Source: a virus. From it: 41,782 nt of DNA. Made by a program: the position numbers and the translations under genes. The stretch covers positions 1 to 41,782 of IMG/VR virus record IMGVR_UViG_3300032799_000147; one strand, 5' to 3'. Shown in pieces: positions 1 through 41,782 of this stretch (its first letter is position 1; each line of letters begins with the position of its first letter). The notes under the pieces are model-generated. The model saw only the letters and a program-made list of their open reading frames with translations, was not told where the DNA came from and searched no databases.

Positions 1-123
1 CTTGGCGAGATAGTCGGCGGAGTTGGTATAGACCACGATATTACTCGCCGCATTCCACAGCACTTCCGTCAACACCGGGCACAGGGGATCGTCAGGATCA
101 ACGAATATCTGTCCGACAGTTTC
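1..123. repeat. Terminal direct repeat (assembly overlap), left copy
   Basis: Identical to 41660-41782. The fibre frame is unbroken across the join, so this is a closed circle (or circularly permuted genome) and the 123 bases are counted twice. Confidence 0.95.
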
Positions 124-1872
124 AGATTGCACTGTGACTCTGGCTAGCCGCTGGTTTCCAAAAGAGTCCAAGATGGACACATTGGTAATCCCACCCGCAT
201 TGTCGGCCAGATAGAGTTGATCTCCCTCGGCCCAGCTCAATGTGTCCATCAGGCCGTGAGATCCAAGGACGGTAATCTTTCCATAACCGTTATTCGTGAT
301 GATTCCCTGAGTGATTCCAAATGCGGGACGCTCCACAATGTTAGAGCGTGCGGCGGGTTCTATTCGCACGTCCACACCGGGACCAGCTGCCACGGTGACG
401 GCGGTGTTGGACGGGATTGTACTTCCCGTCTTGTTGACGCACCGAATCCAGTTATCCCGCATGAAGGTGTTTGTGGTTCCATCCGACCATGCCATCCGAA
501 ACACCGGACCACCCGTTTCCGTTGTCAGGTACAATGTACCCGTGGAACTTCCAGAGACAAAGGTGAAACTCGGAGAGTTGTTCGTTACCGCGCCGACCTG
601 AGCCGCCGTGACCGCATGCGGATTGTCCACTCGGGCGACGTGACCGGTCGCCACGTTCTGCGCGTTGGTCGCGGCGATGCCCTGGGCAGCGGTGGCAAAC
701 GCATTGCTCTGCGCCGCTGTCAGGTTGCTGGCTATCCCCGAAACCGTGGCATAGTCGGCGTTGGTCGCCGCTGAGAACTTTGCCGGCAGGTTCGTCTGAT
801 TCTGAAAGTTCCTGAAATAGTTGGTGCTCGCCGCATCTGCCCCGCCGCCAGTGCCACCTGCCGCGTCTGCCATGTAACCCGTCATCACTCCCGTGGGCGA
901 GCCTTGCGAGTAAAACCAGGATTGTCCGGGAGTACCCGCGTTGGTGGCGACGAGTACGCCTACCTGCAAGCCGGCGAATATCTCGGCGGAACTGAATCCG
1001 TCCAGCAGGTCAGCGTCAAGGCCGGAACCGGCCCCATCATTCTCCAAAACGTACCCCATGAGATTCGTGGTGAACCTGGTCAGATTCGTGTTGTACGCCT
1101 GAATGTCGATTCCAGCAATGAGCGATAGATTCGTCCTCACGTATGCCGGCGAGCGCATAACCAGGTGGGTTCCGTCTCCTACCGGCATCCATGTGTTCGT
1201 GATCACATCGGTCAAATCGGCGAGCGACACATTGGTTGCGTTGGCGGATACCGCCGACCATGTCGGCGCACCGTTCAGCCCCGTGGATTTCAGGTACGCG
1301 TTCGGCGCGCCCATGGCGAGTTCCACCTTCTGCGTGTTGGCGCCGGAATAGACGATCTTCCACGCCGAGGTGAAGGCGGCGACGAAGTCGCCGGTGTTGT
1401 TGGTTGACGCCGAGCCGAGGCCGTGAACCGCGACTCCCACGGCCCCCGTATGGGTGTTGAGGAGGCCCTGGGCGTTCGTCGCCGCGATGCCCTGCGCCGC
1501 CGTGGCGAAGTCGCTGGTGCTGTTGGTTGACGCCGAGCCGAGGCCGTGAACCGCGACCCCCACGGCCCCCGTGTGGGTGTTGAGGATGGCCTGGGCGTTG
1601 GTCCCGGCGATACCCTGCGCCTGGGTGGCCGTGTTGGTCTTTAGGACGTTCACGTCCGCCTGCACCTGCGCCACCGTCCCCGTCAGGTCCCCCAGTTGCG
1701 CCTGGCTTACCAGTCCCGTGCCCCCGCTTTTGATATACCGACCGGTCGCGTCCGAGAATATCGCCACCTCATTGCTCTGCACCGTCCCCACCGTCTGCAC
1801 CGGCCGCGGCCACTGCGCAAACGTCGGCCCGGTCAGCAACGCCAACACTCCCATCAAAATCGTTCGCTTCAT
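1..1872 (-). CDS. Giant tail fibre / receptor-binding protein, N-terminal 624 codons (continues at 41659)
   Basis: On the circle this gene runs from 1872 down to 1 and continues from 41659 down to 39095, about 1,478 residues in one unbroken frame. It starts with a Sec-signal-like segment (MKRTILMGVLALLTGPTFAQ, Lys-Arg then a hydrophobic core and AxA-like end). The following region is Ala/Gly/Thr/Asn-rich and contains a 41-residue tandem repeat (NTHTGAVGVAVHGLG motif twice, about residues 85-160). This composition is typical of elongated phage fibres. The start is the first ATG after a GGAG-type ribosome site at 1876-1882. The fibre function is inferred from composition, size and the LamG-like domain in the 3' part. 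Confidence 0.75.
   Translation of the reverse strand, partial: MKRTILMGVLALLTGPTFAQWPRPVQTVGTVQSNEVAIFSDATGRYIKSGGTGLVSQAQLGDLTGTVAQVQADVNVLKTNTATQAQGIAGTNAQAILNTHTGAVGVAVHGLGSASTNSTSDFATAAQGIAATNAQGLLNTHTGAVGVAVHGLGSASTNNTGDFVAAFTSAWKIVYSGANTQKVELAMGAPNAYLKSTGLNGAPTWSAVSANATNVSLADLTDVITNTWMPVGDGTHLVMRSPAYVRTNLSLIAGIDIQAYNTNLTRFTTNLMGYVLENDGAGSGLDADLLDGFSSAEIFAGLQVGVLVATNAGTPGQSWFYSQGSPTGVMTGYMADAAGGTGGGADAASTNYFRNFQNQTNLPAKFSAATNADYATVSGIASNLTAAQSNAFATAAQGIAATNAQNVATGHVARVDNPHAVTAAQVGAVTNNSPSFTFVSGSSTGTLYLTTETGGPVFRMAWSDGTTNTFMRDNWIRCVNKTGSTIPSNTAVTVAAGPGVDVRIEPAARSNIVERPAFGITQGIITNNGYGKITVLGSHGLMDTLSWAEGDQLYLADNAGGITNVSILDSFGNQRLARVTVQSETVGQIFVDPDDPLCPVLTEVLWNAASNIVVYTNSADYLAK
1401..1640 (-). 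repeat. 123-bp tandem repeat inside the fibre gene
   Basis: Two near-identical 123-bp units (starting at 1401 and 1524) encode 41-residue repeats in the N-terminal fibre shaft. The period is a multiple of three, so unit gain or loss keeps the frame. Confidence 0.85.
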
Positions 1873-1890
1873 CTCGCTCCTCCGTAGTAC

Positions 1891-1910
1891 GGGCGACCCG
1901 CGGGTTGCCC
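1891..1910. repeat. REP-like palindrome between genes
   Basis: GGGCGACCCGCGGGTTGCCC, a near-perfect inverted repeat in the gap between the fibre gene and the 292-residue structural gene. Related to the palindromes at 3193-3212 and 5472-5491, each at a gene junction. It could act as a transcript-stabilising or terminating hairpin; no T-run follows. Confidence 0.7.
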
Positions 1911-2789
1911 CTACCGGAATCGCGCCTGTCTCTGTTGCCCCTCCGCCTCCATCAACACGTCGCTCATCCGTTCCAGTTCCGCCTCGGCGGTGGCGCGCTC
2001 CTTGTACTTGCCATCGTCTTCCTGCATCAGGTCGCTTGCCACCGCGTGTTTCACATAGGGCAGCAGAAATTGCGGAAATCCCACCTCCTCCCAGTATTCC
2101 GTCTCGCTCGTCGGGTTCTTGTTCAGGCTCGGAAGCAGCGCCACGTAACTCTGGCCCGTTGTCGAGGAATAACGCAGATCCCCGATCGCGTAGTTCACGG
2201 CGGCCGACCATTCCGTCCACGATACCTCGGGGGGAGTCTTCTGGAACCGCACCCAGGGGTTTACGGGCGCCAGTGCGTCTTCCACCACCACCCGATCGTC
2301 CAGGAGCCGAACATCGCGCATCCTCCCCGCGTCCCGGTACACCCTGGGGTCCCGGTCGAACACCGCCGCGGCGCAGTCCACCCGGTGTATGACGGTCTCG
2401 TCCGGTTGATCGAACGCCACATACCGGAGAAAATCGTCTTCCGCCAGGATCCGGTGCCACCACGCCGTGTCCGCCGCATACACCGGCGTCTGTCCCACAT
2501 TGCCGTCCTGCAGACTCTTGTAATACGCCTGGTTCCCGTCCACATCCTCGTAAAACACTTCATCATCCGTGATGTAGTTCGCGTCCGCGGCATAGATCTC
2601 CCGGTACCACCGCGCCTCTACCGCCATGGTCTCCTGCCAGAACGCATACTCCCAGCCGATCGCGATACGATCGTTCACCAGTTCCGCGCGCAACGCCCGT
2701 TGCCCGGCCGTCAGGTTCGCCGTGTCCGGATCCATCCCCTCCAGCCGCACGATCGCCTCGAACACCCGTTTTGCCGAACATGTTCTCAT
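1911..2789 (-). CDS. Virion structural protein with possible carbohydrate-binding module
   Basis: A 292-residue acidic protein in the structural module. Residues about 190-235 show an aromatic pattern (W-x3-NYAIGD...YxAL...P...YWEEV) like CBM5/12 (chitin-binding type 3) modules found in phage tail proteins. The Shine-Dalgarno-like AGAGGT just upstream is supplied by the GACCTCT repeat array at 2791-2835. Between fibre and portal, it could be a tail or connector component. The exact role is unknown. Confidence 0.65.
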   Translation of the reverse strand: MRTCSAKRVFEAIVRLEGMDPDTANLTAGQRALRAELVNDRIAIGWEYAFWQETMAVEARWYREIYAADANYITDDEVFYEDVDGNQAYYKSLQDGNVGQTPVYAADTAWWHRILAEDDFLRYVAFDQPDETVIHRVDCAAAVFDRDPRVYRDAGRMRDVRLLDDRVVVEDALAPVNPWVRFQKTPPEVSWTEWSAAVNYAIGDLRYSSTTGQSYVALLPSLNKNPTSETEYWEEVGFPQFLLPYVKHAVASDLMQEDDGKYKERATAEAELERMSDVLMEAEGQQRQARFR

Positions 2790-2790
2790 T

Positions 2791-2835
2791 CTGACCTCTG
2801 ACTTCTGACCTCTGACCTCTGATTTCTGACCTCTG
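2791..2835. repeat. GACCTCTG-type microsatellite array
   Basis: Repeated CTGACCT(C/T) units fill the gap upstream of the 292-residue gene. Similar arrays occur at 7803-7836 and 31925-31973. In minus-strand transcripts they read CAGAGGTCAGAGGT and here act as the ribosome-binding region. A GCGGCGCG-TCC-CGCGCCGC-like hairpin follows at about 2835-2853. Confidence 0.8.
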
Positions 2836-2851
2836 CGGCGCGTCCGCGCCG

Positions 2852-3172
2852 CTACGCCATCGTCAATTCAGTCGCGCTCACGGCCCCGGCGCTTCCACCG
2901 TCCTTGATCATGATCGCCGCCGCCGCCATCTGTTTGCTCCACACGTCGCTTGTGTTCGCCGCGTAGTAGTGGCCCGTTGTCGTGCCCACTGGGGCCGTCA
3001 CCCCGTCGAACGTCACCCGGATCGCCGCCGTCGCCACCGTGATCTTCACCGCGCACGTCGCCGCCTTCAGCGCCGCCAGACTTACCACCGTATCAACCGC
3101 CACCTGCTGCATCACCGCTCCCGGCGTCGGCGCCAGGCTCAGTTCCAGATTCGCCACTCTCACGTTATTCAT
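2852..3172 (-). CDS. Small virion protein, possibly capsid decoration
   Basis: 106 residues, Ala/Val/Thr-rich, predicted mostly beta (VANLELSLAPTPG, ITVATAAIRVTFDG), with no Cys. It lies directly downstream of the portal gene and has a good GGGGGA ribosome site 8 nt before the ATG. Small beta proteins here are often head-decoration or head-completion proteins. I do not recognise the family. Confidence 0.6.
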   Translation of the reverse strand: MNNVRVANLELSLAPTPGAVMQQVAVDTVVSLAALKAATCAVKITVATAAIRVTFDGVTAPVGTTTGHYYAANTSDVWSKQMAAAAIMIKDGGSAGAVSATELTMA

Positions 3173-3192
3173 CGCTCATTCCCCCGTTGTTC

Positions 3193-3212
3193 GGGCGACC
3201 GGCCGGTCGCCC
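3193..3212. repeat. Perfect 20-bp palindrome
   Basis: GGGCGACCGGCCGGTCGCCC is perfectly self-complementary and lies between the portal gene and the next gene. Second member of the REP-like family. Confidence 0.8.
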
Positions 3213-3218
3213 CTCCTG

Positions 3219-5459
3219 TTATGCCGCCGGCGGTTCCGCCGGCAGCGCGGTCTTCCCGCCTTGTCTGCCAATGTCCACATTCTCCCCGTACTGTTCCGCC
3301 AGAACACCCATCCTCTGCAGCCGGCTTGCCAGGATCGCCGTCTTGTCCTCGGCCATATCGGCGAACATCGCCGGGTTCGCCTTCACCTGGTCGTCGTACC
3401 ACTGCTTCCGCACTTGGTAATTGATGCTCCCGTCGTCCGGCAGTTCCGGTTCCGATCCGCCCCGGATCTCCAGGTACGCCCGCTTCTCCGCCTCGATCTC
3501 GCTCTGCAACGCCACGTCCACCGGCCGCAAAGCCATCTCCGCCATATCCGGCGCCAGTCGCCACAGAAGGCTTGCCACGATCGGGCTCGTATTGATCGTC
3601 TTGTCCCGGTCCATCGCAATGAGCAGGTCCTTCACCGTCTTGGCGATGTCCGCCAGGAATGCCGGATCCATGTCCCGCGCGTCGAACACGAGCTCCAGGT
3701 CGTATTGCCCCTGGATGTCTTCCACCGTCCGCGCCACCGGCTCGCCCTGCGCGTTCGTGATTCGTTGCAAAACCTCGTTCGGCATGTACTGTTGGCAAAG
3801 CGCCCATATCTGGCTCAGGATCTCCCGGACATTCGCCAGCCACCACATCACCCGGAATTCCTTGTGCAGGCTAACCACGTCCGCGCCCACTTCTGGATTC
3901 GTCCGCCCGAAATACTCGTCCGTCTGTCGGCGCAGCTCCGTCAGCATGTTCTTCAGCGTCACCGGATAGGCCGGCGGCTGCAGCCACTTGTAATCCCCGT
4001 CCCGCTTCGCCTGCAGTTCCATCAGCGGCTTGATCCGCAACGCCCCTTCCCGTTGTCGGCCGTGCGTCACGATTGGCGGAACTCCCGCGATCTGCGCGTG
4101 GTCCCCGAAACTGTCCGCCAACAGTTTTGTGATCCCCTGGTGCGGCCCCGCCACCTCGGGGATCCCGCGGCTATCCGTCGCCCGGTCCGAAGTCATCTCC
4201 CGCCGCACCACGTGCCCCGGATACTTCCCGTGCTCGTAATCCACCAGCGTCCGTTCGTGCGCCGGAAAGTCCACCTCCTGGTGCAACGTCACAAAGTATC
4301 GGCCCGGCGCCCCGTCCTCGTTCACCGCCGCGAAATAGCACGTCACCACATTGTAGAGGCCCCGGTAATAATCCGCGTTCCGCGCCACGATCTTCCCCAT
4401 CTTATCCTTCACAAAGTCCGGGAAAGCCGCCACCGCCTCGTGTTTCAGTACCTCCTTCACCCAGTCCGGATCGTACTCCATGCTCGTCTCGCGTTCGCGC
4501 AGTTGCGGTTCCGAAAGCCATTCGTTTTCAAACCACATCCGGACGTCCTGGAAATTCCCCATATTCGACGGAATGAACCAGTTCTCCATCAGCCGCTTGC
4601 TCTGGACGCACGGTCCATTGTGTTTCACATACGGTACCGGGAACTCCGCCTTGCCCGTCATCCTCAATTCCCGGATCACCTTCCCGGCCCGCGCCTCCTG
4701 GATTCCGGGGAAGAACTCCAGCATCAGCCCCGTCAACTGTTCTTCACCCAGCGCCGGATCCTGCAACGCCGCCTGGAAACTCTCCGCCGCCGCCCGCGCC
4801 TGCTCAAGAAGTGTCTCCGCTCCCTCCGGTTCGGCTACCGCCGAACCGTCCGCCGTAGGCCCGGCGGAGGCGGATGCCAACTGTTCGACCACCCGTTCCA
4901 CATACATCCGCATCAGTTCGTCGGCCGTCAGCTTCTCCATCCGAAGCGCCTTCTCCTTGCGCCACCAGATCTTCATAAAGCCAAGCCCCGGCGAATCCCC
5001 GCTCACGTAGTTCGCCAGTTTCGCCAGTTCCTCGATCCAGGCGATTCCCAACTGGTTCCGCAACACCCACCGCAGCACGATCGAACAGTTTCCCGCCTGC
5101 GCCGCGTCGTTCGACTCCACCCCCTTGAAAATTACCTGCGCCCTCAGCGCGCTCACCACGCACAGCATGACCTCCTCATTCGTCAGCATGTCCGCCAGCC
5201 GCACCCGAATGTCGCTTGCTCCCTCGAACGGCTCCGGCACGTCCCCCAGGTCCACCTCATGCTTCAGCCCGTCCGCGCTCTGGCCAGCCCACCGTGCCAG
5301 CCGCGTATCTTCCGCATCGAGTCGTGTCGCCCACAGATCCCGCTTCGCGTCCGACACGATCGCCTCGATCTCCTCCTTCATCTTCGCCAGCAACGGTTCC
5401 GACACCTTCCCCGATCCCCCGTCGCCCGCCACCGTATCGATTTTCTCCACCTCTGCCAT
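3219..5459 (-). CDS. Portal protein
   Basis: 746 residues, mixed charged helices and Trp-rich core, no nucleotide-binding motif. The size, the position upstream of small head genes and near scaffold and capsid, and the acidic C-terminal half fit large podovirus-type portals: the dodecameric ring at the capsid vertex through which DNA is packaged and ejected, and to which TerL docks. Start ATG is preceded by GGAG 6 nt upstream. A Gly/Ala/Glu-rich insertion at about residues 190-240 looks like a disordered loop. Assignment rests on context and length rather than one diagnostic motif. Confidence 0.7.
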   Translation of the reverse strand: MAEVEKIDTVAGDGGSGKVSEPLLAKMKEEIEAIVSDAKRDLWATRLDAEDTRLARWAGQSADGLKHEVDLGDVPEPFEGASDIRVRLADMLTNEEVMLCVVSALRAQVIFKGVESNDAAQAGNCSIVLRWVLRNQLGIAWIEELAKLANYVSGDSPGLGFMKIWWRKEKALRMEKLTADELMRMYVERVVEQLASASAGPTADGSAVAEPEGAETLLEQARAAAESFQAALQDPALGEEQLTGLMLEFFPGIQEARAGKVIRELRMTGKAEFPVPYVKHNGPCVQSKRLMENWFIPSNMGNFQDVRMWFENEWLSEPQLRERETSMEYDPDWVKEVLKHEAVAAFPDFVKDKMGKIVARNADYYRGLYNVVTCYFAAVNEDGAPGRYFVTLHQEVDFPAHERTLVDYEHGKYPGHVVRREMTSDRATDSRGIPEVAGPHQGITKLLADSFGDHAQIAGVPPIVTHGRQREGALRIKPLMELQAKRDGDYKWLQPPAYPVTLKNMLTELRRQTDEYFGRTNPEVGADVVSLHKEFRVMWWLANVREILSQIWALCQQYMPNEVLQRITNAQGEPVARTVEDIQGQYDLELVFDARDMDPAFLADIAKTVKDLLIAMDRDKTINTSPIVASLLWRLAPDMAEMALRPVDVALQSEIEAEKRAYLEIRGGSEPELPDDGSINYQVRKQWYDDQVKANPAMFADMAEDKTAILASRLQRMGVLAEQYGENVDIGRQGGKTALPAEPPAA

Positions 5460-5471
5460 ATTGCTCCGTAC

Positions 5472-5491
5472 GGGCGACCGGCAGGTCGCCC
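5472..5491. repeat. REP-like palindrome, third copy
   Basis: GGGCGACCGGCAGGTCGCCC, one arm mismatch from the copy at 3193-3212, in the 31-bp gap upstream of the portal gene. Confidence 0.75.
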
Positions 5492-5808
5492 TATGCGCAC
5501 CTCAGCACACGTTTCTCGCCATGTTTCCCGTAAACGATTTTCTCCTTCACCCGTCCCATTCGGTTCTTCCATCCCGCCGATTTCTGCTCATTGTGGTCCA
5601 GGTAGAGGCGTTCATTGTCGGCCAGGTACTTGTTTCGTTCCTCCGGCGGCGTGCCTGGCGGGCAATCCCGCATGCAGTTGAAGAAAGCGGGGAGACTGAG
5701 CTGTCGCTTCAGTCTCCCCCCCTTGAATGGCTGCAACTTGAACCTGTCCCGCGCCATTGACGCATCGAACGCCCGCGCCTCGTCCAGTTGCTTTCGCGTG
5801 TATCCCAT
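5491..5808 (-). CDS. Small basic protein upstream of portal
   Basis: 105 residues, strongly basic (many Lys/Arg), with a short Cys pair (CMRDC) near the middle. No family recognised. No strong ribosome site before the ATG. Its place between the capsid-region genes and portal suggests a head-assembly or DNA-binding accessory. Confidence 0.5.
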   Translation of the reverse strand: MGYTRKQLDEARAFDASMARDRFKLQPFKGGRLKRQLSLPAFFNCMRDCPPGTPPEERNKYLADNERLYLDHNEQKSAGWKNRMGRVKEKIVYGKHGEKRVLRCA

Positions 5809-5844
5809 CGAAATCCGTCCGATCTGTCCGATCCGACCGACTTC

Positions 5845-6444
5845 TTACGGATTGCTCTTGGCCGCGTCCTTGACCCGGAAGTACAGCCGCACTTCCCCGG
5901 CATCCAGCGTGCTCAACGCATAGGCGGCTGTCCCGGTGAAGGTGGTCTTGATCGCCCCGGCCGCCGTGTAGAGTTTCTGTCCATACGCAGGGGCCGCCAC
6001 GCTTTCCGCTGAACGAACGATGTAGGTATTCGTTGTCGTACCAACCACATTCGTAATGGTTACGGCTTCCGCGTCGCGCCCATACTTCAGAAACACTTCC
6101 GTCCCCACGCTGTTCAGTTCCGTGCTCGTCAGGTACAGGTTGTCATCGTCGCCGTCACCGACAATGATCGCCGTGCTGGCGTGCGCGTTCGTCGCGTTGT
6201 CCACAAACGCCGTCACGAGCACCATGGCCACCAGTTCATATCCCTGCTTCGCGGCGGTCACCACGTTGGTGATCGTGCACGTGTTCGTGGTCGCGCCGGC
6301 GAGATCCGCCGACGTAATCACCGCCACATGGGTCGCCCCCATATCCGCCTTCGACTCGTTCGGCAATGGCCGAAACGTCGCACCCTGGCACGTCAGCGCC
6401 ATCGCCAGCACCACTCCCATCACACATCCCAGAATCTTCTTCAT
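5845..6444 (-). CDS. Structural protein with Sec signal peptide
   Basis: 199 residues. The N-terminus (MKKILGCVMGVVLAMALTCQ then GA) is a textbook Sec signal: two Lys, an 18-residue hydrophobic core and a small-residue cleavage site, with a Cys that could also make a lipobox-like end. The rest is Thr/Ala/Val-rich, predicted beta, free of Cys. Ribosome site GGGAGGGG lies 5 nt before the ATG. Just downstream of the capsid gene one expects a head-decoration protein, but a signal peptide on one is odd. It may be exported to coat cells or used in virion maturation. Confidence 0.55.
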   Translation of the reverse strand: MKKILGCVMGVVLAMALTCQGATFRPLPNESKADMGATHVAVITSADLAGATTNTCTITNVVTAAKQGYELVAMVLVTAFVDNATNAHASTAIIVGDGDDDNLYLTSTELNSVGTEVFLKYGRDAEAVTITNVVGTTTNTYIVRSAESVAAPAYGQKLYTAAGAIKTTFTGTAAYALSTLDAGEVRLYFRVKDAAKSNP

Positions 6445-6484
6445 CGTTCGCCCCTCCCGCTACTTGTTTTGTCTCGCTCTGAAT

Positions 6485-6517
6485 CAGAGTGGGCCGGGTC
6501 CCGCCCAGCCCACTCTG
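6485..6517 (+). terminator. Stem-loop downstream of the capsid gene
   Basis: CAGAGTGGGC and GCCCACTCTG form a 10-bp perfect stem around a 13-base GC-rich loop, followed on the plus strand by TTTTCT. On the minus strand, the transcribed one here, it lies directly after the capsid gene without a T-run, so it may protect or attenuate that transcript rather than fully end it. Confidence 0.6.
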
Positions 6518-6548
6518 TTTTCTGCCCTCTGCTCTCTGCTCTTTGCTC

Positions 6549-7553
6549 CTAGCTGTTCGTCAACACCATGCCCTGCCCCTGCGGGTTCAGGCATTTCAGG
6601 ATCGAGACCAGCTCGTGCCAGCCCCGCGGTCCGCCGCCGGCATTCACGCCCTCAAAGGTCGAGGCGCCAAGCAGGAAGCACAGTTCCCACATGGTCAGGT
6701 CCAGGAAGTACCCGGACTTCGGCGTATAGGCGCTCGCCGCGCCCGTGCCTTCCGTGCAGGCGATGTACCAGCTCGGGATCACCCGCACCGTGCCCGCGTC
6801 GAACTCGAACTCATCCACCGCCTGGATCAGCTTCTTGTCGCTCGCGTCCAGGTTGTAGGCCATCAGGCTCGACACCCCCACGTCGCTGCCGATCGACTTC
6901 TGCGGCCAGGTGCTCATCTGGCCCTTCAGCTCGATACCGGCCACCGCCGTCAGATCCACCGGGCCCTTCTTCTCCCCGGCCATGCTCGTCAGCATCGTGA
7001 TCAGACTCGACGGCGCGAAACTCGCGATCGCGCCCGTGTAGTTGTTCGCCGCGGCCGGCCGGAAACTCGCGTTCACCGGCAACACGCCCTGCTCGGAGTC
7101 GCTCAGCCAGGACCCGATCCCGCGGCTGCGGTACGGCGTCCCGCCGCTTTCCACCGCCGTGTCCACCGTGGAGAGGATCTGCTTCTCGTGCATCTGTGCC
7201 AGGATCACCGCGTCATCCGCCGCCTGTTTCGCCTGCGCGTTCTTCACCCCGGCTGCCCGGATCAACTGCGTCAGCATGGTCGCCATCCAGCCTTCCGTCC
7301 GAAGGATCATGGCATAACCCTGCACCTTGGTCGGCGTGGTGTGCGTGTACGCCGAAACGTCCGTCCCGTCCACGGTCCCCGTGAACTTCCGATCCGGATA
7401 CTTCTGCACTTCCCACTCGCAGAGCATCTGCTTCGGTTTCTTCCCGCGCGGCATCATCCGCGTGATCGGCGTCTTCGCCGAGTCCGCCATATAGATGGCG
7501 TCATTGATTTCCTGAATCTTCCCGACAACATCAACCTCATACAGTCCTGACAT
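6549..7553 (-). CDS. Major capsid protein
   Basis: 334 residues from the ATG at 7553, chosen because AGGAG lies 9 nt upstream; a longer frame starting at 7583 lacks a ribosome site. The sequence starts with the head-protein pattern YMADSAKTPITRMMPRGKKP, then mixed alpha/beta without enzymatic motifs. The N-terminal TPxxxMLPKG-like stretch resembles SU10-type (DUF5309-like) HK97-fold capsid proteins. The scaffold gene lies just upstream and a strong stem-loop just downstream, the usual arrangement for the most abundant virion protein. Confidence 0.75.
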   Translation of the reverse strand: MSGLYEVDVVGKIQEINDAIYMADSAKTPITRMMPRGKKPKQMLCEWEVQKYPDRKFTGTVDGTDVSAYTHTTPTKVQGYAMILRTEGWMATMLTQLIRAAGVKNAQAKQAADDAVILAQMHEKQILSTVDTAVESGGTPYRSRGIGSWLSDSEQGVLPVNASFRPAAANNYTGAIASFAPSSLITMLTSMAGEKKGPVDLTAVAGIELKGQMSTWPQKSIGSDVGVSSLMAYNLDASDKKLIQAVDEFEFDAGTVRVIPSWYIACTEGTGAASAYTPKSGYFLDLTMWELCFLLGASTFEGVNAGGGPRGWHELVSILKCLNPQGQGMVLTNS

Positions 7554-7626
7554 GGTCACTGCTCCTATTGTTGCAACGGGCATTTACCATGAACCGTGTT
7601 CGGCGGATGTTCCGGCGAACTCTGGT

Positions 7627-8451
7627 TCATGGCCCGTAAAGTTTCTCGAATTGTTTCTCCAGAGCGGATTTCCCGCCCCCGTCCTTCTTGAACTCCGCCT
7701 GATCGAACCCCGTCCGCGCCTTCTTCGTGCTCGCCGGCGCCTTCGGCGTTCCCGTCCCACCCGGAATCTTCGGAGGATTCAGTACGGCCTTCGGTTTCCC
7801 GGTCTCTGACTTCTGACCTCTGACCTCTGGCCTCTGTTTCAGGGCCTTCTGCCCCGCCGCCCAGATTTCCCGCGCCTGTCTCTCGACCCGCGCCTGGATC
7901 TCCTTCGCCGTCGAACCCATGTCGTCCAGTTCGTCCTCGATCTGCACCAGCCGTTGCCGGACCGTCTTCGCGTCCACGCTGGGATCGCCTTCCCCGCGCC
8001 CCTCGTAACCGTCCTCATGCTGGCGGCACCAACTTCGCTGTGCCCTCAGTTTCCCGTACCGGTCAATCGTCTCGGCCTCTGCCTTGGTGACCAAGTCGCC
8101 ATGCAGGCCCAGCCGCTTCACCAGTTCCGGGAGACCGCTGTCGAGTTTGCTCCTGGCCGCCTCCAACTCCGTTTCCGCCGTCTCCGCCCGCTCGATGGCC
8201 GTCTTCTCCCGCGCCACCACCTTGCCGATCCGTCGGTTCACCGCTTCCTGCGCCTCGGCCGTCAGCCCCTTAACCTCGTCCTTCTTCACCAGGTCGGGAT
8301 CCGTCGTCTCCGCGCCTTCCGCGATTTCGGTTTCTTCAGCGCCCGCGGCCCCTGCCGCCCCTTCATCGCCTTCAACCGTCTCGGCGCCCGTTGCGCCGTC
8401 TGCCACCTCAGCCCCGGTCCCCGCCGGTTCGGTTACTTCTTTACCGTCCAT
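7627..8451 (-). CDS. Scaffolding protein
   Basis: 274 residues: an acidic, disordered N-terminus (about 1-55, Glu/Ala/Gly-rich), a long heptad-like helical centre (about 60-190), a linker encoded partly by a GACCTCTG repeat (about 205-217), and a basic C-terminal end (KSALEKQFEKLYG). This is the classic composition of podovirus scaffolds that guide capsid assembly and leave before DNA packaging. The gene sits immediately upstream of the capsid gene with a 73-bp gap. Confidence 0.75.
   Translation of the reverse strand: MDGKEVTEPAGTGAEVADGATGAETVEGDEGAAGAAGAEETEIAEGAETTDPDLVKKDEVKGLTAEAQEAVNRRIGKVVAREKTAIERAETAETELEAARSKLDSGLPELVKRLGLHGDLVTKAEAETIDRYGKLRAQRSWCRQHEDGYEGRGEGDPSVDAKTVRQRLVQIEDELDDMGSTAKEIQARVERQAREIWAAGQKALKQRPEVRGQKSETGKPKAVLNPPKIPGGTGTPKAPASTKKARTGFDQAEFKKDGGGKSALEKQFEKLYGP
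7803..7836. repeat. GACCTCTG array inside the scaffold gene
   Basis: The same microsatellite as at 2791-2835 but here translated in frame as a hydrophilic linker (QRPEVRGQKSE). It shows that the repeat has entered coding DNA without breaking the frame. Confidence 0.8.
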
Positions 8452-8543
8452 GGTTCGTCTCCCACGTAGAGTTTCACCGGGGATAACCTCCCCGTAAGGT
8501 GCGGGGACCTACCCCGCTCTGATTGCCGACATTTTCCCAAAGC

Positions 8544-8575
8544 AAAAGGGCGAAAGGAATACCTTTCGCCCTTTT
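8544..8575. terminator. Strong bidirectional intrinsic terminator
   Basis: A perfect 14-bp inverted repeat, AAAAGGGCGAAAGG / CCTTTCGCCCTTTT, with a 4-base AATA loop and T-tracts on both strands. It should stop leftward transcription after the small Cys-rich gene, so the scaffold-capsid operon probably has its own promoter in 8452-8543. I cannot pick that promoter confidently. Confidence 0.9.
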
Positions 8576-8613
8576 CAACGCACTTCAACGCACTTCAACG
8601 CACTTCAACGCAT
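8574..8613. repeat. 10-bp tandem repeat
   Basis: Four copies of CACTTCAACG-like units right after the terminator. The last one overlaps the stop codon of the Cys-rich gene at 8595. Confidence 0.85.
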
Positions 8614-8810
8614 AATACCCTGTTCGGCGGACGACAAAACATGAATGCCAAGCAGTTTGGACACACGAATCCCCTGACTCCCCTGTCATCGTGACAGAGA
8701 AACGGAGAATTCATGTCGCTGTCTTCCAACTCATATTCCGCTTTGCACTTTCTGCATGAGAGTCGTAGTCCGTTCAGACTCACCTTCCGACCTTCCGTTT
8801 TTGTCTTCAC
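8595..8810 (-). CDS. Small four-cysteine zinc-ribbon-like protein (solitary cassette gene)
   Basis: 71 residues from a GTG preceded by AAAGGAG. Cys pairs CRKC and CPNC about 30 residues apart suggest a treble-clef or ribbon zinc site. It lies between the terminator at 8544 and an attC-like site at 8832, in the same orientation to that site as the cassette genes at 12-17 kb, so it is probably a cassette gene inserted into the head module. Function unknown. Confidence 0.65.
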   Translation of the reverse strand: MKTKTEGRKVSLNGLRLSCRKCKAEYELEDSDMNSPFLCHDDRGVRGFVCPNCLAFMFCRPPNRVLCVEVR

Positions 8811-8831
8811 TTTGTCTCCTTTCGATCAATC

Positions 8832-8892
8832 GCCGAACAAGGTGGTGGAGAGGTACGCTTCGCAGACTCGCGCCCCTCACCACCATCGATAG
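8832..8892 (+). other. Decayed solitary attC-like site
   Basis: Starts with GCCGAAC and shares AACAAGGTGGTGGAGAGGTACG and CCCCTCACCACC with the intact attC at 13085-13147. The terminal GCGTTGG core has degenerated to ATCGATAG, so the site is probably no longer recombined. Confidence 0.7.
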
Positions 8893-8914
8893 ATAAATGA
8901 AATTTTTCTCGCTT

Positions 8915-9214
8915 CTATCCCTTCTTCGCCTGGCTCGCCTTCGTCACCAGCGCAATCAGTTCCTCCTGGAACTCGACCGCATCCGCCAGTTTCCCGCTGT
9001 TGAAGCGCAGGTCCTCGGCGTTCTGTACCCGCATCGAACACATCTCCCGCGCCTCCTGTTCCCGGCCCGCCGCCAGGTTCAGCACCGCCTTCACCAGCGG
9101 ACTCTCCTCGCCCGCCCCGAGCGCCTCCAGGATCTTCCCCTTCTCCATCACCCCCACCCGTTTCAACGCCCGATCCGCCACCCTCCCCATCACCCATCGC
9201 TCAATCCGCTTCAT
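8915..9214 (-). CDS. Small helical protein
   Basis: 99 residues from the ATG with GGAG upstream; reading further upstream would enter a palindromic repeat and is rejected. Helical, mixed charge (EKGKILEALGAGEESPLVKAVLN; FQEELIALVTKAS). No family recognised. Between TerL and scaffold, it may be a head-assembly accessory. Confidence 0.6.
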   Translation of the reverse strand: MKRIERWVMGRVADRALKRVGVMEKGKILEALGAGEESPLVKAVLNLAAGREQEAREMCSMRVQNAEDLRFNSGKLADAVEFQEELIALVTKASQAKKG

Positions 9215-9227
9215 ATTTCTCCTTTCC

Positions 9228-9298
9228 GTCCCCAGCGGGCTTGTCCCGCTGGAACGCAAGATTGTCCCCAGCGGGCTTGTCCCGCTGGAACGCAAGAT
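9228..9298. repeat. Tandem pair of hairpin repeats
   Basis: Two 36-bp units, each containing CCAGCGGG-cttgt-CCCGCTGG, a perfect 8-bp stem. It lies in the gap between the helical protein gene and the HTH gene. REP-like. Confidence 0.85.
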
Positions 9299-9307
9299 GC
9301 TCTGCGT

Positions 9308-9514
9308 TCATTTCGCCTCCGCCCCGAATTCGGTCGGGGCGCCATGCCCCCTGTTTCGGCAGACAAGTTCCTCCACATCCCCCCGGCGATACAGCCGGCA
9401 CTTGTAGCCCGGAATCCGCACCCTGCTCAAACACTTCTGCATTCTCCGCATCAGATAATCACTCACCCCATACTCCCGCATCACATCCCCCCGTTTGAGC
9501 AAAAGTGGTTTCAT
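9308..9514 (-). CDS. Small HTH / excisionase-like DNA-binding protein
   Basis: 68 residues. VMREYGVSDYLMRRMQKCL followed by a basic wing (YKCRLYRRGDVEELV) matches the layout of MerR/excisionase-type winged helices of phage AlpA/Xis proteins. Ribosome site AAGGGGG precedes the ATG. The last residues are encoded by a palindromic repeat (9321-9340). It lies just downstream of TerL. It could be a regulator or a small-terminase substitute; no separate small terminase was recognised. Confidence 0.55.
   Translation of the reverse strand: MKPLLLKRGDVMREYGVSDYLMRRMQKCLSRVRIPGYKCRLYRRGDVEELVCRNRGHGAPTEFGAEAK
9321..9340. repeat. Palindromic repeat copy 1
   Basis: GCCCCGAATTCGGTCGGGGC, arms GCCCCGA/TCGGGGC, within the 3' end of the HTH gene. 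A second copy, with longer arms, lies in TerL at 10711-10740. Confidence 0.8.
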
Positions 9515-9538
9515 CGATCCCCCTTATGCGCCATGCGA

Positions 9539-11710
9539 CTAGATCCGGCACGCCTTCCCGCCAATCGTCGCCGGCGGCAACCTCCGCCCCTTCCGTCGCC
9601 ATGCCCAGTGCCCCCCGCCCCTTGCATGGCCGTAGGCCATTCCCCCCCGCTCCCTCTGCCCGTCCGCCTCCTCGTCGATCAAACCCAGGTCCGCGAAGTA
9701 CCGGATATTGTCCACCGGATCCTTGCACGCCCCATGTTCACCGTCCGTCCACTTCCAGTTCTCCATCGCATAGATCGTGTTCTCGCAGGCGTCGCTGAAA
9801 TACAATCGCGGCGCGTTAAGGAAATTCGTCCCCTCCGTGTCGCCCGGGACAGTCGCGTAATCCAGTAGTCCATTGATCCGGCCAATTCCATCCCCGATAT
9901 CGTTTCCCGGCGTCAAATCGAAGTACAGTCCAATCCGTTCCAGGTCCGTCTGCAACGTCACCGGCCGGTCCCGTTCCATTCTCGGATTCGTCGCCGCCCG
10001 GCTGTCCACATATCGCCCCTCCATCAACTCCGCATCTTCTCCGCCTTCTTCCCAGCCATCCAGTTCCTCGTTGTCTGGCACTCGATCTCTTTCATTCGTC
10101 CCGTTCTTCTCCGCCCTTTGCTCTCTGCTCTCCCCGCCATGCGCCATGCGCCATGCGCCATGCTCTCTCCATCCCTCCACTCTCGCAATCTCGAACTTCA
10201 ATCTCAGCGTCCCGAATCCCCAGGGTCCCTGACCTTCGCCCCGCGCCCCGTCGTTCAAACCTTCCTTCCGTCCGCTTGGAATCGCCCAGGGCCCGGGCAC
10301 CCCCACCTCCGGCACCCAGTATCCTCCCGGCCATTCCCGATACACATAGGCTTTCCCATCGTTCACCCGGATCCATGTCATAAACACATTCCGGCCGCTC
10401 GCCGGATCCAGAAACAGGTAATTCCGTCCCTTCGTCGGAATCGCCGCCGCCGGCACCACATGCACTGCCCGTTTGAACTTCGGGAACTTCCCATGTGCCA
10501 CCCGGTCCGGAAGTCCGTAGAACCGTTCCTTCACTCCCCCCATTCCCCCCGTCGTCTTCACCCGCAAATCCGCCGCCACCTCCTTCGGGTTCCCATACGG
10601 ATTATCGCTGCTCCAGAAGAACACCACCGCCTTCCGTGGATCCCGGCATCTCATCACCCTCGGCATCGTCTCGAATGTTCGCGCGTCGGGCCGCCCTCCC
10701 GGTCCGGTTCCAGCCGCCCCGAATTCGGTCGGGGCGGCTGGTTTGTCCAGCCACTCCAGCACGTCCTCCGGCCTGCTCTCCGGCGCCATGGCCGCCCGTT
10801 TCTCCCGCACTGCCTCCACAATTTCCCCGTACTCCTGTTCGCTTAGTCCCAGCGCCTTCCATTCCAGCCGGTCTCCTCCGTCCTTCGGACACAGGTACGC
10901 CGGCGCTGCCATCGCCACAGTCGCGCCCTCCAGGAATATCTGCACGCTGGGCGTGTACCCGTTCACCGGAGTAAACCCGATCAACCCCTTCCCTGCCCGG
11001 GTGGCCAATCGATACACCAGGTTCTCGATCCAATCCGGCGGGATCAATTCATCCGGCGTCACGAGGTCCAGTTCCAGGCCTTGGACCGCCGTGTCCATGT
11101 CCTGCGTGTAATTCACAAAGCGTCCCTGGCTCAGAATCGGTGTAATGAACGATCCATCCGCAAACCCCGTCTTCAACTTGTACTTGATATACGCCTCCGC
11201 CGTCTGGACTTGTTTCCGCCACTCCGGCGGCATGTGTTTCCAGAACAGTGGCTGTTGTTCCATCACGCTTCGCGGCTGGCTCATGTGCATCGCCACTACC
11301 GTGCTCTTCGGTCGGTTCGCGATCATCTCCATGCTCAGTTTCGCTTCCAGTTCGCTCTTCCCCGACCGTTGTCCCCCCAGGACCAGGACCATTTTCACAG
11401 GTTCGGAGAAACCCAGTCTTCTTCGCATCGCCCCCTTAAACTCCTCCCACGTCATTCCGAGTCGTCTTTTGATCTCATCCTCCCACCCCTTATGGCACCA
11501 GGGCCAATCTAGCAGCGCCCGGACCACGAGCCAGATCGAAGGTTCCCACCCGCATCGCAGCGGGTCGTACTGTTCCCCGGCGATCACCTTTGCCCGCTTC
11601 TCCAGCAGTCTTCGTAGTGCCGTCTCCGCGTCACATCCCGCCGCCGCCATTTGCCCCTCGATCTCCGACAGACACGGCGCCGGCAATACCGGATGACTTT
11701 GGATTTTCAT
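9539..11710 (-). CDS. terL: Terminase large subunit
   Basis: About 723 residues from the ATG at 11710, whose ATGA overlaps the stop of the upstream gene. Walker A is GGQRSGKS (about residue 112); a Walker-B/catalytic-Glu-like LDLVTPDE lies near residue 215; the nuclease domain starts near FLDPASGR (about residue 428). It packages DNA into the prohead by docking to the portal. Two repeat elements have entered the gene: a palindrome at 10711-10740 (translated PAAPTEFGAA) and a CTCTGCTCT/GCCATGC array at 10119-10165 giving a GAWRMAHG repeat near residue 520. Both keep the frame. Confidence 0.85.
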   Translation of the reverse strand: MKIQSHPVLPAPCLSEIEGQMAAAGCDAETALRRLLEKRAKVIAGEQYDPLRCGWEPSIWLVVRALLDWPWCHKGWEDEIKRRLGMTWEEFKGAMRRRLGFSEPVKMVLVLGGQRSGKSELEAKLSMEMIANRPKSTVVAMHMSQPRSVMEQQPLFWKHMPPEWRKQVQTAEAYIKYKLKTGFADGSFITPILSQGRFVNYTQDMDTAVQGLELDLVTPDELIPPDWIENLVYRLATRAGKGLIGFTPVNGYTPSVQIFLEGATVAMAAPAYLCPKDGGDRLEWKALGLSEQEYGEIVEAVREKRAAMAPESRPEDVLEWLDKPAAPTEFGAAGTGPGGRPDARTFETMPRVMRCRDPRKAVVFFWSSDNPYGNPKEVAADLRVKTTGGMGGVKERFYGLPDRVAHGKFPKFKRAVHVVPAAAIPTKGRNYLFLDPASGRNVFMTWIRVNDGKAYVYREWPGGYWVPEVGVPGPWAIPSGRKEGLNDGARGEGQGPWGFGTLRLKFEIARVEGWREHGAWRMAHGGESREQRAEKNGTNERDRVPDNEELDGWEEGGEDAELMEGRYVDSRAATNPRMERDRPVTLQTDLERIGLYFDLTPGNDIGDGIGRINGLLDYATVPGDTEGTNFLNAPRLYFSDACENTIYAMENWKWTDGEHGACKDPVDNIRYFADLGLIDEEADGQRERGGMAYGHARGGGHWAWRRKGRRLPPATIGGKACRI
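10119..10165. repeat. CTCTGCTCT and GCCATGC arrays inside terL
   Basis: A CTCTGCTCTC run followed by four GCCATGC units, translated in frame as a low-complexity insert between the nuclease core and the C-terminal domain of TerL. The same CTGCTCT type occurs at about 6520-6548. Confidence 0.8.
10711..10740. repeat. Palindromic repeat copy 2
   Basis: A 30-bp inverted repeat with 12-bp arms (CAGCCGCCCCGA / TCGGGGCGGCTG) inside terL, related to 9321-9340. Confidence 0.85.
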
Positions 11711-11994
11711 TCCAGATATTTCCCGATCAACTTCCCCACTCCGCTGGGCCCCAGGGCCGTCTTGCCAATTCCGCGCCACCGTCCCCAGCGCCCCTCGTCA
11801 TTCTGCTCGCGCCGAAGCCGGATCACCGTCATGGGCCGGTGGCTGTCCCTGATCGTGATCTCAATAACCCGGTCCGTCCGCACCGGTTCCCCGGCCAGTT
11901 TCTCGTGGTACTTCCTCCAACGGCAATCGGCTCCATGTTGTCCGCGATTGCTCCGCTTCCGCTTCCTCTTGCCCCAGTACGACTTGCTACACAT
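11707..11994 (-). CDS. Small basic protein starting in the attI-like repeat
   Basis: 95 residues. The first 19 (MCSKSYWGKRKRKRSNRG...) are encoded by the 99-bp repeat and are shared with the short gene at 25909; the rest is unique and basic. The stop overlaps the TerL start (ATGA). Position and basic charge would suit a small terminase subunit, but I see no HTH. It could equally be the vestige of a gene disrupted at the recombination site. Confidence 0.6.
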   Translation of the reverse strand: MCSKSYWGKRKRKRSNRGQHGADCRWRKYHEKLAGEPVRTDRVIEITIRDSHRPMTVIRLRREQNDEGRWGRWRGIGKTALGPSGVGKLIGKYLE

Positions 11995-12040
11995 AAGTAT
12001 TCGCTCCTAGCGACGGTTTTCACTCAATGCGTTGTTGGAC
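11938..12040 (+). other. attI-like site at the head of the left cassette array
   Basis: Positions 11938-12036 are repeated inverted at 25867-25965 with a single mismatch over 99 bp. Identity ends exactly at the GTT of the core (GTTGGAC here, GTTCGGT there). No matching second arm is present, so it does not fold like an attC. It stands at the left end of an array whose attC sites have their top strand on plus, the place attI occupies in integrons. Confidence 0.65.
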
Positions 12041-12357
12041 TCATCGCGGTGAACTGCTACACACATGGCCGCCTCCGCCTGCATCGCCGCCGCCAGGGCC
12101 GCCCGGTGCGCCCGGAAGAACAGCGGCGGCAACGCGTCCTTCAGGGCGTTGCAGGCCCGGCACGCCGTCACCATGTTTGCCGGGTCATCGGACCCGCCGT
12201 GCTTTGTCGGCCAGAAGTGGTCAATGCTCAGTTGGTCCTCGGCAAAGACGCCGCCGCAGTAGGCGCAGCGGAATCCGTCGCGGGCGTAAATGAACGCTCG
12301 CCACTTCCTCCGCATCCTCTTGCCTCTCTGTTTCGGTGTCATGTCAGAGTCCAACAT
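12007..12357 (-). CDS. HNH endonuclease (first cassette)
   Basis: 116 residues. The HNH core is clear: CAYCGG, then LSIDHFWPTKHGGSDDPAN with the catalytic His, then CRACN. It binds a structural zinc and a catalytic metal and nicks or cuts DNA; phage HNH proteins often assist packaging, and this one is next to terL. The ATG is in the core of attC1 and the last residues (NNALSENRR) are encoded by the attI-like repeat. It could also be a homing-type cassette gene. Confidence 0.85.
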   Translation of the reverse strand: MLDSDMTPKQRGKRMRRKWRAFIYARDGFRCAYCGGVFAEDQLSIDHFWPTKHGGSDDPANMVTACRACNALKDALPPLFFRAHRAALAAAMQAEAAMCVAVHRDESNNALSENRR

Positions 12358-12408
12358 CCGCGTGCAGACTAGCTCGCTCCGCTCGCAGTCTGACGCGGGG
12401 CGTTGGCG
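12349..12408 (+). other. attC1
   Basis: GTCCAAC...GTTGGCG, 60 bp. Arms CGCGT-G-CAGACT and AGTCTGACGCG pair with one extrahelical G, 8 nt after AAC. Confidence 0.8.
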
Positions 12409-12412
12409 ATGC

Positions 12413-12655
12413 TCATCCAGCGTTGAAGCTCGCGCATATCACGCCCTTCTGCGTTCCGTCCTTGGCCTCGCCGATGTACTCGCATTGCACCGCGTTCGGA
12501 TCGCCCACCCAATCGCTGAATGGTTCCGGCTTGATGACCGATCCATCCCTAGGATGCATGATCTTCGCCTCGGTGTCCGTCTCTGCGGCGACCACCGCAG
12601 AATCGTAGGTGTCGTATCCTTGGTTCACCGTCTGACTGATATGCCACAGTTTCAC
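12413..12655 (-). CDS. Cassette protein, family unknown
   Basis: 80 residues from a GTG with AAAGGAG upstream, overlapping the previous stop (GTGA). Contains AAETDTEAKIMHPRDG and VQCEYIGEAKDGTQKGVICASFNAG, predicted alpha/beta. The stop falls just before attC1. It resembles small stand-alone phage accessory proteins; no function assigned. Confidence 0.65.
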   Translation of the reverse strand: MKLWHISQTVNQGYDTYDSAVVAAETDTEAKIMHPRDGSVIKPEPFSDWVGDPNAVQCEYIGEAKDGTQKGVICASFNAG

Positions 12656-13329
12656 TTCGTGCTCCTTTCATTCGTTCCGCCAACCAGCCCGTCCAGGGTA
12701 CGCGGCTCCGCCGCGCCCCTGACGGCATTGTTGGCCTTAATGTGATACTCTCGGCAACCAACTACTCCTCCTCCTCGCCATTCGGCTACACCCGCCACGT
12801 CCAATCGACGTAACCGATATTGGTATCTCCTCCACAGGACCATCTCGTCTTCGGAAAACCAGCGTCCTTTCGGACAGTCGGCCAGAAATTCCTTGTCTGA
12901 TTTCGTAAGGCCAACAACCGCTTGCAAACTAGCTCGCGTCCCGCTCGCAGTTTGAAGCGGGGCGTTCGGTTTACAGGTCACAGCCGATGCGTCAGCCGTC
13001 ATCCGGTCAGTCCGTGGCACCTCGAACGGCGTGCGGCCACAGCACGGCATCACGCCAGCCCCGTCGGGAGGGCATTGATGGACAACCGAACAAGGTGGTG
13101 GAGAGGTACGCGGCGAAGCGCCGCGCCCCTCACCACCAGCGTTGGTGCTACGAAGAATCACCCCGGTCTTGCCATCGGTCAGCATGGCGGAGCCGGGAGG
13201 CAACAGCGGGTTCTCGATGATGGTTATGCCCATGATCGTCTTGTGCTTCGGCAACGGAGGAAACTGGAACGGATGCACCAACAAGGCATCCGAGCGTACC
13301 AATGAAGCCGCGCTCACGTCCTTGCTCAT
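12652..13329 (-). CDS. Chimeric protein: three cassettes fused in frame through attC linkers
   Basis: 225 residues with an excellent AAGGAGG ribosome site before the ATG, which lies in the loop of attC5. Segment 1 (to about residue 63) is a small beta protein; then comes an attC4-encoded linker. Segment 2 (about 85-120) has a CPPDG...CCGRTPFEVPRTDRMT zinc-ribbon motif known from small phage proteins, but has no start codon of its own. Then comes a linker from attC3 (NAPLQTASGTRASLQAVVG). Segment 3 (about 140-200) is helical (SDKEFLADCPKGRWFSEDE). The end is encoded by attC2. It may be a true fusion or one gene followed by read-through remnants. Confidence 0.55.
   Translation of the reverse strand: MSKDVSAASLVRSDALLVHPFQFPPLPKHKTIMGITIIENPLLPPGSAMLTDGKTGVILRSTNAGGEGRGASPRTSPPPCSVVHQCPPDGAGVMPCCGRTPFEVPRTDRMTADASAVTCKPNAPLQTASGTRASLQAVVGLTKSDKEFLADCPKGRWFSEDEMVLWRRYQYRLRRLDVAGVAEWRGGGVVGCREYHIKANNAVRGAAEPRTLDGLVGGTNERSTK
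12678..12736 (+). other. attC2
   Basis: GCCAAC...GTTGGCC. CCGTC-C-AGGG-TA-CGCGGC pairs with GCCGCG-CCCCTGACGG; the extra C and A on the top-strand 5' arm are exactly where canonical integron attC sites carry them. Near-copy at 13933. Confidence 0.9.
12909..12970 (+). other. attC3
   Basis: GGCCAAC...GTTCGGT. Main family type: AACAACCGCTTGCAAACT pairing with AGTTTGAAGCGGGG, one extrahelical G. Confidence 0.9.
13085..13147 (+). other. attC4
   Basis: ACCGAAC...GTTGGTG. GGTGGTG-G-AGAGG-TA-CGCGGC pairs with GCCGCGCCCCTCACCACC. Intact version of the remnant at 8832. Confidence 0.9.
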
Positions 13330-13379
13330 ATCAAACCTCCTTCTGCGGCTTCATTGGCCGCTCAATGCCAGCGTTGGAA
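13276..13379 (+). other. attC5 (long, carries a start codon)
   Basis: CACCAAC...GTTGGAA, 104 bp. Arms GGCATCC-GAGCG-TA-CCAATGAAGCCGC and GCGGCTTCATTGGCCGCTCAATGCC pair. The loop holds, on minus, AAGGAGGTTTGAT and the ATG of the chimeric gene ending at 12652. Confidence 0.88.
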
Positions 13380-13546
13380 CTCTTCACTGGCAAATTGCTT
13401 TTCCCCTTTTCGTTCCAGCAGATATAAGATGTTGCGCGTGCGTAACTGGCACCGCATCGAAAGTCCATCTTGTGTTTCGGGTTGTTGCCCGCTTCAAGCC
13501 ATTTCTTCCGCAACCACTTCAAGTTCTTAACATCCTGTTTGTTCAT
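13331..13546 (-). CDS. Small basic cassette protein
   Basis: 71 residues, Lys/Arg-rich (LKWLRKKWLEAGNNPKHKMDFR), with two Cys. GGAGGGAAC precedes the ATG, which lies just after attC6. The last 14 residues come from attC5, and the TGA sits inside the ribosome site of the next gene, so translation is coupled. Function unknown. Confidence 0.65.
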   Translation of the reverse strand: MNKQDVKNLKWLRKKWLEAGNNPKHKMDFRCGASYARATSYICWNEKGKSNLPVKSSNAGIERPMKPQKEV

Positions 13547-13908
13547 GTTCCCTCCGTTCCAACAACCGCTTGCAAACTAGTTCGCGTCCCGCTCGCAGTT
13601 TGAAGCGGGGCGTTGGGCAACACAGCGCGAATGCTCGCCATCGTTGCCTCCAGTTCGGTCACGCGGGCCTCTGCCGTGTCGGCGCGGCGCTTCTCAGCGT
13701 CACGTTCCTGCACGGCCTTGCGTAGCGCCCCGGCGTCGTCCCAGTGCTCGCGGACCCAGCGCGCCGTCCACTCGATCCTGTCACGCGGACCGCTCGCGAA
13801 TCCGGGCGGGCAGCCGGGGAGCGTCAGCGCGGACTCGCGCAGCGCGTCCGCTTCTGCCAGACGCTCGCCGTGCGCCTTCAGTTCCTTGGTCAGTGTCTCG
13901 ATGTCCAT
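13543..13908 (-). CDS. Coiled-coil cassette protein
   Basis: 121 residues. DIETLTKELKAHGERLAEADALRE and AVQERDAEKRRADTAEARV form two coiled-coil segments around a CPPGF/WTARWVREHW centre. The end is attC6-encoded (NAPLQTASG...), and its TGA overlaps the next ATG (ATGA). Likely dimeric; function unknown. Confidence 0.6.
   Translation of the reverse strand: MDIETLTKELKAHGERLAEADALRESALTLPGCPPGFASGPRDRIEWTARWVREHWDDAGALRKAVQERDAEKRRADTAEARVTELEATMASIRAVLPNAPLQTASGTRTSLQAVVGTEGT
13557..13618 (+). other. attC6
   Basis: TTCCAAC...GTTGGGC, main family type with a perfect GTTRRRY core. Confidence 0.9.
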
Positions 13909-13909
13909 G

Positions 13910-14212
13910 TCACGCTCCCTTCGATTCGGAATGCCCAACCAGCCCGTCCAGGGTACGCGGCTCCGCCGCGCCCCTGACGGCATTGGTGTTGGGCTTCACT
14001 TGAAACAGCGTCCTCATCAATTCGTCAGCGGCTTCGTTCGCCTCGGCGTGCGTCAGTCGTGTTCGGTCCATCAGCGTGCAGGCAATCGTGCATTTCCACA
14101 CCAGCACAAAGCCGTCATCATTTCGGAAGGCGCGTGTCAGGTCGCGCACGGCGCGCCCAGTTTTCCAATGCTTCAGGTTGCTCCACCACACCCGCATTCG
14201 TTCCATGTTCAT
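13910..14212 (-). CDS. Cassette protein, family unknown
   Basis: 100 residues, starting MNMERMRVWWSNLKHWKT, helical, Trp-rich. Its ATG overlaps the previous stop (ATGA). The C-terminus (NAVRGAAEPRTLDGLVG) is encoded by attC7. Its TGA lies in the ribosome site of the coiled-coil gene. Confidence 0.6.
   Translation of the reverse strand: MNMERMRVWWSNLKHWKTGRAVRDLTRAFRNDDGFVLVWKCTIACTLMDRTRLTHAEANEAADELMRTLFQVKPNTNAVRGAAEPRTLDGLVGHSESKGA
13933..13994 (+). other. attC7
   Basis: GCCCAAC...GTTGGGC, both cores match consensus exactly. Near-copy of attC2. Confidence 0.9.
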
Positions 14213-14676
14213 GCCTCACCACCTTTCAGTTCGGATCGCCCAACATCCGGCTGGAGGCTACGGCTACGCCGCGCCTCAGCCGGGGCGTTCGGCCACGGTT
14301 CATCCGTCACTGTGCGTCGCACAATTCGCGTCGCTACGATGCCCTTGCGCACACACTCAGGCCGGTGGCGGCGTTTCTCGAACTCCGCCTGTGAATCCTC
14401 CAACACTTTCGCGGCGTCCGGTGCCGTCTTGACCATTGGCGCAACGTCAAACCAATCCCTCTCCGGTTCGTCCCACATCGCTTGAGCGATGAATCCCTGC
14501 CGTGTTTCAGGTTCAAAGAGTTCCCTTGGCAAAGTTTCACTCGGATCGGGCGGCTTGCTGAATATCTCTGCCAGTCCCGGAGGAAGTTTCGGCAGTCGCG
14601 GCAAGCGGCCAAATCCACGCGGCAGCCGAACAATCGGGTCGAGTCTAGCCTTGCCCCGCGTCGCTTTCTTGTTCAT
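14209..14676 (-). CDS. Basic, Pro/Arg-rich cassette protein
   Basis: 155 residues. The first 15 are encoded inside attC9 and the ATG lies in its loop behind AAAGGAAA. Contains RLPRGFGRLPRLPKLPPGL and a KTAPDAAKVLEDSQAEFEKRR helix. The tail is encoded by attC8. The stop overlaps the next ATG. No family recognised. Confidence 0.6.
   Translation of the reverse strand: MNKKATRGKARLDPIVRLPRGFGRLPRLPKLPPGLAEIFSKPPDPSETLPRELFEPETRQGFIAQAMWDEPERDWFDVAPMVKTAPDAAKVLEDSQAEFEKRRHRPECVRKGIVATRIVRRTVTDEPWPNAPAEARRSRSLQPDVGRSELKGGEA
14238..14293 (+). other. attC8
   Basis: GCCCAAC...GTTCGGC. CCGGCT-G-GAGGC-TA-CGGC pairs with GCCGCGCCTCAGCCGG. Confidence 0.9.
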
Positions 14677-14721
14677 GCTTTCCTTTCTCCGGGCAAGGCA
14701 GACTCACCCGGAACGTTCTGC
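14625..14721 (+). other. attC9 (long, carries a start codon)
   Basis: GCCGAAC...GTTCTGC. CGGGT-C-GAGTC-TA-GCCTTGCCC pairs with GGGCAAGGCAGACTCACCCG. The loop encodes, on minus, a ribosome site plus overlapping stop/start ATGA (14673-14676). Confidence 0.9.
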
Positions 14722-14966
14722 GCAAGGGCTTCACCCAGCCCAATGCGCGTGATGTGGTGAGAGATGCACGAGCCACTGTCGCGGATCACGTCAATGAACC
14801 GACCGCCTATTTCGATGCTCACGGCGAGCGAGTGCTCACCAACGTGCCGCAATCCGATGCCGTCGATCTCCCCGATTTGGCGAAGCAATTCGGCATTCGA
14901 CAGTCGGCGCAGAACCAGCGGGTGGAGGCTAGCCTTGCCCGCCGCTTTGCGCGTCTTCGGCTTCAT
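14673..14966 (-). CDS. Cassette protein, family unknown
   Basis: 97 residues. The N-terminus (MKPKTRKAAGKASLHPLV) is encoded by attC10 and the C-terminus (GESALPGERKA) by attC9. The core, RRLSNAELLRQIGEIDGIGLRHVGEH, then EIGGRFIDVIRDSGSCISHHI, looks like a folded alpha/beta protein. Both ends overlap neighbours by ATGA. Confidence 0.62.
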   Translation of the reverse strand: MKPKTRKAAGKASLHPLVLRRLSNAELLRQIGEIDGIGLRHVGEHSLAVSIEIGGRFIDVIRDSGSCISHHITRIGLGEALAQNVPGESALPGERKA

Positions 14967-15011
14967 GCGTCCTTTCTGGCGGGCAAGGCAGCCTCACCCG
15001 TCGTGTTGGCC
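14909..15011 (+). other. attC10 (long, carries a start codon)
   Basis: GCAGAAC...GTTGGCC. CGGGT-G-GAGGC-TA-GCCTTGCCCGCC pairs with GGCGGGCAAGGCAGCCTCACCCG; the loop holds ATGA at 14963-14966. Confidence 0.9.
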
Positions 15012-15283
15012 CACATCGGAATCGGCAATCCAGCCGTGTAGGTGTTGCGGGCCGTTGCCCAACGGGCATCGTTTGCGCTGGTGTACGTCCACAGCAACCG
15101 GTCCCTCTCTCGATAGACGTGCAGTAGCGTCCAGCATTGTGGAGAGTGAGCAAGTCGGACTCGCCACCCGTAAACGTCCTGCCCCAGAAGGGCCAGGATC
15201 GAAATGCGCTCATTGCCCTTACGCAAGGATGGGCCAACCAGCGGGTCGAGGCTAGCCTTGCCCGCCGCTTTCTTGTATTTCAT
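14963..15283 (-). CDS. Cassette protein, family unknown
   Basis: 106 residues. N-terminus from attC11 (MKYKKAAGKASLDPLV), C-terminus from attC10. The centre (ISILALLGQDVYGWRVRLAHS, WTLLHVYRERDRLLWTYTSAND) is beta-rich with several Trp. ATGA overlaps at both ends. The termini of this and the neighbouring cassettes are alike only because related attC sites encode them. Confidence 0.62.
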   Translation of the reverse strand: MKYKKAAGKASLDPLVGPSLRKGNERISILALLGQDVYGWRVRLAHSPQCWTLLHVYRERDRLLWTYTSANDARWATARNTYTAGLPIPMWANTTGEAALPARKDA

Positions 15284-15328
15284 GATTTCCTTTCTCCGGG
15301 CAAGGCAGACTCAGCCGGGGCGTTCGCT
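15232..15328 (+). other. attC11 (long, carries a start codon)
   Basis: GGCCAAC...GTTCGCT. GGGT-C-GAGGC-TA-GCCTTGCCC pairs with GGGCAAGGCAGACTCAGCC; the loop has the ATGA at 15280-15283. Confidence 0.85.
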
Positions 15329-15783
15329 GGATCGCGGTTGCGCCGTTCTTCGACTTCGGCGTCCATCTCGTCTATGGCCCTTAGCAAGACGTAGATGTGA
15401 AGGCAACGGTCGCACGCCGTCTTGACACCATCGGGCAGTGTCTTGCCGCATGAAATGCACCGCGAACCATCAGGTGCAGGCGACGATTCACCCGCGCCGA
15501 GTGGCGTTGTCTCTGTTGTCATGGCTTCCTTCCCGGCGCGGCTGAATCGCGCCTGACCTGTTCGTTCGGAAGATCGTCTTGCGCGAGGAATGCCGCGAGC
15601 GTCCTCGCGCAGTGTGCGCAGAGACGCGACAATCTGTTCGTGCGTGAGTGCGTTCGTGTGCCCGAACGCGGCATACACCACACCGGAGCAGAATCGGCCA
15701 TGCCGCGCTAGCGTCCCAGCGTATTCGGACTGGAGCTTGCGCAGTTGGTCAACCAGTTCGTCATACGTCCCGTACTCGCTCAT
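15280..15783 (-). CDS. Two cassettes in one frame: helical protein plus zinc ribbon
   Basis: 167 residues from the ATG at 15783. Part 1 (1-72) is helical (YDELVDQLRKLQSEYAGTLARH; HEQIVASLRTLRED). The frame runs without a stop through attC12 into part 2, which could also start at its own ATG (15522, GGAAGGAAGCC upstream, in the attC12 loop) giving 80 residues. Part 2 has CISCGK and CDRCLH, a four-Cys zinc ribbon, and a helical end. Either a fusion or two overlapping products. Confidence 0.6.
   Translation of the reverse strand: MSEYGTYDELVDQLRKLQSEYAGTLARHGRFCSGVVYAAFGHTNALTHEQIVASLRTLREDARGIPRARRSSERTGQARFSRAGKEAMTTETTPLGAGESSPAPDGSRCISCGKTLPDGVKTACDRCLHIYVLLRAIDEMDAEVEERRNRDPANAPAESALPGERKS
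15461..15570 (+). other. attC12 (long, carries a start codon)
   Basis: CGCGAAC...GTTCGGA, 110 bp. CAGGT-G-CAGGCG-A-CGATTCA pairs with TGAATCGCGCCTGACCTG, continuing into a GCGCCG stem. The loop encodes RBS and ATG (15522) on minus. Confidence 0.9.
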
Positions 15784-15802
15784 TTCTTCCCCCGATCCAG
15801 AC

Positions 15803-15858
15803 TGCCAACCACGCCGTTCGACGGTACGGCTTCGCCGCCCGTCAACGCGGCGTTGGAG
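15803..15858 (+). other. attC13
   Basis: TGCCAAC...GTTGGAG. CGTT-C-GACGG-TA-CGGC pairs with GCCGCCCGTCAACG. Confidence 0.85.
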
Positions 15859-15864
15859 AGCATA

Positions 15865-16104
15865 ATGAAAGACCAAGAAAAGCAGATCATTTCAAATGCC
15901 CTTCGTTGCAGTCGGGCGGACCCGACTGTGTTCACGTTTAAGTGTCTCGGTTGCCCGAAGCACTTTCAGAAAACGTTTCGTTGGTTTGAACGTCATAACG
16001 GTAGTTGCCCATCTTGTGGATCGAAGCTCGACCGTAAAGAATTGGGAGAATATCTTTTGACGCTTGCAGAACGCCGCAAGGCGGCGTTGGAACGAGAGGA
16101 ATGA
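15865..16104 (+). CDS. Zinc-ribbon cassette protein on the plus strand
   Basis: 79 residues, with GGAGAG before the ATG right after attC13. CLGCPKHF...CPSCGSK forms a C-x2-C/C-x2-C ribbon, and the C-terminus is a charged helix (LTLAERRKAALEREE). Unlike most genes here it runs in the canonical integron direction. A minus-strand frame covers the same bases but lacks recognisable features. Confidence 0.65.
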   Translation: MKDQEKQIISNALRCSRADPTVFTFKCLGCPKHFQKTFRWFERHNGSCPSCGSKLDRKELGEYLLTLAERRKAALEREE

Positions 16105-16168
16105 ATCCTCAGAAAGCAATAACATACCATGCAATTCGACAAGCCGTTTTACGTTCATGTCCATCATG

Positions 16169-16327
16169 TCAACCTTCCTTCCTGCGGCTTTTGTGGCCGC
16201 TCAATGCCAGCGTTTGCTTCCTCTCTTCGCGTCTCCACAGCCAATCGCACAAACGGGGGGCAATGAATAATGACCCAAACACATTTCCTACCAGGAAACA
16301 GACTATCACGAATATTTCCTTTTCCAC
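16169..16327 (-). CDS. Small membrane protein
   Basis: 52 residues from a GTG with AAAGGAGG 5 nt upstream. A hydrophobic segment (IFVIVCFLVGNVFGSLFIA, about residues 5-23) is followed by a basic tail (WRREERKQ...KSRRKEG), so it is probably inner-membrane with the C-terminus inside. The last residues are encoded by a half attC sequence (16180-16215) resembling the right arm of attC5. Confidence 0.6.
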   Translation of the reverse strand: MEKEIFVIVCFLVGNVFGSLFIAPRLCDWLWRREERKQTLALSGHKSRRKEG

Positions 16328-16357
16328 TTTGCACCTCCTTTCATCAAACATCAGAAT

Positions 16358-16419
16358 GTCCAACAACCGCTTGCAAACTAGCTCGCGTCCCGCTCGCAGT
16401 TTGAAGCGGGGCGTTGGGG
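16358..16419 (+). other. attC15
   Basis: GTCCAAC...GTTGGGG, main family type. Confidence 0.9.
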
Positions 16420-16421
16420 AT

Positions 16422-16775
16422 ATGAAAATGAAACGAGAAGAATACGTTCTCCCCGTTGGCGAAGTCGTCATCATCACCGACGACGCAATCGCCAAGCGCA
16501 TTATCACTGCGCTTGGCCTTCTGGACAAACTTCAGAGTCTTCTCAATCATGTCACGACGACCGCCAATTGGATTACCAGCGAGAATCACAGTACCCACTG
16601 GGTACTCGCTGGACACTATCGAGGATTTGAAAAGCCGGAAGACAACGGCTTCTGTCTTAAATGCTATCCAAAAACAGATTTTACGTTTGAGCAGGTTCAG
16701 TCTCAACTTCGTTCCTCCATGGGTTCCTCGTGCTTTGAATTCAATAAACATCCCCAACAACCGCTTGCAAACTAG
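16422..16775 (+). CDS. Cassette protein on the plus strand
   Basis: 117 residues. Contains YVLPVGEVVIITDDAIAKRI, HWVLAGHYRGFEKPEDNG, CLKCYPKTDF and TFEQVQSQLR; codon use (GTC, ATC, GAC) fits a real gene. It begins a few bases after the GTT of attC15 and its TAG stop is inside attC16, the layout of a classical integron cassette. The opposite strand is also open but looks less protein-like. Function unknown. Confidence 0.55.
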   Translation: MKMKREEYVLPVGEVVIITDDAIAKRIITALGLLDKLQSLLNHVTTTANWITSENHSTHWVLAGHYRGFEKPEDNGFCLKCYPKTDFTFEQVQSQLRSSMGSSCFEFNKHPQQPLAN

Positions 16776-16813
16776 CTCGCGTCCCGCTCGCAGTTTGAAG
16801 CGGGGCGTTGGCG
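16752..16813 (+). other. attC16
   Basis: CCCCAAC...GTTGGCG, main family type, near-identical to attC15. Confidence 0.9.
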
Positions 16814-16816
16814 GTA

Positions 16817-16996
16817 TCAGTTGCCGCTGTCATGGTCTGGGTTCTCAGTCTGTGCGTGAGACCACGTCACGAGGTCAAGAATGCTTGCTTTGCTCGGCAG
16901 TCCCTCGGTTGCGCCGATCCAGTCGGCAAGCAGTTCATCCAGCGCCTTGTGCAGTTCCGCGTGTCGCTTCTTGTGTTCTTCCGTCGTCATCGTCAT
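16817..16996 (-). CDS. Small acidic helical cassette protein
   Basis: 59 residues. KKRHAELHKALDELLADWI, then LPSKASILDLVTWSHAQTENP, the pattern of a small conserved family found in phages and gene cassettes. AAAAGGAG precedes the ATG. The stop is a few bases before attC16. Function unknown. Confidence 0.65.
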   Translation of the reverse strand: MTMTTEEHKKRHAELHKALDELLADWIGATEGLPSKASILDLVTWSHAQTENPDHDSGN

Positions 16997-17021
16997 TCTC
17001 CTTTTCGTTGTTCGATCAAAC

Positions 17022-17085
17022 CGCCAACAAGAGCCTGGAGCACTACGGCTCGCAAGCTCGCCGAGGCTCAGGCTCGGCGTTGGTC
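17022..17085 (+). other. attC17
   Basis: CGCCAAC...GTTGGTC. GAGCCT-G-GAGC pairs with GGCTCAGGCTC. Confidence 0.85.
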
Positions 17086-17417
17086 TCTCGTGTTCTTGGA
17101 ACATCCGTTGAAACGGCGTTGAACTCCTTGCAGTGGCCTGCGAGCAGATGAATCTTGAGACCGGTCGCGTCGAAGTTCGTCTCTCCGCAGAACGGACAGG
17201 CCATCTCGTCGCAGCACTGGTCGTGTAGTTCTTCGTTCCGGGCGTTGGCGGCGTAACCTGTAGAAGCGTCATCCCACTCGGTCTGATACCGTCGAATTGC
17301 GGATGTCGCCTCTTCGTGCGATATGAACAAGTCGGAGTACGCCTTCCAAATCGCCTTCTCAAACTGTTCTGGCGTACCGTGCTTCTCTGCCAGTTCATCT
17401 TGCTTTGCTGTTCTCAT
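17043..17417 (-). CDS. C2H2-like zinc-finger cassette protein
   Basis: 124 residues. Helical first half (FEKAIWKAYSDLFISHEEATSAIRRY as adjoining helices), then CPFCGETNFDATGLKIHLLAGHC, a C2HC/C2H2-like finger at about residues 73-95. The last residues are encoded by attC17. Possibly DNA-binding. Confidence 0.7.
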   Translation of the reverse strand: MRTAKQDELAEKHGTPEQFEKAIWKAYSDLFISHEEATSAIRRYQTEWDDASTGYAANARNEELHDQCCDEMACPFCGETNFDATGLKIHLLAGHCKEFNAVSTDVPRTRETNAEPEPRRACEP

Positions 17418-17430
17418 TGGTCCGCCTTTC

Positions 17431-17490
17431 TGCCAACAACCGCTTGCAAACTAGCTTCGCTACCGCTCAAGGCTGACGCCCGGCGTGTAT
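17431..17490 (+). other. attC18, degenerate end of the left array
   Basis: Left half matches the main family (AACAACCGCTTGCAAACTAG), but the right arm and GTTGG core are replaced (GACGCCCGGCGTGTATG). It marks the distal end of the array. Confidence 0.7.
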
Positions 17491-17667
17491 GAGCCACGGA
17501 CAGTCCTCTGCCTTTGTCTCGGCACAGGTGTCCTTGCGTATGCACCTATCGCAACTCCCCTCCTTAGGCGCGATGGGTTTCTTTTTGCGTTTGCGGATTG
17601 GGTCGTAGCCGCCGCAATAGCTAGCACATTGGAACCGCTGTATACATTTTCCACAACTGCGTTTCAT
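17467..17667 (-). CDS. Cys-rich zinc-binding protein
   Basis: 66 residues with eight Cys in CGKC, CASYC, CDRC and CAE...C spacings, enough for two zinc sites, joined by a basic linker (RKRKKK). GGAGG precedes the ATG. Its end is encoded by attC18, so it is the last gene before the array. Confidence 0.65.
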   Translation of the reverse strand: MKRSCGKCIQRFQCASYCGGYDPIRKRKKKPIAPKEGSCDRCIRKDTCAETKAEDCPWLIHAGRQP

Positions 17668-17703
17668 CTTGCCTCCTTCCCGCCGGCCGGGGCGGTGGGT
17701 AGA

Positions 17704-18033
17704 TCAGCACATGGGCGGAACTCGTGCGAGTCGAAGAAGCACACCCGCGTGACATGGCGCGCCGTTAATCGGGCACCAGCACGCCAGGTCCTTCCCTCGA
17801 AGTGGCGCGATCCACTTCTCATAGGCCGCGGGCTCATGCACCCGCCAGAGGGTAATGTTCCAGACGAACAACGCCACCAGCATGTCCGGACTGGTCTCCG
17901 GAACGCCATACTCCTTTCCCCATGCGCTCTGCTTCTGAAACGGGTTCCCCCACTTCGTCGGCCGCCCCACATAGACCGCGCCCTTCGGCATTCGCCACCC
18001 CTTCGTCCGTTTTCTCTGGATCCGTTTCGTCAT
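17704..18033 (-). CDS. DUF4326 domain protein
   Basis: 109 residues. VYVGRPTKWGNPF, LRGKDLACWCP and PCHAGVLLRLA are the hallmark blocks of the DUF4326 family, small phage and bacterial proteins of unknown biochemical role with conserved Cys/His. GAGGAG lies before the ATG. Confidence 0.85.
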   Translation of the reverse strand: MTKRIQRKRTKGWRMPKGAVYVGRPTKWGNPFQKQSAWGKEYGVPETSPDMLVALFVWNITLWRVHEPAAYEKWIAPLRGKDLACWCPINGAPCHAGVLLRLARVPPMC

Positions 18034-18051
18034 GGCATTCTCCTCGGTTCC

Positions 18052-18282
18052 TCAGCCGGTGGTAGGAATTGCTTTCGCTGGGACAACGTCCGGAACGGTC
18101 CCCGTCCAGTCCACCGGCTGAGTAAATTCAAGCGCCTTCACACTCTCCCGCAACTCCGCGATCGCCGCCGCCTCCCTTGCCCTCTCGCCGGGTTCCATGT
18201 CCTCCAGCCGGCCGTTTGCCTCATAAACCCGGATTTGCTCCTGAAGCAGTGCGATCGCCCGGCTATGCTGGTTCTCGTTCAT
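18052..18282 (-). CDS. Small helical protein
   Basis: 76 residues. One long amphipathic helix (IALLQEQIRVYEANGRL...AAAIAELRESVKAL), a coiled-coil candidate. Overlaps the end of the upstream gene by 20 nt. Function unknown. Confidence 0.55.
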   Translation of the reverse strand: MNENQHSRAIALLQEQIRVYEANGRLEDMEPGERAREAAAIAELRESVKALEFTQPVDWTGTVPDVVPAKAIPTTG

Positions 18283-18637
18283 TGTTCTCCGGGTCCGGTA
18301 CCAGGGGCCGCCCCGGCCGCTGGGTCTTTCTCGATACCGTCGCATACGTCGCCGCCAGTCGGCAGATCTCCTGAAACGCCGTCTTCGTAACGTGCGTCTC
18401 AGTCACGCCCATGTACATTTTCAGCAGCATCGAATGGCGCCGCTCCATCGCGATCTCCTCGATCTTCGCGTGTGCATTGATTGCCGCCCTCATGTTCTGA
18501 AGCAACGTGGTCGAGGTCGTCCGCATCAGCTCCAGTTCGTCCACCGCCCGATCCAGCGCCCCCTCCAACTCCTTCACCCGCGCCAGTAGCGAACTCTTCG
18601 TCCCGTCCGTCTTGTCCCTGAATCCCGCCATGTTCAT
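18263..18637 (-). CDS. Coiled-coil protein
   Basis: 124 residues (118 if it starts at the second ATG, 18631, which is better spaced from GGAGGG). Heptads in LLARVKELEGALDRAVDELELMR and a helical C-terminal half, with a basic disordered tail. In the replication operon after DnaB. Function unknown. Confidence 0.6.
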   Translation of the reverse strand: MNMAGFRDKTDGTKSSLLARVKELEGALDRAVDELELMRTTSTTLLQNMRAAINAHAKIEEIAMERRHSMLLKMYMGVTETHVTKTAFQEICRLAATYATVSRKTQRPGRPLVPDPENNEREPA

Positions 18638-18848
18638 CCCTCCGTTCTTTGATTGCCGCCCTTAGTGTCCGCACTCCGTCCTGCGCCGACTCACTCGTCG
18701 GAAATAATCCCACGACGATCTTTCCAGTTCCCGCCTCCTTGCCCGTCGCGATCTTCCAGTTCCGGTGCAAGACTTCCCCCAAGTGGTGGAAACTGACCCC
18801 GCCCCGCGGATCCCACTCCACGGCGAACCAGTTGGCGGGCGTCGTCAT
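18399..18848 (-). CDS. Small protein after DnaB with unusually long out-of-frame overlap
   Basis: Starts ATGA-coupled to the DnaB stop behind AGGAGGGG. Residues 1-70 look real (WFAVEWDPRGGVSFHHLGEVL; LFPTSESAQDGVRTLRAAIKERRDE). The frame then stays open through 240 nt of the coiled-coil gene, giving a Gly/Asp-rich tail with no protein character. The true C-terminus may be a lost stop, or this is a genuine overlapping extension. Confidence 0.5.
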   Translation of the reverse strand: MTTPANWFAVEWDPRGGVSFHHLGEVLHRNWKIATGKEAGTGKIVVGLFPTSESAQDGVRTLRAAIKERRDEHGGIQGQDGRDEEFATGAGEGVGGGAGSGGGRTGADADDLDHVASEHEGGNQCTREDRGDRDGAAPFDAAENVHGRD

Positions 18849-20356
18849 TCGTTTTCCCCTCCTGAGAGCCCCGCGAATTCTTCCGCCAATTCGGACTGGG
18901 GTTCGTCGCCAACACCGTTCGACTCGAACCCGTCTGCGGTGAGCTTGTCGAACCCGTCTGCGGTGAGCTTGTCGAACCCGTCTGCGGTGAGCTTGTCGAA
19001 CCCGTCGCATTCCTCAAACTGGAAGTAACTCCCTAGGAACCAGAACGGCAGTCGCCCTGTCTCTCCGTCCTGATTCTTCAGGACCTCCACGTATGTCGGC
19101 CGGCGATTCTTCGTGCTCCCGGGCATGTTCTTCTCCATCTCCTTCACCACTTTCAAATCCCGATAGAGTGCCGTCACCGTCGAGGCGTCTTCCTCTCCGC
19201 TCCCCGTCTCCCGCAGATCGCTCAGGACCGGATTTCGGTTTTCTTTCGCGTTCGCCTTCGTCAGTTGCCATAGCAGTACAATCGGCAGTTTGAGTTTCAG
19301 CGCCAGAGACTTCAACTGGTGGCAAATGTCTCCGTAAAGCATGTGGTTGTTCCACTGCGTCCCCATCTTGGAATTCGTCATGCACGTCATGTGGTCGAGC
19401 ACTGCCCATTCGATTCCGTGTCTCATCTTTTGCGCCCGGAGCCAACTCACACTCGCCCCTACATCCCGGTCCCAGTCGTTCATGTAAAGCGGATACTTTC
19501 CGATCTCTTCATGCGCCTTCTGAAGGTCATCCAACTGCCGCTCAGAAGAAAACCCCTGCTTCGTTTTCGCCAGGGATACCCCGGCCTTACGGTGCGCGCA
19601 GCGCTGAAGAAACCGATCCGTCGTAATGTCCATCTCCAGCACCGCCCCGGGGATCCCCAACTGCAGCCAATGGAGGGCCAGTTCCCCGGCAAGTGTCGTC
19701 TTCCCCTCCGACGGTCGGGCGCAAATGATGTTCAGGCCAATATCCACCCCGCAGAGCATTCGCGTAAACTCGTCCCAGGGCGTTGGCAACCCCATCGCGG
19801 TCGTCGGCTCACGCCCCTCCTTCTTCGCAAGCAGTTTATTGGCGGCCCGCCATTTGCCCATCCGGTTCGCCATGATCTGCGCATTGGAGACTTCCGTCGT
19901 CACTTCCGACACGATCGCCGTGAAACGTCCCGGCACCGTCGCCACGTGTTCGTCTCCCCGTTCCACCTCGTAGGCTTCGCTCTCGATCTCGCGGGCCAGG
20001 CTGATCTCCCTCCGCAGGATTGACTTCTGCCGCACGATGTCCAGGTAGTACTCCCCATGTGCCTCGGTGGGAGTCGCGTCGATCAGTCGGTCCAGCGCCG
20101 CCGAACCCCCGACCGCATCAAGTTGCCCGGCCAGTTTCAGCGCCTCGCCAAGTATCAGAACGTCAACCCACTTGTCCTTCTCCATCAGCGTGAACATCGC
20201 CTGGCATATCTTCTGGTGTGCCGGCGCGTAGAAGTCTTCCGGCTTGATCTTCAATTCGTTCCGGGCCACCATGATCAAGCGCATCGGATCGAGCAACATC
20301 GCCCCCAGCGCCCCTTTCTCGGCCTCTTCGCTGTACGGTGGAATCCTATCCGCCAT
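18845..20356 (-). CDS. dnaB: Replicative DNA helicase, DnaB-like
   Basis: 503 residues. N-terminal helical domain (ALGAMLLDPMRL, ATPTEAHGEYYLDIV) then the RecA-like core: Walker A ARPSEGKTT (about 214-222), Walker B AVLDHM (about 314), then PIVLLWQLTKANAK and SDLRETGSGEEDAS, the DnaB arginine-finger/H4 region. It unwinds DNA ahead of the phage replisome and is probably loaded by the product upstream. The C-terminal tail carries a threefold FDKLTADG repeat encoded by the 24-bp tandem repeat at 18924, unlike normal DnaB tails. Confidence 0.92.
   Translation of the reverse strand: MADRIPPYSEEAEKGALGAMLLDPMRLIMVARNELKIKPEDFYAPAHQKICQAMFTLMEKDKWVDVLILGEALKLAGQLDAVGGSAALDRLIDATPTEAHGEYYLDIVRQKSILRREISLAREIESEAYEVERGDEHVATVPGRFTAIVSEVTTEVSNAQIMANRMGKWRAANKLLAKKEGREPTTAMGLPTPWDEFTRMLCGVDIGLNIICARPSEGKTTLAGELALHWLQLGIPGAVLEMDITTDRFLQRCAHRKAGVSLAKTKQGFSSERQLDDLQKAHEEIGKYPLYMNDWDRDVGASVSWLRAQKMRHGIEWAVLDHMTCMTNSKMGTQWNNHMLYGDICHQLKSLALKLKLPIVLLWQLTKANAKENRNPVLSDLRETGSGEEDASTVTALYRDLKVVKEMEKNMPGSTKNRRPTYVEVLKNQDGETGRLPFWFLGSYFQFEECDGFDKLTADGFDKLTADGFDKLTADGFESNGVGDEPQSELAEEFAGLSGGENE
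18924..18995. repeat. 24-bp tandem repeat in the dnaB 3' end
   Basis: Three perfect units (TCGAACCCGTCTGCGGTGAG + CTTG) plus a partial fourth. Each adds FDKLTADG to the helicase tail. This is a widespread bacterial dispersed-repeat type. Confidence 0.9.
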
Positions 20357-20912
20357 GATACCCCCTGCCTCTCGTCGCCGGCTTTCCCTCCCGGATCCTC
20401 TTCTCCTCCTCCTCGACCTCCCTCAACGCATCCTCCATCGTCGGCCCCTTGTAGATCGTTGCCCCCGCCGTTTTTTCTTTTTTCTCAAAACCCCCGAACT
20501 GCTCTGCGAGGCCAAGGTACTGCTTCGCCAGCCACGCCCCCGGACACTCGATCGTCCCCATCAAGACCGCCTTCGCCGCGATTACCGGCGCCGCCGCCAG
20601 GAAGTCGTACCCCGGGAAACTCCCCTTCACCCCCTGCCTGGCCACCAGGTCCTGCTCCAACGTCAACCTCGACAACTCCGGCCGCCGTTTCAAGACCCCA
20701 TGCGCCTCGTCCCCGGAACCATCATTCGTCTCATCGGTCCCATGAGTCCCATTCCCCTCCGGATTCTCCTCCCCATTATCCCCCTCCCCGTGAGAGGGTA
20801 GGGAGAGAGAGGGCATAGGCACTGGCATAGGCATAGGCAGTGCGCACGGCGTGCGCACACTGTGCGCCGTCCTGCGCACGGAATATAGATAAAGCCCTTT
20901 GTTTCTCATCAT
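20346..20912 (-). CDS. Replication protein, C-terminal part (out of frame with the N-terminal part)
   Basis: 188 residues if started at the ATG at 20912, which lacks a ribosome site. It holds a Met/Pro/Ser repeat, an acidic linker, then a folded end (LSRLTLEQDLVARQG, AWLAKQYLGLAEQFGGFEKK, MEDALREVEEEEKRIREGK). It overlaps the previous frame at a CATAGG/TGCGCAC repeat, where a +1 shift would join the two into one DnaD/DnaC-like replication initiator or helicase loader. DnaB follows directly. Frame correction, slippage or a mutation are all possible. Confidence 0.5.
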   Translation of the reverse strand: MMRNKGLYLYSVRRTAHSVRTPCALPMPMPVPMPSLSLPSHGEGDNGEENPEGNGTHGTDETNDGSGDEAHGVLKRRPELSRLTLEQDLVARQGVKGSFPGYDFLAAAPVIAAKAVLMGTIECPGAWLAKQYLGLAEQFGGFEKKEKTAGATIYKGPTMEDALREVEEEEKRIREGKPATRGRGYHGG

Positions 20913-21279
20913 TTGAGAGGCGGGACAATTTGGGCATGATTCCGTTGGCAAATCGTTCTCCACGCCTCGCCAATTGCATATGAACGTAGTCATCGCAGTG
21001 CTGGTCCCAGTCGTGGATGTAGAGCCTGCAGGTCGGGATCTGGTCGAGAAATCCGACCGTCTGCATGGCCTCGATAAACTCTTTCGCCCGCTTTGGCCAG
21101 GGCCACCAGCACTGCGCCGCGATCGTCGCATCCTCATATTTCCCGATCCCGCCATTCGGGATCTCGTCGGCCGCCCAGTGCCACATCCTTTCCATCAATC
21201 CTACCGCCATCACTCGGTGAATCTTTAGAATCCGGGCCATGTCTCCCATCTTCGAATGCTGTGGTGCCTTCGCCTTCAT
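20776..21279 (-). CDS. Replication initiator/replisome organiser, N-terminal part
   Basis: 167 residues. MARILKIHRVMAVGLMERMWHWA, IGKYEDATIAAQCWW, FIEAMQTVGFLDQI and LYIHDWDQHCDDYVHMQLARRGERF are the signature of the winged-helix domain in phage replisome organisers (DnaD-like N-terminal/Rep proteins). It ends in a low-complexity AYAYASAYAL run at the repeat where the frame of the next part opens. Binds origin DNA and probably recruits DnaB. Confidence 0.7.
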   Translation of the reverse strand: MKAKAPQHSKMGDMARILKIHRVMAVGLMERMWHWAADEIPNGGIGKYEDATIAAQCWWPWPKRAKEFIEAMQTVGFLDQIPTCRLYIHDWDQHCDDYVHMQLARRGERFANGIMPKLSRLSNDEKQRALSIFRAQDGAQCAHAVRTAYAYASAYALSLPTLSRGGG

Positions 21280-21283
21280 CGCC

Positions 21284-21802
21284 CTACCACCTTCCTCTCG
21301 CCCGCGGCAGCGGCCCACAGTAGTCCCAGACCCCTCCCATGCCCCTCAAAACGTCCATCTCCATCCCCGGCAAGAAGTTCTTGTTGCTTCTGACCCTGAC
21401 CGTAAGCAGACAATCCTTCCCGTCCATCGTCATCCCGTGCAGGTACTGCGGATTCGTCGCAAACACCTTCACGACCCGCACCTTCTTTTTTGGGAGAACA
21501 GCCAGCACCCCCTCCATCAATTTCTGGGCCGGTGGCAGCGCCTGGTTGCCCGCTGGCGCCTCCTCCCTGTCCTTACCCTCACCTGCATCCCTCCCATTCT
21601 TCGCGGGACTCTCTTCGACTCTGAGCAGTTCCGCCAGGTGTTCAACCCCCGCCACCGAATATAAGACCTCGCGCCCATTTTTTACGAAATCCTCACCCTC
21701 CACCAGTGTCGAATCCCTCAACTTCCGTATCTGTTCCAGCATCGCCTCTCCGGGTAACAGTCCAGCCGCCAGATCCCGCTCCTTCACCGTGAACGCCCGC
21801 AT
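21284..21802 (-). CDS. Unrecognised early protein
   Basis: 172 residues; AAAAGGAGG upstream. N-terminal ERDLAAGLLPGEAMLEQIRKLRD and ATG-proximal helices, an acidic linker (about 75-95), then a beta-rich end (VRVVKVFATNPQYLHG; GKDCLLTVRVRSNKNFLPG). The N-terminus resembles an HTH, the C-terminus a small OB-like fold. In the replication operon. No confident family. Confidence 0.55.
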   Translation of the reverse strand: MRAFTVKERDLAAGLLPGEAMLEQIRKLRDSTLVEGEDFVKNGREVLYSVAGVEHLAELLRVEESPAKNGRDAGEGKDREEAPAGNQALPPAQKLMEGVLAVLPKKKVRVVKVFATNPQYLHGMTMDGKDCLLTVRVRSNKNFLPGMEMDVLRGMGGVWDYCGPLPRARGRW

Positions 21803-22033
21803 GTCTCGACCTCCTTTTGCCCGAAATTCTTCGCGCCCTCATCCCATTTGGTTGACTGGCCCCCCGTCACACGCGCGCGACCCCCTCCCCCCCCTGTCCG
21901 CGTGCGATCCGACCTCATGCGCGGCGGAAAGTCCCTCCCAACACCAGGCGGACGGACCACTCCGGCGACCTGCAATTGACTCGACGCAACCCAAACCAAC
22001 GTCGCATAATACATATTGAGTCCACTCGTAATC
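21803..22033. other. Gap with no convincing gene
   Basis: 231 bp with a C-rich tract near 21883. The only open frame (minus, ending at 21784) has no ribosome site and a low-complexity Gly/Arg content, so I do not call it. Confidence 0.5.
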
Positions 22034-22858
22034 TCATGTAACTCCCTCCGTTGCAATAGGTTGAACAATCTCATAGTCCGACTCGACATTATTGGCGGGA
22101 TAGGGTATCGGCCCCACCGTTGCGCCGCAACCACTTACAACAGTCGCGTCGCCAGGCGCCGGCTCCGGTGGGACACCCGATCCAGGACCGTCCACCGGCC
22201 CGACCTCGCCTGTCGCCGGCCCGACCTGCACCTGGTCCGTCACGTCGATCGCCGGCCCGACCTGCACCTGGTCCGTCACGTCGATCGCCGCCGGCTCTCC
22301 CTTTTGCCCCGCGTTCTCCGCGCCCGAACCCATTGGGCGACGGGAGCGGAGGGCGTCGAGGTAGGCGAGGAGCTCGGAATGACCAGGCACCGAGTCGGAG
22401 TGCTCGACGCGCGCGGTCGCGCCTCCGGATAGCAGCTCCGACTTATCAACCAGGATACCGTGCAGGATCCCGAGATCGCGCGGGCTGATCTCCGCGACGC
22501 GCGCGGGATCCCGGAACAGATCAACAATCGCTTCCACGCAAAGGCGGGCGGCGCCGCGGGCCAGCCGGGATAACCTCCCTTTCTCTATTTCGATGGATCC
22601 ACCCTCGCGCTCTCGGATAGCGATGACGCTGGACGGGCTAATGTGCAGCAAACTCGCGATCCGTAGTATACCGATGCCCTCGGATAAAAAAGAAATGGCC
22701 GCCAGATACTTGTCGCGGTGTCGGTCAAACAGAATCTCAGCCGTGTATTCTCCACGTGCCTCTGTCGCGGAAAAAAGAGCCACGTCCATCTGATTAGATG
22801 GGATCAACTGCAGTTGCTGCGCGTCACGCTCAATCAGACTGGCCTTGTCCGAGGTCAT
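22034..22858 (-). CDS. HTH DNA-binding protein with Val/Gly-rich repeated tail
   Basis: 274 residues. ISFLSEGIGILRIASLLHISPSSVIAIRE (taken as adjoining helices, about residues 55-83) is a clear helix-turn-helix. A helical region follows, then from about 190 a disordered tail with two copies of AIDVTDQVQVGP. Small-terminase proteins and phage transcription regulators share this type of N-terminus. Location upstream of the replication genes favours a regulator. Confidence 0.6.
   Translation of the reverse strand: MTSDKASLIERDAQQLQLIPSNQMDVALFSATEARGEYTAEILFDRHRDKYLAAISFLSEGIGILRIASLLHISPSSVIAIREREGGSIEIEKGRLSRLARGAARLCVEAIVDLFRDPARVAEISPRDLGILHGILVDKSELLSGGATARVEHSDSVPGHSELLAYLDALRSRRPMGSGAENAGQKGEPAAIDVTDQVQVGPAIDVTDQVQVGPATGEVGPVDGPGSGVPPEPAPGDATVVSGCGATVGPIPYPANNVESDYEIVQPIATEGVT
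22215..22286. repeat. 36-bp tandem repeat in the HTH gene
   Basis: Two perfect 36-bp copies encode the duplicated 12-residue tail motif. Multiple of three, so in frame. Confidence 0.9.
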
Positions 22859-22928
22859 GGATTATCCCGTATTGCAGCTCTTGTTGCTCTGCCCGCAAAC
22901 CGAGCACATCAGATATGTGATGCACTGA

Positions 22929-23114
22929 TTATCTCCGGGGTGTTGAGACCGCCTCGAGCAGCGTCCGACGGACGTGTGCGATCGAGTTGACCACGCACAG
23001 GATTATGATCCGCGACTCGGGCACCATGGACCGGGCGGCGGTGTCGTCGACCAGGCGTCGGAGATCGTCGCGGAGCGTTACACCATAATTCCGTGGAGAA
23101 CCTGATTTATTCAT
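22929..23114 (-). CDS. Ribbon-helix-helix (CopG/Arc-like) regulator
   Basis: 61 residues. YGVTLRDDLRRLVDDTAAR, then ESRIIILCVVNSIAHVR: a short strand followed by two helices as in MetJ/Arc proteins. No Shine-Dalgarno; a promoter is placed so that the transcript would begin at or next to the ATG (leaderless). Inverted repeats upstream could be its operators, making it an autoregulator at the divergent early region. Confidence 0.65.
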   Translation of the reverse strand: MNKSGSPRNYGVTLRDDLRRLVDDTAARSMVPESRIIILCVVNSIAHVRRTLLEAVSTPRR

Positions 23115-23120
23115 GCGCGT

Positions 23121-23150
23121 AATCTATCACCGTTGCCCCACGCGCGTCAA
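23121..23150 (-). promoter_or_regulatory. Predicted sigma-70 promoter of the RHH gene
   Basis: TTGACG (23145-23150), 18-bp spacer, TAGATT (23121-23126) on minus, with an AT-rich UP-like stretch upstream. The expected start is within a few bases of the ATG at 23114. Confidence 0.5.
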
Positions 23151-23177
23151 CAAAATAAATAGAATTTTTCCGCAGGG

Positions 23178-23198
23178 CTGCGAAAATACCGTTCGCAG
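23178..23198. promoter_or_regulatory. Candidate operator
   Basis: CTGCGAA-N7-TTCGCAG, a perfect 7-bp inverted repeat, with another TTCGCAG at 23219-23225. Positioned just upstream of the RHH promoter. Confidence 0.45.
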
Positions 23199-23430
23199 AT
23201 TCGCCGTTATGCGACGGATTCGCAGCATCGCGACGTGGGGCGTGGGGCGAAATGTTAGGAAAACTGGCGATTTTGTGCTTACAGCGGGCGTTGGCACACT
23301 CCCTGCTCATGACAGACCCGTGCAACCGATTGAAACAATAGACCAAGCCCCCCAACGCGGAGACCATAGCGAGCGCACGCTTGCCGGTTGCACACCCGAC
23401 GCGGGGGGCACCTATACGGGAGGGCGGGGA

Positions 23431-23562
23431 ATGAACGAGAAACAGGCGAGAGCGGAGATCGAACGGCTGGGTGCGGTGTGCGTGGTGCGGACGCTGGACT
23501 GGGGCACGGAGTATCGCGGGCTTGACGGTGAGGGGAGGACGGTGTTTGTGGTTGTGATTTAG
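23431..23562 (+). CDS. Small early protein
   Basis: 43 residues: NEKQARAEIERLGAVCVVRT, then LDGEGRTVFVVVI. One helix and a beta hairpin. GGGAGGGCGGGG before the ATG. First gene of the rightward operon. Function unknown. Confidence 0.6.
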   Translation: MNEKQARAEIERLGAVCVVRTLDWGTEYRGLDGEGRTVFVVVI

Positions 23563-23564
23563 GA

Positions 23565-23595
23565 GGGTGGCGGGGAAACCATAGGAGGGCGGGGA
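23565..23595 (+). repeat. Repeated leader with ribosome-binding site, copy 1
   Basis: GGCGGGGAAACCATAGGAGG then GCGGGGA before the ATG. An identical leader precedes the gene at 23876. The unit duplicates a translation-initiation region. Confidence 0.8.
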
Positions 23596-23841
23596 ATGAA
23601 AGCGATGACAAAAGCAGAGGCATGGGATCACGTTAGAGGTATGACTTTGGTTTGGGATTACTGTAAAGATGGCACAGCGGCGTGCAACGCCGCCGGCGTG
23701 CAGAGTTGGTTCTTGCGTACGGAGCGGGGCTGTCCATCTCTCAAAGTGTGCCGGGGGATTGCGGCGGAAATACGGCGAAGCGCCAGAAATCCCTTTGGGC
23801 GTGGAGTTGGTGACGGAGCGGGACAAATCAGGTTTTGCTAA
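23596..23841 (+). CDS. Small early protein
   Basis: 81 residues: TKAEAWDHVRGMTLVWDYCKDG, then AACNAAGVQSW and a basic second half. Preceded by the repeated leader. Probably an early host-takeover protein; no family recognised. Confidence 0.55.
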   Translation: MKAMTKAEAWDHVRGMTLVWDYCKDGTAACNAAGVQSWFLRTERGCPSLKVCRGIAAEIRRSARNPFGRGVGDGAGQIRFC

Positions 23842-23844
23842 CCC

Positions 23845-23875
23845 CGGCGGCGGGGAAACCATAGGAGGGCGGGGA
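23845..23875 (+). repeat. Repeated leader, copy 2
   Basis: Same leader as 23565-23595, including the AGGAGGGCGGGGA ribosome site, directly before the ATG at 23876. Confidence 0.8.
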
Positions 23876-23983
23876 ATGAAAAAGATGAAATTTGTGAAAA
23901 TAGTTGTTGCATACGCAAGCGGCTTGTGCAATGATGCTCTCAACAACAGCGGGAAAGACCCGCAGAAAGGGAGAGCAACATGA
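23876..23983 (+). CDS. 35-residue early peptide
   Basis: MKKMKFVKIVVAYASGLCND, followed by a basic hydrophilic end. The strong repeated ribosome site and ATGA coupling to the next gene support expression. A short hydrophobic helix could make it membrane-active or amphipathic. Confidence 0.5.
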   Translation: MKKMKFVKIVVAYASGLCNDALNNSGKDPQKGRAT

Positions 23984-24267
23984 ACGTGATCGGAACACTG
24001 GCGGAGATGGAAACGCGGGCGCAGACGAGGATTCAGACACGCGGACAGGTCGAGCGGTTCCGCGCCGTGCTGGCAGAGCACCCGGAGGCAATCGCGGTGA
24101 CGGTACGCGACGAGAACACCGGGGCGCGGTTCGGTCGCGCCGCGAAGCGCGCCGGGATGTGCGCGAAACTGGGCGGAGCGCATTTCTGCAAAACGCTGAC
24201 GCGCACGCCGTATCAGGCATGGGCGACGTGGGCGCCGGCAGACCTGGCTGAGGTGGCCCGTGGCTGA
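23980..24267 (+). CDS. Early protein, family unknown
   Basis: 95 residues: TLAEMETRAQTRIQTRGQVERF, AVTVRDENTGARFGRAAKR and MCAKLGGAHFCKTLTR. Basic, predicted alpha/beta. ATGA overlap with the preceding gene. Confidence 0.6.
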   Translation: MNVIGTLAEMETRAQTRIQTRGQVERFRAVLAEHPEAIAVTVRDENTGARFGRAAKRAGMCAKLGGAHFCKTLTRTPYQAWATWAPADLAEVARG

Positions 24268-24463
24268 TCCGGTCCATGACTACCTGGCCGAGATCGGGCG
24301 CAAGGGCGGGGCTGCCGGACGCGGCCCCGCCAAGGCCCGCACGCGCGAGCAGGCCCAGGCCGCCGCCCGTGCGCGGTGGGGGAAACGACGGAAGCGGGCG
24401 AAGCGTAGCCCCAACGACAGTCTTCACGGGCGGACACCCGCCCAGGGAGGTCGGCATGGATGA
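24260..24463 (+). CDS. Small basic protein of the RKGG...ARWGK type
   Basis: 67 residues from a GTG overlapping the previous gene. YLAEIGRKGGAAGRG, QAQAAARARWGKRRKRAK: the short Gly-Gly and ARWGK motifs mark a common family of small phage and plasmid proteins, probably nucleic-acid binding. A paralogue is at 26391. Confidence 0.65.
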   Translation: MADPVHDYLAEIGRKGGAAGRGPAKARTREQAQAAARARWGKRRKRAKRSPNDSLHGRTPAQGGRHG

Positions 24464-24725
24464 CAAGGCACGCGCGGGTGTCCGTACCGTGGAAGACATG
24501 GTTCGCGTTCCCATTTCCGACATCGTCATGCTGATCGCCGTTGCGGCCGCCGGCGACCCGGAATGGCCGAAGAGGGCGGAGGGCGTCCGGGCGCACCTCT
24601 CCGAGAACACGCTGAACGCAATCCGCGAAGTCGCCAAGCGGCTGAACGATTACGCGAACGCCCCGCTTCAAACTGCGAGCGGGACGCGAGCTAGTTTGCA
24701 AGCGGTTGTTGGCAAAGGAGAATGA
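24456..24725 (+). CDS. Helical protein entering the right cassette array
   Basis: 89 residues; GGGAGGTCGGC before the ATG. VEDMVRVPISDIVMLIAVAAAG and LSENTLNAIREVAKRLND. The last 19 residues (NAPLQTASG...) are encoded by attC-R1, exactly as for genes in the left array. Confidence 0.6.
   Translation: MDDKARAGVRTVEDMVRVPISDIVMLIAVAAAGDPEWPKRAEGVRAHLSENTLNAIREVAKRLNDYANAPLQTASGTRASLQAVVGKGE
24653..24714 (-). other. attC-R1 (right array, inverted)
   Basis: Main family type, top strand on minus; near-identical to attC3, attC6, attC15 and attC16. Confidence 0.9.
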
Positions 24726-24726
24726 C

Positions 24727-24945
24727 ATGAAGTTTCTGAGAGTCAAGCCACCGAATCACAACTGGCGATGGGGTTTCTATCAGTTTCGATGGGAAGGCCG
24801 GTGCGTTGCAATAGGATTTCGTTTTCCGTTTTCAACACTCGACCTTCGTTTATGGTTTGCCAACGCCCGTCCTCACGGTGAGCGGGTTAGCGATACCGTG
24901 CAGGACGTTGTTGGAACTTCGGAGCGAAAGGACGGTGGGAAATGA
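24727..24945 (+). CDS. Aromatic-rich cassette protein
   Basis: 72 residues. FLRVKPPNHNWRWGFYQFRWEG then VAIGFRFPF: a small beta protein with many Trp/Phe. The start is 13 nt after attC-R1 behind AAAGGAG. The C-terminus is encoded by attC-R2, and the stop overlaps the next ATG. Confidence 0.6.
   Translation: MKFLRVKPPNHNWRWGFYQFRWEGRCVAIGFRFPFSTLDLRLWFANARPHGERVSDTVQDVVGTSERKDGGK
24858..24916 (-). other. attC-R2
   Basis: Top strand on minus: AAC-AACGTCCT-G-CACGG-TA; pairs with CCGTGAGGAC. Cores GTTGGAA and TGCCAAC. Confidence 0.88.
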
Positions 24946-25145
24946 CAATTCGGGAATGGGTCCTCGAGAACGAATCGAAATACAAAACCCCTCGAGAACT
25001 GGCAAAAGCATTCGTTCTCGAGATGTGGGCGCATTTGACGCCATACGAAACGACTCGAGAACGCATGGCGGCGGCCTCGAGGATGATCAAAATGGCTCAT
25101 AGTTCCAACGCCCCTCTTGAGCGTTTGCGAGAAAGGAAGGATTGA
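24942..25145 (+). CDS. Helical cassette protein
   Basis: 67 residues: REWVLENESKYKTPRELAKAF, VLEMWAHLTPYETTRERM, a three-helix protein. ATGA overlap at its start. The last residues (SNAPLERLRERKD) are encoded by attC-R3, and the next ATG follows the stop by one base. Confidence 0.62.
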   Translation: MTIREWVLENESKYKTPRELAKAFVLEMWAHLTPYETTRERMAAASRMIKMAHSSNAPLERLRERKD

Positions 25146-25195
25146 TATGAAGGAAAAACGCAGGTCGAGCAATACGCTCCGAGAGGTTGTTGGCA
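25103..25195 (-). other. attC-R3 (long, carries a start codon)
   Basis: Top on minus: CTCTC-G-GAGCG-TA-TTGC pairs with GCAAACGCTCAAGAG. The loop encodes, on plus, AGAAAGGAAGG, a stop and the ATG at 25147. Nearly identical to attC-R5. Confidence 0.9.
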
Positions 25196-25671
25196 GACTA
25201 TTTTCGCACCCGAATGTTGGGGGACGCAACCTACAATATTTGGATACGTTGCATTCTGCCGCGCAACTACTGGAACATGCAAGCCGACACAAGGGGTACG
25301 GAGAGTTTGCTATGGGGTGCGCCGTCGAATTGCGCCAACTGATGTGGGAGGCGAGTAAAATAATAGACGGTAGGCCGTCTGCCAACGCCCGGCTTGACCG
25401 GCTCGAAACAGCCGGAGAAAGGAATGCCATGAGTGACCACACTTCTCCGGCTGTTTCGGGTACGGTCGGAGCCGTTGTTGTGCGGATTGGTCCGTGCGAG
25501 TATCTGCTGTGCTGCGACTTCTGTTTCGAGAACGAAACTGTTGACTGCCATGAGACCGGGGAACTGCGCCCGATGTACCGAGTTGACGACGACTGCGTCA
25601 TCTGCCAGCGGTGTCTGGATGCCGGTAAGCACAACGCCCCTCTTGAGCGTTTGCGAGAAAAGAAGGATTGA
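25147..25671 (+). CDS. Two cassettes in one frame: helical protein plus Cys-rich protein
   Basis: 174 residues. Part 1 (1-94) is helical (LQYLDTLHSAAQLLEHASRH; VELRQLMWEASKII). The frame continues through attC-R4 into part 2, which also has its own ATG (25429, GGAGAAAGG upstream) giving 80 residues. Part 2 is a Cys-rich domain, CEYLLCCDFC...CVICQRC, likely a zinc-bound ribbon pair. Fusion or two start sites, as with the gene at 15280. Confidence 0.6.
   Translation: MKEKRRSSNTLREVVGRLFSHPNVGGRNLQYLDTLHSAAQLLEHASRHKGYGEFAMGCAVELRQLMWEASKIIDGRPSANARLDRLETAGERNAMSDHTSPAVSGTVGAVVVRIGPCEYLLCCDFCFENETVDCHETGELRPMYRVDDDCVICQRCLDAGKHNAPLERLREKKD
25380..25483 (-). other. attC-R4 (long, carries a start codon)
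   Basis: Top on minus: CGGCTCC-GACCG-TA-CCCGAAACAGCCGG pairs with CCGGCTGTTTCGAGCCGGTCAAGCCG. The ATG at 25429 lies in the loop. Confidence 0.9.
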
Positions 25672-25720
25672 ATGAAGACAAACACAGGAACGAGCAATAC
25701 GCTCCGAGAGGTTGTTCGGT
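25629..25720 (-). other. attC-R5 (long, carries a start codon)
   Basis: Close copy of attC-R3. The loop holds AGAAAAGAAGGA and TGAATG, i.e. the stop and next start directly abutting at 25671/25672. Confidence 0.9.
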
Positions 25721-25896
25721 GTGTGTCCGCCGAATACTGCGAGCGGAAATGGTGCAAGGGACAGAATCCTCATGAACGGGTGACGGACGGCTATGGCCAT
25801 GTATGCGGTCGGCATTGTCCGCACCATAGAGTCGCAACGCAAGTGTGTGCTCCTGTGAGTACACCGAACAACGCATTGAGTGAAAACCGTCGCTAG
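25672..25896 (+). CDS. Cys/His-rich cassette protein
   Basis: 74 residues: CVSAEYCERKWC...CGRHCPHHR, five Cys and several His, a probable zinc site. N-terminus from attC-R5; C-terminus (PNNALSENRR) from the attI-like repeat, the same ending as the HNH protein at 12007. First cassette next to the right attI-like site. Confidence 0.6.
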   Translation: MKTNTGTSNTLREVVRCVSAEYCERKWCKGQNPHERVTDGYGHVCGRHCPHHRVATQVCAPVSTPNNALSENRR

Positions 25897-25965
25897 GAGC
25901 GAATGCTTATGTGTAGCAAGTCGTACTGGGGCAAGAGGAAGCGGAAGCGGAGCAATCGCGGACAA
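25863..25965 (-). other. attI-like site at the head of the right cassette array
   Basis: Inverted copy of 11938-12036 (99 bp, one mismatch at 25905). In minus orientation it ends in GTTCGGT, after which the first cassette begins. Orientation relative to its array is the same as on the left. Confidence 0.65.
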
Positions 25966-25995
25966 GCGGAAAGGTGGCAACGTGAACAACTTTGA
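25909..25995 (+). CDS. 28-residue basic peptide
   Basis: MCSKSYWGKRKRKRSNRG followed by QAERWQREQL. The first part is the translated attI-like repeat shared with the gene at 11707. GGAGCGAATGCTT precedes the ATG. Its end overlaps the next gene's GTG. Possibly a leader or a gene cut off by recombination. Confidence 0.45.
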   Translation: MCSKSYWGKRKRKRSNRGQAERWQREQL

Positions 25996-26344
25996 GGAAC
26001 CTGACTACGAGGCGGCGGTGAAGGTGTGCCGCGGGGTGGGCCGAATCTCGGTGAGCGCGATTCAGCGCCATTTGCACATGGGGTATGTGAAGGCGTGTGT
26101 GCTCGTGGAGGCGATGGGCGAGCGCGGGATAGCTGAACGAGTTGACCCTGACGGCGCATGGGTGTTTACCTCCAACAATATATGCCAGGATGCGCTGGAC
26201 TACGATCACACCCACCACTGCCGCGTGTGCGGCAAGCCGGTCCGGATCAGGGTCCGGAATCTGCTCAGCGCGGTGCTGGTGCTGGGGCACTGGAACGAGA
26301 AAATGGGCGGCAAGTGCAAGGCGTGTCTGGAGATTGGGGGCTGA
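25982..26344 (+). CDS. FtsK-gamma-like winged helix plus zinc ribbon
   Basis: 120 residues from a GTG with AAAGGTGG 5 nt upstream. YEAAVKVCRGVGRISVSAIQ, RHLHMGYVKACVLVEAMGER, GIAERVDPDG follow the FtsK gamma-domain pattern, which reads short DNA motifs (KOPS) in bacteria. The second half has CRVCGKPVRIRVRN...CKACLE, a zinc ribbon. A free-standing gamma domain suggests a DNA-sequence reader or a regulator. Family by pattern only. Confidence 0.7.
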   Translation: MNNFEEPDYEAAVKVCRGVGRISVSAIQRHLHMGYVKACVLVEAMGERGIAERVDPDGAWVFTSNNICQDALDYDHTHHCRVCGKPVRIRVRNLLSAVLVLGHWNEKMGGKCKACLEIGG

Positions 26345-26390
26345 GTGCGAACGGTTGGAAATGTATCAATGTGGTGAGGGGGGGGCCAAA

Positions 26391-26561
26391 ATGTCGAAAC
26401 CGAATGCGATTGTGAGTAAATATATGGCGCGGATTGGGCGCCGGGGGGGACATGCTTCCCTTGGCGTACCGAAAACTATTGAGTGGTCGGTCGCCAGCGC
26501 ACGGGGGAAGGTGGCGGCGGCCGCCAGGTGGGGGAAACATCGGGGGACATCATGCCATTGA
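26391..26561 (+). CDS. Small basic protein of the RRGG...ARWGK type
   Basis: 56 residues: VSKYMARIGRRGGHASLG, ARGKVAAAARWGKHRG. Paralogue in pattern of the gene at 24260. Ribosome site is a poor G-run. Probably nucleic-acid binding. Confidence 0.6.
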   Translation: MSKPNAIVSKYMARIGRRGGHASLGVPKTIEWSVASARGKVAAAARWGKHRGTSCH

Positions 26562-26881
26562 TACGACAATATCGGTCCGGGAGTTGGCGGCGAATCCTCG
26601 GCGCCTTCGCGCTGGGGGCCCTGGTGGCCCTCGGCGCCGTCGTGGCGGTCCGGGCCAGGGTCAACCAGCGATATGCGCCGGCGTTCTACCGGGATTCGAC
26701 TTGCCCGGAAATTGGTATAGTGTCCGGTTATACTGTGGGGATCCTGGACAGTCGGACGGGGCGGATCCTTGTCCGCAACTGGACGCTCCGGACCAGCGTA
26801 ACCGGGTGCGTCGAAAACGTCGGGAATTTCTCGTGGGAACTCGCTCGGGATGTACAGTCAACGGCGAGGCTGCATGAGTAA
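26552..26881 (+). CDS. Membrane-anchored or exported protein
   Basis: 109 residues. A basic start, then ILGAFALGALVALGAVVAV (about residues 14-32), a transmembrane or signal-anchor helix, then a periplasmic-type domain with two Cys (CPEIGIV, GCVEN) that could pair. Last gene of the rightward operon; convergent with the polyvalent gene. Function unknown; superinfection exclusion or an envelope role would fit. Confidence 0.55.
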   Translation: MPLIRQYRSGSWRRILGAFALGALVALGAVVAVRARVNQRYAPAFYRDSTCPEIGIVSGYTVGILDSRTGRILVRNWTLRTSVTGCVENVGNFSWELARDVQSTARLHE

Positions 26882-26918
26882 TTCCTGACGGGTCCGGGAG
26901 CTCTTCGGTTGCCTGATG

Positions 26919-29900
26919 TTAGAGTGCGCCAGGCCGGGCCACGTTTCGCCAATCGATCTTCGGAACGGGGATTTTGCGGCTCGGTTGCGTGATCTTGCCC
27001 CTCGCCATCTCGGTCACCGTCACGGCATTTTGGAACGATAATCCAGACATCGTCAGGATGTTGACCACATCCACGGGTTTGAACCATTCCGGAGCGAATA
27101 CCTGTGCATCCCGGACTCGGTCCGCTATCACCCGGAGATAGTCGGCCCTGGCATTTTGCGCCGATTCTCCGCGCGCCTGGTCGTCGGGGGTTATGCCACT
27201 TTTCTCAATCCCGCTCTTCAAAATGCGTCCAATAATCGTTTCCGTTTCCTGTAGCCCCTTGATGTGCGGTCTGACTGCTTTCGTCAGCATTGCGTTTGCA
27301 TCGCCCTGCTCGATTCGATAACCGCGTATCAGCCGATGCGCAGCGACGAGGATGTCGGAGGCTTCGCGTTCATGGCGGGCCAGCAGGCCGACCTGTTGCA
27401 CGCCGGCATCCTCCTTGACCTGTCTATTCCACAGGTCACGCAACATGCCAGCGGGGTACTGTGGCAGGTAATCCATCGCCAGACCGATCGCCGCATCACG
27501 CACCACCCGGGCCCGTTCCGGTTCCACCTTGCCGGGATAGGCATCTAGCAAGCCCTTGCCGGTCGGCGTACTCTTGCCTTGGAAATCCGTTCCAGTGGTG
27601 GCTCGCAAAAGCGAATTGATCTGCATACCGGGGTCAGCCGCTTTCAACACGGATTGGCCCCATGCCTGCACAAAGGAACTGCCTTGCGCTCGGCTCTGAA
27701 GCGCCCCAATGATTGCGTCCTCCATCGGGAAGGCGGTTTGTCCTCCGATGACGACATAGTGTCTTGTGACAGTTCCGTCCGGATGTTCCCGGCGCATCAG
27801 CAGCAGCGGCGTGTTGCGGTCGTAATTTGGCACCAGATTGCGCAGTGCGCTCAATTCCGTCTCGTCGGCCGGCGCGTACTTTCCCTCCTTCTTATCCTCG
27901 TCTCCGCCCAGCTTCGCCAGGGTCTTTGCAACCGTCAGCAGTGTTCCGGTGCCTTGCGTGAGCAGGGTAGCCCACAAGGCGCGCGACAATGTGAACCCAA
28001 TCGCCGGTCGCGGATCGCCGCGGATTAGCGCCCCGGCCGCGGCGCTAGCCTGGTTTACGGAAATCCGCGCCGAGTCGTAGGAATACGAAACATAGTCAGC
28101 CAAGCCGGTCCGCGACACCTTCCCGACAATCCGTGGCGTCCTCGACTTGTCCTGGTAGAAGTCCCGTACATGCTGGGCCGCCGCCTCCGCCGTCATGCCG
28201 GCGTCCAGGTTCGAGGTAAACGAAGCGTACTTTGAAGGGAAGTCGATATAGGAATATGCCGTTGCCACCTTCTCGCCAAGCGCCGCCGCCTTCTCTGGCG
28301 CGCTACCGAGCGCCTGCCGCAAATCCTCCACCGTACTCGCCGCCGACGGTGTGAACGCCCCGTTCTCAATCATCATCCTTACCGTCGCAATCGCCTTCGG
28401 ATCGCCCTTCGCGTACTGCCACAAGAGTGTATGCCCCTCCGCGAACCGCCGCACCCACGTCCGGTTGAACACATCGCCACTCCCCAGCGCAAACCCAGTA
28501 ATGGCCGTCAGATAATTCCGGCCCGCGGTCTTCGGCGTCAACAGTTTCGCCATGCGCTGGAATGACATTGGCGTGTACCACAGCGCCTTGACTGTCGCCG
28601 CAATGCTTCCGGAGTTGTTTTCGCCTTGCACCATGTGGTAGAATTCCGGCGTCACATACTTCCCGGCCAGCCCGCCGAACCGCTTCCGGTCCGTCGCGTT
28701 AGTCGTGTCGCCAAGTCGTTCCGTCAAACGCCGTTCCGCATTCGGCATCTGTGCCCACAACGTGCCTTCCCCTTCCGCCAGTGCCCGCCGGAAGAACGTC
28801 ATGCCCGCCATCATGTGCGCCTGCCCTGTCGCCGTGAGCGCCTGCCGTTCAGCCGGGTCCGTGATTTCCCCGTACAGTTTCCGGAATGCGCCCTCCATGA
28901 AACGGTGTTGCAGCTTGCCGATCTCCACGCCTCCGCTTGCCCTGCCGCCGGCGCCACCGCCCGGCTCCCGGTTCAGGTAGTAGTTCACCCAGTCTTCCGC
29001 CGCCCCATGCAAAGCCGTCGCGTTCACATCCGCCGCCACTTTACCATCCCGATACCCCACAGTATCGATCACCCGCCGCAGCTCCAGGTACTTATTCCGC
29101 AACAAGCCCGCCGCCCGCTGCCGGGTCTCCGACAAGCCGGAAATGAGGCGCGTGTCGCCCGTCTCCATCCACCTCGGCACGTCGAACTTCGCCCGCTTCT
29201 GCCCAGAGACAAGCCGGCTCGCCTGGCCGGCCATCTTCGCCACCGCCGCCTCAATACCCGTCCGGATCTCCGTGACCGCATCCGCGTAGGCCGCCGGACT
29301 CGGCTCGAACTTCCCCTTCTGCACGAAACGCAAGTATTCCCGAGTCTGATAGTTCGCATTGTCTCGGATCGTCTGCCGCAACGTCTCTGGGAGCCCTTCC
29401 CATTCCGCGATAAACGCCTGTCGGTCCCGGTTCGCCTGCTCGATTGACTTCAATCCCTTCACGATCTGAGATTGTTCCGACAATTTGAAATCCTTGGCGA
29501 ACTGGTCAATCGTAATCGTCCCATCCTGAACCATGCGCAGACGGTCCATTACAACGTCCCGCCCGTGCTGCTTCTGTAGGTCAGCCACCACCCCGCGTAT
29601 CACATTCCGCTGCTCCCGACCCAACAACGCCGACGCCTCCATGCTTCGCTGGTATTGGTTGAACGCCTCATACATCTTCGAGTCCATGCCCCGGTTCGGG
29701 TCGAACAGATACTTAGTCTTCGCCCAGAAGTCCTTCCAGAATCCCACGCTTGGCGTCGGCACCGATCCCGACTTGCTTATCATCTTCGATTGCCTTTGGA
29801 TGTCCGCACCGGGCGGCGTGTTCAAAAGCTCCAACTCCCCAGGCCGGGCCGCAACCTCGGGGAATAGCTCCGCCTGCGCGCTCTCGTTCGCTGCCGCCTG

Positions 29901-32900
29901 CGCCCGTTCCGCCTTGGTGTTCACAAGCGCCAGCGTCTTATCCGCCCGCTCCCGCGCCTCCAGCCAGCGCGTATTAGCCTCCGCCTCATCAATCCGGCCA
30001 GCATTCAGCGCATCCAGAAGCGCCGCCGCCTTGTTCTGCAAACTCTTCGTCGTAATGCTCTGGATGTTCCCCGTCGCATTCCCTTCCCGCTTCGACTCCG
30101 CCACATTCTTGAGCGTGTACCGGATAGCGCTGGCCCCATCTTCCCTCACCAAGCCAGCACCCAAACCCGTCGCCGGCTCCCATCCCGCCGCCCGTTCCTC
30201 CTCCGTAAGCTGATTCCCCTCCGCCGCCCTGCCCTCGGCGGGTGCCTTTGCAGGTTGAACTACTCCACTCCCCGGCTTCGTCTCGCCCTGTTTCTCAATG
30301 GCCTTTGTGGGACCTTGTTTAGGTGAGGTGGTTGGTTGAGACGCCGGGGGTGGAGTAGGGGCGGGAGAAGGGAGCTTGCCCTCTGGAATATCAATGATGA
30401 TAGATGGATCGAGCACATATACAGTTGGACCGTTGGCGGGATTAAAACCAATTAAAACGTCATGCCCTTCTCGTTTTGCCTCGGTTATCTCCGTTTGGTT
30501 GACGCTGTGGAAACGGTCTCCTTCTATTTCTTTGGGGTTTTTGGCCGCCAAGTACACCGCAGAGATGTTTGTGTTTCGACCGTCCTCATTATTTATTCCC
30601 GCTCCTTCTTTCTGGCTCGTGAACCACGCTTCGCGCCAAGGAGTTTTTGTGCGTCCACCGCCATGAAACCACGCAACCCGAAAACGGCTATCGGTCACGC
30701 CCTTCATTTTCGTTTTGATGGTTTCCGGTTCTACATCAACCGATCTTCCTCTTCCGCGTAACCAGTCCCATTCATCTATGGGCGGACCAGAATATGGTTT
30801 GTAAACCGGACCTCTCGTTAATTGTTCCGCGTCAGTCAACTCCGCCGCCCTGCCCTCGGCGGGGGCGGCGGGCGACTTGATCTCGGAAAACGACACGTAT
30901 TCCATTGTGCCGTCCTTCATTCCTCCGCCTACTTCATAGGGTCTTGATACCAGTGTCTTGTTCGGGTCATATCCCAATTCTCGCAACGCATCCGGCATAA
31001 GGAACATGAACTTATCAATATCCGTATGGTCCGGGTTTCTCTGCAAGGCGTATTCTGCGTCATGGTCCATTGCCTTGCGTCCGGTTTCAATGTCGTATGT
31101 TTTGGCGTACTCATTGAATGCAGTCTCATCTGCCTTCGTCCATTCGCCCCTTCGGTCCGAAATCACGGCTTGCAACTCTGGCAAAATATCGGCGTATGGA
31201 ATAACCCGATCTGCCGTCACAGTCACTTCATGCACTCGGCCATCTTTTCCGGCATAGGATTTTGCCGTGCGCTGACTATCCGACAACCATATTCCTGTTG
31301 CTCGTTTCAGGACATCTCCAGTATGACGTTGACCAGTCCACAGTTTAAGCCCCTTGGCGCCCTCCGCCGCCCTGCCCTCGGCGGGGGCCTTTGCAGGCTC
31401 CGACTCTTGCGTCGTCGCCTTGGATACCGGCTTGGTCTCGCGGGGGATAGGGGAAAGGGGTTGGGGCGGGGCAGAAACGGGTGAGATAGGCTTGGAAGTT
31501 GGAGCCGTCTTATCAATCTTGATAGGTCCAAGTTTGTCTTTAACGACTTTGCGTAAAGCATTAATGGCTCCCAGTATAGTATCCTGAGAAGCTATGTTCT
31601 CGACTACATACGCATTGCCTTCGGGCCTTAGCAATGCCGCCGCATCAATAAGTCCTCCAACATCATCCCTACCGTGAAGAATAACGCGAATTTTTCCGTT
31701 GTCAGAATCCAATATCGTCGCATCTATCGGGGAACCTTTCTTTGTCTTTCCGACATCAAGTATCGTTTCTCGAACCGTTTCTTTTCCGTGAGCAAACTGT
31801 GACAATATTGATCCGTATGGCTCCAAAACGATTTTAGCAACCTTAGACACATCTTGCCGTCTCGTCCTCCCCTCCGCCGCCCTGCCCTCGGCGGGGGCGG
31901 GGGCCTCGGGGGTCCCTTCCTCTGGTTTCTGACCTCTGACCTCTGACCTCTGACCTCCGGCCTCTGGCCTCTGAATTGCGGGGGCGGGACTCGAACCCGC
32001 GGCTTCTTGAGCATGACTCAAGTCTTCTTCCGCTGAAGTACCCCGCGCTCGTGCGGTTCGCGCCGCGTCAATTACCGCGGCTTTCAGTTGTTCTTGTTGC
32101 CCTCTCAGATTCGGCGTCATCTTGGCGAACAATACATCCAGGAGCACTTGCGGTGTCATGGTTGCGGGTAGATTCTCTGCCACCGTTCCGCCATTCTCTT
32201 TCGCCAGACGTTCCGCTTCCCGGTATGCCTGGATGTATCCCGATGTGTTCATCCCCGCGTTCATTGCGAGTGCCCCGGCAAATCTCAGGACCGGGTTGGG
32301 GATCCATCCGGCTACTGCCCCGGACACTCCCAGCGCGAAAGCGTGTGCCGCCGCCGTGGCGCGTTGCATTTCCGTCTCGCCCTGTTCGGGATCAACCGGC
32401 GTTGTGGCATAAACCAGTCCCGCAAACTTCGCCGCCTGGGGACTGGCTTGTTTAACCGATTCCAGTATGGTCTTCTCCGCCTGGGCGCCTTCGCCGGCCT
32501 TCCCCAGTCCGCCGGCAAGTCCCAGTGTTGCGGCCGTAGTCGTAAAGGTCTCCCCGACGCCCTGGGCAATACGGTAGGCCGTCTCCAGGGGGACCCCGCC
32601 CGTCTGACTCATCTCCCGGGCCGTCTTCTCAGTCTGGTCTGCGCTCCATAGTTCCAGTCGGGTTGGTTTGCCCAGCTCCGCCTGCATTAGACTCGGCACG
32701 TTCGTCGGCAATTCGCCAGTGGGTTCCCGTGGTGCCCCCATCTTCTCCTTAACCGCCGCCGCAACCTTCGATGGTGCGAACAGTTGTCCCGCCAACTGCA
32801 ACACGCCACGGCCCATCCGGGTGAATCCTGCCGCCACACTCCCGCCTACGTTGACCGCCTGGCGCCCGACCTCGGGTGCAAGGGTGCCGGCCATTCCCGG

Positions 32901-33146
32901 CAAAGGCTCCATTCCCGCCGTTGCCGGCAGAATTTCCTTCTCAGGACGGGCCAGGACTGGTTCTGGCGGGGGGGGTGCTTGTGTTGTGGTGGGGGTATTT
33001 TGCCAGTCTTCTTCCCACGGCGGTTTCGTCGATTCGGCGCCGGCAATTGCCGGGGCGGGTGTAGATTCCGGACTGGAACCCCAGTCCTCTTCCCAGGGTT
33101 TCTTGCTGGGTTGACCGCCCCAATCCTCTTCCCACGGCATCGGCAT
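26919..33146 (-). CDS. Giant multidomain polyvalent / ejected internal protein
   Basis: 2,075 residues. N-terminus has three PWEEDW tags (residues 3-50) and Gly/Ala-rich hydrophobic regions (about 80-340). The tRNA-derived segment lies at 366-390. Residues 430-585 are an alpha/beta module (DATILDSDNGKIRVILHGRDD). Residues 595-755 (GQRHTGDVLKRATGIWLSDS; MEYVSFSEIKS) and 765-965 (AWFHGGGRTKTPWREAWFTS; AVYLAAKNPKEI) look like ADP-ribosyltransferase-type modules seen in phage polyvalent proteins. Residues 1190-2075 are a large helical region resembling LPD-type domains. Modules are separated by PAEGRAAE linkers from a dispersed repeat. Probably packaged and injected with DNA. Domain names are by pattern only. 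Confidence 0.6.
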   Translation of the reverse strand: MPMPWEEDWGGQPSKKPWEEDWGSSPESTPAPAIAGAESTKPPWEEDWQNTPTTTQAPPPPEPVLARPEKEILPATAGMEPLPGMAGTLAPEVGRQAVNVGGSVAAGFTRMGRGVLQLAGQLFAPSKVAAAVKEKMGAPREPTGELPTNVPSLMQAELGKPTRLELWSADQTEKTAREMSQTGGVPLETAYRIAQGVGETFTTTAATLGLAGGLGKAGEGAQAEKTILESVKQASPQAAKFAGLVYATTPVDPEQGETEMQRATAAAHAFALGVSGAVAGWIPNPVLRFAGALAMNAGMNTSGYIQAYREAERLAKENGGTVAENLPATMTPQVLLDVLFAKMTPNLRGQQEQLKAAVIDAARTARARGTSAEEDLSHAQEAAGSSPAPAIQRPEAGGQRSEVRGQKPEEGTPEAPAPAEGRAAEGRTRRQDVSKVAKIVLEPYGSILSQFAHGKETVRETILDVGKTKKGSPIDATILDSDNGKIRVILHGRDDVGGLIDAAALLRPEGNAYVVENIASQDTILGAINALRKVVKDKLGPIKIDKTAPTSKPISPVSAPPQPLSPIPRETKPVSKATTQESEPAKAPAEGRAAEGAKGLKLWTGQRHTGDVLKRATGIWLSDSQRTAKSYAGKDGRVHEVTVTADRVIPYADILPELQAVISDRRGEWTKADETAFNEYAKTYDIETGRKAMDHDAEYALQRNPDHTDIDKFMFLMPDALRELGYDPNKTLVSRPYEVGGGMKDGTMEYVSFSEIKSPAAPAEGRAAELTDAEQLTRGPVYKPYSGPPIDEWDWLRGRGRSVDVEPETIKTKMKGVTDSRFRVAWFHGGGRTKTPWREAWFTSQKEGAGINNEDGRNTNISAVYLAAKNPKEIEGDRFHSVNQTEITEAKREGHDVLIGFNPANGPTVYVLDPSIIIDIPEGKLPSPAPTPPPASQPTTSPKQGPTKAIEKQGETKPGSGVVQPAKAPAEGRAAEGNQLTEEERAAGWEPATGLGAGLVREDGASAIRYTLKNVAESKREGNATGNIQSITTKSLQNKAAALLDALNAGRIDEAEANTRWLEARERADKTLALVNTKAERAQAAANESAQAELFPEVAARPGELELLNTPPGADIQRQSKMISKSGSVPTPSVGFWKDFWAKTKYLFDPNRGMDSKMYEAFNQYQRSMEASALLGREQRNVIRGVVADLQKQHGRDVVMDRLRMVQDGTITIDQFAKDFKLSEQSQIVKGLKSIEQANRDRQAFIAEWEGLPETLRQTIRDNANYQTREYLRFVQKGKFEPSPAAYADAVTEIRTGIEAAVAKMAGQASRLVSGQKRAKFDVPRWMETGDTRLISGLSETRQRAAGLLRNKYLELRRVIDTVGYRDGKVAADVNATALHGAAEDWVNYYLNREPGGGAGGRASGGVEIGKLQHRFMEGAFRKLYGEITDPAERQALTATGQAHMMAGMTFFRRALAEGEGTLWAQMPNAERRLTERLGDTTNATDRKRFGGLAGKYVTPEFYHMVQGENNSGSIAATVKALWYTPMSFQRMAKLLTPKTAGRNYLTAITGFALGSGDVFNRTWVRRFAEGHTLLWQYAKGDPKAIATVRMMIENGAFTPSAASTVEDLRQALGSAPEKAAALGEKVATAYSYIDFPSKYASFTSNLDAGMTAEAAAQHVRDFYQDKSRTPRIVGKVSRTGLADYVSYSYDSARISVNQASAAAGALIRGDPRPAIGFTLSRALWATLLTQGTGTLLTVAKTLAKLGGDEDKKEGKYAPADETELSALRNLVPNYDRNTPLLLMRREHPDGTVTRHYVVIGGQTAFPMEDAIIGALQSRAQGSSFVQAWGQSVLKAADPGMQINSLLRATTGTDFQGKSTPTGKGLLDAYPGKVEPERARVVRDAAIGLAMDYLPQYPAGMLRDLWNRQVKEDAGVQQVGLLARHEREASDILVAAHRLIRGYRIEQGDANAMLTKAVRPHIKGLQETETIIGRILKSGIEKSGITPDDQARGESAQNARADYLRVIADRVRDAQVFAPEWFKPVDVVNILTMSGLSFQNAVTVTEMARGKITQPSRKIPVPKIDWRNVARPGAL
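30219..30254. repeat. CCGCCCTGCCCTCGGCGG repeat, copy 1
   Basis: Encodes KAPAEGRAAEG between modules of the polyvalent protein (near residue 967). Confidence 0.8.
30841..30868. repeat. CCGCCCTGCCCTCGGCGG repeat, copy 2
   Basis: Encodes APAEGRAAEL near residue 763. Confidence 0.8.
31361..31396. repeat. CCGCCCTGCCCTCGGCGG repeat, copy 3
   Basis: Encodes KAPAEGRAAEG near residue 590; 3' extension CTTTGCAGG shared with copy 1. Confidence 0.8.
31871..31900. repeat. CCGCCCTGCCCTCGGCGG repeat, copy 4
   Basis: Encodes APAEGRAAEG near residue 420, just after the tRNA/GACCTCTG block. Confidence 0.8.
31925..31973. repeat. GACCTCTG array next to the tRNA
   Basis: Six or so CTGACCT/CTGGCCT units directly abutting the 3' end of the tRNA, translated as a SEVRGQ-type linker in the polyvalent protein. 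Confidence 0.85.
31976..32047 (-). tRNA. tRNA with CAU anticodon (Met, initiator-like acceptor) inside a coding gene
   Basis: A complete 72-nt cloverleaf: acceptor CGCGGGG/CCCCGCA with a C1-A72 mismatch, D stem CTTC/GAAG with GG in the loop, anticodon stem CTTGA/TCAAG with loop GTCATGC (anticodon CAT), variable AAGCC, T arm GCGGG-TTCGAGT-CCCGC, discriminator A, no encoded CCA. The acceptor stem equals that of bacterial initiator tRNA, but the three GC pairs of the initiator anticodon stem are missing and pair 11-24 is T-A, so it is mixed elongator/initiator in type. The enclosing gene is read straight through it in frame. Confidence 0.85.
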
Positions 33147-34498
33147 CAGACTTTCTCCCAGGCTCCCGGATCCTTCGGATTACCGCCCTTGAACCTGTAC
33201 CCGTTCTTCACCGTTCCGGGTGCTGGCGCGCCCGGCGCCGCCGCCTCGGCCGCCGGTGTTGTTGCAGCGGGTTTCCCTGCGTTCTGAAGCGCCGTAATTT
33301 GGTCTAGTAGTGTCTGATTCTCTGACTTATACACGGGTTGGCCATACTTCCCGATATCGCCTCTGAACACTGAAATCTTTCCATCTGACGATTTGATCTC
33401 ATGTCCATAGGGAGGTAATTCCCCCTCCCACTTGGCGCCGAGTACGCTGTCCGCCAGACGTTGTTTGATGTTATTGGTGAAGGCGTTCTGCTCCTGGGCA
33501 TCTGCACGCTTCGATTCCTCCAGCGTCAACTTGCGGTCCTGCCACTGGCTCTTGGCTTCCAACTCTTTCCCTTTCGCCGCCGCCTTCGTCCCCGCGACAT
33601 TCTCTCTGGATGTCCCCGCCAGTTTCGCCGCCGCCTCGGTCGCCTGCGCCCGGCGTTCCGCCGCCGCCAGGCTCTGGTCCACCTTGTACTTCTCTCGCGC
33701 ATCCACTCGCGCAATGTCCGCCTCGCGTTTCGCCGCGCGGCCCCCTGCCAATAGTTGCCGGTCGATTCCCGCCAGTTGCGCACCCGTTTGTTTCTGCTGG
33801 TAGCCGGGCATCTGGCCGGCGCTTCCCATCTTCTTCGCCAGTTGATCCCGTTGCGCGCCAAGCGCTTCTTCCGCCGTCATTATCGTACCGCCTCTGAACG
33901 GATTCTCTCCACCAACCGATGGCGCCTCTATGCCCATCTTCACCCTCTGATTGTGCACCCATGATGCTCGGTCCCTGATCTGTTCCCCATTCGGCCCCTC
34001 ATGCGTCACTGTCCTCGTAATCTCCGCACCGTCGGGAATCCCGTTGTTGTTCCGGTCCGCCATGTCAAAGTCCGGCTTCTCTCCGGAATAGTCGGCCGCC
34101 GGCACACCTTCCGCCGATAGAAACTGCGGTTTCTCCATTGGCGCTTCCACCGCTGGCGGCGCCATAACGGTCGGCTGATATGGCTGTTGTCGGGCCATTG
34201 CCAGCATGGTCGGGTCCTGAAGCGCCTCCATTGCCCGGCCGGGACTCATTTCCCGCGTGTCCCCAGGGCCCGGCAGGGTAACACGCCCCATGGGTATCGC
34301 CGCCGCTTCTCCGGCCGCCATGACCCGGGCTCCAACTCCGCCCAGGTCCTCCGGGCGGATCCCGTTCACACCGGCCCGTTCCCGTTCCGCTTGCAAGGCG
34401 ATCGCCTCCGCCGCCTTCCGGCGCGCATCTTCTTCCGCCCTTTCCGCCACCCGGTCAAATGTCCCCGTCCATTCCCGTCCTCTATACATTACTGGCAT
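33146..34498 (-). CDS. Internal virion protein with coiled coil and Ca-loop-like motif
   Basis: 450 residues; AGAAGGAGA upstream of the ATG, TGATG overlap with the polyvalent gene downstream. Charged helical start, a DRNNNGIPDGAEI calcium-loop-like motif (about residue 150), then a long Ala/Lys/Gln helix (RVDAREKYKVDQSLAAAERR...) and an Ala/Pro-rich end. Paired with the giant gene, it is probably part of the ejected internal core. Confidence 0.6.
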   Translation of the reverse strand: MPVMYRGREWTGTFDRVAERAEEDARRKAAEAIALQAERERAGVNGIRPEDLGGVGARVMAAGEAAAIPMGRVTLPGPGDTREMSPGRAMEALQDPTMLAMARQQPYQPTVMAPPAVEAPMEKPQFLSAEGVPAADYSGEKPDFDMADRNNNGIPDGAEITRTVTHEGPNGEQIRDRASWVHNQRVKMGIEAPSVGGENPFRGGTIMTAEEALGAQRDQLAKKMGSAGQMPGYQQKQTGAQLAGIDRQLLAGGRAAKREADIARVDAREKYKVDQSLAAAERRAQATEAAAKLAGTSRENVAGTKAAAKGKELEAKSQWQDRKLTLEESKRADAQEQNAFTNNIKQRLADSVLGAKWEGELPPYGHEIKSSDGKISVFRGDIGKYGQPVYKSENQTLLDQITALQNAGKPAATTPAAEAAAPGAPAPGTVKNGYRFKGGNPKDPGAWEKV

Positions 34499-34871
34499 GG
34501 TCTGTCTCCTTCTGTATCACGGCGCGGTACGCCAACACGAGTTCTGCCCGCGCCTTGTTCTTCGCACAGTTCCCGCTGCAATTCTCGGTCGCCGCATAGA
34601 CGGCCGTTTCGACTTCGTGCAGTTGCGCCTTCAACGCCGTCCACGGCCCGGCGTCCGGCGCCGCCTCGATCGCCGCCTTGGCTTCCAGGAAAGGTTGCGC
34701 CGGATCCGGCAGCTCGGTCCAGGGTTTGCCATGCGGACAGTCGAAGTCCCGCGCCAGGATGTCCGCGAAGGCGGCCCGCAGACTCTCCCGCCATGCCTGC
34801 CCGGCGGCCGGTGCCCGGCAGGTCTTGCAGTGGGCCTGGCTCTCGCAATGTGTTGATCCAAAGAAGTTCAT
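34482..34871 (-). CDS. Cys-containing helical protein
   Basis: About 129 residues from the ATG at 34871, one base after the preceding stop. Early CESQAHCKTC and a later CSGNCAKN pair suggest metal binding; the centre is helical (AWRESLRAAFADILA). Sits between two virion genes. Function unknown. Confidence 0.55.
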   Translation of the reverse strand: MNFFGSTHCESQAHCKTCRAPAAGQAWRESLRAAFADILARDFDCPHGKPWTELPDPAQPFLEAKAAIEAAPDAGPWTALKAQLHEVETAVYAATENCSGNCAKNKARAELVLAYRAVIQKETDHASNV

Positions 34872-34872
34872 G

Positions 34873-35310
34873 TTATGACACCACACAGGTTGCCTGAGAC
34901 TGATGATCTGGGATACCACCGTGCCACGGATAAGTTCCCGGAATTATACACGGGTCTGAACTCCCCCACCATACTTGGTTCGGCCTGTCTGTCTGCCAGA
35001 CCGCCCAGATCTGCACCGCCCAGATGTCCGGCCACCAATAAAGGACGATCTTCGCTTCGTCGAAAGTCGGATTGGCAGGATAAAGCCACTCATACGGTCT
35101 ATAAGTAACTACCCACAAACCATTCCAGACACTCCAACTACCCGTAAGTCCGGCGAACGTAATATTATATTTGTTTTTCAGTTTCGGATCACAATCGTGG
35201 TAGTCATTGCCACAGCAGCAGTCCTCAAACTCCGCCCGCGTTATCAGGACCGGCTTCCCGCTCTGTACGGGAAACTTGCCGCCCGCCATTATGTGAAATG
35301 GACTCCCCAT
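34873..35310 (-). CDS. Aromatic-rich structural protein
   Basis: 145 residues with a very high Trp/Tyr content (WSVWNGLWVVTYRPYEWLYP, YWWPDIWAVQIWAVW) and CCCG near residue 32. Beta-rich; could bind carbohydrate or form a tail tip. GAGAGGAAAC before the ATG. Family not recognised. Confidence 0.6.
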   Translation of the reverse strand: MGSPFHIMAGGKFPVQSGKPVLITRAEFEDCCCGNDYHDCDPKLKNKYNITFAGLTGSWSVWNGLWVVTYRPYEWLYPANPTFDEAKIVLYWWPDIWAVQIWAVWQTDRPNQVWWGSSDPCIIPGTYPWHGGIPDHQSQATCVVS

Positions 35311-35319
35311 GTTTCCTCT

Positions 35320-35583
35320 CTACGGACACGCGAATGTTTCCACCGCCACCCAGCCTATCGTTCCTTCGGCGTTCTTGCCGAGTAGGTATACCGGATCCGT
35401 TATGATTCCATAGGCGGCCGGTTCGGCAACATGTTGTTCATACTCGTCGCCGATGCGCTTCGTCTGATCCAGTCCGCCCACACTGGGCGGCTGTGCGCCT
35501 TCCAATGCGTCGAGTCTGGCCTCCGCGATCGCCAGTGCCGCTTGCAGTTCCTCCGCCGGATCCTGTTCAACCTCGTCGCTCAT
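35320..35583 (-). CDS. Small acidic protein
   Basis: 87 residues. Helical acidic start (EQDPAEELQAALAIAEARLDALEG), then a beta end (GIITDPVYLLGKNAEGTIGWVAVETF). ATGA overlap with the 414-residue gene upstream. Likely virion assembly accessory. Confidence 0.6.
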   Translation of the reverse strand: MSDEVEQDPAEELQAALAIAEARLDALEGAQPPSVGGLDQTKRIGDEYEQHVAEPAAYGIITDPVYLLGKNAEGTIGWVAVETFACP

Positions 35584-36824
35584 GGTACGTCATCCACCCA
35601 TCCCGTGTCCGAGAACAGGAATATCCGGGTTGCCTTCCATTGTCCGCCGCTTTCCGTGATCTTCGACTCCGGCTCCAGTTGCGGGTCGGCGCCTTCTTCC
35701 GTCTTCCACCAGTTCGCGGCCCCCGCGAACGTCGCAAAATGCCGCGACTGTTCGATGAACACCCACTTCCGCATCTCGTCAACATACTCCGCCGTCACCT
35801 TATCGTAAATCCGCCGATACCGCCTCCTCTCAAAGTAACTCGTGATCGGGTTCTCGTATGCCGCCACCCTGTCCCCGCCCGGCGGTGTCTTCGTAATGGT
35901 GTAGTCCCGCAATCCCAGGCGATTCAATCCGCCGGAGACGGAATTGTTCGTTGTCGCGTCCAGGCCGGACAGATCCGTATCCTCCGTCTGCTCTACCTCA
36001 GTCGCATTCGACACCCGCTTATAAAACGCCGTGCCCCGGAAGGTCTGCCACGTCTTGCTCCACGCCTGGCGCACCCCCTGCCACGTCGTCTCGTCGATGT
36101 CCTGACTGCAATCGGCGTTCTTCTGCCGGTGTTGTTCCCGCGCTTCGCCGACAACGGCCGCCGTCATGCTCTTCAGTCCGATGTCCGTCCCCGCATCGTT
36201 CTTGTCCCCCGCCTTGACCCCGCGGTGGTGGGTGCTCAACACCTTTTCCTCGGAGTCGATCCGGCTCGTGTACTCCGCCACCTTCTGGTACAGCCGTGTC
36301 CGCTTCGAGATCCAGTAATTGTAGGTCCCCGTCTCCGAATCCCGAGTCACCCCATCCCGTTCGTAATTGATTGCCAGCGCAACATCCGCCGCCGGCAACG
36401 TCACCAGGGTGGGCGCCTTGAAATAATAGGTCGTATCCACGTCGTAGGAACAGTTGTTCTCCGTCTCCACACCGGAGACCGTAACGTTCCCCTTGTAGAG
36501 CACTTGGAACAGACGCAGTTTCGGCAGATCGTCAACCGTCACCCAGTCATACGTCACCCGGCCCCCGTACCAGATACCCGATCGCGTCTTCCCATTGTGC
36601 ACCATGGGCGTCGTCACCGTGGGCGCGGCCGCCGACGTGTCGTCGGTGTAGTTCGCCGGGTCCGTCCACATCTTCAGGAAGATCACCGCCGCGTCCATGG
36701 ATTCCTGCTTGTCCACGTCCATATACCGCGTCAACACGTCCTCCGCGAACCCCTGCGCGTCGTCGCTCTTCAGCAACCGCCACTTGTTCCCCGCCAGTAA
36801 TTCTTTGACCGTCGCGTTATTCAT
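35580..36824 (-). CDS. Virion structural protein
   Basis: 414 residues, mixed alpha/beta, with VTYDWVTVDDLPKLRLFQVL, THHRGVKAGDKND and a C-terminal ATRIFLFSDTGWVDDV. No enzyme motif. Size and place beside other tail/internal genes suggest a tail-hub or fibre-adaptor protein. Family not recognised. Confidence 0.6.
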   Translation of the reverse strand: MNNATVKELLAGNKWRLLKSDDAQGFAEDVLTRYMDVDKQESMDAAVIFLKMWTDPANYTDDTSAAAPTVTTPMVHNGKTRSGIWYGGRVTYDWVTVDDLPKLRLFQVLYKGNVTVSGVETENNCSYDVDTTYYFKAPTLVTLPAADVALAINYERDGVTRDSETGTYNYWISKRTRLYQKVAEYTSRIDSEEKVLSTHHRGVKAGDKNDAGTDIGLKSMTAAVVGEAREQHRQKNADCSQDIDETTWQGVRQAWSKTWQTFRGTAFYKRVSNATEVEQTEDTDLSGLDATTNNSVSGGLNRLGLRDYTITKTPPGGDRVAAYENPITSYFERRRYRRIYDKVTAEYVDEMRKWVFIEQSRHFATFAGAANWWKTEEGADPQLEPESKITESGGQWKATRIFLFSDTGWVDDVP

Positions 36825-36840
36825 CTTCCATCGCCTTCGG

Positions 36841-37368
36841 TTACGTTGCTTTCAAGATATGATCCGTGCCGAGGGGGTTGACGCTCGCATCCGTGTCGTC
36901 CCCGACAATCACATATCCGACGAACACCAGGTCGGGACTCGTCGCCATGAGTCCCGGCGAGACTTGATACGGCTCAACATTGCACAGCACTCTCCGCTTG
37001 GCGTGTAGCAACCCCTCGAATATCAACTCTGAACAGAACCAGCGCTTCCGCGCCGGTCCCTTGATCCGCAGGATGAACCCGACAATTCCAAAATAGTCAT
37101 ATCCACAGCCAATCTCCGACGTGAGGAACGCCAGCAAGTTTGCGTGTTCGTCTTCTGAGAGCGGATCTTGCAAGTCGAACAGGTCAACGCGGGTTCCCTT
37201 CGTGTGGTTATCCCCCCAGTGTTTCACGTGCTGAACCGTTGGTTGCCATGCCTCGATCTCGCTCTTGTCGCCATCCCATTCAATCCAAGAAACGTGCGAC
37301 CACCGACTCCAGTTAAACCACTTTATGAGCCGGCTGAGAATGGATGTGCCACGGTAGAACGCGATCAT
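36841..37368 (-). CDS. Papain-like (YiiX/NlpC-type) cell-wall hydrolase
   Basis: 175 residues from the ATG at 37368 (GGAGGGG upstream). Layout of permuted papain-fold peptidases: His25 in WSHVSWI, Glu39 in EIEAW, CGYDYFGIVGF, and Cys112 in WFCSEL. Cys after His is the YiiX/YaeF-type order. It would cut peptidoglycan peptides or amides, as endolysin or entry enzyme. Two small membrane proteins lie directly upstream in ATGA-coupled order, which favours lysis. Confidence 0.72.
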   Translation of the reverse strand: MIAFYRGTSILSRLIKWFNWSRWSHVSWIEWDGDKSEIEAWQPTVQHVKHWGDNHTKGTRVDLFDLQDPLSEDEHANLLAFLTSEIGCGYDYFGIVGFILRIKGPARKRWFCSELIFEGLLHAKRRVLCNVEPYQVSPGLMATSPDLVFVGYVIVGDDTDASVNPLGTDHILKAT

Positions 37369-37478
37369 AGCCCCTCCTTCCGCAAAAACCAAAGCAGACA
37401 CATCACACACAACGCCAAGACGAGCGCGAACCGCAACGGCGAGTCGTCAGAAACGTAGTCTTTCCAGCCGTCAATCAT
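37365..37478 (-). CDS. 37-residue membrane protein, possible holin/antiholin
   Basis: RFALVLALCVMCLLWFL (about residues 16-32) is a single transmembrane helix after a hydrophilic start; the end is basic (RKEGL). ATGA overlaps on both sides couple it to the coil-TM gene upstream and the hydrolase downstream. Confidence 0.6.
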   Translation of the reverse strand: MIDGWKDYVSDDSPLRFALVLALCVMCLLWFLRKEGL

Positions 37479-37753
37479 TTCAGAACCTTTTCCACGGCCC
37501 AGACAACGCAGCCGACGAAAGCAGAGGCCGCGACGACGATTCCCGCCAACTTCGCCCGGTCCAGTTCCAGGGATTTGACTCGGCTCTCGATGTCCGCGTG
37601 CCGTTCAACCGGACACATGCGGTTAGACAGAGCGTTAATGGCTTCCCATTGTTTGCCCCGCGATTCCTCTTGCCGGTCCATGCGGGCAGTCAGGTCGGCG
37701 CGTAGTGTGTGAATCGCGTCCAGAATAAGTTCAACCTGTTCTTCGTCGCCCAT
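37475..37753 (-). CDS. Holin-like coiled-coil/TM protein
   Basis: 92 residues: coiled coil (LILDAIHTLRADLTARMDRQ, ADIESRVKSLELDR) and a C-terminal transmembrane helix (LAGIVVAASAFVGCVVWAV). XhlA/holin-like layout: a cytoplasmic coil with membrane tail. First gene of the lysis set. Confidence 0.65.
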   Translation of the reverse strand: MGDEEQVELILDAIHTLRADLTARMDRQEESRGKQWEAINALSNRMCPVERHADIESRVKSLELDRAKLAGIVVAASAFVGCVVWAVEKVLK

Positions 37754-37767
37754 AGTCCCGCCTTTCC

Positions 37768-38217
37768 CTACTTTCTCGCCGTTAGGTATAGCCTGAGCGT
37801 TCCGTTGTCATCCCACGTCACGGTGTTTCCCGGTCGCATCGTGTCTTTGCTTCCGGGGTACGACCAACCTTCTACATGATACAACATCCCGTCCTCTGTA
37901 TGGTCGAAAAACGTGTACGAGGTTCCACTGCGCTGCAACATCGGCGCGGCCCAGTTTCCGCAAAACTTCCCGTTGCTGAGTTTGCTGCCGTTGGCCAGCC
38001 GATCGTTCACCAGGAAGCGAATATCCTTTCCGAACGGTCTGACTACCTCTCCGCCAAGGATGCGTTGCGGCGGGTCGCGGATGATTCCCAACGGTTCAGG
38101 CCCCGGCGTTGGACTTGGAACCGGGTCCGGAGTCGGCGTCACCTTGCACACAAACCAGCCCGGAAACACCGCGACCAAGAATCTGTTCCAACCTTTTTTG
38201 CAATCCACCTTTGTCAT
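37768..38217 (-). CDS. Exported or membrane-tethered protein
   Basis: 149 residues. Hydrophobic N-terminus (FLVAVFPGWFVCKV) followed by a Pro/Thr linker (TPTPDPVPSPTPGPEPLG) and a beta-rich domain with GMLYHVEGWSYPGSKD. The Pro linker after a hydrophobic Cys-containing start is lipoprotein-like. TGATG overlap with the small Cys gene upstream. Could be a spanin-like envelope protein. Uncertain. Confidence 0.5.
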   Translation of the reverse strand: MTKVDCKKGWNRFLVAVFPGWFVCKVTPTPDPVPSPTPGPEPLGIIRDPPQRILGGEVVRPFGKDIRFLVNDRLANGSKLSNGKFCGNWAAPMLQRSGTSYTFFDHTEDGMLYHVEGWSYPGSKDTMRPGNTVTWDDNGTLRLYLTARK

Positions 38218-38345
38218 CAGTTAACCCCTTCTTTCCGATAAATAAACAGGTCATCTCTCTGAAACCACTTGCACAGCATTTTCGTTTTCCAGTCGCAGAA
38301 ACGGCGAGTACAAGTCCGGCAACTTTTCTTTGGCTTTCGTTTCAC
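38217..38345 (-). CDS. 42-residue Cys-rich basic protein
   Basis: Starts at a GTG with AAGGAGG 4 nt upstream. KRKPKKSCRTCTRRFCDWKT, then MLCKWF: four Cys in C-x2-C/C-x8-C-like spacing on a basic background, a short zinc-binding peptide. Stop overlaps the next ATG (TGATG). Function unknown. Confidence 0.6.
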   Translation of the reverse strand: MKRKPKKSCRTCTRRFCDWKTKMLCKWFQRDDLFIYRKEGVN

Positions 38346-38354
38346 GCTGCCTCC

Positions 38355-38543
38355 TTAGTGCTTCGTTTTCTCAACTTTCATTCCGTGCTTTTCGGCCCAC
38401 TCCCTGACCTCGGCAATCGTTTTGCCGGCCAGGTTTCCGTGATACCGATCTTCCACGCTAACCACACATCCCACCCGATCGCCGTCCACGTACAGGCGCG
38501 TCTTCCAATCATTCTCCGGATCGCTCAACAGGTAGCAAGTCAT
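38355..38543 (-). CDS. Small acidic/basic protein
   Basis: 62 residues: LLSDPENDWKTRLYVDGDRV, GKTIAEVREWAEKHGMKVEK. A small alpha/beta protein. GGAGGTGGG upstream. Overlaps the membrane gene at 38509-38682 by 35 nt. Function unknown. Confidence 0.6.
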   Translation of the reverse strand: MTCYLLSDPENDWKTRLYVDGDRVGCVVSVEDRYHGNLAGKTIAEVREWAEKHGMKVEKTKH

Positions 38544-38682
38544 GTTTCACCCACCTCCCCACCGCGAACGGCCAGACGAGCACGACCTGAACCGTCCACC
38601 AGCCGACGAACCCGATAACCGCGAAGATGCCCGCAACCACGGCCAGCATCGGCGCGGGCGGAATGCGCTTGCTGGTGTTCAT
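38509..38682 (-). CDS. Small membrane protein
   Basis: 57 residues. MLAVVAGIFAVIGFVGWWTV and VVLVWPFAV form one or two transmembrane segments; the end is hydrophilic. GGAGGAACT immediately before the ATG. Another candidate holin or envelope protein in the lysis region. Confidence 0.6.
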   Translation of the reverse strand: MNTSKRIPPAPMLAVVAGIFAVIGFVGWWTVQVVLVWPFAVGRWVKHDLLPVERSGE

Positions 38683-38741
38683 AGTTCCTCCCCAGTCACG
38701 AGCACGCAGAAAAAGTTCAGGATGGAATGGATCGTGTTCAT
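38679..38741 (-). CDS. 20-residue peptide
   Basis: MNTIHSILNFFCVLVTGEEL; starts at ATGA overlapping the stop of the gene upstream and ends ATGA overlapping the next. Short and hydrophobic. Perhaps only a coupling ORF that carries the ribosome site (GGAGG) of the next gene. Confidence 0.35.
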   Translation of the reverse strand: MNTIHSILNFFCVLVTGEEL

Positions 38742-39085
38742 GGCTCGATAATCACCTCCACCGGTCGCGCATTCCCTGAAAACTCCAAGTCCGCTCGCTT
38801 GATCTCATTCATCAGATTCGTTGTGAAGAACGCCGCCGCATCCGAGTCCAGGATATCCTTCGCGTAGGTCTTGGCAATATGCGTCTGTTTGCCCTCTTGC
38901 AGGATCGCGCCAGTGGCGCTGTACAGGTTCCAATACAGGTCCGCTTTGAGAGTCCGGCCCTGCTTCAGGATCAGAATCTTCGTCCAGTCGGCACTTCCGA
39001 CCTGCCAGGATTCCACGTACTGTTTCGCCGCGAACCCCGCTAAGAATGCCAACCCGATAACCGCCAGTCTGATTGCTCGTTTCAT
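38738..39085 (-). CDS. Exported protein between fibre and lysis genes
   Basis: 115 residues. N-terminus MKRAIRLAVIGLAFLAGFAA is a signal peptide or membrane anchor; the rest is hydrophilic with LYWNLYSATGAILQEGKQ. Upstream AGGAGGAAC. Ten bases downstream of the fibre gene. Could be a fibre chaperone or a spanin-like protein. Uncertain. Confidence 0.55.
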   Translation of the reverse strand: MKRAIRLAVIGLAFLAGFAAKQYVESWQVGSADWTKILILKQGRTLKADLYWNLYSATGAILQEGKQTHIAKTYAKDILDSDAAAFFTTNLMNEIKRADLEFSGNARPVEVIIEP

Positions 39086-39094
39086 CTGTTCCTC

Positions 39095-41782
39095 CTATTG
39101 AATTGCGTAGATTATCCCGTTTGAAATTACCATCGTATTCGTTACCGTTGCCGACGACATAAACGTCTGATTCGTGGTGAGCGTGGAGACCGGGAGTCCG
39201 TTCAACTTGTACGTCTGCACGTCGCTATATTTCAGAGCAACTGTGCCAAGTGGCGTGAGATTGTCAGTGCTCGGATTCAGCCCCGTCGAGTCCAGCTTGA
39301 GGATCTCGCTGCCGGCGACGTTCAGGCGGGTGGACGCTCCCTCTATGATAGATCTGCCCAGCGTATCGCCCAGCGTTGCTATGCCGCGCTCTCCCGTCAT
39401 CGATGAGTCCGCATGGCGTAGCACGTTCGCGGCTATGTTCAGAGACTTAGGATCAACTACACCCGTTACCCATGTACTGTTTTGCATAGTACCGTTCAAC
39501 GTCCCCGTCAAATCCGCCACCATAGACCCTGACCCCTCATTCATGTTCCACGACGCAACCAGTCCAGAGTTATATGGTGAGACTGATAAATCCTCAGTCA
39601 ATCCCAGTCCTCCCGCATAGAGATTCGTCACGTCAACCGCCGTCAAGAGATTGCTCCAAATGCAAACGGAATCCAGTTTTCCGGCAAACGTGTCCTCTGT
39701 TCGGTCGCCGCCTTTCCCGAACGAGAAATATCCCGTAAGCCACGGAGATTGCAAAGTGCCAGCGCTATTAGTCGTAACCACCGGGGTCTCAACGCCGTTC
39801 CTGTAAATTTTAGGAGTGCTGACCCCGCTCTGAACAATCACGAAGTGATACCATACGCCATTGGTCATGCTGGATGCGGTGTGCCAATCTTTGTGGTTTC
39901 CCGTAGCACTTCTGGCAAAGACATTCATTGCCCCCGTGGCGGTCCGGATCAGCCATCCGACACCAGTGGCGTTGCTGAGTGATCCCATGTAATAGCCACC
40001 ATTGTTGATGTCCGCATTGTTCACCCAAAAGGAAATGGTTTTGTTTGTTGTGTTCAGCAATGGCGATGATCCCACAGTGACTCTACCCGTGAGAGCGTTG
40101 AATTGTAACGCGGTGTTTTGTCCAGCCAGTTGCTCGGTTTTGTTCTGCAAGGCAAAACTGTTCGGAGATGATCGAGATAGCGTGGTGCTGTTGGAATTGC
40201 CTGACGTGCTCAGAACAAAGGTCGGCGTGGCATTGGACACACTCAGCCCGCCCGTCACCACGTTGTTGCTGGCAAGGTACATGTCCCCGCCGCCGGAAGA
40301 ACCGCCACCGAGTCCGTTGGTCGGGATATGCAGAACGCCATTTACATTGCTGGGAATTGTGCCCGTCGCGTCAAAGACCCCGCCTGTAACTGTCAAGAGA
40401 TAGGCGGGGTCGTTGGTCGCCACCGCGCCGGAGGGACAGCCGGAGCAGGTAGAATCAATCACACTGTTACTGAGTTTCGTGATCTGCACGACGCCGTCGG
40501 AGACAATGAGATTTGCCTGGAACTGACCCCCATAGGATCGTCCCAACTCCATTGAGTTCGTGCTCATATGGATGTAGGGACAATCAAAAGAAGCCAACCC
40601 TGGCCCAATCAGGTACAGATATTTTCCCCACGTCGGGAAGGAAGTACCGTCGTAATTCCCAAAGAGCCCGAATTTAGTTCCACCGAAATTCCAATAGACG
40701 CCACCTTCAGGGGAATTTCCCGTCGCCCACGGCCCAGAGAACGATGCAGGCGGTTCGTCTCCCCCGTTGAGATTCGGATTTAGCAGTGCGATATAGGCCA
40801 CATTTGTGGCCGTGTTCCCGCGATTCACGACGGTCTGAAGCGTGTCCGCCTCTGCCTGCAACGCCGTCTCGCCGAGCGCCGCCCCGTTGGTATAGGGTCC
40901 AACCACAGTCTGCGCGATCCCCGTAGCCGTGGCCGCGCTTATCCCGCCCGTGGCGCCGGCACCCGTGTAGCTGATCGTGATGGCTGCGCCGTTGCTCAAG
41001 ACGGTTGAGGATAGCCCGATGTCCGCACCGGCAACGAGGGTCGCGCCGCCGTTGGTGACGACATTGCCACCGCCTTGGACGGTGAGGGTGCCCAGATTGG
41101 TCATCGCGCCACGGACGATCGCAACTCCGTTCACGTCGAGGGTCGCGGCGGGGTCAACGGTATTGATACCGACGTTGCCGCCCTCTTCGATAAACAATCG
41201 CGACACATCACCAACAAAATCATAAATACCAAAATCACCGCCTGTCTTGGCAACATGTATATATACTCCATCGTTATGATTTGAATTTAGAAGACTTATT
41301 GCGGGTCCTAATCCACTGGGTGTGTCGTAGAGTATATAACCATTATGCTCCCCCGTTCCGTCATATACTTTTGCCAACAGTTGACCCTTACCAGTCGGGC
41401 CAGTCCAGTCAAAATCGCCCAAAGATATATTGTATGAAGCAAAAATGCTTGATTTTGTATAATCACCGTTTGAACCGCCAAGAACAAACAGCGGGCCGGT
41501 GTTGGTAGTCGCGCCACGGACGATCGCGCCACCGTTCACGTCGAGAGTTGCGGCGGGGTTGTTGGTCTTGATGCCGACTCTGCCTGCCGCATCTACCCAC
41601 ACATTGCTGATCTGGTTCAGATTCGGCAACGTAACAACGCGGACATCGCCGGTCGAAACCTTGGCGAGATAGTCGGCGGAGTTGGTATAGACCACGATAT
41701 TACTCGCCGCATTCCACAGCACTTCCGTCAACACCGGGCACAGGGGATCGTCAGGATCAACGAATATCTGTCCGACAGTTTC
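39095..41782 (-). CDS. Giant tail fibre, C-terminal part with LamG-like domain
   Basis: This is the 3' part of the fibre gene starting at 1872; positions 41660-41782 duplicate 1-123. It has two copies of a PAATLDVNG-type repeat near residues 660 and 790 of the full protein, common in phage fibre stalks. Residues about 1150-1310 resemble a concanavalin-like LamG sandwich: beta-rich sequence with TISFWVNN, GVWYHFVIVQSG, PKIYRNGVE and AGKLDSVCIWSNLL, the order seen in LamG/laminin-G_3 domains, which often bind glycans. The end is a short beta-rich tip, with no S74 autoprotease motif seen. It probably contacts host surface polysaccharide. The gene before it on the strand map is a small exported protein at 38738-39085. 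Confidence 0.75.
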   Translation of the reverse strand, partial: ETVGQIFVDPDDPLCPVLTEVLWNAASNIVVYTNSADYLAKVSTGDVRVVTLPNLNQISNVWVDAAGRVGIKTNNPAATLDVNGGAIVRGATTNTGPLFVLGGSNGDYTKSSIFASYNISLGDFDWTGPTGKGQLLAKVYDGTGEHNGYILYDTPSGLGPAISLLNSNHNDGVYIHVAKTGGDFGIYDFVGDVSRLFIEEGGNVGINTVDPAATLDVNGVAIVRGAMTNLGTLTVQGGGNVVTNGGATLVAGADIGLSSTVLSNGAAITISYTGAGATGGISAATATGIAQTVVGPYTNGAALGETALQAEADTLQTVVNRGNTATNVAYIALLNPNLNGGDEPPASFSGPWATGNSPEGGVYWNFGGTKFGLFGNYDGTSFPTWGKYLYLIGPGLASFDCPYIHMSTNSMELGRSYGGQFQANLIVSDGVVQITKLSNSVIDSTCSGCPSGAVATNDPAYLLTVTGGVFDATGTIPSNVNGVLHIPTNGLGGGSSGGGDMYLASNNVVTGGLSVSNATPTFVLSTSGNSNSTTLSRSSPNSFALQNKTEQLAGQNTALQFNALTGRVTVGSSPLLNTTNKTISFWVNNADINNGGYYMGSLSNATGVGWLIRTATGAMNVFARSATGNHKDWHTASSMTNGVWYHFVIVQSGVSTPKIYRNGVETPVVTTNSAGTLQSPWLTGYFSFGKGGDRTEDTFAGKLDSVCIWSNLLTAVDVTNLYAGGLGLTEDLSVSPYNSGLVASWNMNEGSGSMVADLTGTLNGTMQNSTWVTGVVDPKSLNIAANVLRHADSSMTGERGIATLGDTLGRSIIEGASTRLNVAGSEILKLDSTGLNPSTDNLTPLGTVALKYSDVQTYKLNGLPVSTLTTNQTFMSSATVTNTMVISNGIIYAIQ
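41660..41782. repeat. Terminal direct repeat, right copy
   Basis: Identical to 1-123; the unique genome length is therefore 41,659 bp. Confidence 0.95.

Follow-up and report, generated by a model that had tools for sequence, protein, structure and literature searches.

We identified two CALIN-like arrays of attC sites and gene cassettes with attI-like boundaries in a phage genome, and consider it likely that their reversed, frame-standardised and translationally coupled cassettes form an exchangeable operon. At the sequence level, the sites and their orientation, the matching cassette ends, the varied cassettes at one boundary, the common reading frame and the overlaps of stop and start codons are all apparent. 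The window, meaning the whole stretch of DNA analysed (41,782 nucleotides, IMG/VR record IMGVR_UViG_3300032799_000147), has 123-bp direct terminal repeats at its ends and thus represents a complete phage, in agreement with an initial annotation that had called the genome closed. It encodes an SU10-type major capsid protein (3.8e-20) and a DnaB replication protein (6.6e-39), as expected for a tailed phage of the Caudoviricetes. The major capsid protein and the terminase, used as queries, each retrieved the same two relatives; DnaB retrieved none.

Array 1 comprises ~18 attC sites between 12349 and 17490, all on the plus strand, and the two arrays together hold ~24. The sites have RYYYAAC and GTTRRRY boxes around an imperfect stem, with extra-helical bases at the canonical positions on one arm and a strand bias, the plus strand carrying an extra C or G at position 9 plus an extra A or TA. 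Covariance model R2, trained only on attC sites of class 1 integrons and phage TJE1, yielded 22 matches at E<=10 when the 41.8 kb were scanned on both strands. Twenty-one of these fell inside the two arrays (15 on the plus strand in array 1, recovering 15/18 of its sites, and six on the minus strand in array 2), with one weak match elsewhere. An earlier model, R1, placed 20/21 matches inside the arrays; in both models every array 1 match was on the plus strand and every array 2 match on the minus strand. Both models missed 14909–15010 and the degenerate sites at ~16110–16216 and 17431–17490. As individual E-values ranged from 9e-7 to ~7, the weak sites are supported by position, fold and complementarity of the cassette ends. 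A geometric scanner gave seven array 1 sites a score of at least 13, compared with 0.07 per shuffled genome. The initial annotation had counted about 17 sites of canonical layout, with the extra C and A at the usual top-strand positions in two of them; the present count is slightly higher, and the extra bases do lie on the plus strand. The second array, the attI-like boundaries and the predominance of genes opposed to attC were absent from it.

12034–17490, attC orientation plus, most genes minus: cassette array 1 (boxes, fold, cassette ends, R1, R2)
12011–12038, plus: attI-like proximal boundary of array 1, ACTCAATGC-GTTG^TTGG (same sequence at the array 2 end and in L006)
12349–12408, plus: attC C01 (R1, R2)
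12678–12736, plus: attC C02, type B (R1, R2)
12909–12969, plus: attC C03, type A (R1, R2)
13085–13147, plus: attC C04 (fold, cassette ends, R1, R2)
13276–13379, plus: attC C05, loop holding the Shine-Dalgarno sequence and start codon of its reversed gene (R1, R2)
13557–13618, plus: attC C06, type A (R1, R2)
13933–13994, plus: attC C07, type B (R1, R2)
14238–14293, plus: attC C08 (R1, R2)
14625–14721, plus: attC C09, type C, start codon in loop (R1, R2)
14909–15010, plus: attC C10, type C, start codon in loop (fold, cassette ends)
15232–15328, plus: attC C11, type C, start codon in loop (cassette ends, R1, R2)
15461–15570, plus: attC C12, start codon in loop (R1, R2)
15803–15858, plus: attC C13 (R1, R2)
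16110–16216, plus: attC C14, probably degenerate, with a clear R' side but no 5' box identified (direct repeat of C05)
16358–16419, plus: attC C15, type A (R1, R2)
16752–16813, plus: attC C16, type A (R1, R2)
17022–17085, plus: attC C17 (geometric scanner, R1, R2)
17431–17490, plus: attC C18, distal end, decayed R' side (repeat, fold)

In class 1 controls, attC matches lay on the same strand as the genes. The possibility that the sites here really point the opposite way, making the gene orientation ordinary, is excluded by the extra-helical bases, by the two covariance models and by sequence variation that starts at GTT. Spacer-end complementarity had no power to decide the orientation of attC.

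Array 2 (24413–25720) contains six attC sites, inverted relative to array 1 and all on the minus strand.

24413–24503, minus: attC D0 (R2, cassette ends)
24653–24714, minus: attC D1, type A (R1, R2, cassette ends)
24858–24916, minus: attC D2 (R1, R2, cassette ends)
25103–25195, minus: attC D3, start codon in loop (R1, R2, cassette ends)
25380–25483, minus: attC D4, start codon in loop (R1, R2, cassette ends)
25629–25720, minus: attC D5, start codon in loop (R1, R2, cassette ends)
25859–25965, minus: inverted copy of the attI-like boundary plus the start of the adjoining gene, proximal end of array 2 (96% to L006:90–196)
24456–24725, 24727–24945 and 24942–25145, plus: reversed genes, next site entered in frame 0
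25147–25671 and 25672–25896, plus: reversed genes, next site entered in frame 0

Neither a tyrosine recombinase nor an integron integrase was detected in the phage genome (TIGR02249 and PF00589 absent), as the initial annotation had noted. With at least two attC sites and no integron integrase, the arrays fall within the definition of a CALIN; the intI gene of a complete integron is missing. The earlier proposal of integron-type attC cassettes in an integrase-less phage is supported by R1, R2, the geometric scanner, the cassette ends and the profile search.

The two ends of an integron cassette, its start and its own R'' box, are required to be complementary, and this was observed throughout. 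In array 1 the summed complementary run was 108, compared with a mean of 57.9 and a maximum of 84 in permuted data (0/20,000 permutations); in array 2 all 6/6 cassettes were complementary over 6–9 nt, as were 3/3 in the relative L012. Among type A attC copies, variation starts immediately after GTT, while the CC before AAC is kept. The attI-like boundary, a candidate attI site, has a common sequence with a G^TT junction and a variable first cassette: its copies in array 1, array 2 and L006 each adjoin a different first cassette (HNH, 25672–25896 and a methyltransferase, respectively), joined at CCAAC or CGAAC. Read in gene direction, this boundary appends the tail NNALSENRR-stop to the last gene. 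In L012 a methyltransferase cassette with the same end adjoins an attC site instead of the attI-like sequence, and no homology was detected between the genes adjoining the attI-like boundary in the window and in L012. In a relative whose backbone is 96–98% identical, the match breaks off abruptly at the same attI-like junction, and a different first cassette occupies that position. Cassette content differs completely between related phages, and the relatives' cargo includes anti-restriction genes (Lar and DNA methyltransferases). The suggestion that the array acts as an accessory-gene reservoir is thereby supported in part, by this wholly different content and by the exchanged cassette in the near relative.

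Genes usually, though not obligatorily, follow the orientation of attC; here only two do, and the others are reversed. Of the 19 reversed ORFs in the window that extend to the following site, 17 read into it in frame 0 (binomial 6e-7, ORFs treated as independent), rising to 20/22 when L012 is added (binomial 3e-8, on the same treatment). In frame 0, AAC encodes Asn, and the crossover falls within this codon. These ORFs have no stop of their own; they usually terminate at a codon that overlaps or abuts the following start. With starts picked without regard to the upstream frame, stops within −6 to +4 nt of a start were found for 15/22 in frame 0, three in frame 1 and none in frame 2 (p 2e-5); when the start was not fixed, the scores were 18/30 in frame 0 and 10 and 9 in the remaining two. 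In the GC-rich DNA of this phage such overlaps often arise by chance, at ~18% of AAC positions taken at random. Every cassette gene with Pfam support (HNH, Lar, MTase, Dam) lies in the common frame. The exceptions are two reversed ORFs that enter in another frame (C13 to C12 and C15 to C14) and three that end before reaching the next site. Genes are also reversed in the unrelated phage L010 and in phage H101, both without a common frame, so the frame rule may hold for this phage group only.

12007–12342, minus: first-cassette gene, HNH endonuclease, reversed, entering the attI-like site in frame 0 (PF01844 2.7e-11, PHROG HNH 5.7e-20)
12652–13329, minus: ORF from the start in the C05 loop, frame 0 through C04, C03 and C02, joining three cassettes
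13331–13546, minus: reversed cassette gene, start after C06 (ATGA overlap), entering C05 in frame 0
14209–15522, minus: four reversed genes, 14209–14676, 14673–14966, 14963–15283 and 15280–15522, with 4-nt overlaps (ATGA) between successive genes inside attC C09, C10 and C11
15865–16104, plus: zinc-ribbon-like gene, an exception in having the usual cassette orientation
16422–16775, plus: gene in the usual orientation (exception), stop codon within its own attC C16

PADLOC matches to the HNH protein seem to reflect the HNH domain in general and were not taken as evidence of a defence system.

We propose that IntI-type recombination at G^TT built both arrays. Because no tyrosine recombinase was detected in the phage, any recombination would have to use an enzyme supplied in trans, perhaps an integrase from the host or from another element; a host IntI may serve the phage cassettes. 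Most cassettes carry their gene reversed, matching phage transcription. A stop-less gene then runs into the next site, with the Asn codon AAC assembled from two cassettes (crossover AA^C), and the ribosome would translate the neighbouring attC partly or wholly until it met a stop that abuts or overlaps the start codon of the neighbour (ATGA, GTGA, TGANATG), often within the attC loop. Translational coupling is the likely function: a ribosome would open the attC hairpin and restart on the following gene. Since nearly all cassettes use the same frame, insertion, loss and reordering would be expected to keep the operon translated, and the cassettes do appear interchangeable without loss of translation. 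The array would then be an exchangeable accessory-gene operon, probably with counter-restriction genes. From these features we infer a trans-acting IntI, active shuffling, coupling in vivo and a benefit to the phage. More tentatively, at a little under an even chance, the arrays may belong to a phage-adapted branch of integrons, with stop-less, fixed-frame, attC-coupled cassettes, a pool common to unrelated phages and an integrase in trans.

Alternatively, though we think this unlikely, the reversed, frame-locked design could be that of an uncharacterised class of host integron, which the phage copies as vector and beneficiary rather than inventor. Cassette pools are normally those of host integrons, and the cassettes of phage TJE1 retain the usual orientation; against this, an exact-pattern search of ~85,000 species genomes with the type A 22-mer and a C17-type 24-mer gave no match, nor did a shallow plasmid search with the array reveal a host integron with these attC types, and the direction of the phage operon accounts for the orientation without a host class. 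Less probable still is passive carriage of an ordinary CALIN, a stretch of host integron that owes its orientation and frame to chance in the donor. CALINs are already known in virulent phages (PMC9892861), and an unrelated virus has identical type A attC sites, which fits a common source, but the exact-pattern and plasmid results count against it as well, and it leads one to expect neither a common frame with stop/start overlaps nor two arrays each aligned with phage transcription. DNA searches with the array against phages and plasmids gave no match, those with single attC sites returned no match or short ones attributable to chance, and other pattern scans across viral contigs returned known relatives only. 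Selection of the common frame at the protein level, for attC-encoded C-terminal tails rather than for coupling, seems improbable: tails such as NAPLQTASGTRASLQAVVG do recur on unrelated proteins, but they vary between attC types, and tail function does not predict that stops cluster at the next start codon. That these imperfect palindromes between small phage genes are terminators, REP/MITE elements or phage regulatory hairpins is very hard to credit given the independent attC models, the extra-helical base at position 9, the RYYYAAC/GTTRRRY boxes, the self-complementary cassette ends, the variation from G^TT onward and the Rfam search, in which a tRNA was the sole match above gathering in the whole window and the array had none at E<=1.

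The presence of attC sites in phages is not new in itself. Qi et al. 2023 (PMC9892861) describe CALINs in the virulent phages TJE1, P12002L, PH101 and MW202573, and report that IntI1 recombined 5/6 tested phage attC sites, so the initial claim of a new adaptive strategy was overstated. Like those CALINs, the arrays here combine attC sites and cassettes with no integrase; unlike TJE1, which has three attC sites in the example described there, they have ~24 sites in two arrays with attI-like boundaries. Genes in TJE1 follow the attC orientation, whereas most here are reversed and share a reading frame. By our orientation call, genes in PH101 (H101) also run against attC, a point on which we found no discussion in the sections of that article consulted. 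What is new is that most genes are opposite to attC and that nearly all the reversed ORFs reaching the next site have a common entry frame.

As in sedentary chromosomal integrons such as those of Vibrio, the cassettes form arrays in which near-identical attC families accompany unrelated genes; unlike in Vibrio, no intI was found, no Pc promoter was identified, and most genes point toward the attI-like end rather than away from it. Ribosomes are impeded by attC hairpins, and ORF-11 of attI1, which ends at a stop lying in the first cassette, boosts that cassette through coupling (PMC8876359). Here too, as with ORF-11 in class 1 integrons, a frame crosses the crossover, the neighbouring cassette gives the stop and the next start would be coupled. 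However, ORF-11 is a single 11-codon attI leader for the first cassette, whereas here the frame belongs to cassette genes, at most junctions and on the opposite strand. Adjacent cassette genes would act as one coupled unit, as in fused cassettes (blaGES-1/aacA4), but known fusions arise through partial or total loss of attC, which here is kept and translated. How promoter-distant cassettes are translated through attC hairpins, and how cassettes circulate outside bacterial integrons, are old questions. This phage, as another carrier of the integron system, suggests an answer to the first, in which one frame runs through every attC and stop is coupled to start, so that exchange would leave translation intact; phages may also keep their own pool of cassettes and diversify it, with counter-restriction genes in the relatives studied here.

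A geometric scanner for the canonical attC layout (YAAC, 8 nt, one extra base, stem, GTTR), controlled on class 1 integrons carried by two plasmids, with the sites lying on the gene strand, detected seven sites scoring at least 13 in array 1, all on the + strand, and two − strand sites scoring at least 15.7 in array 2, compared with 0.07 per shuffled genome. Covariance models were trained on attC sites of class 1 integrons, phage TJE1 (which carries a published CALIN, attC cassettes without an integrase) and Pseudoalteromonas phage H101 (R1), or on class 1 and TJE1 sites alone (R2), with the window sequence absent from both training sets. Searching both strands at E ≤ 10, R2 returned 22 matches, 21 of them within the arrays (15 on the + strand in array 1, six on the − strand in array 2), which upholds the attC assignment made in the initial annotation. 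The weight of this result lies in the clustering and strand consistency, as individual E-values are modest (9e-7 to ~7, from a short model calibration). In the window, C10 and the degenerate sites C14 and C18 were matched by neither model. Array 2 (24413-25965), missed initially, is inverted relative to array 1 and carries a copy of the attI-like boundary described below. As already proposed, no recombinase was recognised: profiles for the integron integrase family TIGR02249 and the tyrosine recombinase family PF00589 had no match in the window, so any recombination has to be supplied from elsewhere. PF00589 was also absent from the records of two relatives (L006 and L007, both partial contigs) and of an unrelated virus (L005/L010).

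In ordinary cassettes, gene and attC share one direction, and genes follow the attC direction in the class 1 controls and TJE1. All cassette genes of arrays 1 and 2 are opposite to attC, with two exceptions:

Features of the window
12349-17490, + strand: attC sites of array 1 (C01-C18)
12652-13329: open reading frame reading through three attC sites and linking three cassettes
15865-16104: cassette gene in the usual orientation
16422-16775: cassette gene in the usual orientation
24413-25720, − strand: attC sites of array 2 (D0-D5)

Because this opposition holds in both arrays, the genes are aligned with local phage transcription; the − strand carries most window genes, and the + strand those of the array 2 region (~23.4-26.6 kb). 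Reversed genes likewise occur in the relative L012, in L010 and, by our own orientation call, in phage H101, where genes between attC sites (31919-33987) oppose the canonical attC orientation. A passage of the 2023 paper calls the H101 arrangement typical (PMC9892861).

Read in the gene direction, every site opens with AAC, a codon divided by the crossover (AA^C). Reversed ORFs that reach the next site enter it with AAC in frame as Asn (frame 0) in 17 of 19 cases in the window (binomial 6e-7), and in 20 of 22 when L012 is included (3e-8). The Pfam-supported genes are all in frame 0, namely HNH in the window and Lar, N6_N4 methyltransferase and Dam in L012, as is the L006 methyltransferase. None of these reversed frame-0 ORFs has its own stop codon; the frame-0 stop lies at or adjoins the next start, as an ATGA/GTGA overlap in most and as TGACATG or TGATATG in others. 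With starts chosen independently, a stop fell within −6 to +4 nt for 15 of 22 in frame 0, three in frame 1 and none in frame 2 (p 2e-5). A cruder count in which the start was not fixed is weaker (18 of 30 in frame 0 versus 10 and 9, background ~18%), and the entry frame is therefore firmer than the coupling. Translational coupling of the cassettes appears well supported by this arrangement, if not beyond doubt. In the long attC sites (C05, C09-C12, D0 and D3-D5), the gene of the same cassette has both its ribosome-binding site and its start codon within the loop. In the type C attC sites (14625-15328), one frame is the C-terminus of one protein and a second the N-terminus of the next, MKxKxRKAAGKASL.

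Once transcribed, attC hairpins slow down translating ribosomes and lower the expression of the gene that follows; relief by a short ORF across attC, via termination-reinitiation, has been proposed, and ORF-11 of attI1 takes its stop codon from the first cassette, whose expression it raises (PMC8876359). What is described there for ORF-11, nearly every cassette gene of this phage appears to do. With the crossover inside a codon of fixed frame, cassettes in any order would leave the operon readable, a design that would account for the stop-less genes and the single frame; reversed cassettes may be kept since the phage operon reads only these. Judged from the anatomy, this is probably how coupling operates. 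The initial annotation proposed that integron cassettes used by a phage would be a new strategy: the cassettes stand, as attC arrays, and the novelty is overstated, since CALINs in virulent phages, with attC sites recombined by IntI1, appear in the 2023 paper (PMC9892861). None of the open-access papers searched described cassettes that are reversed, frame-locked and stop-less, and novelty is thus confined to that design, in the direction of the genes and their reading frame. The design may be the phage's own or that of an unseen host integron, and this is the chief uncertainty.

In integrons the cut falls at G^TT, and each cassette begins with bases complementary to its own R'' box. Runs of complementary bases at the cassette ends sum to 108 in array 1; permutation gave 57.9 on average and 84 at most (0 of 20,000). 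Ends matched over 6-9 nt in all six array 2 cassettes, and were complementary in 3/3 cassettes of L012 and 3/4 of L010. Array 1 contains four full copies of the type A attC, and array 2 and L010 have one each, with different adjoining genes. Their variability begins directly past GTT on one side and the CC ahead of AAC is constant on the other, the pattern predicted for an attC that moves together with its R'' side. L010 is the more AT-rich virus; at 11093-13634 one attC shares 56 nt with the window type A sites, four further attC sites are present, and genes are reversed at all of them.

Array 1 terminates at CTCAATGCGTTG^TTGG, and this boundary, plus ~100 bp beyond, recurs inverted at the array 2 end and is present in L006. 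We call it attI-like, a name implying neither IntI binding nor accessory repeats. The first genes differ: HNH in array 1, a small cysteine-rich protein in array 2 and, in L006, the end of a DNA methyltransferase. A methyltransferase of L012 shares its final bases (GGATTTCGGTACTG^CCAAC) with that of L006 and adjoins attC instead of the boundary; the L012 array terminates at a boundary comparable to the window's. The window and L012 have no cassette genes in common, in keeping with the accessory-gene reservoir first envisaged. Consecutive L012 cassettes (203-1781) encode the restriction-alleviation protein Lar, an N6/N4 DNA methyltransferase and a Dam-type methyltransferase, which suggests counter-restriction cargo.

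The 41,782-bp record, a whole virus in IMG/VR, has a 123-bp direct terminal repeat, bearing out the closed genome. Its genes include those for a major capsid protein of the SU10 type and for a DnaB helicase. In a set of 50,697 phage records, the relatives of terminase and capsid are all remote. The two IMG/VR relatives are L006, with 96-98% nucleotide identity across most of 11.7 kb, and L007/L012 (17.1 kb), with ~74% identity in morphogenesis genes. A tRNA-Met (CAT) is predicted at 31976-32047, within a same-strand 2075-aa open reading frame (26919-33146), and CATAGGAGGGCGGGGAATGAA, a repeat including a ribosome-binding site, precedes small + strand ORFs near array 2 (23400-23880).
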